Source: a virus. From it: a DNA stretch of 30,906 bases. The DNA lies in the IMG/VR virus record IMGVR_UViG_3300023116_000212, positions 1-30,906 of that record; one strand, written 5' to 3'. Position 1 is the stretch's first letter; each line of letters begins with the position of its first letter. Shown here piece after piece: positions 1 to 30,906 of the stretch. Below the pieces are notes generated by a model. It was not told where the DNA came from, did not search any database, and saw only the letters and a list, made by a program, of their open reading frames with translations. Position numbers and translations under genes: made by a program.

Positions 1-22
1 ATATTAACCAATCTTTTTTCAT
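1..22 (-). CDS. 5' end of a gene leaving the window
   Basis: An ATG at 20-22 overlaps the TAA stop of the holin gene (TAATG). The frame stays open to base 1 and reads M-K-K-D-W-L-I. Such stop-start overlaps are the normal junction in this genome, so a downstream gene, perhaps another lysis component, probably begins here. Only seven codons are visible, so no function can be given. Confidence 0.4.
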
Positions 23-408
23 TATTTCTTAAATTTTTTAATCGCAATATCAGTTACTTTCAGTCCAAAAGATGAAGCAATAGCTGCCATTAACGCCCAT
101 ATATACCAATCTGGTAATTGATTTAATGTATCAAATCCTTCTTTTAGTTTAGCTATCCATTCAGGCTTATTAGCAAATATAGAAATAAAAACTATTAATA
201 AAGGGAGTGAAAGGATGACCGTGAACCATTCGTCACGCCACGAGTTTTGCATGTTCTTTTGACTAGCGATAGCGAAGTCAATTTCGCCTTGAGCCATTTT
301 ACGAATGTGTGTTTGCTCAGCTTCAGCCATAAGCTTTTTAGTTTCCGTTCTTGTTTTAATAACATCAACAGCTCCTTTTGCTACAGTTCCTAATAGTCCC
401 CAAAGCAT
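22..408 (-). CDS. Holin, GTA/3TM-like
   Basis: This 128-residue protein probably forms membrane lesions that release the lysozyme encoded just upstream. It has an amphipathic N-terminus (residues 1-15), a charged middle, the sequence SWRDEWFT before a first hydrophobic segment (about 61-79), and a second hydrophobic segment (about 101-118), ending in a lysine-rich tail. The WRDEW motif followed by two C-terminal membrane segments is typical of the three-TM holins known from gene transfer agents and many alphaproteobacterial phages. The ATG start overlaps the lysozyme stop by one base, giving a lysozyme-holin pair. The family is recognised from memory of the motif and the topology. Confidence 0.75.
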   Translation of the reverse strand: MLWGLLGTVAKGAVDVIKTRTETKKLMAEAEQTHIRKMAQGEIDFAIASQKNMQNSWRDEWFTVILSLPLLIVFISIFANKPEWIAKLKEGFDTLNQLPDWYIWALMAAIASSFGLKVTDIAIKKFKK

Positions 409-830
409 TATGCTTCCCTCACTATGTCAGCTAGTCCGTTTGCACGATTAGGTGTTTGTTTCGCCCACCGACTGTCTAACATTTCATCTGCCGCTGTAGT
501 ATAATCTTTATTTTCTAAAGCGGCCTTAAACTTCTTAAAGCCACAAAGACGAGGATAGCCAAGTTGAAAACACATTTCTATAATTACACCATAGATATCT
601 TCTGGATGTTCGTCTTTATCTATAAATTTATTAGCATCTTCGACTGCTGTTTCAAAATCTTTTTCAAAGTATCGCATAACAACGTCATCTGAATATTCAA
701 CACCTTCTTCTAATTCATCTTCATTCAATACTAAATGTCCTACACCGAAAGTTTTTAGACCTAGAGAATCTTTATATATTTTATTAATCTTTCCTTCGTG
801 TTTAATAATACGTTCTTTAATCGCTTCCAA
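408..830 (-). CDS. Endolysin, T4-type lysozyme (GH24)
   Basis: A 140-residue muramidase predicted to cleave peptidoglycan at the end of infection. The catalytic triad of T4 lysozyme (Glu11, Asp20, Thr26) is matched by E12 in KHEGK, D21 in YKDSLG and T27 in KTFGVGH. The C-terminal SRWAKQTPNRA matches the conserved SRW-x-QTPNRA of this family. There is no signal peptide, so export through the adjacent holin is expected. The start is a TTG, chosen because GGAGAG lies seven bases upstream and the protein then begins, as in T4, about ten residues before the catalytic Glu. It overlaps the end of the nuclease-like gene by 14 bases. The protein is about 24 residues shorter than T4 lysozyme. Confidence 0.93.
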   Translation of the reverse strand: MEAIKERIIKHEGKINKIYKDSLGLKTFGVGHLVLNEDELEEGVEYSDDVVMRYFEKDFETAVEDANKFIDKDEHPEDIYGVIIEMCFQLGYPRLCGFKKFKAALENKDYTTAADEMLDSRWAKQTPNRANGLADIVREA

Positions 831-1116
831 AATAACACTCTCCGTTTTCTTGTACGAATAACAATTTTACACCATATTGCTTTTGTTTGCTAGAAGGTTT
901 TCTGTATATTTTCTGACCATTCTTCTTTCTAAATGTCTCACTTTTAATATCTATTCCTATGAGTTTTTCGCCGTCAAATATAGCAACGTCAATAAAACCA
1001 GTAACATGAACGTTTTTAAAAACATGATAGCCTTGCTTTAGCAACCATGAAATACCAGCATATTCTGCTGATGTTCCCTTGACAACTTTACTGAGGCTGA
1101 ATGACAGTGGTGCCAC
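817..1116 (-). CDS. Small PD-(D/E)XK nuclease-like protein
   Basis: A 99-residue protein with the core of the PD-(D/E)XK nuclease superfamily: an N-terminal helix carrying E18 (KGTSAEYAG), then G-F-I-D43-V, then D56-I-K58-S-E after 12 residues, followed by a basic stretch (residues 63-79). Such small proteins resemble resolvase-like or Vsr-like nucleases and could trim or resolve DNA. The substrate is unknown. The only plausible in-frame start is a GTG at 1116. An AGGAGG lies just two bases ahead of it, unusually close, and that sequence also codes the GGGG near the end of the upstream gene. The fold is supported by motif spacing. The biological role in a structural and lysis region is unclear. 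Confidence 0.65.
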   Translation of the reverse strand: MAPLSFSLSKVVKGTSAEYAGISWLLKQGYHVFKNVHVTGFIDVAIFDGEKLIGIDIKSETFRKKNGQKIYRKPSSKQKQYGVKLLFVQENGECYFGSD

Positions 1117-4100
1117 CGCCTCCTATTACGTTTTTTACTATTTTTGAAACTGCAGGTATAGCTTTTTCAGTTAATCCATAATATGTAGCACCTGCTCCTG
1201 TTAACGCTAAATTTGCTCCTATTTCTCCGAAAGTAGATTCACCAGATTCACTCATTCCTGTTACCACTGGTTCTTGAGTTCCTGCTCCTATTGCAACTCT
1301 AATCCATTCAGGTTGATTGAGATGACTTTTATATCGTTTAAAGAACTCATCTACATTCGCTAAAGGAATCTCAATATCTCTAAATCCTTGAAGTTTAAAT
1401 AAGTTTTGAAGTCCTCGAAGTAACGTTCTTTTACGATCTAATTGACCAAAGAATACGTTTTTTAATGCAGCTTCAAATTGACTTGGACCCATAGAAAAGC
1501 TTTGTTGAACAACAGCTTCGTAAGGTGCTAATGCTTTTGCAGCACTATCTAATTTATTTATAAAGTTCATACCGAATAAAGATTCATAAATACCTCTATT
1601 TGGACTTTTAATTATATTGTTAATAGCACTACCACTAAAAAAGTTCATACCAGTAAAATCATCTGGCTTTATTATTTGATTTTTTAATTCAGCTAAATAA
1701 AAAGTTTTTATGTCTTGTAAAGTTTTCTTAGCTAGATTATTATTAACAGATTCTAAACTTTTAACTAAAGTATCTACCATACTAGGATTTTTAGATAAGT
1801 ACTGATTAACAGTGAAAGGATCAACTTGTCCTAATTTTTCTATTCCACTTTCTTTTAAGGCAGCTTGAACATCAGCTAACTGTTTATTTGCTAAGTCTGC
1901 TGATTTCATAAACTGATTAGCGTTATTAAATAATTTTTTCTCATCAGGGCTAAAGAAATCTAATAAAGCTTCATTGTTTTCTAGCCATTTCTTTGTGCGT
2001 TTTACAAGAGTACCGGGATCAGTAATCGCTCTATTATCAGTAACTTCAGATATATAATTTTTCTTTATATAGTTTTTAACTAAATCTCTTTGAGATGTTA
2101 AAGTAGGGTCACTTAAAATTCCTAGTAATTCTCTTGCTGATCTTTCATCTTTTAAAACTGTAGACAGTACCGCTGTGTCAGATATTTCTAATCCTGGTTT
2201 ATTAGGAGCACTTTTAAATAACTTATTTATAGCTTCGTTATTATACTGCTTTCTAAGATTAGATAATTCGGTTAATGCTGTATTTAACTTTAAGTAATTT
2301 TCTGGTGATAAACTTTTTTCTAAAGAAGTATTTAAACTATTTCTTAATTCAGCGGCAACTTTAGTAATCGTATTAGAATCAGCGGCGCCTCCTGCTAATC
2401 GAGCATAGTCATCATCAATTAATCTATTTAAAGCATTTAATGTTCCCATTGCTTGTTGAAATGTAAGTTCTTTAGCAGGAGCAATACCGGGTGTTCCCGG
2501 CGCTTTCTTTCCTGCTGTATTATTTAAAATATCTTCAATAAGTTTAATAGTTCCTTTATCAGCGTTTACTAAAGCTTGATTCAAAGCTTTATTTAACTGA
2601 TACATTTCTCTTCTAAATAGACCTGTTTTTATGAAAGGTGCATTTGCTCCACCAGGTAAAGTAGATAAAGTATTACTAATTACAAGATCTAATTCTTTTT
2701 TCTGAGTTTGAAATAATTCTCGATTTCTAGTAGCTATCGTGTCTAAAAAAGTACTATCTATCTTCTGTCCTTGACTTCCTGCTTCAATAGCATCAAGTAC
2801 CATATTTAATTTATTAACTTCAAATGCAGCTGAATCGGTAGGAATAGTTAAAGCATCATCACTAGCTTTTCGTGCTCCGCCAACAACTGTTTCTCCTAAT
2901 TCACCAATTGACGGTATACCAGGTTCTGGTTTTACTTGTGCAGCATCATCTAAATATAAGCTAACTGCGTCCATCGCTTCTTTTTGATTTGCTCTAGCTT
3001 CATCTACGAAAGCTTTTCTTTGTTTAGGGTTTTTCTTTAAGAAACTTTCAACTCCTGCTAAGTATTCATCTCCGAAATATTTAGCTAATGTTAATTTAAT
3101 TTGAGGTGCTTGATCTCCATATATTTTTGTAAGTTCAGTGTTTAATTTTTCAATCTCTATATTAGATACTCTTGATGCCCCTGATTCAATTTCATCTTTT
3201 CCTACAGCTTCTCTTAAAGAACGAGGAAGTCTTTTACCACCTAACTTAGAAGATGCAGCTAAAACTCCGTCATATAGTTTTTTAAATATAGGAGTAGCTA
3301 CCGCAGAAAATGCTGCCTGCTGACCCATGGTTCCTGCCGCTTGTTCCATTCGATCCATAAAATCATCAAAAGTATATTCACCACCTTCGAGATAAGTTAG
3401 ATAAGCATCAGTTACTCCTTGAACAACTCCTTCTCCTATGAATGAACCTAAAGCTGAACCTGCGATCATGCCAGGAAGTCCTGCTGCCGCAGTTCCACCT
3501 GCAGCTAAACCAGCATCAGCAAGAATTACAGGAACTTCTCTAGTAATAAATTGTAAATCTCCTTTATCAAAACCTGGTTTATTAGCAACTTGAAACTTAC
3601 CATCTCCTATTTTAAAGATAACAGGGTCGTAGTTTAAATCTTTAAAAGTATCTGGTCCTAGTAATACTTCTAAAAATTCTTTATTTTCATCTCCACCTAA
3701 TTCACTAGCGAACATAACACTAACGGGTTGATCTGGATTTGTAGCTTTTAAATATCTTTCTAAATTTTCTTTTTTAATATCTTCATTTAATCCACCTGCT
3801 TCATAAACTAATCTAGCTTTATCTAGCTTGAGTCCTTCTTCACTAATTCCTGCTTTATTTAATCTAAGTGTTTTTGAAGGTTCATACTCAAATAAAAATT
3901 CATTTAGTATTACAGGGTCTAAATTTCTTATATAATCTTCTGGCATTTCTCCCTGTCTACCACCAGTTTCTTGATTCCATAATTCTGCTGCAGAATTAAA
4001 TACGTGCTGTCCTACTTCTTCAGCTTCTTGTACATATGAATTTTTAATTAACTCTGGATCTAAAGCGAAGGCATCAAAGACAGCTTGATCGTAACCTTTA

Positions 4101-4216
4101 ATATCTATTTCTTCTTGAGTAGGAGGTGTAATTAATCCAGCCTCTCTATCTTTTAGAATTAACTCATTATTCCTACTTTCTAGATAATCTGGATTTGCAA
4201 ATTTACTTGTTGCCAT
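1088..4216 (-). CDS. Large internal virion / ejection-type protein
   Basis: A 1042-residue protein and the longest gene in the window. It is mostly charged and helical, with a Gly/Ala-rich hydrophobic segment at about residues 228-267 (LADAGLAAGG, GMIAGSALGSFIGEG) that looks like a glycine-zipper membrane insertion element, and a second hydrophobic stretch near the C-terminus (about 1000-1035). Size, composition and position after the tail genes and before lysis match the large internal proteins that podoviruses eject to build a channel across the envelope (T7 gp15/gp16-like or P22 gp16/gp20-like in role). No sequence motif proves this; no lytic transglycosylase motif was found. The ATG lies 14 bases inside the upstream gene. 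Confidence 0.55.
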   Translation of the reverse strand: MATSKFANPDYLESRNNELILKDREAGLITPPTQEEIDIKGYDQAVFDAFALDPELIKNSYVQEAEEVGQHVFNSAAELWNQETGGRQGEMPEDYIRNLDPVILNEFLFEYEPSKTLRLNKAGISEEGLKLDKARLVYEAGGLNEDIKKENLERYLKATNPDQPVSVMFASELGGDENKEFLEVLLGPDTFKDLNYDPVIFKIGDGKFQVANKPGFDKGDLQFITREVPVILADAGLAAGGTAAAGLPGMIAGSALGSFIGEGVVQGVTDAYLTYLEGGEYTFDDFMDRMEQAAGTMGQQAAFSAVATPIFKKLYDGVLAASSKLGGKRLPRSLREAVGKDEIESGASRVSNIEIEKLNTELTKIYGDQAPQIKLTLAKYFGDEYLAGVESFLKKNPKQRKAFVDEARANQKEAMDAVSLYLDDAAQVKPEPGIPSIGELGETVVGGARKASDDALTIPTDSAAFEVNKLNMVLDAIEAGSQGQKIDSTFLDTIATRNRELFQTQKKELDLVISNTLSTLPGGANAPFIKTGLFRREMYQLNKALNQALVNADKGTIKLIEDILNNTAGKKAPGTPGIAPAKELTFQQAMGTLNALNRLIDDDYARLAGGAADSNTITKVAAELRNSLNTSLEKSLSPENYLKLNTALTELSNLRKQYNNEAINKLFKSAPNKPGLEISDTAVLSTVLKDERSARELLGILSDPTLTSQRDLVKNYIKKNYISEVTDNRAITDPGTLVKRTKKWLENNEALLDFFSPDEKKLFNNANQFMKSADLANKQLADVQAALKESGIEKLGQVDPFTVNQYLSKNPSMVDTLVKSLESVNNNLAKKTLQDIKTFYLAELKNQIIKPDDFTGMNFFSGSAINNIIKSPNRGIYESLFGMNFINKLDSAAKALAPYEAVVQQSFSMGPSQFEAALKNVFFGQLDRKRTLLRGLQNLFKLQGFRDIEIPLANVDEFFKRYKSHLNQPEWIRVAIGAGTQEPVVTGMSESGESTFGEIGANLALTGAGATYYGLTEKAIPAVSKIVKNVIGGGGTTVIQPQ

Positions 4217-6242
4217 AGCTATTGTAGTAGTTTTGATACTGCTCCTCTAAAGTAGTTGCGCCTTCACCAAATGGATAACTATATCCAGGGTATGTACTTT
4301 CCCATAATTCTACTCCGCCATCCATCTGTGAATATTTATTTGCGTCTTGATACATTTTTACAATAAATTTTTCAACATCGTTATTAGTTTTATCTCTATT
4401 TATTTCAATAACGCCATCTACTTCTTCAAGGAAAATAGGCTCTGGTTTCTTATCTTTAAATATAAGATTATTATCTGGTCCACCACCGCTTCTTATGTTA
4501 GAAAGAAGATCTTCATTTTGAGTATAATAATTTGTAGCAAGATATGCAATTGGTGAGTAATCGCCATCTATTGTTCCTGCTTCAGATTCTTTATCATAAT
4601 CAGTTATTTTATTTTTAGAAAAGCCTAATTTAGCTGGATCTATCTCTCCATAGTTTTCTTTAATGAAATTATTCGCCCATGCTCTTGCGTAACTAACAGC
4701 ATCAGTGTATCTTTTATCATTAATCATAGCTTCACTTTCCGGATATAAAGATGCAGCATAACCGGATGATCCGTACTTTAATTTAGGGTCTTTATTTATT
4801 TCTAAAAAGTTTTGATATCCTCTTTGTAGAAGTTTAGAATATGATCCTAAAGCGTGTTGAAATGAAGCAGTTTTTAAATAAATTTCTGGTGAATCTCCAT
4901 AGTTAGCGAATGAATTTCCTAATAAATCAATATCAGCGTTAGATACAGGGTATAGTTTTTTAGATTGAGTTAGTACTTTTTTAGTTCTAACTTTATCTTC
5001 AAGTTTTAAATTACCAAAACCTGAATAATCTGTTCCTACAAATGGCGCAATGAATTCATTAAAAAACTTTTCATTTGGAACGACCGCTTTTAAAAATTGA
5101 CCTAAGTCAGCAAATGTTTGTAGTCTAGGACCATAGTCTTTAAAAGTATCGGGATCATTTCTTATGTTTGCTATTTGTAAATCAATAACATCTACTAACT
5201 GTTCAGCTTCTAAAAATCCCGGCTCTATCTGACTTTCGTACTGACTTATAACATCCGTAGATTTATCTTTTAAAATAGCATACTCATCTTTTATTTTAAT
5301 ATCATCTTCACCAGAAGTATCGGTAACTACATCTTCATCTTTTACGAAAGTTTGTAAATCTTTTATTCCTGTTCGACTTCCTACAACGCCGGAAGCAACT
5401 CCTGTCATACCTTTAGTCATATCAGGAAAAAATAAATCTAGCCCTGTTTTTGGATCTGTTATATCTCCGATAGTGTATTTAATTCCTTTTGAATAAGAAA
5501 ATGATTCTTTATCAGCAGTAGGACCATATCGAAGTTTAGCTAGATCTGCTTCTTGAGCAGATTTATTATATTCATTTATTCCTTTAGCTATTCTAGCAAA
5601 CGGAGAAGAGAAACCAGGAGTTCCTGCTTGCTCTATAATATTTAAACCGATACCTACACGAGGGTCTTTTAATCTAGCTTTTATTTCTTGCGCAGGAGAT
5701 GTTCTTGCGAAAGTATAATCTAAAGTTTCAGGATCAATTCCAAATACTTCTCTTCCTTTAAATAATGCTCCTACATTTTCAGTAATACGCTCAAAAAGAT
5801 TTTTATCATTTAGTCCAAAAGCAGTTAACATCGCATTCTTTTGGCTATCGTTTAGTCCAGCTGTTTCTGCGATAAAATCTATTTCACTTCTTTTTTGATC
5901 TGTTTGATTCATCTGTTTTTCAACATCAGCGATAATATCTTCTTGATTTAAAACTGTGTTTACTTGACTTCCTAAAGCATTTCCCATAGAAACATCGCCA
6001 CCAGTAGTAGATACATTACTAGAAGCTGGCTCTTCCGTAACTGTTTCTTCTTGAACTACTTGTTTATTTTCAGCGTTTCTAAATAATTTAGCTGCATTAA
6101 CAAATTCATCTTCTCCGCCATAAGCATCGAAAATCATTTTTTCCTGACGATCATATTCAGGATTTCCACCTGTGTTTTGATATAATTGATTTAAGAAATC
6201 TAAATCCTTACGAGGATCTCTTTTAATTGAAACTTCTGCCAT
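4203..6242 (-). CDS. Probable internal or tail-associated virion protein
   Basis: A 679-residue acidic protein that I do not recognise by motif. It starts MAEVSIKRDPRKDLDFLNQL and has a low-complexity acidic/Thr-rich linker at about residues 60-80, then a long predicted mixed alpha/beta region. It has no signal peptide and no obvious membrane segment. It sits between two probable ejection-type proteins, with its ATG four bases after the upstream stop and its end overlapping the next start. A structural role is therefore inferred from position only. Confidence 0.5.
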   Translation of the reverse strand: MAEVSIKRDPRKDLDFLNQLYQNTGGNPEYDRQEKMIFDAYGGEDEFVNAAKLFRNAENKQVVQEETVTEEPASSNVSTTGGDVSMGNALGSQVNTVLNQEDIIADVEKQMNQTDQKRSEIDFIAETAGLNDSQKNAMLTAFGLNDKNLFERITENVGALFKGREVFGIDPETLDYTFARTSPAQEIKARLKDPRVGIGLNIIEQAGTPGFSSPFARIAKGINEYNKSAQEADLAKLRYGPTADKESFSYSKGIKYTIGDITDPKTGLDLFFPDMTKGMTGVASGVVGSRTGIKDLQTFVKDEDVVTDTSGEDDIKIKDEYAILKDKSTDVISQYESQIEPGFLEAEQLVDVIDLQIANIRNDPDTFKDYGPRLQTFADLGQFLKAVVPNEKFFNEFIAPFVGTDYSGFGNLKLEDKVRTKKVLTQSKKLYPVSNADIDLLGNSFANYGDSPEIYLKTASFQHALGSYSKLLQRGYQNFLEINKDPKLKYGSSGYAASLYPESEAMINDKRYTDAVSYARAWANNFIKENYGEIDPAKLGFSKNKITDYDKESEAGTIDGDYSPIAYLATNYYTQNEDLLSNIRSGGGPDNNLIFKDKKPEPIFLEEVDGVIEINRDKTNNDVEKFIVKMYQDANKYSQMDGGVELWESTYPGYSYPFGEGATTLEEQYQNYYNSYGNK

Positions 6243-6245
6243 GGT

Positions 6246-7148
6246 TTAAATAAACCCTGATAATGCTGTTCCTGCTCCTACTACTTGACCGAATGGGGAG
6301 GTCCCTCCTATGACTTGGCCTAGCATACCAGAACGTTCTTCTCCGTAAGATCGTATCGGTTGTCCTGCAAGTAATCCAGTTAAGAACTGAAGTTGTCCTC
6401 TTTCGAATCCTTGTTGTTCTACGAAGTCACGGTAATCTTCTAGTAACTGTTGCTGTTGAACTGCTTGTTGTAAACCTCCGAACTGAGTTCCTGCGGCAGC
6501 TTCTTGAAGAGCAATTTGACCAGCTTGTGCTTGTAATGCAGGAATCGCTTGCGCTGCAGTTATTTGCCCTTGAGCGGCAGCTGCACGATCAGCTGCAAAT
6601 CTTTGTGCAGCTTCAGAAAATGCTTGTGATTGTAATTGAGCGGTTAAATCACCAGCTCGTTTTGCTGTTTCAGCTTGAAGCACTGCTTCTTGTACTCCCT
6701 GTCTTGCTCCACCATAAGCACCAGATTGAACTGCTTGTGCTCTTTGTTGCTGTGAAGCTAATGCTGATTGTTCTTGTAAATTTCTTATAGCGGCATTCGT
6801 AACTTGCTGAGTAAAAGGATTCATATACTGCTGTGCTAATTCAGGACTAAATTGTGTAGCTGCAATATTAGCGGCAGTTTCAACTCTTTGCTGTGCGGCT
6901 GGTACAACGCCAGATGCTCCGTATTGACCTAAAGTAGATTGTGCTTGAGTAATGGCAGCATTTTGCAGTTGTGATAAAGGAGCAATTCTTTCACCCTCGT
7001 AAGGTGTAAAGCCAGCTTGACTGGCTGCATTCGCTCTTGTAACTAAACTTTCCTGTACGTCTTTAAAGTACTGTGGAATTTCATATGTAACTTGCGATTC
7101 GCTTGGTGCCTGTACTACAGTTGTTGTTGGTTTAAATAAACTTCCCAT
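6246..7148 (-). CDS. Gln/Ala-rich coiled-coil virion protein, probable ejection protein
   Basis: A 300-residue protein with an extremely Ala/Gln-rich, helical middle (about residues 60-235), for example LQAQAGQIALQEAAAG and VQQQQLLEDYRDFVEQQGF. A Gly-rich, mildly hydrophobic C-terminus follows (GQVIGGTSPFGQVVGAGTAL). Proteins of this composition lie next to the largest internal virion proteins in many marine podovirus-like genomes. By analogy with P22 gp7 and T7 gp14 they are candidate ejection or core proteins. The assignment rests on composition and position. The ATG overlaps the acetyltransferase stop by one base. Confidence 0.5.
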   Translation of the reverse strand: MGSLFKPTTTVVQAPSESQVTYEIPQYFKDVQESLVTRANAASQAGFTPYEGERIAPLSQLQNAAITQAQSTLGQYGASGVVPAAQQRVETAANIAATQFSPELAQQYMNPFTQQVTNAAIRNLQEQSALASQQQRAQAVQSGAYGGARQGVQEAVLQAETAKRAGDLTAQLQSQAFSEAAQRFAADRAAAAQGQITAAQAIPALQAQAGQIALQEAAAGTQFGGLQQAVQQQQLLEDYRDFVEQQGFERGQLQFLTGLLAGQPIRSYGEERSGMLGQVIGGTSPFGQVVGAGTALSGFI

Positions 7149-7591
7149 TATAAATTATCTCCATACGTTCCACCAAGATACTCAAAATTCTGTCTCATTA
7201 ACCATTGATGTTTTCTATCAATATCGTGACCTTGAGTCATTTCTAATATCAAAGGCATCTTTGTTATTTTAGCGTATTCCTTAACATATTCTAGCAATTT
7301 TTTTGCTATTCTACTATTCCTTTTTTTATTATCTACATAAAGCCAATTCACTCGATAGAACTTTTTATCTGTGTACCACATATCTCCTAAAACTAGAGAT
7401 ATCGTTCCTATTATCTTTCCCTCTTTTTCAGCCACGATAACGAAATGATTATAGATAATATCGTGAATATAAGCATCTCCCTTTCCTGTATTAGGTTTTC
7501 CTAAGTTTAAAGGCGATTCTTTAAGCCAATTTAGAAGTAAATTTCTAATCGGTCTAACATCGTCTAAAGTCGCTTTGCGATAATTAATCAA
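7148..7591 (-). CDS. GNAT-family N-acetyltransferase
   Basis: A 147-residue single-domain GNAT protein, expected to move an acetyl group from acetyl-CoA to an amine. The N-terminus INYRKATLDDVRPIRNLL is the usual first strand-helix of the fold. A central strand (IIGTISLVLGD) follows, then motif A, VNWLYVDNKKRNSRIAKKLLEY (about 81-102). The usual R/Q-x-x-G-x-G/A acetyl-CoA loop is replaced by R-N-S-R-I-A, so one glycine is missing. The start is TTG with AAAGGA a few bases upstream; the next Met is at residue 71, too late for the fold. It lies among tail genes. The substrate is unknown: virion protein, host protein or sugar amine are all possible. Confidence 0.8.
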   Translation of the reverse strand: MINYRKATLDDVRPIRNLLLNWLKESPLNLGKPNTGKGDAYIHDIIYNHFVIVAEKEGKIIGTISLVLGDMWYTDKKFYRVNWLYVDNKKRNSRIAKKLLEYVKEYAKITKMPLILEMTQGHDIDRKHQWLMRQNFEYLGGTYGDNL

Positions 7592-7835
7592 GTAATCCTT
7601 TCGATTTTAGAGTATCTATTAGCGTTGCGACAACGTTAGCGACATCTCCTAAAGTCGCTGTTGTAGGGTCAATCGTTTTAGTTGTAGTAACATTGCTAGT
7701 AGAAAAGCCTGTACCAGCAGGCTGAGTAATCTCTAATAAATACTGTTCTAAATCAGTAACTGCTCGATTGTAGATTTCGTTTATATCATCTTTATTTCGA
7801 CTTAAAGGAATCGTAGGAGGTCTTTTAAAAGTCAT
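7584..7835 (-). CDS. Small hypothetical tail-region protein
   Basis: An 83-residue protein with a Pro-rich start (KRPPTIPLSRN), an amphipathic helix (residues 17-37), a Thr-rich linker (about 46-60) and a C-terminal helix (LGDVANVVATLIDTLKSKGLL). The layout looks like a small tail or neck accessory subunit that oligomerises through helices, but no family is recognised. It shares its first base with the stop of the upstream gene and overlaps the acetyltransferase by eight bases. Confidence 0.6.
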   Translation of the reverse strand: MTFKRPPTIPLSRNKDDINEIYNRAVTDLEQYLLEITQPAGTGFSTSNVTTTKTIDPTTATLGDVANVVATLIDTLKSKGLLD

Positions 7836-9691
7836 TATCTTCTACCATCGGGTCGAGCATCAACACGTAAAGTTCCGAATCTCCACTGGTCATCTACACT
7901 TGAATCGCTAAGTATTTTAACAGCTATTTGTCTCCCTCTCGATCTTGTATTAACTTCTCTCGTGCTTGAAGTAATATCTATTTCTCCTGATTCCGTTTGA
8001 GTATCAGCAGGAAACTCTCTTGATAATAAGTTCATCTTTACAGTTCCTTGTAAATTTTTAAAGTCAGGAATATATCCTCGAATAAACATGAATTGATCTC
8101 CGTCTGCAATATCTACATCTCCACTAGTAATATATGATTCCATAATTTCACCATTTTTAGTAGTACCAGTTTCTTGTTCATAAATAAAGCTACGACCTGC
8201 TGATACTCCATTCAATGTTTGAGTTGTAGCGGCAGTAGAATTAGCATAGTATTCCGTAGCATGAGGAACGGAGAAAACGCCTTGATCGATCCAAGTACTA
8301 CGATTCATTGTTCCAATATACCATACATTTTCTTGATAATTATAAATTACATATCGATCTACTTGACTTGAATTAGCTGAAGCGTAAAACCAGATAACTT
8401 CATTGAATCCGTTATTCTCACCCGCATAAACTTGAGGATTTTGAGTAGTATTAATATCATTAAATACATACGTTTTCACACTACAAGGAAGTTCTTGTAT
8501 CGCACCTCGATAAACCATAAATCGACCTTCCGACATCCAATAAGCTGTATCATTAACTACAACAGCTGAGTTTAGTCCTACAGCTCCACAATCAGTTCCT
8601 AGTAGTCGAAAGCCGAAAGTAAAAGGAGGACCGATAAACTGCATACTGTGAAGTCCTTGATCTGTCCATACTAATATCTCATTTCGAGTTTTCTTTGCAG
8701 TTATAATTCTACTACCTTGACCTAGTCTTTGAGAACCTGCAGTATTGGTTGAGTTAGCAGTCCATTCAGTAAAGTTTTCTTGATCAGACCATCGAATAAA
8801 CATATCGTCTTGAGAAGCTGTATTTCCAATACTTGTTTCTGTTCCTATACAAATTAAATGTCGATCAGGTGTAGAAACTAACCCTGTAGTAGAAGAAGTA
8901 GGAGCGTTTGCGACCGCAGTCATTCGAGTATCTACTCCTGCGGAAGTATCCCACACATAAGTTCCACCATCTTTTTTCCAAGCATATAAATCTTCACCAG
9001 CGTTATCGAAAGACCACATTCCCATATTAAGCACAACGTTAGATGTCGCTCTAGCAGTTCCCCATGTAGAAGCACTCCATGTTCCTGTTCCCCAACCATA
9101 TCCTAAAGTTTGAACATCGGGTTCTACTGATATTTCAAAATCAGCATCACCATCTCCTGTAGATGTAATACCAGCGTTTGCTTCATTAGAGGGCATTTCA
9201 ATATAAAAAGCACTAGAGTTAGCTATACCTTGTATTTCAAATTCACCTGTTTCAAAGTCAGATGCCACGAAAGAAGTCCCTGTAGTAAGATTAGTTATGT
9301 TACTAAAGATAGCAAAATCACCTGTAGAGGCTCCATGATTATTTATTTCTACAGTAACATTTGAACTACCAATTGTAGTCGTAAACATATTAGTTAATGA
9401 AGTATTAGATTGACGAATTGGGGTAACATCGCTTAGATTTCCACCCGTATAAATATAAACTTTTTTATTAGTTCCAAGTCCAATATATCGAGTACCTGCT
9501 AAATCGAACCAAGCTTTAATTCCTCTTACTGCTCCTACCATCGCTGAACTTGCAACACGAAGCCAACCACCTATTTTTTGAGGAAGTCCAAAGCGAAAAC
9601 GTACTTTATCACAATCAACCCATGCGCCTTCTGCGCCATATTCAGTGTTTTCTTTATCGATACCTGGACGGAATTGTACTTTATTAAGCAT
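7835..9691 (-). CDS. Tail hub protein, P22 gp10 / nozzle-like
   Basis: A 618-residue beta-rich protein with repeated blocks ending in aromatic residues, as in beta-propellers (IKAWFDL, RYIGLGTN, NEILVWTDQGLHSM, AYWMSEGRFMVYRG, NVWYIGTMNRSTW). The N-terminal FRPGIDKENTEYGAEGAWVD and the GGW a little further on are a signature I associate with packaged-DNA stabilisation and nozzle-type proteins of podoviruses, which close the tail tube below the adaptor ring. Length and location, after the adaptors and fibres and before the ejection proteins, fit. The gp10-like function is inferred. The ATG has no ribosome binding site; instead a TATAGT element and a 14-base palindrome lie in the gap upstream. 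Confidence 0.65.
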   Translation of the reverse strand: MLNKVQFRPGIDKENTEYGAEGAWVDCDKVRFRFGLPQKIGGWLRVASSAMVGAVRGIKAWFDLAGTRYIGLGTNKKVYIYTGGNLSDVTPIRQSNTSLTNMFTTTIGSSNVTVEINNHGASTGDFAIFSNITNLTTGTSFVASDFETGEFEIQGIANSSAFYIEMPSNEANAGITSTGDGDADFEISVEPDVQTLGYGWGTGTWSASTWGTARATSNVVLNMGMWSFDNAGEDLYAWKKDGGTYVWDTSAGVDTRMTAVANAPTSSTTGLVSTPDRHLICIGTETSIGNTASQDDMFIRWSDQENFTEWTANSTNTAGSQRLGQGSRIITAKKTRNEILVWTDQGLHSMQFIGPPFTFGFRLLGTDCGAVGLNSAVVVNDTAYWMSEGRFMVYRGAIQELPCSVKTYVFNDINTTQNPQVYAGENNGFNEVIWFYASANSSQVDRYVIYNYQENVWYIGTMNRSTWIDQGVFSVPHATEYYANSTAATTQTLNGVSAGRSFIYEQETGTTKNGEIMESYITSGDVDIADGDQFMFIRGYIPDFKNLQGTVKMNLLSREFPADTQTESGEIDITSSTREVNTRSRGRQIAVKILSDSSVDDQWRFGTLRVDARPDGRR

Positions 9692-9696
9692 AAACG

Positions 9697-9710
9697 ATAC
9701 TATATAGTAT
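9697..9710 (-). promoter_or_regulatory. 14-bp palindrome containing a TATAGT -10-like box
   Basis: The gap 9692-9727 holds the perfect palindrome ATACTATATAGTAT. On the minus strand the TATAGT (9699-9704) lies seven bases before the ATG of the tail hub gene, which has no Shine-Dalgarno sequence. A good -35 box is not visible (best TTTAAT at 17 bases). It may be a promoter, an operator, or both. Confidence 0.45.
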
Positions 9711-9727
9711 GTTTTATTGCTATTAAA

Positions 9728-10276
9728 CTATATTTTTAAATCTATATTGCAAGTTAAGGATAATTTTGGAGCGTTAATTTCTACTACTTGATGATCAATA
9801 AGTTGATTAAACCATAGTAAATCTTGATTTTCTAGTATTCGTTCCTTATTATCTATAATCCACTTAGATTTTCCGTAGATATTTTTTACTATAACAGAAT
9901 AAGGATGATTGTGTTTTTCAAACGATATTGATTTTTTTCCATTGCCGAAATAGAAATTCATATTTATAGTTGTTTTAAAATGATTATTTAGTAATTGTTG
10001 AATAACCCAAGTATCTTTATTAAATCCTCCAATATTAGAAAGAATTAAAGTGTAACCTTCTTCATAAGATTTTATACATTCTTCTGAATTTAAATATCCA
10101 TCTTCATTAAAAAAGTTTTGATGTTTTGTGCCATCTTCTAATATAGCTTCTATACTAGGTTGATTCCATGAATATGTTTTTGGCCATCGAAATCTATCTA
10201 AAAGTCTATCTAAAATATCTTTTTCAGTTAGATTTACTTGTTTATTTTTTAATATATTTAATAGTTTTTCTTCCAT
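9728..10276 (-). CDS. JmjC/cupin-like oxygenase-fold protein (HxH variant)
   Basis: A 182-residue protein whose C-terminal half has the layout of a JmjC/cupin-type hydroxylase: H122-N-H124 followed by PYSVIVKNIYGKSKWII. In known hydroxylases the matching pattern is H-x-D..V...GxKxW. A likely distal ligand is H162 in DHQVVEINAPKLSL. The first acidic ligand is replaced by His, so iron would be held by three histidines, or activity is lost. The N-terminal half (1-100) is unassigned. It is the last gene of the five-gene oxygenase cassette, 11 bases after the previous stop, and is very AT-rich (9-11 G/C per 60 bases in two lines counted by hand). The similarity is subtle; a non-catalytic cupin is the main alternative. 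Confidence 0.5.
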   Translation of the reverse strand: MEEKLLNILKNKQVNLTEKDILDRLLDRFRWPKTYSWNQPSIEAILEDGTKHQNFFNEDGYLNSEECIKSYEEGYTLILSNIGGFNKDTWVIQQLLNNHFKTTINMNFYFGNGKKSISFEKHNHPYSVIVKNIYGKSKWIIDNKERILENQDLLWFNQLIDHQVVEINAPKLSLTCNIDLKI

Positions 10277-10287
10277 TTTAATTTCCT

Positions 10288-10806
10288 TTATACATAATTA
10301 AAATTTAAAATTATTCTTCTTTTTGTATCTGTACTAAATTTATTGCAGTGTAAAGTATTTCCATCAAAAATCAATAGTCTATTTGCTATAGCCTCAACTT
10401 CAATATTTTTTTCTAAAAAAGTTGAACCATTATTAGTGTTTAAATAGAATATAGCTGTTTTAAAACTCACTTTATCGCCATAAAAAGATTCATAGGGAGG
10501 GTAATCTGTATGCATGGCTGTAATAATTTCTTTATTTGGATTTAAAGTTAGATTGGCTCTTATCATGTGACATGATCGTATTCCTAAGACAGTTTTAAAA
10601 ATATCATAAACAAAATCAAAAGTTTCTGAATTAATTTTATTTGTATTATATATTGAATGAGTAAAAAAATACGAATCATCATCTGCATAAGTTACTGTTT
10701 CATCATTATAAAACCAAGCGAGTGGTGCATTAAAAAATAAATCATAAAGTTTACTATAATTATTTTCGTTTAATGCATTGTCTATGATTTTAAAGTTATT
10801 TTTCAT
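10288..10806 (-). CDS. 2-oxoglutarate/Fe(II) oxygenase (HxD)
   Basis: A 172-residue single-domain 2OG-Fe(II) oxygenase, which would couple 2-oxoglutarate decarboxylation to hydroxylation of an unknown substrate. The facial triad is visible: H99-T-D101 in AMHTDYPP, and H153 in FDGNTLHCNKF. R163 or R164 is the likely 2-oxoglutarate carboxylate anchor ten residues later, in TKRRIILNFNYV. The intervening FKTAIFYLNTNNGSTFL is the usual strand pair with G-x-T-x-F. The ATG overlaps the upstream stop by one base (TAATG), so it is translationally coupled within the oxygenase cassette. A full canonical motif set makes this one of the domains most likely to be active. Confidence 0.85.
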   Translation of the reverse strand: MKNNFKIIDNALNENNYSKLYDLFFNAPLAWFYNDETVTYADDDSYFFTHSIYNTNKINSETFDFVYDIFKTVLGIRSCHMIRANLTLNPNKEIITAMHTDYPPYESFYGDKVSFKTAIFYLNTNNGSTFLEKNIEVEAIANRLLIFDGNTLHCNKFSTDTKRRIILNFNYV

Positions 10807-11381
10807 TATCCATAATTAAAGCTACAAACAATTCTTTCTTCAGATAAATTTACTTCTCTATTAGAACCATGAGACATCCAACCAGGGAATAATAATAAAT
10901 CTCCCTGTTTTGGTATTACTTGAACTTTAGAAGCAGTGTGATTTCTAGTATCATCTAATCCATATAAATACATATAGGGATTAGGGTTATAAAGATACAA
11001 AGGATTACTTTTTTCATCTATTTTTAAAAAGAAAACCCCTGTAACTAATGAACCATGGGTATGTTCTTTAAGTACACTTCCTTTAGTTTGAATATTTACC
11101 CATGAATTAGAAAGTTTAGTTTCCCAATTCCTAGTCGATATATCAGTAGCATATTTTCTTATATCTAAAATTAAAGTATCTATAAAATTATTTCCAAAAA
11201 TATCTAAGATATTTTCATAATTATTATATGTAGACAAAGCTGTTCCTTCTTCTTTAAAAACATTTTTATACTCACTTAATTTATCTTTTGAATAATCAAT
11301 TAAATTACTACATTGATTATTATCTAAATAGGAAGAATAAGTTCTTACAAGGGTAGGAAATATTAAACTATCAGTGTTCAC
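10806..11381 (-). CDS. Putative 2OG-Fe(II) oxygenase (HxH variant)
   Basis: A 191-residue protein resembling the 2OG-FeII_Oxy_5 type: NSWVNIQTKGSVLKEHTHGS, then VTGVFFLK, then FPGWMSHGSNREVNLSEERI and VCSFNY. The likely ligands are H107 (or H109) in EHTHG and distal H171, with R183 as the 2-oxoglutarate anchor. Where HxD is expected there is H-T-H, as is common in this family. The first residue is a GTG at 11381 with no clear ribosome binding site; it overlaps the upstream gene by 11 bases, so expression probably depends on coupling. The N-terminal IFPTLVRTY is also typical of the family, which often begins with a phrase of this kind. The substrate is unknown. Confidence 0.75.
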   Translation of the reverse strand: MNTDSLIFPTLVRTYSSYLDNNQCSNLIDYSKDKLSEYKNVFKEEGTALSTYNNYENILDIFGNNFIDTLILDIRKYATDISTRNWETKLSNSWVNIQTKGSVLKEHTHGSLVTGVFFLKIDEKSNPLYLYNPNPYMYLYGLDDTRNHTASKVQVIPKQGDLLLFPGWMSHGSNREVNLSEERIVCSFNYG

Positions 11382-11970
11382 TAAAATTATACCACCCTGT
11401 TACAATGTATTTTTCTTTTGTTTGACTTACTATTCCTTTATGAACATGAGTCCATCCAGCAGGCCAAATAAGGGTTAACCCTTTTTTAGCTTCAGTTTTA
11501 ATATCTTGATAATAAAATTCAGTTCCACCGTCAGGCACATCATTTAAGTAGGTCATAAACACTAAATGTCTAGTCATTACTTCTGGATTTGATCCATCAT
11601 TTTCGCAGTGCCACTGTTTAAAACCACCTCCTATTGGATAATATTGAATATTATAATGTCTTGTTATATTAAAGGAATGTACTCTGTCAGCGTGTTCAAA
11701 CTTTTTTAAATATTTTTTTAAAACTTTATCATTATGATATCTGTACTCTGCTATAACTGTATCAAAATTTCCTGGACTAATATTTAAATCTAAACTTTGT
11801 TTTACGCTCTCATCTACTGCCCATCTTTGATTTTCTTCAGCACTTCCTACAACTCCTGGTTTTGTATATTTTTTACTATAATTAAAAAAATCTATTAGTT
11901 CATCACATAACTCTTTAGGTATATATTCTCCTATCATAAAACTACTATCTGAAAATTCTATCTTTGACAT
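11371..11970 (-). CDS. 2OG-Fe(II) oxygenase, prolyl-hydroxylase-like (HxE variant)
   Basis: A 199-residue oxygenase-fold protein. The core motifs are YPIGGGFKQWHCEND, with H121 and E123 in place of HxD, then RHLVFMTYLNDVPDGGTEF (the strand pair of prolyl-4-hydroxylase-like enzymes), then WPAGWTHVHKG with H175 or H177 as distal ligand. K187 (KEKYIVTGW) is the likely 2-oxoglutarate anchor. Glu instead of Asp occurs in some members of the superfamily and need not abolish iron binding. The ATG overlaps the stop of the upstream double-domain gene by one base. I infer a hydroxylase; its target could be a protein side chain or a small molecule. Confidence 0.85.
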   Translation of the reverse strand: MSKIEFSDSSFMIGEYIPKELCDELIDFFNYSKKYTKPGVVGSAEENQRWAVDESVKQSLDLNISPGNFDTVIAEYRYHNDKVLKKYLKKFEHADRVHSFNITRHYNIQYYPIGGGFKQWHCENDGSNPEVMTRHLVFMTYLNDVPDGGTEFYYQDIKTEAKKGLTLIWPAGWTHVHKGIVSQTKEKYIVTGWYNFSEH

Positions 11971-13100
11971 TATTTAAAGTAAGGTCCTACCATCCAAGTA
12001 ACTATTGTTCTTCTTATACCACTTGTCACTGGTTCTACACCATGCATTAAAAAAGAAGGAAAAACAATTACATCTCCAGGGTTTTGTCTAGGATAAACTT
12101 TATTATCACCATTCATTAAATAAAACTTTCCACCTTCAAAATCATTATTCAAAAAAACTAAGACAGTTAATTTCCTGCAATCGTGCAAGTCTTTAAAATT
12201 TTCTACAAAAGTATCTACATGAGTAGAGAAATGTCCACTTTTATCGTAACGCAAATATTCTGATTGATTACTATGAGTAATATTAAATTTCCAATTTTTA
12301 AAATTTTCTTGTAAACCGATCCCTGTTAAAGTTGCTCCTACTCCTTGATGATTATGTAAAATTATTTTTTTAGTATCTCTAATTGCAAGATTAATCTCTC
12401 CTTGTCCAATACTAGCAACTTGTTCTAAATCTTTATTACTTTCAAAGTTTTCAATCATTTTTTGACAAGCTATTTCTGAAAAAGCATTTTTTATTTCTCT
12501 ATAATTTTTATTAATATTTTCTTCTTTTCCATGATGAGCTAGTCTATCTCTTTTGTCATACTTGTATTCAGTGTAGGGTCCTTCTTGATCTACGTAATGT
12601 ATAAAAACTTGAACTTGCCAATTTCCTTCAGTGTATTTTTCTCTCCAATGATATAGTTCACATCCTTTATAGACAACTGCGTCACCAACATTCATATTAA
12701 TCTGGCGACAGTCTTTTTTATCTTTATCGTACCCTATAAAAATAGGCCAAGAATTTCCCTCAAAACCTAAATTTATAGTTGCACTTATTTCACAAGAAGG
12801 TCGATCTAAATGAATTTTTAATTCATCACCAGGAGCGTACCATCTTGCATAGGCGTAAGTAGGAAAAAGTTTTTTCCCTGTTGCAGCTTCCATGTTAGGA
12901 GTTAGTTGTTCTAATAAAGAATCGAATAAAGAACATTGTCCAATCGACCAAGAAAGAGGACATTGAGGATCTTTTGTGCAAAGACCTTGATCTATTAATT
13001 TTTTAAACTCTGATACGTATTGATTACAATTTTCTTTATCTAAAAAATTTGGAAGATATATGTATTTTTTTTGTTCGAATTCTAATTGTTTAGAAATCAT
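11970..13100 (-). CDS. Double-domain 2OG-Fe(II) oxygenase
   Basis: A 376-residue protein made of two oxygenase domains. The N-terminal domain (about 1-180) has H97-L-D99 in KIHLDRPSCE and distal H151 in GCELYHWREKY. The C-terminal domain (about 195-376) has H294-V-D296 in HFSTHVDTF, the strands LTVLVFLN and FEGGKFYL, PGDVIVFPSFLMHGVEP with distal H353, and R363 as 2-oxoglutarate anchor. Both triads look complete; the first domain lacks an obvious Arg/Lys anchor ten residues after H151. This is the first gene of the oxygenase cassette. Its ATG follows AAAGGAA by five bases, and that ribosome binding site lies in the arm of a hairpin. A fusion of two different hydroxylases, or one active plus one scaffolding domain, are both possible. 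Confidence 0.9.
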   Translation of the reverse strand: MISKQLEFEQKKYIYLPNFLDKENCNQYVSEFKKLIDQGLCTKDPQCPLSWSIGQCSLFDSLLEQLTPNMEAATGKKLFPTYAYARWYAPGDELKIHLDRPSCEISATINLGFEGNSWPIFIGYDKDKKDCRQINMNVGDAVVYKGCELYHWREKYTEGNWQVQVFIHYVDQEGPYTEYKYDKRDRLAHHGKEENINKNYREIKNAFSEIACQKMIENFESNKDLEQVASIGQGEINLAIRDTKKIILHNHQGVGATLTGIGLQENFKNWKFNITHSNQSEYLRYDKSGHFSTHVDTFVENFKDLHDCRKLTVLVFLNNDFEGGKFYLMNGDNKVYPRQNPGDVIVFPSFLMHGVEPVTSGIRRTIVTWMVGPYFK

Positions 13101-13105
13101 TAATA

Positions 13106-13123
13106 TTCCTTTCTAAAAAGGAA
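13106..13123 (-). promoter_or_regulatory. Hairpin covering the ribosome binding site of the oxygenase cassette
   Basis: On the minus strand TTCCTTT, a four-base loop TTAG and AAAGGAA form a perfect seven-pair stem. The 3' arm AAAGGAA is the Shine-Dalgarno sequence of the double-domain oxygenase gene, five bases before its ATG. Transcripts reading through from upstream could therefore hide their ribosome binding site. No U-run follows, so it is not a standard terminator. Confidence 0.55.
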
Positions 13124-13150
13124 AATATCGTATAATTAATATTTATTCAA
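13122..13150 (-). promoter_or_regulatory. Candidate promoter for the oxygenase cassette
   Basis: In the 57-base gap 13101-13157 the minus strand shows TTGAAT (13145-13150), a 17-base spacer and TATTTT (13122-13127). Each box matches four of six sigma-70 consensus bases. The expected start, about 13114-13117, falls in the loop of the adjacent hairpin. In DNA this AT-rich a chance match is possible. Confidence 0.35.
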
Positions 13151-13157
13151 TAATAAA

Positions 13158-13439
13158 CTAAGAAGGTTCTGTTGCGTTTAAAGAAGATATTAATTTAATA
13201 GTACTATCTGAAGTGTCATAATACCATTCATCAGCAACTACTGAATCGCTACAATCTACCCAAAAAAGAGGAGAAGCCACTTCGAAGGTAGCGTCTTTTA
13301 CTTCAGCAACTCTTTGTCCATTAGATACTTTTGAAAAAGTAGGGGTGTTTGTAACTATTCCGTCACTATCTGTTTCGCTAGTCCAACTAGAAATATATTC
13401 ACATGTTCCACCTGGATCAATTAATGCTTTTTTAGCCAT
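13158..13439 (-). CDS. Small hypothetical structural-region protein
   Basis: A 93-residue acidic, beta-type protein starting MAKKALIDPGG, with a conserved-looking core RVAEVKDATFEVASPLFWVD followed by C-x-D and V-x-D-E-W-Y-Y. I recall similar small proteins beside fibre genes in marine phages, without a known function. It lies directly after the glycine-rich fibre gene (one base shared) and before the oxygenase cassette. It could be a fibre chaperone, a tip subunit or a decoration protein; none is demonstrated. Confidence 0.65.
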   Translation of the reverse strand: MAKKALIDPGGTCEYISSWTSETDSDGIVTNTPTFSKVSNGQRVAEVKDATFEVASPLFWVDCSDSVVADEWYYDTSDSTIKLISSLNATEPS

Positions 13440-14779
13440 TAGTAATACTCCTCAACTATAACTAAACCTGGAGCACCGTTTCCACCATTACCAGCGTTTC
13501 CGCCACCCCCTCCGCCACCTTGTTGGTGTCCTTGACCAGGATTACCAGGACTTGCTGGTCCAAAAGATGTTCCCCCTGGGGTTCCACCAGCACCAAATCC
13601 CATTGTTCCTGTTGCGTCATTTCTAAATCTATAATATGAACCGGGGAAATTTAAATCTCCACCACTTCCACTTCCGTTACTACCAGGATTTCCACTGTCA
13701 TTAAATGAAGCGTTTCCACCGTTACCTCCACCTGTAGCAGATAAGAAAGAACCATAACTATTTGTTCCTGGACCAGCAGTCACTGATACAGGGCCAGGTA
13801 TACTAGCTTCTGGAATATACTCTGATGACCATCCTCCAGAACCACCATGACCTCCTTCACGAGAAAAGTTAGGCGTTAGCACAGCTTGACCACCATTACC
13901 ACCGCCTCCCCAAACTTGAACTTTAACAGCTTGAACATCGGCAGGTTTTGTCCATGTAGCAGGGTTTGTATAAACTCTTCTTATATAGTTTCCACCACCA
14001 CCAGCTTCACCGAACTCAATAGCAGTTCCACCAGAATTCATTTTTAAAACTTGATCAGCAGAACCGAGAGAAGTTAACCCTGTACCACCTTTACTTGAAG
14101 GCACAGTTGGAAGTTGATCAGCAGGTAAAGTTCCTGTAGAGATTGTAGAAGCGTTATTTAGAGTGACGTTTCCTGATAATCTACCATCAGCAAGTGTCCC
14201 TGCTGAAATAGTAGAAGCGTTGTTTAAAGTTACGTTAGCAGATAATCTACCATCATCTAAAGTTCCAGAAGAAACGTTAGCTGCACTAAGAGCAGAAAGA
14301 CCGGAACCGTTTCCTGTAATAGTTCCTAATACAGATAAAGTTCCTAAAGAATTTGCAAATAGATCGACCATACCTGTACCTGATTTATTGTACATAATAG
14401 TATGAGCACCTTGAGTAATAGCCACGCCGTTAGCTGCATGACCTGTTGGAGCAACTGTTAGTGAAAATGAACCGGAAGTATTATTATAAAAAACATATTC
14501 TTTTTCTACAGCAGGAACAAATACATAAATATTATCGGTTAAAGTGCCTGTAAATTCAAAAATTCTATTGCCAGCTTCGTTTGTAGTTTCTACGTTTGGA
14601 TCTCTATTAGCTGTAGTTAAAGTGACGTTAGCTGAACCAGCAACTGACTTAGAAATATAGCCTCCGATAGCTGCATCTACAACTTCTAAGTTTTCGTTTG
14701 TATTATTTCCCCAAACACCAGAATTGGCGCCTGCTTCCATTAATTCTAATTTTAATCTATCTGAATATGTACTTGCCAT
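13439..14779 (-). CDS. Tail fibre with glycine-rich C-terminal adhesin domain
   Basis: A 446-residue fibre or adhesin. Residues 1-45 (YSDRLKLELMEAGANSGVWG) are the attachment-type N-terminus found in many phage fibres. Residues 170-235 hold a 22-residue repeat (S-x-GTL-x-DGRLS-x-NVTLNNAST-I), two good copies and one degenerate. The phage-fibre motif SSKGGTGLTSLG and QVLKMNSGG follow. From about residue 263 a Gly-rich domain begins (YTNPATWTKPADVQAVKVQV, then WGGGGNGG). It ends in APGLVIVEEYY, the usual end of this domain, which in T-even adhesins forms polyglycine-II bundles that bind the receptor. Eight X-Pro-Gly sites (P328, 337, 365, 379, 401, 411, 414, 437) are notable beside an oxygenase cassette. 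The start has a TCTCCTT (AAGGAGA) site upstream. Confidence 0.88.
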   Translation of the reverse strand: MASTYSDRLKLELMEAGANSGVWGNNTNENLEVVDAAIGGYISKSVAGSANVTLTTANRDPNVETTNEAGNRIFEFTGTLTDNIYVFVPAVEKEYVFYNNTSGSFSLTVAPTGHAANGVAITQGAHTIMYNKSGTGMVDLFANSLGTLSVLGTITGNGSGLSALSAANVSSGTLDDGRLSANVTLNNASTISAGTLADGRLSGNVTLNNASTISTGTLPADQLPTVPSSKGGTGLTSLGSADQVLKMNSGGTAIEFGEAGGGGNYIRRVYTNPATWTKPADVQAVKVQVWGGGGNGGQAVLTPNFSREGGHGGSGGWSSEYIPEASIPGPVSVTAGPGTNSYGSFLSATGGGNGGNASFNDSGNPGSNGSGSGGDLNFPGSYYRFRNDATGTMGFGAGGTPGGTSFGPASPGNPGQGHQQGGGGGGGNAGNGGNGAPGLVIVEEYY

Positions 14780-14788
14780 TACTTCTCC

Positions 14789-16372
14789 TTATGCAGCAAT
14801 ATTACTCCACGTGTTTGTAGAGGTTGTGTTAACAGGTTGCCATAGTTTAACATTGTCAAGTGAAATTATAGCAGAAAAACCTAAAATTGAAAGTATTTGT
14901 TGTGTACTTGGTGTAACATTTCCAAGTGTAGAAGTTGCTTCTAAACCTGTTATTACAACTCCTATTCCTTCTCCAACTACTACTGAATTTAGCGTTGTAG
15001 TGGCTTCTAAACCAGTTGGTGATAGTATTTGTTCACTAGTTATAGCAACACTAGCTAAACTTCCTGTTAATTCTTCGCCGGTTATTTCAATAAATGTAGC
15101 TAATCCTACATTAACGTTTCCTAAAGCTGTAGGTGCTTCAAAGCCTGTTTCAGCGTTTTCCGTAGCTGCATGAACTGAAAATAAACCTGAATCATTAGTA
15201 ATTGTAGTAGAACCGTTAGTTCCGTCAAAGTGAAGTAACGCTAAAGTGTATTGATCTACTCCAAAAGGTCCTGTAGGAGCAGTGAAACTCGCTGTATATC
15301 GAGCAACGTCAGATGCTCTAAATTCATCTATATAGCCAGCAAAAGGAGTACTACCATTTACTAGAGCACCGATACTATAAGATCTATTAGAATAACTTTC
15401 GTCATTAATAGTGCCCGAACCTTTTAAAGTTCCGTCTGTGAATATTTTAGCTTCAAGTCCATGTCGAACATATGCAACATGATGCCATGTATCATTACTT
15501 AAATCAGCATTGAACGGTGATGTAATAATGCCTCCGTCTTTTATTATAACCCATTTATTATTATTTAAATAAAAAGAAACTCCGTCTGTAGCCCCACCAT
15601 TATCCCATAGATATCCTATTTCTGTAGTTATCGCAGATCCACGAATCCACATTTCTACAGTGAAGTCTGTATTTCCTAAAGTTGAAGTTCCTGATGTTAC
15701 ATAATCACCTGTTCCGTCAAGTAATAAAGATGACCCTCCGAATTTACTTTGAGCTGTAGATATTTGAGCATCGCCTTGAGCTGTAAATGTAAGACCGCTT
15801 GTAGCGTATGTAGTTGTAGCTTGAAGTCCTGTTACAGATATTATCTGTTCACTTCCGATAGATACACTATTAAGTGTTAAATCAGCTTGCTGTCCTTCTT
15901 CAATTACAACAGCTCCACCTACGACAGTTTCATCTGAAAGAATACTTTCAGCTTCAAGACCAGTGACAGAGAATATAACTCCGACACCTTCAATAATTCC
16001 ACCTACGGGTTCTCCCCAACCGCCAGAGCCCCATTCATTGTAGCCCCAACCAAATCTCCAATTTATATCGCCAGTAGCAGATACACCAGTGACTTGAACT
16101 TCTCTTCCTTCACCAGCAATTACACTTCCTAAAGTAGAAGTAATTCCAAAACCAGTAACAGCTAAATTTTGACCAGCACCCGGTGTTACATTTCCAAGTG
16201 TAGAAGTTCCATTTACGCCAGTTGTTGAAGTGACAGCACTACCCTTGACAACTTCATCTCCTAATGAAGCGTTAAGGGATAGCCCTGTGATAACGGCGGC
16301 AGCATCGTTAGATGTTCCCCACGCACCGTCACCCCAGGCTTCTCTACTCCAACCAACCTGGGCTGTTGACAT
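14789..16372 (-). CDS. LamG-domain tail/adhesin protein with tandem repeats
   Basis: A 527-residue virion protein. About 22-residue repeats of the form VTGLEATSTLGNVTPGxGQ occur at roughly 28-96, 126-180 and 398-505. Between them lies a concanavalin/LamG-like sandwich at about 187-375 (FGGSSLLLDGTGDYV, DFTVEMWIR, WHHVAYVRHG, FAGYIDEFRASDVARYT, LLHFDG), a domain that commonly binds sugars. The N-terminus has WGDGAWGT, and WGYNEWGSGGWG recurs at about 100-110. The repeats probably form a beta stalk and the LamG domain probably acts as the receptor-binding head, an inference from domain type. It overlaps the upstream gene by one base and is followed nine bases later by the glycine-rich fibre. 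Confidence 0.82.
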   Translation of the reverse strand: MSTAQVGWSREAWGDGAWGTSNDAAAVITGLSLNASLGDEVVKGSAVTSTTGVNGTSTLGNVTPGAGQNLAVTGFGITSTLGSVIAGEGREVQVTGVSATGDINWRFGWGYNEWGSGGWGEPVGGIIEGVGVIFSVTGLEAESILSDETVVGGAVVIEEGQQADLTLNSVSIGSEQIISVTGLQATTTYATSGLTFTAQGDAQISTAQSKFGGSSLLLDGTGDYVTSGTSTLGNTDFTVEMWIRGSAITTEIGYLWDNGGATDGVSFYLNNNKWVIIKDGGIITSPFNADLSNDTWHHVAYVRHGLEAKIFTDGTLKGSGTINDESYSNRSYSIGALVNGSTPFAGYIDEFRASDVARYTASFTAPTGPFGVDQYTLALLHFDGTNGSTTITNDSGLFSVHAATENAETGFEAPTALGNVNVGLATFIEITGEELTGSLASVAITSEQILSPTGLEATTTLNSVVVGEGIGVVITGLEATSTLGNVTPSTQQILSILGFSAIISLDNVKLWQPVNTTSTNTWSNIAA

Positions 16373-16791
16373 TAACTAATTCTAATTAATGCGTTATTAG
16401 CGTCTGCTGTTGGGAATTGTATTTCAAACGTACCGTTTGTAGATGATTTATCGCCACCAAAATCTAAAACACAAATTGCTGAATTTGAATTTGAGTTATT
16501 GTAGATTAATGCAGCTTGAGCTGTAATTGTTGAATTTGCGAATGCTACGTTATCACAATCGAAAATCGCAACGTTACCATCTGTTGTAACTGCTACGTTT
16601 GCTAATGTTGCTCCACCTGCTGAGTAACCTGTACCAGAAACTTCTTGAGAAGTGGTATAAGCTGTTGTGTTCTCATTTAGTGTAGCCGCATTGGTGTAGA
16701 GAGCTAACTTTAATGTGTTAGCTTCTAAGTTTGCTCCAGGTGACATTAAATCTTCTTTAAACGCCACGCAGAGTGCTTGTGTTATTGCCAT
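16372..16791 (-). CDS. Conserved small virion protein
   Basis: A 139-residue beta-rich protein starting MAITQALCVAFKEDL, with LKLALYTNAATLNENTTAY, EVSGTGYSAGGA, QAALIYNNSNSN and EIQFPTADANNALIRI. I recognise this pattern from many marine and enterobacterial phage genomes, where it lies near adaptor and fibre genes; its exact role is unknown. A strong AAGGAGGT site seven bases before the ATG suggests abundant synthesis. It could be a decoration, collar or fibre-base subunit. Confidence 0.75.
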   Translation of the reverse strand: MAITQALCVAFKEDLMSPGANLEANTLKLALYTNAATLNENTTAYTTSQEVSGTGYSAGGATLANVAVTTDGNVAIFDCDNVAFANSTITAQAALIYNNSNSNSAICVLDFGGDKSSTNGTFEIQFPTADANNALIRIS

Positions 16792-16803
16792 AGTTCTACC
16801 TCC

Positions 16804-17457
16804 TTATTGGCTACCCGTTAGGGTGTCCGTGCCAGCTACGCTAGCAGGGAATTTGTAATCAGTTCGTCTGCGCCTTCTTGATTGATTATTAAGACCCGCA
16901 ACGATCTCCTGATATCTCTTATCATACAACGGATAATCTACTTCATTTTTCGTAAAGATAGATGCTTCAGCTAAACAACCGTAAAGTAAAGCATCATCAG
17001 CATAAGTAGTTAACCAATTAGTTGTATTTGTATTTGAAAGATTTTGAATACGTGCAATATATTGCATTTCTACTGTATAAGATTGATCTGGTGTAGGCGC
17101 TAAAATACTAGTTTCATCATCAAAATTAGCAAAGTATTTTGGAAGTCCAGTTTGAGTTCCGTCTGGCCAGTATTCAGCGATAAATTCATCTGTTTTCATT
17201 TCTAGAAATATTTTATTATTTCCGTTAAACACGGCTAAATTCTTTATAATTAATAAATCACCTGGATTATTCATAAATTTATTATTTGAATCTAAGGTAG
17301 TAGTAACGTTAAAAGTAAACGCTTCAGGATCTATTTCTCTTAATAATCGTTGTTCTGTATTATTAATAAACGTATCTAACTGATTAGTGAAATCAGTTCC
17401 TGTATTTTGCATCCAAGTTTGGATATCTGTTCTTAGATCTGAATAAGTTGTTGCCAT
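16804..17457 (-). CDS. Head-tail adaptor-like protein (SU10/P22 gp4 type), second copy
   Basis: A 217-residue protein with an N-terminal helical pair (TYSDLRTDIQTWM, FTNQLDTFINNTEQRLLREI), a central beta insertion (about 50-140) and a C-terminal helix pair (YADDALLYGCLAEASIFTKN, YDKRYQEIVAGLN). The tail is basic and rich in arginine (SRRRRR). This is the layout of podovirus adaptor proteins, which bind the portal and extend the DNA channel. It resembles the gene at 18590-19273 in layout, so two adaptor rings or an adaptor and a nozzle-side paralogue are likely. Which one touches the portal cannot be told from sequence. The ATG overlaps the glycosyltransferase stop by one base. Confidence 0.7.
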   Translation of the reverse strand: MATTYSDLRTDIQTWMQNTGTDFTNQLDTFINNTEQRLLREIDPEAFTFNVTTTLDSNNKFMNNPGDLLIIKNLAVFNGNNKIFLEMKTDEFIAEYWPDGTQTGLPKYFANFDDETSILAPTPDQSYTVEMQYIARIQNLSNTNTTNWLTTYADDALLYGCLAEASIFTKNEVDYPLYDKRYQEIVAGLNNQSRRRRRTDYKFPASVAGTDTLTGSQ

Positions 17458-18248
17458 TATGTTGCTATACTATCTTTTTTTGCAAATTTATGCGATACAT
17501 TTCCTCTAAATCCATAAGTTCCGAAATGAGTTAAAGGACTGGCTATTTCAGCGTATATTTTTCCACCTATTTGTTGCCATCTACGGCAGAATGTATAATC
17601 TTCACTTAAATATCTATTGCTATCTGGATCAATAATACAATCGAAAAAGGAATAACACCAATCGCTAGAGTATCGTTGATTATTAATAATCTGATCTGAA
17701 GTGTATTTTAAATCAGGGAAAGCTTCTCTCATTTTTACAAATACTTCTTTTTTAATTAACATAAAACCTGTAGCTGCATCTAGTACTTCTACAAATCCAT
17801 TTTCTACTTTAATATTCATAGGATCCGCAAAGTTCATATTATAACCTAATAACTTCTGTTCTAATCCCTCCGTATCTCCTTGTTTTAGATAATATTCAAG
17901 ATTCTGCCATTCAATCGCTTTTCTAGGATAGATAGCAGTAACGATATCTTTATCATACTCTATTAGTTTAGTAACTAATTGAGGCTGAAAAGCTATATCT
18001 GAATCTATAAATAATAAATGAGTACAGTGTTCTGTATCCATAAACTGAGAAACAATAGTATTACGTGCTCTTGTAATTAAGCTTTCATTTCCCATAGTAT
18101 TTAAATGAATCTTATAACCTTTCTCTCTTGCTTCTTGTAATAATTTAACTACACTATGAAAGTATGCTTCATGCATAAGTCCACCGTAACATGGTGTTCC
18201 GATCATAACGTATGTTTCGTTTAAATTAACTGATGACGATTGAGACAT
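17457..18248 (-). CDS. GT-A fold glycosyltransferase
   Basis: A 263-residue family-2-like glycosyltransferase that would use a nucleotide sugar to glycosylate an unknown acceptor. The opening strand is YVMIGTPCYGG; the metal-binding DxD is D82-S-D84 in THLLFIDSDIAF. AATGFMLIKKEVF (about 158-170) is the usual acceptor-side strand and helix. S-E216-D217 in YLSEDYTFCRRW supplies the likely base region, and H241 in LTHFGTYGF is a likely third metal ligand. All GT-A landmarks are present, so it looks active. No signal peptide or membrane segment is seen, so it acts in the cytoplasm. It sits between connector genes, with 23 bases of overlap upstream, pointing to a virion-protein acceptor or to a moron that modifies host glycans. 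Confidence 0.85.
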   Translation of the reverse strand: MSQSSSVNLNETYVMIGTPCYGGLMHEAYFHSVVKLLQEAREKGYKIHLNTMGNESLITRARNTIVSQFMDTEHCTHLLFIDSDIAFQPQLVTKLIEYDKDIVTAIYPRKAIEWQNLEYYLKQGDTEGLEQKLLGYNMNFADPMNIKVENGFVEVLDAATGFMLIKKEVFVKMREAFPDLKYTSDQIINNQRYSSDWCYSFFDCIIDPDSNRYLSEDYTFCRRWQQIGGKIYAEIASPLTHFGTYGFRGNVSHKFAKKDSIAT

Positions 18249-18600
18249 TTCCTAACTCCAATCCTATTTGGTTTCCCGTAGCTACGCCTACTTCTTGTCC
18301 TGTGTCTCCAAAGGTACCGGGAAAGATTACTGATAATTGATCAGGTACGCCTCCTGTAGCTGAAAGAGGAGCCTGAGGTCTGGCATTTTTTAGTGCTTCT
18401 GGATCACTGAAAACTATTGGGTCTAATTGTGGTTGTTTAGGTTCGTATTCGCTAGTATGAACTAATAGTCCGTTCCATTCACGAACCATTTCTAAATAAG
18501 GATATTCTAATCCTGAACGATCTGAAATTGCTCTAGCATATTTTCCTCTAGCAAATGGAAAGGAAGGTGCTTTAGTCGGTCCACGTTTGTTAAAAGCCAC
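18226..18600 (-). CDS. Hypothetical connector-region protein
   Basis: A 124-residue protein starting with GTG (MAFNKRGPTKAPSFPFARGK). It has a basic N-terminus, a WNGLLVHTSEYEPKQPQLDP motif in the middle (about 43-62) and a beta-rich C-terminus. It lies between the two adaptor-like genes and overlaps both neighbours (11 and 23 bases), so it is probably co-produced with them. W-x-G-L-x-V followed by a Pro-rich segment recalls small phage neck proteins, but I cannot assign a family. Confidence 0.65.
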   Translation of the reverse strand: MAFNKRGPTKAPSFPFARGKYARAISDRSGLEYPYLEMVREWNGLLVHTSEYEPKQPQLDPIVFSDPEALKNARPQAPLSATGGVPDQLSVIFPGTFGDTGQEVGVATGNQIGLELGNVSIVIS

Positions 18601-19273
18601 TGCGATAACCTGGTACTATTCTAAATGTTTCATTTAAATCTGCATCTTTCGCTCTCGTAAATGCAGTTTCATATTCAGCTTTTAAATATGACAACTTATT
18701 CAAATCTACTCCTGCTCTTTTCATTCCCATATAATAAGCTAAACCGGCTACCATACATTCATAAAATCTAAAAGGAATATCAATATCTTGTTCATTACCA
18801 CTAGCACTAAGAGCAGTAATATCTTCTATTTTTCTTATTCTCCAATAAGTAATAACATCAGTTGAATTATCTGGTGCTGGATAGATATATAATTCTGGTG
18901 TTCTATCTTTTTGTAAATAAAATTGAGTTGCTCTCCCTGTCGTTAATTTATTAGGATAAGCATTATAGTCAGTTAGACTAATACGTTCTACGTTATAGTC
19001 AGTAGTATCTCTCGTTACATACATATCTACGATATCTACAGTATCATAATCGAGAGTATAGTTAGGTGTATCTTCAGTTACTGTTACAGTTTTCTTTTCA
19101 AGAGTCCACTGATTAACACCACGATTAGCCCAATCGGCGAACATAACATTAAGACTACGTTTCGCTGAACGTATATCATAACCTAAAATCGGTTCTCCAC
19201 CGATACGATCCATAGCTTCTTGAATCGCATCGTTAACCGTTAAGTTAAAAGTTGCTGTTCCTGATGTAGCCAT
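18590..19273 (-). CDS. Head-tail adaptor-like protein (P22 gp4 / SU10 type)
   Basis: A 227-residue protein with LTVNDAIQEAMDRIGGEPIL near the N-terminus, then helix RSAKRSLNVMFADWANRGVN-QW, a beta insertion with RATQFYLQKDRTPELYIYPA and ITYWRIRKIED, and a C-terminal helical region (IPFRFYECMVAGLAYYMGMK, LSYLKAEYETAFTRAKD). The order and the FYECMVAGLAYY helix are what I associate with the tail accessory or adaptor family that forms a ring under the portal. A second protein of similar layout is at 16804-17457. The ATG overlaps the stop of the small gene upstream by one base. Confidence 0.78.
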   Translation of the reverse strand: MATSGTATFNLTVNDAIQEAMDRIGGEPILGYDIRSAKRSLNVMFADWANRGVNQWTLEKKTVTVTEDTPNYTLDYDTVDIVDMYVTRDTTDYNVERISLTDYNAYPNKLTTGRATQFYLQKDRTPELYIYPAPDNSTDVITYWRIRKIEDITALSASGNEQDIDIPFRFYECMVAGLAYYMGMKRAGVDLNKLSYLKAEYETAFTRAKDADLNETFRIVPGYRSGF

Positions 19274-19557
19274 TATGCAAAAAATACTGTAACTGCCGCA
19301 ACGTTTGTTAAATTAGCAACTAAGTTAGTAGAACATTTTAATCCTTCAGATGGTAATGAAATCTGAACTGGACCTGATGCTGCACTAGCTGCAGTTGTTA
19401 ATGAGAACAAACTAGAACTACCATCTTTAAAAGCAATAGTGCCTGCATTTGCAGTAGGAGTTACGATAAATCCTTTTAGTCTTGTAGGACCTGCAAATAA
19501 AGTTACATCACTTCCTGTTGTAGTAGTGCTATTAGCGAAAATATCTGAACTAGACAT
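19273..19557 (-). CDS. Small beta-rich structural protein
   Basis: A 94-residue Ser/Thr/Ala-rich protein with alternating hydrophobics (RLKGFIVTPTANAGTIAFKD, FSLTTAASAASGP, VAAVTVFFA), consistent with a small beta-sandwich that decorates the head or neck. The start is the ATG at 19557, because AGGAGG lies five to six bases before it; a GTG two codons upstream overlaps that site and is less likely. No family is recognised. Confidence 0.65.
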   Translation of the reverse strand: MSSSDIFANSTTTTGSDVTLFAGPTRLKGFIVTPTANAGTIAFKDGSSSLFSLTTAASAASGPVQISLPSEGLKCSTNLVANLTNVAAVTVFFA

Positions 19558-19990
19558 TGACACCTCCTCTTAAAAGTTTTTGTAAAGCTGTAAGTTGTGC
19601 GTTTAAATTTTGTAGTGCACCTCTTTGAGTTGTTTGTAAATCTGCAAATAAAGGACTTGCAGGTGGAGTTACACTAGACATTGGTCCATAAGGAGACATT
19701 GAACTAGGAGTACCCATAAGATTTTGTCCTTTATAAACCGGAGTAGTTGTCTTTCCACCAGTCATCTTGCTATAAGCTTCTAGACTATCTTTTAATTTCT
19801 TTAAAGATTCTTGAGTTTCAATATCAGATTGAGGTTCTTCTTTATCGGAAACGACAATCTCTTCTTCTTCTTCGCCATCTTTTCCTAACATCGCTTCAGC
19901 TACAGATTCTAGTTTTTTAGTAAAATCGTCTAAACGATCTTCTATATCTTCTAGTTTTGTCTTTTCGAAATAATCTGAAACTACGCTCAT
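19550..19990 (-). CDS. Coiled-coil protein after the capsid terminator
   Basis: A 146-residue protein. An N-terminal coiled coil (residues 5-35, DYFEKTKLEDIEDRLDDFTK) leads to an acidic run (GKDGEEEEEIVVSD), a second helix, a Pro/Ser-rich linker with repeated Met-Ser-Pro, and a C-terminal helix (LQNLNAQLTALQKLLRGGVN). It may be a small assembly or linker protein. I chose the ATG at 19990 over an in-frame TTG at 20008, because the TTG would lie upstream of the TATAGT box at 19998-20003. Neither start has a clear ribosome binding site. Confidence 0.6.
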   Translation of the reverse strand: MSVVSDYFEKTKLEDIEDRLDDFTKKLESVAEAMLGKDGEEEEEIVVSDKEEPQSDIETQESLKKLKDSLEAYSKMTGGKTTTPVYKGQNLMGTPSSMSPYGPMSSVTPPASPLFADLQTTQRGALQNLNAQLTALQKLLRGGVNV

Positions 19991-19997
19991 AAGTGCA

Positions 19998-20003
19998 ACT
20001 ATA
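19998..20003 (-). promoter_or_regulatory. TATAGT -10-like box after the terminator
   Basis: Minus-strand TATAGT lies seven bases before the ATG at 19990, directly after the intrinsic terminator. A TTCAAA (four of six to the -35 consensus) lies 16 bases upstream, inside the terminator stem. The same hexamer stands six to seven bases before two other starts in the window (9691 and 29018), which argues against pure chance. Confidence 0.4.
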
Positions 20004-20011
20004 TACAATAA

Positions 20012-20034
20012 ATAGGGCCTTTGAAAGGCCCTAT
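20012..20034 (-). terminator. Intrinsic terminator after the capsid genes
   Basis: Five bases after the stop of the surface protein gene the minus strand reads ATAGGGCCT, loop TTCAA, AGGCCCTAT, then TTTATTGTA. The nine-pair GC-cored stem can extend to eleven pairs. The U-tract is interrupted, so partial read-through is likely. This would raise capsid mRNA relative to tail mRNA. Confidence 0.75.
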
Positions 20035-20039
20035 ATTAA

Positions 20040-20516
20040 TTAAGCAGGGACATCGCCAGCGTCTGCAATTGAGTTGTTCTGTAAGTATGTTACAGTAACT
20101 GTTGCTGCACCGTTAGCGCCATCTCCGTCTGTACCTGTAAAATCAGCTAAAACTTGAATATCTGTAGTACCGATATCTGTAGCTTCAGTGTCTAAAGTAC
20201 CTCTAGTAGTACCTGTTGCTTTCACATTCGCAGTTGCGATAAAAGCATCTCCGTCATCAGTTGTACCAACTGAAACAGTAGCTGCATTAGTATCATCATT
20301 TGCTGTAGTTACATTTAATACAACATCGATAATTTGTGAATTAGCAGGAATAGTACCACATACTTGATTTAAGTGAGATTCACCTGTAATGTCAATCTTA
20401 GCAGATTGAGCCATAACAACTTGACCTACGTTCTTAACATCACTGCCAAGAGTAGTTCCTGTTGTGTCTTTAATTGTACCAGCTTTAATAGGGCCGGAAA
20501 ATGTAGTTGTTCCCAT
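20040..20516 (-). CDS. Capsid-associated surface (decoration-type) protein
   Basis: A 158-residue Thr/Ala/Asp-rich, beta-type protein starting MGTTTFSGPIKAGTIKDTTG and continuing VGQVVMAQSAKI. The middle (about 50-130) alternates hydrophobic and polar residues as in a beta-sandwich. I recall this N-terminal phrase from proteins encoded next to the major capsid gene in marine podoviruses, where a surface or head-fibre role is supposed but not proven. The very good AAGGAGGT site six to seven bases before the ATG and the terminator right after the stop indicate a highly expressed capsid transcript. Confidence 0.7.
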   Translation of the reverse strand: MGTTTFSGPIKAGTIKDTTGTTLGSDVKNVGQVVMAQSAKIDITGESHLNQVCGTIPANSQIIDVVLNVTTANDDTNAATVSVGTTDDGDAFIATANVKATGTTRGTLDTEATDIGTTDIQVLADFTGTDGDGANGAATVTVTYLQNNSIADAGDVPA

Positions 20517-20552
20517 AGTCTACCTCCTTGTAGTCGTTTTATGTCTTGGGAA

Positions 20553-20576
20553 AGAGAGGGCGATAACACCCTCTCT
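20553..20576. terminator. Hairpin between major capsid gene and next gene
   Basis: The 74-base gap 20517-20590 holds AGAGAGGG, an eight-base loop and CCCTCTCT, an eight-pair stem. Read on the plus strand the stem is followed by CAG and TTTTTT, the better terminator. On the minus strand, the direction of the genes, only UUU and then CCC follow. It may be a leaky terminator, an mRNA-stabilising 3' end for capsid mRNA, or a stop for antisense transcription. Confidence 0.55.
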
Positions 20577-20590
20577 CAGTTTTTTAATTA

Positions 20591-21499
20591 TTAGGCTGCG
20601 CCTGTAGTACCGAAGATACCTCTCCAATCGGTGAAACCGAATGAATATCTCTCAGATACTTTATAGCGTAAGTTCCCTGTCTCAAAATCACCTTCAACAG
20701 CTTTTTTAAGTGAGCGTCTTACGAAGTGCGTCATACCATCTGGCACGTCAGTCATCATAAAGAACGCATCCGGGTCAGTTAGACGCTGGTTAACTGCTAC
20801 GCCACCAGGGATCATACCCATAGATTTCATAGCGTTAATATCATTGTCAGCTGTACCTGGTCTTAGGTTACTGTTAACGATTCTTTCAGCAACGAACATT
20901 AACTCTGGTGGAACGATCAACTTCTGACCTGTTGCTGCAACCGGAATACCTCTATCGTCTGTCATTTCAGAAATCTGAATTAACATTGTCTCAAGAGATG
21001 TTTCGGATAAGTCAGCTGCAGTTCCTAGAATGTTGGATGCAGTTCCGCCACCGCCTAATGGGTGAGAAGCACTAAGCATAGCAACTCCGTCACCACCTGT
21101 TACTGTTGTAAAGCCATTGTTTAAGATATTAGCACCTTTGATTTCTTTTGTGTGCTGCATTGATCTAGCTAAAGCTCTAGCGTATTTTGCACCAAGAGAA
21201 CCGTAAAGACCATCTTCTTCAGCTTCCTCAGTAATTGAGAATGCTAATGCGATTGTCTCGTGGGTATATCTTGCTACAATACCTTCTCTTCCTGATTCGT
21301 AAGAGATGGCTGCGCCTTCTGCTTTAGTAGGAGCTGCACCAAAACCAATCATCTGTACATCTTCTTCAAAAGCTTTTTGTGATTGCTCAACGGAGAATAT
21401 TTCTCTCCACTGTTCTGGGTAACGGTCGTATTCCATACCAAAAATAGTGTTGAGACCTAAGTTAAGCTGTTTTGTAAATAAAGATCTATTTAATGCCAT
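20591..21499 (-). CDS. Major capsid protein
   Basis: A 302-residue coat protein, presumed HK97 fold. Landmarks: an N-terminal arm (MALNRSLFTKQLNLGLNTIF), EYDRYPEQWREIFSVEQSQK, AISYESGREGIVARYTHETI (extended loop region), a long helix EDGLYGSLGAKYARALARSM, SASHPLGGGGTASN, PVAATGQKLIVPPELMFVAE, and C-terminal LRYKVSERYSFGFTDWRGIF. The S-x-HPL-x-GG and the P-x-L-x-x-x-AE-x-I patterns are hallmarks of phage coat proteins. It lies after scaffold and decoration-type genes and before a terminator, as expected. The GC content is higher here than in the oxygenase cassette, as is usual for a highly expressed gene. Confidence 0.9.
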   Translation of the reverse strand: MALNRSLFTKQLNLGLNTIFGMEYDRYPEQWREIFSVEQSQKAFEEDVQMIGFGAAPTKAEGAAISYESGREGIVARYTHETIALAFSITEEAEEDGLYGSLGAKYARALARSMQHTKEIKGANILNNGFTTVTGGDGVAMLSASHPLGGGGTASNILGTAADLSETSLETMLIQISEMTDDRGIPVAATGQKLIVPPELMFVAERIVNSNLRPGTADNDINAMKSMGMIPGGVAVNQRLTDPDAFFMMTDVPDGMTHFVRRSLKKAVEGDFETGNLRYKVSERYSFGFTDWRGIFGTTGAA

Positions 21500-21505
21500 A
21501 ACTTA

Positions 21506-22075
21506 TTATACTCCTGCGCCTTGGGTTGCTAATCTATGCTGGTTGATTGTTACCTCAACTTTAGCATTTTCCCCAAAGTCATTATTTGGTTCATCTACTT
21601 TTCTTAGAACTCTAAGAACAAGAGAACCTGTTCCTAAAGTATCGTTGTCTAACTCATGTTGTGAGTAGCCATAAGTAGAATTACCTGCTGTTAGTAGAAC
21701 GTTTGCTGTTTCACCAATATTAGCTTGAGCAATAGAACCGTTACCGGCCTGTACTGTGTAAGTAATCATTGGATCATCATACACATAAGCTTTAATTGAT
21801 GTGTTAGCTTTTACAGTAGTGTTAGCAGTCCATCTTTTTAAGAACCTAACATCTCCTGTAGTTTCATCGACATATTCAACGCCGTAAAATACTCCAATCG
21901 CTTTATCTGAATTAGCGAAAGCATCTAAATATCCATCTGATCCGAGATCTACGATATCGCCAGAAAAGAAATTAGTTGCTTGGCCGTTTTCGATTAGGTA
22001 TTCATTAGCCCTGATTACGCCGCCGGTTAAGTGTCTTTTAGGCACAAAACCATTTGGTGTGTCTGCGTTAGCCAT
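21506..22075 (-). CDS. Probable capsid decoration / head protein
   Basis: A 189-residue beta-rich protein starting MANADTPNGFVPKRHLTGGV, followed by IRANEYLIENGQATNFFSGD, IVDLGSDGYL and IGVFYGVEYVDETTGDVRFL. This N-terminal pattern is common in proteins encoded directly before the coat gene in marine phages and I infer a decoration or capsid-stabilising subunit. An AAGGAGG site lies ten bases before the ATG. The stop is six bases from the coat protein start, so the two are co-translated. Confidence 0.7.
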   Translation of the reverse strand: MANADTPNGFVPKRHLTGGVIRANEYLIENGQATNFFSGDIVDLGSDGYLDAFANSDKAIGVFYGVEYVDETTGDVRFLKRWTANTTVKANTSIKAYVYDDPMITYTVQAGNGSIAQANIGETANVLLTAGNSTYGYSQHELDNDTLGTGSLVLRVLRKVDEPNNDFGENAKVEVTINQHRLATQGAGV

Positions 22076-22107
22076 TTTATATTTACCTCCTTAAAATTGC
22101 CATTGCC

Positions 22108-22539
22108 TTACTCACCACCTGTTGTCGTTTTAGATCTATGGTCTCGTTGAATAGGATTACCTGGTTGTTCTGCTCTATGTAAGTCGTTTTCGACTGATAG
22201 TTCCTGATTACGTGTTTTATTTGCATAATATTCATTACGCTGCATAATCATTTCCTCTGGCATTTCACAGAGAACCATTCCTTCAACGCCAATGTAACCG
22301 GCGAACTTACCATGCTCAACAGTAGCTACGGCGAAATCTTTAGACACTGTCTTTGGATCTCTTGGTTGCCAACCTTCTCGCATACGTTTCGCCCAATTAG
22401 TTGGGTTATCTTGACCTAAAATGCTAGTCGCTACCCAACGTTGCTTATATCCTGGCCTCGCTGGGGGCGCCTCTAACAATGATGGCGGTCTCCAAGCTTT
22501 TTTACGAGAAAGCTCATCTCGTGTTTCTTTAGTTGTCAT
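22108..22539 (-). CDS. Conserved head-region hypothetical protein
   Basis: A 143-residue basic protein with the phrase WRPPSLLEAPPARPGYKQRW, then VATSILGQDNPTNWAKRMRE-GWQPRD (about 17-62), and a Gly/Val segment (HGKFAGYIGVEGMVLCEMPE). It ends in a helical QRNEYYANKTRNQE region and a polar tail. I associate this sequence with capsid clusters of marine podoviruses, but its function is unknown. Its place between scaffold and decoration genes suggests a head assembly role. Confidence 0.65.
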   Translation of the reverse strand: MTTKETRDELSRKKAWRPPSLLEAPPARPGYKQRWVATSILGQDNPTNWAKRMREGWQPRDPKTVSKDFAVATVEHGKFAGYIGVEGMVLCEMPEEMIMQRNEYYANKTRNQELSVENDLHRAEQPGNPIQRDHRSKTTTGGE

Positions 22540-22554
22540 TATCAGGCTCCTTTT

Positions 22555-23493
22555 CTATTTGTCCTGTATTGAAAGATTAGCAAGTTCCCTTGCGTATCTT
22601 TTCAGTGCCGCTGGATCGCTAATATCAATTCCGAACTTTCGAGCATTACTCAAATCTTCGGCCGACAGCTTAACGCTCTTAGCAGAACCCGATGTTGATC
22701 GAGAAACACCTGCAACTGGCGATTGCACTCTCTTCTGTTCTGAAGATACAACCTTTTTTTCTTCTTGTGAAGTGTTTTTATCTGCTGTTTGTTGCGGATT
22801 TATCAAGTGAGGAAAGAATTTAGATATTCTTTTATCCATTTCTTCATAGTACTCTGGGTCATTAACGTCATAACCTTCATTGGTTAATTGACTGTCAATT
22901 CCTAAAGCTAAAGATGTAGCATCCATATGTTCTGTCTTATTCCACCAACCAGAATTTTTAGCAATCCATTCTTTCGCTAATTCCGGCGCTTCTTCAGGTT
23001 GTCTAGGCGCTTGGGATGTTTGTTGTGGTTGTGGTTTTTTAGTTTGTCTTAGATCAGACATACGTTCCATTAACTCAACTTGCTTATCTGTTTCACCAGA
23101 TTCGATTGCTTCTTTTAGTTGTTGTGCTACAGTTTGATACTTGATAGCGTTTTCTTCTTCCTTTTTCTCTTCCATAGAAGCTTCAATTCTAGCTAAACGT
23201 TCTTCAAGCATTCTTGCTTTGTCAGCTGCCGCTCTAGTTTTAGCAACTTCTTTTGCGATACGTTTCTTTACTCTTTCCGAGTAAGGCTCTTTTTTAATTT
23301 CTTCTATTTCAGATTTTAGATTAGAAAGTTCGGATTCTAGTTCAGGCTTTTCCTGTCCTGCATCCTCTGAAGAATCTCCTTCATTATCCAGCTGTTGCGC
23401 ATTGACTGCTTCTTCAATTGGATTCTGATTCGTCTGTTCTTCTTTTTCTTCGTCAAGTGTTACCTCGACTTCTTTTAGTTCTTCGTCTATCAT
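22555..23493 (-). CDS. Scaffolding protein
   Basis: A 312-residue protein predicted to guide coat protein assembly and then leave the prohead. Residues 1-60 are very acidic, and residues 50-150 are long charged helices of coiled-coil type (SERVKKRIAKEVAKTRAAAD, ARMLEERLARIEASMEEKK). A Gln/Pro linker follows, then a conserved-looking block (EWIAKNSGWWNKTEHMDA). The C-terminal helix (LSNARKFGIDISDPAALKRY) is the kind that docks on coat protein. Composition, length and position before the coat gene fit a scaffold. GGGAGG gives a good ribosome binding site. Confidence 0.8.
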   Translation of the reverse strand: MIDEELKEVEVTLDEEKEEQTNQNPIEEAVNAQQLDNEGDSSEDAGQEKPELESELSNLKSEIEEIKKEPYSERVKKRIAKEVAKTRAAADKARMLEERLARIEASMEEKKEEENAIKYQTVAQQLKEAIESGETDKQVELMERMSDLRQTKKPQPQQTSQAPRQPEEAPELAKEWIAKNSGWWNKTEHMDATSLALGIDSQLTNEGYDVNDPEYYEEMDKRISKFFPHLINPQQTADKNTSQEEKKVVSSEQKRVQSPVAGVSRSTSGSAKSVKLSAEDLSNARKFGIDISDPAALKRYARELANLSIQDK

Positions 23494-23534
23494 GGTTTAA
23501 CCTCCCATGTATTGCGTGGGTGTGAGCCACGTGT

Positions 23535-23912
23535 TTATACTTTAGTCGTTAAGATATCAGGGTCCGAAAGAACTGCTAATATCTCATCATCATTTAATAG
23601 AAGCATCTTAACGCCACCTACGTCAATCTTACTTCCTGCGTATCTACCATATACAACATAATCACCAATTTTGCACCATGGTTTTTTGCTTTTATCGTAA
23701 CATTCATCGCCCATAGCAAGAACTCTTCCTTTACTATTAAGATAAGCTTGATCTTCTACAGCTTTGTCAGTTAAGATAATTCCACCTTTAGTTTTTGTAA
23801 TCGGCGCTATTGGTCGAATGAGTATTCGAAATCCGCATGGGATTGGTAGTTCTTTTGGATCGGCAATATCACTATCAGTGTGCCAATCATTGTTCATGAC
23901 TATATTACTCAT
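23535..23912 (-). CDS. GroES/Cpn10-like co-chaperonin
   Basis: A 125-residue protein with the Cpn10 core from about residue 25: PCGFRILIRPIAPITKTKGG, IILTDKAVEDQAYLNSKGRV, LAMGDECYD, KIGDYVVYGRYAGSKIDVGG and MLLLNDDEILAVL. The TKTKGGIILTD loop corresponds to the GroES mobile loop (GGIVL), which contacts GroEL. A phage-encoded co-chaperonin between portal and scaffold genes probably helps the host GroEL fold the coat protein, as T4 gp31 does. An extra 24 residues at the N-terminus (NDWHTDSDIADPKELP) are not part of the usual domain. The ATG overlaps the upstream gene by eight bases. Confidence 0.88.
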   Translation of the reverse strand: MSNIVMNNDWHTDSDIADPKELPIPCGFRILIRPIAPITKTKGGIILTDKAVEDQAYLNSKGRVLAMGDECYDKSKKPWCKIGDYVVYGRYAGSKIDVGGVKMLLLNDDEILAVLSDPDILTTKV

Positions 23913-24108
23913 CTTCGAGTATATCTCCTTTCATGTATCGTTCAGAAATATCTTTAATAATATCTCTGGCTCTATCTAAACCATAAACGGTTCCGATAGT
24001 TTTGATATATTGTTCGTGAGTATCAAAACCTGGATTAACAGTTCGTTCAGATAAATCTCTTCTAAGCTTTTTTATTTCCTCGAGGATTGCTTCCGTTAGT
24101 TTCAGCAT
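23905..24108 (-). CDS. Small hypothetical protein
   Basis: A 67-residue helical protein (AILEEIKKLRRDLSERTVNP), with GFDTHEQYIKTIGTVYGLDR and RDIIKDISERYM. The central phrase resembles short phage proteins placed between portal and head genes; no function is known to me. It overlaps the gene upstream by 47 bases in another frame and the co-chaperonin gene by eight bases. These tight overlaps and its sensible helical sequence support a real gene. Confidence 0.6.
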   Translation of the reverse strand: MLKLTEAILEEIKKLRRDLSERTVNPGFDTHEQYIKTIGTVYGLDRARDIIKDISERYMKGDILEDE

Positions 24109-24271
24109 CTTTTACCGCCTTTCTAATAACATCTAACGTATCGTTAAAATTTTTATTTAATTGTTTTGCTGCAGTCGCAAATAGGTTAGGTTTTACGATT
24201 TGAGTTTTAATATTTTTATTTAAAAGAAATTTCTTAGCTTGTCTTATTTCTTCACCCGTAGGTCTGCTCAT
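24062..24271 (-). CDS. Small hypothetical protein after portal
   Basis: A 69-residue basic helical protein (MSRPTGEEIRQAKKFLLNKN, FNDTLDVIRKAVKDAE). The ATG overlaps the portal stop by four bases. No family is recognised. The last 15 residues are polar and basic and lie in the region shared with the next gene. Confidence 0.6.
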   Translation of the reverse strand: MSRPTGEEIRQAKKFLLNKNIKTQIVKPNLFATAAKQLNKNFNDTLDVIRKAVKDAETNGSNPRGNKKA

Positions 24272-26586
24272 TTTTTCTTTTCGCTTTCTCTTTTTAAATC
24301 ACTCCCCATTTTTAAAGCTTTTAATTGGAATTCCTTTGTTAATCTATCTTGAACTTGAGCATCTTTTTTCACACCTTCTTGGAATCTAGCTTTTCTAATA
24401 TTTAATTCTTCAGCTTTTAATTGAAGTTCAGCTTGATCTTTAGCGTTCTGTTGCTGTTGTTTAACTTCATCTTCAGTCGGTGGCTGACTTTGAGCGAGTA
24501 ATTGAGCAGATTGTGCTTCAAATTGAGATAAAGCGTTTTCAATATCAGGAGATAGACCTGTTTCTTCCTCATCAAAATCAATTAACGGAAGTTCCATACC
24601 CATACCAGCTTGTTGCCCTATACTTTGCATAGTTTGACGATATTGGAACGCTAAATGCTCTCCTAAGTGCGCTAACATTGGACCTAAGATCGCTTGTTGT
24701 GCTTGTTTATTTCCACCAAATCGTGGATCAGCTAAAAATTGTTGATGAACTGCAATATGCGCCGTATGATTTTGATCTGCAAACGCTTCAATCGGTTTTC
24801 CATTCAATACTGCCATGTTTTCTGAGACAGGATCCATTCTTTTTGGCTCCATATCAGCAATTAGTAGTTCATCTGGCTCTGGAATATTTAAAGCACGTAC
24901 TAATCTTTCATATGCTTTCTTAACATTGATAATATTTGGAGCAGATTGTGCTAATTGAAGTTCAGTTTGCGCCATCGCTATTCTTTGTGCTGCAGAAAAG
25001 ATATTTGGATCTGATACAGGGATAATATCGACACGTCCATCGAAATCTTTTCGTCTAACCATCTTTTCATCGCCGATAATTTCGTAAGGATATTCATTAT
25101 CTAAGAATTCTCCGTTTAATTCTCCGATTAATTTAAGTTCTTTTCCTTGCGCCATGTGTAATCTTTTATGAATCGCACTAAATACTTTTGATCCTTGTTC
25201 AATTTGTGCTACAATGCTTCCGACTGGTGCTGAAGTTGCTGCATCTCCGACCATCGCATCAGCGATTGAAGAAAATCTACGACCAGCTTCTGTTAAAATT
25301 CCTAATAACTGCATTAAAGTCGGTGATGGCTCTTTAAATGGAAGTGGAATAAACGATTTTCTCAAGTCATCGCCGTAAGCTTCGACTTCAACCCACTCAC
25401 CAGGTGATACTGTTATATCTCCACCTTCAATTCGAGCACCTTTCGCTTTAAATCCACCATTTAAATTTGCAAATGCAGCACTATCTAGTAATGCTCTAAG
25501 AGCACCCGTGCTTGCATGTTGTAAACCTCCGATCATGTGTATTAAACCAAAGCCATAAAAACCTAAACCTGGTAAATATTTATAGTGAATGAAGTAAACT
25601 CTCTTATTTTGTAAATCGTCATCTTCTTTCCAATTGCGTCTAATCGCTAAAACTTGCTGTGAAGAACGATCTATTGTAATAATGTAAGGTAATTCTAAGT
25701 CATCTTCGTCATTTCCTATGTTATAATCAACATGAAACTCTAAAACTTGTCTAACTTGATCGTTATTACCAGGGCTAATTCCGTCTATCTCATCTAAAGT
25801 TTGTTGAATTTGAGTATCTTCACCATCATCTGAAGCTTGATTTAATTTTAAATCACGATAAAAACCACTTTTCATGTATTTTTTAACATCGTTAGTAGTT
25901 AATTTCATAATTTGAGTGTATCGAGGAGAAGTATCTAACTCTGTCGTGCTATATGAAACGACTAAATCTTCCGCAGGAATAAATTTAGTACATACTTGAT
26001 CTAGCGCAGTATCGTAATAAACTTTTTTAAATGCTGAACCTGCGAGAGATAGATTAAATAACATCTGATCTAGTTCACTAAAGTAATCTGGCATTAACTG
26101 AGTAATTTGATAGTTCATAAATTCTTGAACTCGCTGTGCTTGTCGCTCTCTTTCCTCAGTTATTTTTCCAATGATTTGTGTTTTAACAGGACCTCCTGGT
26201 GGAAACATCTCTGATATTGCTCTCGCTTGGAATTGAGTTGCAGCTTCCGCCATTAAAGGATTATGAACTCCAGAAGCACCAGGGAATGGATCATCTCTTT
26301 CTTCAGAGATTACTCCTAACATTTTTAATCCTTTTGAATATTGATCTTCCCAATCTTTTCGAGATGACTTATCGTTTTCAAATTTATTTAAAAGATCAGA
26401 AGAAATTTCAGATAGTCTATCTTTATCTAAATCTTCAGCTAAATTTGCATAATGATCTGTTTCATAAGGATTAACAAATTCTTCTTCCTCTTCCTCTTCA
26501 TCATCTTCAGATATATCTACGTTAATAGAACCGTCTGATTCTATTTCTAGTACATCTTCAATTTTATTTTCTTCTTCACTCGCCAC
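24268..26586 (-). CDS. Portal protein
   Basis: A 772-residue protein of the large podovirus portal class, forming the dodecameric DNA channel at one capsid vertex. An acidic tail (residues 1-45) precedes DRLSEISSDLLNKFENDKSS and WEDQYSKGLKMLG. Then come PFPGASGVHNPLMAEAATQF and QARAISEMFPPGGPVKT, which I recognise from portals of many marine podo-like phages. The stem/crown region has AFKKVYYDTALDQVCTKFIP and PGLGFYGFGLIHMIGGLQHA, and the C-terminus is a Gln-rich helix (about 690-772). The start is GTG with AGGAGAG eight to nine bases upstream. It follows terminase and is followed by scaffold and coat genes, the standard order. Confidence 0.87.
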   Translation of the reverse strand: MASEEENKIEDVLEIESDGSINVDISEDDEEEEEEEFVNPYETDHYANLAEDLDKDRLSEISSDLLNKFENDKSSRKDWEDQYSKGLKMLGVISEERDDPFPGASGVHNPLMAEAATQFQARAISEMFPPGGPVKTQIIGKITEERERQAQRVQEFMNYQITQLMPDYFSELDQMLFNLSLAGSAFKKVYYDTALDQVCTKFIPAEDLVVSYSTTELDTSPRYTQIMKLTTNDVKKYMKSGFYRDLKLNQASDDGEDTQIQQTLDEIDGISPGNNDQVRQVLEFHVDYNIGNDEDDLELPYIITIDRSSQQVLAIRRNWKEDDDLQNKRVYFIHYKYLPGLGFYGFGLIHMIGGLQHASTGALRALLDSAAFANLNGGFKAKGARIEGGDITVSPGEWVEVEAYGDDLRKSFIPLPFKEPSPTLMQLLGILTEAGRRFSSIADAMVGDAATSAPVGSIVAQIEQGSKVFSAIHKRLHMAQGKELKLIGELNGEFLDNEYPYEIIGDEKMVRRKDFDGRVDIIPVSDPNIFSAAQRIAMAQTELQLAQSAPNIINVKKAYERLVRALNIPEPDELLIADMEPKRMDPVSENMAVLNGKPIEAFADQNHTAHIAVHQQFLADPRFGGNKQAQQAILGPMLAHLGEHLAFQYRQTMQSIGQQAGMGMELPLIDFDEEETGLSPDIENALSQFEAQSAQLLAQSQPPTEDEVKQQQQNAKDQAELQLKAEELNIRKARFQEGVKKDAQVQDRLTKEFQLKALKMGSDLKRESEKKK

Positions 26587-26830
26587 CTTGCATTCTCTCC
26601 TGTAGCTTAACTTTATCTCCGATTGGTAAATTTATAAAGTTAGTTCGTAATTCAAAAAACTTATCTGCCCAATTCGATAAACGATCAGTTAGAAATGTTA
26701 TATGTAAATCTTTTTCTTTTAATGATTGATCTCTTTGTGAAACTTTCGATTGAAGCTTAGTAACTTCTCTATCTAATCTTTTATTTTCTTTTCTTAATTT
26801 TTCTAATTCGTTTTCTATTTTAGTAGCCAT
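26576..26830 (-). CDS. Small coiled-coil protein
   Basis: An 84-residue protein; residues 3-55 are an almost continuous heptad-type coiled coil (ENELEKLRKENKRLDREVTK, LQSKVSQRDQSLKEKD). A short hydrophobic tail domain follows (WADKFFELRTNFINLPIGDK). It overlaps the portal start by 11 bases and the upstream stop by one. It may be an assembly adaptor or dimeric regulator of packaging; function unknown. Confidence 0.65.
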   Translation of the reverse strand: MATKIENELEKLRKENKRLDREVTKLQSKVSQRDQSLKEKDLHITFLTDRLSNWADKFFELRTNFINLPIGDKVKLQERMQGGE

Positions 26831-27111
26831 TACTTTTTCTTGCCTTTCTTTTTCGTTTTCTTCTTCGTGCCATCTGCTTTTCTATTTTTACTTTTCTTGC
26901 CTTTTAAAATATCAGCATCAACTTTAGCGGCCTTTCCACCTGTTAACGCTGAATTAACTCTCGCCATCGCCCATGCTTGTGGAGAAGCACCCGTACGATG
27001 ACCTGAAGTTCGATGTGCAGCTAGTCCTCGATTATATATTTTTCTTAACGTAGATACAGACTTCCCTGTCTTTTTTGCTTTATTCTGAAGTGCTTTAGTT
27101 ACATTAGACAT
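26830..27111 (-). CDS. Basic DUF5824-like protein
   Basis: A 93-residue strongly basic protein. The core, KSVSTLRKIYNRGLAAHRTS followed by GHRTGASPQAWAMARVNSAL and VDADIL, resembles the DUF5824 motif (HRxGxSPQ-W-MARV-SF) found in several tailed phages and giant viruses, where function is unknown. The C-terminal 25 residues are nearly all Lys/Arg and could bind nucleic acid. It is one of several Lys-rich small proteins between terminase and portal. Confidence 0.7.
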   Translation of the reverse strand: MSNVTKALQNKAKKTGKSVSTLRKIYNRGLAAHRTSGHRTGASPQAWAMARVNSALTGGKAAKVDADILKGKKSKNRKADGTKKKTKKKGKKK

Positions 27112-27344
27112 TATCCGTACATCCTTTTAAATTTTGCTGTGTGTTTACTTTTCTTAGCTCCACCTTTATATCTTCCTTTAGAATCTAAGTCGCCAGGTAG
27201 TGCTCCTTCACCTTTATAATTCTTATTTCTTTTTTTAATGGCTGCAGCTCTTCTTGAACGAAGTTTTCCAGAAGTACCACTAAGATACTTTTTTGGAACG
27301 CCTTTTTCTTTTGGCGATCTTTTTAGCTTTTTTCTTTTTGCCAT
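27111..27344 (-). CDS. Lysine-rich DUF5872-like small protein
   Basis: A 77-residue, very basic protein starting MAKRKKLKRSPKEKGVPKKY. LSGTSGKLRSRRAAAIKKRN follows, then GALPGDLDSKGRYKGG. The GVPKKYLSG phrase with following basic residues occurs in small marine-phage proteins of the DUF5872 type (family recalled, not searched). I prefer the ATG at 27344 to a GTG five codons upstream. Neither has a ribosome binding site, so translation may depend on ribosomes already reading the overlapping 36-codon frame at 27280-27390. Confidence 0.6.
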   Translation of the reverse strand: MAKRKKLKRSPKEKGVPKKYLSGTSGKLRSRRAAAIKKRNKNYKGEGALPGDLDSKGRYKGGAKKSKHTAKFKRMYG

Positions 27345-27390
27345 TTTTTGATGGTACACTAATCTGTTTAGAAAATAAAGATCTATTCAT
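27280..27390 (-). CDS. Possible 36-residue basic peptide
   Basis: A short frame reading MNRSLFSKQISVPSKNG, then a Lys/Arg run and VS-stop. It starts five bases after the stop of the gene upstream and overlaps the next gene by 65 bases in another frame. The start NRSLFSKQ almost copies the coat protein start (NRSLFTKQ), and at DNA level 22 of 24 bases agree. It may be a real peptide that keeps ribosomes moving into the next gene, or a relic. No ribosome binding site is visible. Confidence 0.4.
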   Translation of the reverse strand: MNRSLFSKQISVPSKNGKKKKAKKIAKRKRRSKKVS

Positions 27391-27395
27391 AGGCA

Positions 27396-28031
27396 TTATT
27401 TTTCTTTAGTAGATTTAAACATTCCTAGAATAGCACCTAGTAATCCACCTGAACCTAAATAATCCATTCCTGCTTTTCCGATACTTTGGAATAAACCAGG
27501 TTGTCTTTGAATATAGCCTCCACTACTAATAGGAACGGAACCTTCTGGTCCTACAGGAAGTCCGTACGGACCTATCGTAGCTTGAGATTGAGGAACATAA
27601 GTATTGTAGCCTGAGAATAATGCTCTTCCCATATCTCCACCGAGTTGAGCAAATGTTGGCGGAGCTGCAGCTACAAATCTTTCTTCACCTGTAACTGGAT
27701 CTTTGTAATAAGTTGGTGCTAATGGAGTTCCGACAGCATTAACGACATCTCCGTAATTTTCACGAAAGACAGCTGGTCTATCATACTTAACGTTATACTG
27801 TTTGTATTGATCTGCAATATCGCTAAACTGCATTGGACTTCCGATTTTTTCGGCGTATCTTGTTGCGTCCATTACTGTTTGAATAGCGCCCTTACTTAAA
27901 GTTCTTCCTTTACCACCTTGAGGGCCGCCGGAAGGTTTTGTATTAACAGGAGAGTTATAACTAGGTGTTGCTCTACGAACAGCTTTTTCGTAAGCTTTTA
28001 CTCCGCCACTACCTCCACCAGCAATAGCCAT
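27396..28031 (-). CDS. Hypothetical Gly/Pro-rich virion-type protein
   Basis: A 211-residue protein with a Gly/Ser-rich N-terminus, a helical SKGAIQTVMDATRYAEKIGS and a QFSDIADQYKQYNVKYDRPA segment. A Pro/Gly/Tyr-rich middle follows (YNTYVPQSQATIGPYGLPVG), and the C-terminus is hydrophobic, GMDYLGSGGLLGAILGMFK (about 188-206), and might insert in a membrane. No family is recognised. The position between terminase and portal is unusual for an ejection protein, but the composition would suit one. Confidence 0.55.
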   Translation of the reverse strand: MAIAGGGSGGVKAYEKAVRRATPSYNSPVNTKPSGGPQGGKGRTLSKGAIQTVMDATRYAEKIGSPMQFSDIADQYKQYNVKYDRPAVFRENYGDVVNAVGTPLAPTYYKDPVTGEERFVAAAPPTFAQLGGDMGRALFSGYNTYVPQSQATIGPYGLPVGPEGSVPISSGGYIQRQPGLFQSIGKAGMDYLGSGGLLGAILGMFKSTKEK

Positions 28032-28283
28032 TTAACAGTTCCAAGCCCTTCTTGACCAATAGTTTGCGGATAGTTTATTATTCTTTCCTTTAATTCCGCC
28101 AGAACGTGCACAATAAGATTTTTTTCTTGCAGGATTATTTTTCTTGATCGTCATGTTCTTATCGCCAAAATTAATTTTTTTGACTCTCCCTGTTGAGGGA
28201 TCTTTTACAAAAACTTTAAATTTCTTAACATCACCTTTCATCGGTTTGTTAAGAGGAACTTTTCTGCCTTTGTACTCAGCCAT
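28032..28283 (-). CDS. Small basic conserved protein (SxKVFVKD / YWSRRAW type)
   Basis: An 83-residue protein with KVFVKDPSTGRVKKINFGDK and N-M-T-I-K-K-N-N-P-A-R-K-K-S-Y-C-A-R-S. It ends in SANYWSRRAWNC. A domain with the phrases VFVKD..G.VKKVNFGD, R+K-(S/A)-(Y/F)-x-AR and YWS-x-+-W is widespread in marine phages, including fused to head maturation proteins in T4-like cyanophages (recalled, not searched). C58, C83 and the many basic residues could form a small metal or nucleic acid binding fold. Its ATG is inside the stop of the acidic 42-residue gene upstream (TAATG). Confidence 0.65.
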   Translation of the reverse strand: MAEYKGRKVPLNKPMKGDVKKFKVFVKDPSTGRVKKINFGDKNMTIKKNNPARKKSYCARSGGIKGKNNKLSANYWSRRAWNC

Positions 28284-28411
28284 TAATCGTCATCGTCATC
28301 TGGTTCAAGTTGTTCTAGTTCAGGCTCGATAATATCGATTTGATCTTGATCATCTTCTTCTACTGCTTTATCGAGAAGTTCTTTTAATTCTTTGTATCTT
28401 GATCCTGGCAT
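28283..28411 (-). CDS. Very small acidic protein
   Basis: A 42-residue protein starting MPGSRYKELKELLDKAVEED and ending in EPDDDDD. It has a good AGGAG site seven bases before the ATG and shares one base with the next start, so it is very likely translated. It is mostly one helix with an acidic tail. It is opposite in charge to its Lys-rich neighbours, so a partner or charge-neutralising role is conceivable but unproven. Confidence 0.65.
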   Translation of the reverse strand: MPGSRYKELKELLDKAVEEDDQDQIDIIEPELEQLEPDDDDD

Positions 28412-28414
28412 GAT

Positions 28415-28615
28415 TTACTCCTTTGAATTTAACCACTCTTTGGTTTCTTTACTGCCATCACTTCCCATTGAAGAAGTTTCAGCTTTCGTTGTATTTAAGT
28501 ATCTAGATTTCATTCCTTCCATAGCACGTGTTGCAGTTTCGATAGCTTCACGATCACTAGGACCGGGTGTTAGACCAGTTCTGGTTCCTTTATATTTTTT
28601 ATTATACGTTCCCAT
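28415..28615 (-). CDS. Small hypothetical protein
   Basis: A 66-residue basic, polar protein (MGTYNKKYKGTRTGLTPGPS), with a helix REAIETATRAMEGMKSRYLN. The ATG overlaps the stop of the EF-hand-like gene upstream (TAATG). No family is recognised. Confidence 0.55.
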   Translation of the reverse strand: MGTYNKKYKGTRTGLTPGPSDREAIETATRAMEGMKSRYLNTTKAETSSMGSDGSKETKEWLNSKE

Positions 28616-28782
28616 TACTTTTTCTTCTTCCCCTTTTTCTTTTTCTTTGACATAGCTTTCATAATCGCCATGCCACGCTTTTTCTCATAACCAGAAATCT
28701 TGCCGTCTTTATTCAAATCCATTTTAGATTTTTGTAGACGACCTTCTCCTGACCCTGCGCCTGCAGTCATTTTCTTTTTCAT
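28615..28782 (-). CDS. Lysine-rich protein with a single EF-hand-like loop
   Basis: A 55-residue protein: MKKKMTAGAGSGEGRLQKSK, then DLNKDGKISGYE (22-33), then a basic helix and a tail of nine lysines and one glycine. The 12-residue loop has D22, N24, D26, G27, I29, S30 and E33 at the positions of a canonical EF-hand or dockerin calcium loop. A single loop is usually not enough, so dimerisation or use as a structural loop is possible. It starts two bases after the upstream stop and runs into the next gene by a TAATG overlap, which supports translation. Role unknown; calcium-dependent packaging or head assembly is speculation. Confidence 0.65.
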   Translation of the reverse strand: MKKKMTAGAGSGEGRLQKSKMDLNKDGKISGYEKKRGMAIMKAMSKKKKKGKKKK

Positions 28783-28784
28783 AA

Positions 28785-29018
28785 CTAACCCTTTATTTTA
28801 ATGACCATCATGCCACTTACTTCCATAGGTGTTTCTTGCATGCTATCGCTGGTAATTTCTTTTCCTGGATTATTCATAGCTTCAACGAGCATCTCATCAT
28901 CTCTGAGACACGCTGCATATTTATCGTAGAAACGATCATCTTCCTCGATTAAAGCTTTCGCATAATTAGGTCTAGATTTTGCCGGCATGGGCTTGGTCGC
29001 TTTATACATACTTGCCAT
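28785..29018 (-). CDS. Small hypothetical protein after terminase
   Basis: A 77-residue protein (MASMYKATKPMPAKSRPNYA), with a central acidic helix (KALIEEDDRFYDKYAACLRD) and a C-terminal strand (VSGMMVIKIKG). No family is recognised. The ATG has no ribosome binding site. A good promoter just upstream would place the transcript start at or beside this ATG, so a leaderless message is possible. Confidence 0.6.
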   Translation of the reverse strand: MASMYKATKPMPAKSRPNYAKALIEEDDRFYDKYAACLRDDEMLVEAMNNPGKEITSDSMQETPMEVSGMMVIKIKG

Positions 29019-29024
29019 TCAAAT

Positions 29025-29052
29025 ACTATAACGATATTTGTTTAACTGTAAA
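29025..29052 (-). promoter_or_regulatory. Sigma-70-like promoter after the terminase gene
   Basis: Minus strand TTTACA (29047-29052), a 16-base spacer and TATAGT (29025-29030); each box matches five of six consensus bases. The -35 lies in the last codons of terminase. The expected start is 29017-29020, that is at the ATG of the 77-residue gene. A CAAATA/TATTTG inverted repeat (29022-29042) overlaps the -10 region. Confidence 0.55.
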
Positions 29053-30565
29053 AGGACTTTTTCTGTATGACTCGGTAAGGTTTATCGTCCCATTCTTCAT
29101 CTTCGGGATCCATTGGGTGAGAAACTAAATAATTATCTCGTATGAGTTGCCACGCTTGAGTAGTCGTATCGACTAAGTCGTCGTGCTTTCCATAAGGAAA
29201 GGAAGCACATTCTTCAATCACATCATCGACCCACGCTTCCTTCGGTACCCAAATTAGTCCCGTTTCTAACATGGAAGCTACGACATGTGCTCTCGAAACT
29301 TTATCTCGATCTGGTGTAAATTCTTTCACAGGGATCCCTGCTCTTCGTAGATCTTGAAGTAAGCTTTGCCCTGATGCTCGTTTCTCGACTAAGACGACAT
29401 CGGGCTTCCAATCGAAAAATGATTGTTGAGCCTCTTTTCGTAGTTCAGGATACTCGACACGATTACGCCAAGCTTCAAGTAAAATTATACAAGCTTGATC
29501 TCTTCCTTCTTCGTCTATATGTGTAAAAACACCCCACGTTGTTCTCGCTGAATAGTCCGCAGACTCTTTCGCACTGAACGCAGTGTCCCACGATTGAATG
29601 ATCGTATGACATGCTGGGAATCTTTTTTTATCCCATACTTGCCACCAATCTCTTTTTAAGATTTGCCCTTGCTCTGCTGATGGCTTCTGCTGGTATAAAC
29701 TTTGCCAGACTCTTTCTCCGACTGTCGCTTGAATCTTTTTTAATTTTTCGAGAGGATAGGCTTCGGGCCATAGGGCATCCCCGTTATCGTTAATCGCAGG
29801 AAGATCTAAAACTTTCCACTGACCTGGTTCATTTTCTAAAACGAAACCGGCGAGATCTTCTTCGTGCCATCGTGTTTGAATGATGATTACTTTTCCGCCC
29901 GGCATTAATCGTGTGAAAGCAACCGACTTATACCACTCAATTAAATTCCTTCTTTGAACTTGAGATTCCGCATCTTCACGCCCTTTAATCGGATCATCAA
30001 TAATGAGTAAGTGAGCACCACGACCTGTAATCGCACCGCCCGCACCAACCGCTGAATACGTCCCACCTTGAACGGTGTGAAAACGTTTCGCTGAAGTAGA
30101 ATCATCTCGAAGTGTCGTGTTCGGAAAAACTTTAGTGAACTCTTCCGATTTCACGTGGTTACGCACCTTGCGTCCAAAATCATCAGCTAGTTCTTGAGCA
30201 TACGTAGATTGAATAACGAAATTTTTAGGATTCCTTCCAAGAAACCAAGCAGGGAACATTTCAGAACATAGCATAGACTTTCCGTGTCTTGGTGGCATAA
30301 AGATCGCTAGACGATCAAATTCATCTCGCTCTAACGCTTCTAAATTTTTAGCGATTAATTGTATATGAGCAGGAGTATTATATCCGTTATACATATGCTG
30401 AGCAAACTTTAGTATCGAAGTTTGCGCTCCAGATACTTCCTGTTTTTCTTTCTGGCTCTTGATGACCAGGAACGCTTTTTCTCGAATCTCTTGAGGAGCG
30501 TTCTTATCTAAGATTATCTGTTCAGCTTTTTGTAGTATCTCTAAGTTCATAAAAGAAACTTTCAT
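29042..30565 (-). CDS. terL: Terminase large subunit
   Basis: A 507-residue packaging motor with ATPase and nuclease parts. With the start at 30565, Walker A is MPPRHGKSM (90-98) and Walker B is LLIIDDP with D190 and D191. Further landmarks are VIIIQTRWHEEDL, the nuclease acid D327 in SWDTAFSAKE, E394 in VLVEKRASGQ, and D462/D463 in YGKHDDLVD. All three nuclease acids and both ATPase motifs are present, so it should be active. An adjacent small terminase is not visible; the upstream gene is not an obvious one. Start choice is open: TTG at 30610, ATG at 30568, 30565 or 30550. AGG five bases before 30565 decides weakly. Confidence 0.95.
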   Translation of the reverse strand: MKVSFMNLEILQKAEQIILDKNAPQEIREKAFLVIKSQKEKQEVSGAQTSILKFAQHMYNGYNTPAHIQLIAKNLEALERDEFDRLAIFMPPRHGKSMLCSEMFPAWFLGRNPKNFVIQSTYAQELADDFGRKVRNHVKSEEFTKVFPNTTLRDDSTSAKRFHTVQGGTYSAVGAGGAITGRGAHLLIIDDPIKGREDAESQVQRRNLIEWYKSVAFTRLMPGGKVIIIQTRWHEEDLAGFVLENEPGQWKVLDLPAINDNGDALWPEAYPLEKLKKIQATVGERVWQSLYQQKPSAEQGQILKRDWWQVWDKKRFPACHTIIQSWDTAFSAKESADYSARTTWGVFTHIDEEGRDQACIILLEAWRNRVEYPELRKEAQQSFFDWKPDVVLVEKRASGQSLLQDLRRAGIPVKEFTPDRDKVSRAHVVASMLETGLIWVPKEAWVDDVIEECASFPYGKHDDLVDTTTQAWQLIRDNYLVSHPMDPEDEEWDDKPYRVIQKKSFYS

Positions 30566-30906
30566 CATCGCCTGCGACCCATTTAGAATGATGCTCGACA
30601 CTATATTCAATAGTCGAAACTTTATAGTCAGGGAACATCATTTTTTTGGGAGACAAACTTTTATCGTAAAATATAACTCGGTTATTTGGTTGCGCCGCAT
30701 AGTGGCCGTTATCTAGTTCTAGAATATTAAACGACTTATGTTGGCTCGGGACTTCGGAATATCCGACATCAGGAATATTGGGATCAGGGTGAGCAGAATC
30801 TATCGTGAACAAATAAGTTCCGTAGTGCCAATTTTTACTTGGGGATAAATACTTGCAACGCCCTGTCCCGGGATTACATTTCTGGATTACAGCTACATGA
30901 TAACTA
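30522..30906 (-). CDS. Gene upstream of terminase, 5' end outside the window
   Basis: The frame is open from the window edge to the stop at 30522, giving at least 127 residues. The visible part includes QKCNPGTGRCKYLSPSKNWH, YGTYLFTIDSAHPDPNI, then EVPSQHKSFNILELDNGHYA and AQPNNRVIFYDKSL. A TTG at 30812 could be read as a start, but the frame continues upstream with sensible sequence, so it is internal. I recall very similar phrases (HKxxNxLxLDNGxFAAQPNNRV) from proteins encoded before terminase in marine phages; their function is unknown to me. It overlaps terminase in another frame. Confidence 0.75.
   Translation of the reverse strand, partial: SYHVAVIQKCNPGTGRCKYLSPSKNWHYGTYLFTIDSAHPDPNIPDVGYSEVPSQHKSFNILELDNGHYAAQPNNRVIFYDKSLSPKKMMFPDYKVSTIEYSVEHHSKWVAGDDESFFYELRDTTKS

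Follow-up and report, generated by a model that had tools for sequence, protein, structure and literature searches.

Six oxygenase-fold domains beside a glycine-rich fibre tip: a candidate tip-linked prolyl hydroxylase in a marine phage

Marine phages are rich in 2-oxoglutarate (2OG) oxygenases, which are commonly filed as host-metabolism genes. The window analyzed here (the whole 30,906-nt stretch, IMG/VR record IMGVR_UViG_3300023116_000212) raises the question of what they might act on instead: inside its tail module are five minus-strand ORFs (9728-13100), together encoding six double-stranded beta-helix (DSBH) domains (Table 1; single-domain proteins are named by their lowest coordinate). 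The role of a marine-phage prolyl 4-hydroxylase has been termed “cryptic” (PMC9301287); a link to the fibre tip offers a different, directly checkable one. Both the run of five consecutive genes with six oxygenase-fold domains and its place in the tail module, as proposed in the initial annotation, hold up: a DSBH fold is indicated for every protein, by models for 9728 and the two-domain NC, and by profiles or motifs for the rest (a motif and a weak profile match for 10288).

Table 1. Features of the oxygenase-fold gene cluster and the adjoining fibre genes.
Feature	Coordinates	Strand	Basis
Two-domain dioxygenase “NC”, 376 aa	11970..13100	-	Pfam PF13640 1.9e-15 (C half), phrog_2954 7.6e-47 (N half), AlphaFold2
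NC N-terminal DSBH domain, residues 1-188	12537..13100	-	Structure comparison and homologue invariants
NC C-terminal prolyl-hydroxylase-like DSBH domain, residues 196-376	11973..12515	-	Structure comparison and homologue invariants
P4H-like 2OG-Fe(II) oxygenase, 199 aa	11371..11970	-	Pfam, profile match, invariants
PF13759-type oxygenase, 191 aa, GTG start	10806..11381	-	Pfam, profile match, invariants
Putative oxygenase-like protein, 172 aa, phrog_274	10288..10806	-	Motif and weak profile match
JmjC-fold protein, 182 aa, NO66/MINA53-like	9728..10276	-	AlphaFold2 model and alignment
p93, small protein, proposed fibre chaperone	13158..13439	-	Occurs only after glycine-rich fibres
Tail fibre with glycine-rich tip	13439..14779	-	Tail-fibre PHROG matches
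Glycine-rich receptor-binding tip, residues 265-446, proposed substrate	13442..13987	-	Tip composition
Block exchanged as one unit with closest relatives	9692..14335	-	DNA similarity limits

In transcription order, the run begins 57 nt after p93 (13158/13100); its genes overlap by 1 nt (at 11970), 11 nt (11371-11381), and 1 nt (at 10806), followed by gaps of 11 nt (10276/10288) and, at the far end, 36 nt (9691/9728). These junctions make translational coupling, first suggested for the whole run, plausible for the first four genes and less so for the last (9728), with its 11-nt gap. The oxygenase genes are AT-rich (24-30% GC vs. 36%). A promoter and terminator scan of positions 7500-15000 gave nothing exceeding shuffled expectation.

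NC was modeled with AlphaFold2 (mean pLDDT 93). Its N-terminal domain resembles two 2OG oxygenase folds (Z 17.1 to 6n1f and 17.5 to SnoN), and H97-x-D99...H151 is invariant among 44 homologues; no basic 2OG anchor is evident at the usual place after H151. Databases and papers name this family (phrog_2954/3531) phage “ferrochelatase.” The label was rejected here: no ferrochelatase Pfam family matches at E<=1, and the fold is a DSBH similar to that of 2OG oxygenases. The C-terminal domain, as modeled, is nearest in fold to prolyl 4-hydroxylases (P4Hs), with Z 20.3 to the P. putida enzyme 4iw3 and 18.8 to the chlorovirus collagen prolyl hydroxylase 5c5t; by sequence, PKHD-type PiuC is nearest and P4H next. 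Its H294-x-D296...H353...R363 is also invariant in the 44 homologues, R363 being the basic 2OG anchor.

Among the other four proteins, 11371 is, by sequence, closest to P4Hs: it matches PF13640 above cut-off, its profile matches P4Hs at 3e-10, and HxE...H...K is invariant in 16 homologues (anchor K187). 10806 matches PF13759 above cut-off, and its profile matches the solved proteins 3bvc and 2rg4 (1e-26 and 8e-25); the invariant set in 9 homologues is HxH...H...R (anchor R183), with HxH in place of HxD/E. For 10288, the DSBH assignment is the weakest of the six: HxD...H...R is invariant in 9 homologues (anchor R164), 3 of 9 family members match PF13640, and the profile matches the 11371 family weakly. 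The endonuclease V label of phrog_274 was rejected, with no such Pfam or NCBIfam match. The AlphaFold2 model of 9728 (pLDDT 95) aligns with the JmjC oxygenase NO66 along 171 residues at Z 16.7 (2.5-2.8 Å). Of the original “JmjC/cupin-like” description the JmjC fold is retained; a plain cupin was rejected, the NO66-type fold being far better over the whole length. 9728 has HxH instead of HxD in 20 of 20 sequences, and Ser, Gly, or Cys at the JmjC 2OG-lysine position (placed via an ungapped stretch to MINA53). Lacking both the acidic iron ligand and this lysine, its 2OG dependence is doubtful, and it may not use 2-oxoglutarate at all. Overall, the canonical HxD/E...H iron triad is invariant in 10288, 11371, and both NC domains, with HxH...H in 9728 and 10806; the basic anchor is present in 10288, 10806, 11371, and the NC C-terminal domain; none is evident in the NC N-terminal domain, and 9728 lacks the JmjC lysine. 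Six oxygenase folds therefore stand, but six 2OG-dependent enzymes are not established, given HxH in 9728 and 10806 and the missing JmjC lysine of 9728.

A comparison set of hundreds of related phages places NC in a recurrent cassette: a glycine-rich fibre, p93 (about 90 aa), and the dioxygenase. The cassette is found, its order kept, on several unrelated, PHROG-distinct virion backbones, and in two bacterial-MAG contigs. A glycine-rich ORF ends <500 nt upstream in 26 of 36 distinct fused-NC loci vs. 7 of 176 control ORFs (Fisher 5e-19); 5 of the 36 lack one within 1.5 kb. Seen from p93, scanned for with two narrow alignments, a glycine-rich ORF lies directly upstream in all 86 determinable loci. 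The oxygenase is absent from 26 of 72 p93-anchored fibres, so it is not required for such fibres in general; and since the p93 queries were drawn from enzyme-linked loci, the 60% figure for linkage sets an upper limit. No cultured phage searched had the complete cassette; p93 turned up in just one uncultivated genome, there without NC. Comparison of p93 with solved structures found no link to a known fibre chaperone; it is proposed that it may serve as one for the tip. The number of domains is less distinctive. In 18 distinct related loci sampled regardless of oxygenases, the same slot holds 2-8 such domains in 13 and none in 5; a six-domain run, initially thought unusual, is no record, as sister phages reach eight in this slot.

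The block from inside the fibre gene to base 9692 has been exchanged as one unit: DNA similarity to the closest relatives ends at 14336 and restarts at 9691, and these relatives lack all five oxygenase genes and have a different fibre tip. The first ~160 residues of the fibre are common to relatives, and the tip is not. This tip is glycine-rich and C-terminal; the Pfam model PF21722 matches it only below its cut-off. Other small genes of unknown kind occupy the same slot in relatives, and a glycosyltransferase-like gene is often present in sister-phage clusters.

Tip composition follows the enzyme. The tip in the window has 14 prolines (7.7%), vs. 2.3% proline in the shaft. Across loci, tip proline is 6.5% with the enzyme (n=71) and 2.5% without (n=22; p=6e-11), proline being the top residue of 20 in this comparison and Gly equal (31.5/31.6%); the tree-corrected effect is +4.2 points (p=4e-16; Brownian 1e-9). 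The enzyme has been gained or lost at least 12 times on the p93 tree, and tip proline is higher with it in 22 of 22 matched pairs. Loci found via p93 alone behave similarly (6.2 vs. 2.3%, p=8e-9). Shaft and p93, as controls, trend the opposite way, and GC does not account for the effect. A second, unrelated tip, of collar type and with split C and N genes, has 5.2% proline with the enzyme vs. 1.4% without (p=7e-6, a value that ignores kinship, the group without it being 13 members of a narrow clade); the N-terminal part of the collar-type protein has 2.2% in both. Pelagibacter phage HTVC023P, which is in culture, encodes three glycine-rich proteins (gp60-gp62) immediately upstream of its enzymes, with 5-14% Pro in their last 130 residues; a fourth (gp70), encoded elsewhere, has 1.5%. 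Such genes are present too in Prochlorococcus phage P-RSM4 and cyanophage S-TIM4. No single proline motif is prominent in the tips beyond an NP/PxP excess; an X-Pro-Gly collagen signature was rejected, P-G not exceeding base composition. Matching the extra oxygenases to further tip residues (Asn up, Ala down) was dropped, as low GC alone could give this pattern. Composition and linkage are correlations: enzyme and proline-rich tip could be inherited together with no action of one on the other.

One alternative is that the oxygenases are auxiliary metabolic genes whose products, in the infected host, alter the 2-oxoglutarate pool or nitrogen metabolism, with the tail slot just a convenient cargo site. 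A metabolic role has been published for cyanophages (quoted in PMC4164917 and PMC9602691) and pelagiphages (PMC9599517), and would suit genes that are accessory, AT-rich, and missing from close relatives. It does not predict that the genes accompany a single type of fibre across unrelated backbones, that they are exchanged as a unit with the tip, or that proline enrichment is restricted to the tip, and seems rather unlikely. Passive hitch-hiking, in which tip and oxygenases are swapped together via recombination in flanking core genes and have no substrate relation, seems quite unlikely as well. It fits the standing of tail genes as hot spots of exchange, the unit exchange of tip and cargo, and the small unknown genes in the slot of relatives, but the cassette keeps its order from one backbone to another, and proline tracks repeated enzyme gain and loss in an effect limited to the tip. 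Action on small molecules or glycans (surface decoration, a secondary metabolite), or AlkB-like DNA repair, would recall cyanophage oxygenase and carbamoyltransferase clusters interpreted as capsule or metabolite modification (PMC7824862), Syn9 enzymes interpreted as repair (PMC2984593), and the glycosyltransferase-like gene of sister phages, but is very improbable with the NC C-terminal domain (by fold) and 11371 (by sequence) nearest to protein prolyl hydroxylases, 9728 nearest to protein hydroxylases, and no replication or repair gene recognized within the window.

The evidence favors a tip-linked prolyl hydroxylase, NC, with four accessory enzymes freely gained and lost; the multi-step modification first suggested goes beyond that evidence. 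Probably, NC hydroxylates prolines of the receptor-binding fibre tip, and the five genes are exchangeable cargo moving with it. The fibre chain would be made first, with p93 then attending the glycine-rich tip; the NC C-terminal domain would hydroxylate some of its many prolines via iron, oxygen, and 2-oxoglutarate, partnered by the N-terminal domain in a second oxidation or in substrate holding. The resulting tips might be stiffer or bind differently. The remaining four probably have this or adjacent tail proteins as substrates. The early suggestion of a virion protein substrate gains comparative support for one enzyme, NC.

More broadly, the case seems evenly balanced that several virion types of aquatic phages carry hydroxyproline in receptor-binding tips, made by a phage-encoded two-domain prolyl hydroxylase, with additional modifications made by other oxygenases and, in sister phages, by a glycosyltransferase encoded nearby, and tip chemistry forming part of host recognition or stability. 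If so, predicting host range from fibre sequence alone would overlook one layer, and producing fibres in the absence of the enzyme might lead to misfolding or weak binding. No report of hydroxylation of phage fibres or virions was found in the literature searched, which included few subscription journals.

Several known systems share some of these properties. The chlorovirus PBCV-1 enzyme vCPH (5c5t/5c5u) is also virus-encoded, with a prolyl-hydroxylase fold, a Gly/Pro-rich viral protein as proposed substrate, and a sequence relation to the 11371 profile (1.5e-9); however, it belongs to a giant virus of algae, and is a single domain associated with collagen repeats, whereas NC joins two DSBH domains in one protein and is linked to the receptor-binding tip of a phage. 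NO66 and MINA53, JmjC ribosomal oxygenases, share the fold of 9728 along its whole length, but 9728 (182 aa) has HxH in place of HxD, Ser, Gly, or Cys at the 2OG-lysine position, and no dimerization or winged-helix part. Cyanophage S-SCSM1 (PMC9602691) is likewise a marine phage with numerous oxygenases from these Pfam families, but its 24 2OG-oxygenase genes are dispersed over a large myovirus genome and interpreted as host reprogramming.

HTVC023P-type pelagiphages (PMC9599517) and seasonal marine phages (PMC11561400) have the same 2OG-oxygenase and “ferrochelatase” families, phrog_61 and phrog_2954, in the same adjacency, in HTVC023P also in the same slot. Those studies interpreted the pair in terms of host metabolism and iron/haem, whereas the present analysis identifies phrog_2954 as a DSBH domain and connects the genes with a fibre tip. 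As the “ferrochelatase” is an oxygenase-fold domain in this phage and its relatives, those haem/iron partner-gene claims need review. On the fibre side, S16 gp38 and cyanophage Pam3 gp24 with its chaperone gp25 (PMC9608196) also combine a glycine-rich receptor-binding tip with a small adjacent partner gene, but no oxygenase is described there, and p93 shows no link by sequence to a solved chaperone.

The 30,906-base IMG/VR record is a tailed-phage fragment with its structural genes on the minus strand. STAB, the protein encoded at 7835-9691, shares 39-44% identity with proteins from pelagiphage HTVC027P and phage DSL-LC04, which makes this phage a relative of the HTVC023P-type podoviruses. A GroES-like co-chaperonin gene lies between the portal and head-protein genes. 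The 96-aa ORF that overlaps the start of the terminase gene hits phrog_3704, labelled "ferredoxin" (2e-37), but no Pfam family, so that the label is questionable; it has longer relatives (212-224 aa) in L121 and L266. The GNAT acetyltransferase gene is kept in close relatives between the small p83 gene and an ejection-protein gene; in the unrelated phage L176, another GNAT-family protein adjoins the tail-tip gene.

Features of the viral fragment, in gene order
Feature	Coordinates	Strand	Remark
96-aa ORF	30522-30812	-	
Terminase	29042-30610	-	
Portal	24268-26586	-	
GroES-like co-chaperonin	23535-23912	-	
Head protein	20591-21499	-	
Tail genes, then ejection proteins and lysozyme			past the head-protein gene in gene order
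Glycosyltransferase-like protein	17457-18248	-	
Fibre	13439-14779	-	tip, residues 265-446
p93 (small protein)	13158-13439	-	
11970 (NC)	11970-13100	-	two domains, 376 aa
11371	11371-11970	-	
10806	10806-11381	-	
10288	10288-10806	-	
9728	9728-10276	-	JmjC fold
STAB	7835-9691		
GNAT acetyltransferase	7148-7591	-	

The initial annotation had proposed five adjacent genes with six oxygenase-fold domains at 9728-13100, and ORF calls find the genes as claimed. The folds are upheld to differing degrees. AlphaFold2 models were built for the two least certain proteins: that of 9728 (pLDDT 95) matches the JmjC oxygenase NO66 across 171 residues (Z 16.7), while in that of 11970 (pLDDT 93; pTM 0.55, the mutual placement of its halves being uncertain) the C half resembles prolyl 4-hydroxylases (Z 20.3 for 4iw3, 19 for PHD2, 18.8 for chlorovirus vCPH) and the N half 2OG-type oxygenases (Z 17.5 for SnoN, 17.1 for 6n1f). 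Sequence profiles link 10806 and 11371 to solved relatives; 10288, in which HxD...H...R is invariant and profile matches are weak, is a putative oxygenase.

In homologue alignments, 10288, 11371, and both 11970 domains keep HxD/E...H without exception; 10806 and 9728 have HxH...H in its place. 10288, 10806, 11371, and 11970C each show a clear basic 2OG anchor; none was recognised in the 11970N alignment. Across 20 homologues, the JmjC lysine position of 9728, placed by ungapped alignment to MINA53, is occupied by Ser in 17, Gly in 2, and Cys in 1, making use of 2OG by this protein doubtful. The JmjC-like gene is also found outside tail modules (HTVC008M, S-SSM7, L110), so the fibre may not be its substrate.

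11970N falls in phrog_2954, labelled ferrochelatase (E 7.6e-47), and this type of domain is a "putative ferrochelatase" in HTVC023P gp67 and a "ferrochelatase" in P-RSM4 and S-T4. Phage "ferrochelatase" genes have been taken as 2OG-oxygenase partners (PMC9599517, PMC11561400), with an iron/haem role assigned to them (PMC9599517). For 11970N this identity is contradicted by its DSBH (double-stranded beta-helix) fold and, in a Pfam search, the absence of a match to a ferrochelatase family. Judging from its sequence, 10288 (phrog_274, "endonuclease V") probably belongs instead to an oxygenase-like family. The PHROG labels "ferrochelatase" (phrog_2954, phrog_3531) and "DNA endonuclease V" (phrog_274) are very probably wrong for these families, and have been carried into AMG studies.

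A run of six domains had been considered unusual, which a survey of relatives collected via STAB alone does not bear out: the slot upstream of STAB holds no oxygenase domain in 5 loci, 2-6 in 12, and 8 in 1. Given this variation and the low GC of the five genes (24-30%, vs. 36% for the window), the run amounts to variable cargo carried in a slot that recurs. The nearest oxygenase-free relatives have STAB proteins 79-85% identical to the window's; a further close group (88-89%) has four oxygenase domains, arranged differently. In the close relatives L217-L224 (e.g., L218:6792-7664), a separate glycine-rich protein ending ...YRFMRIT directly precedes STAB, with no oxygenase within the sequence available.

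The cargo is exchanged together with the fibre tip. In 5/5 oxygenase-free relatives compared, DNA similarity ends near 14336 (14317-14336), within the fibre gene, and restarts at 9682-9691, the STAB start; what is replaced is the fibre tip together with p93 and the whole set of five oxygenase genes. In the window the tip is rich in glycine and ends ...GAPGLVIVEEYY; that of the oxygenase-free relatives is histidine-rich and collar-type.

Scans with an NC alignment found loci with differing virion genes, most ordered glycine-rich fibre, p93, NC, an arrangement recurring in two MAG contigs from a genome collection. Of 36 distinct loci, 26 have a glycine-rich ORF that ends no more than 500 nt upstream of NC; for control ORFs (other ORFs from those loci) the figure is 7 of 176. 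At loci found through p93, a glycine-rich ORF is upstream in 86/86 determinable cases and NC downstream in 43/72 (26 are without any oxygenase), this 60% being an upper bound, since NC-linked loci supplied the p93 queries. p93 is therefore the fibre-associated member of the cassette, and NC an optional third. In other phages, C and N are encoded by two adjacent genes. Single N-domain homologues, several adjoining a C-type oxygenase gene, occur in bacterial genomes and MAGs (L285, L287, L289, L296, L303, L327); the partnership may be older than the phage fusion. Four contigs of Maricaulis MAG IN14 (L332, L334, L335, L338), which look like phage contigs, carry oxygenase genes in runs that reach nine; in three of the four, a glycine-rich protein lies close by.

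Among glycine-rich tips with p93, proline content is 6.5% where N or NC follows (n=71) vs. 2.5% where neither does (n=22; p=6e-11); glycine is equal, and the proline shift is far above that of any other residue. Correction for the p93 tree, on which the enzyme label changes at least 12 times, gives an effect of +4.2 points (p=4e-16 with lambda optimised, 1e-9 with full Brownian motion), and 22/22 nearest pairs agree in direction. It holds for loci found via p93 only (6.2 vs. 2.3%, p=8e-9) and, while GC is lower in contigs with NC, survives regression with GC (t=10.6). In the fibre shaft and in p93 the tendency is reversed. Collar-type tips are an independent instance (5.2% with N vs. 1.4% without, p=7e-6, the latter group being one narrow clade); over the N-terminal 130 residues the two groups do not differ. 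Within single genomes, the L141 fibre adjoining NC has 9.4% proline and the second fibre 5.0%; the last 130 residues of HTVC023P gp60-62 have 13.8, 5.4, and 9.2%, and those of gp70 1.5%. In the window's fibre, proline makes up 7.7% of the tip (14 of 182 residues) and 2.3% of the shaft.

Because the prolyl-hydroxylase-like domain of NC is repeatedly tied genetically to a proline-rich tip, with enrichment only in the tip, it is best explained as a putative prolyl hydroxylase that would mature the tip by prolyl hydroxylation. In many sister phages (L081, L082, L090, L124), relatives of the glycosyltransferase-like protein (GT2 and Anp1 matches, both below the Pfam cut-off) are part of the oxygenase cluster beside STAB, an arrangement that would be compatible with a glycosylation step after hydroxylation.

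No earlier report of the tip linkage, proline signal, or relabelling was found in the literature searched, which included few subscription papers. Already known are the 2OG-oxygenase clusters of marine phages, this slot included (PMC9599517, PMC9602691), and glycine-rich tips with a chaperone (PMC9608196). Viral prolyl 4-hydroxylase genes are abundant, their use being called cryptic and collagen in tail fibres mentioned (PMC9301287); for PBCV-1, hydroxyproline in viral proteins is reported (Eriksson 1999, as cited in PMC9301287).
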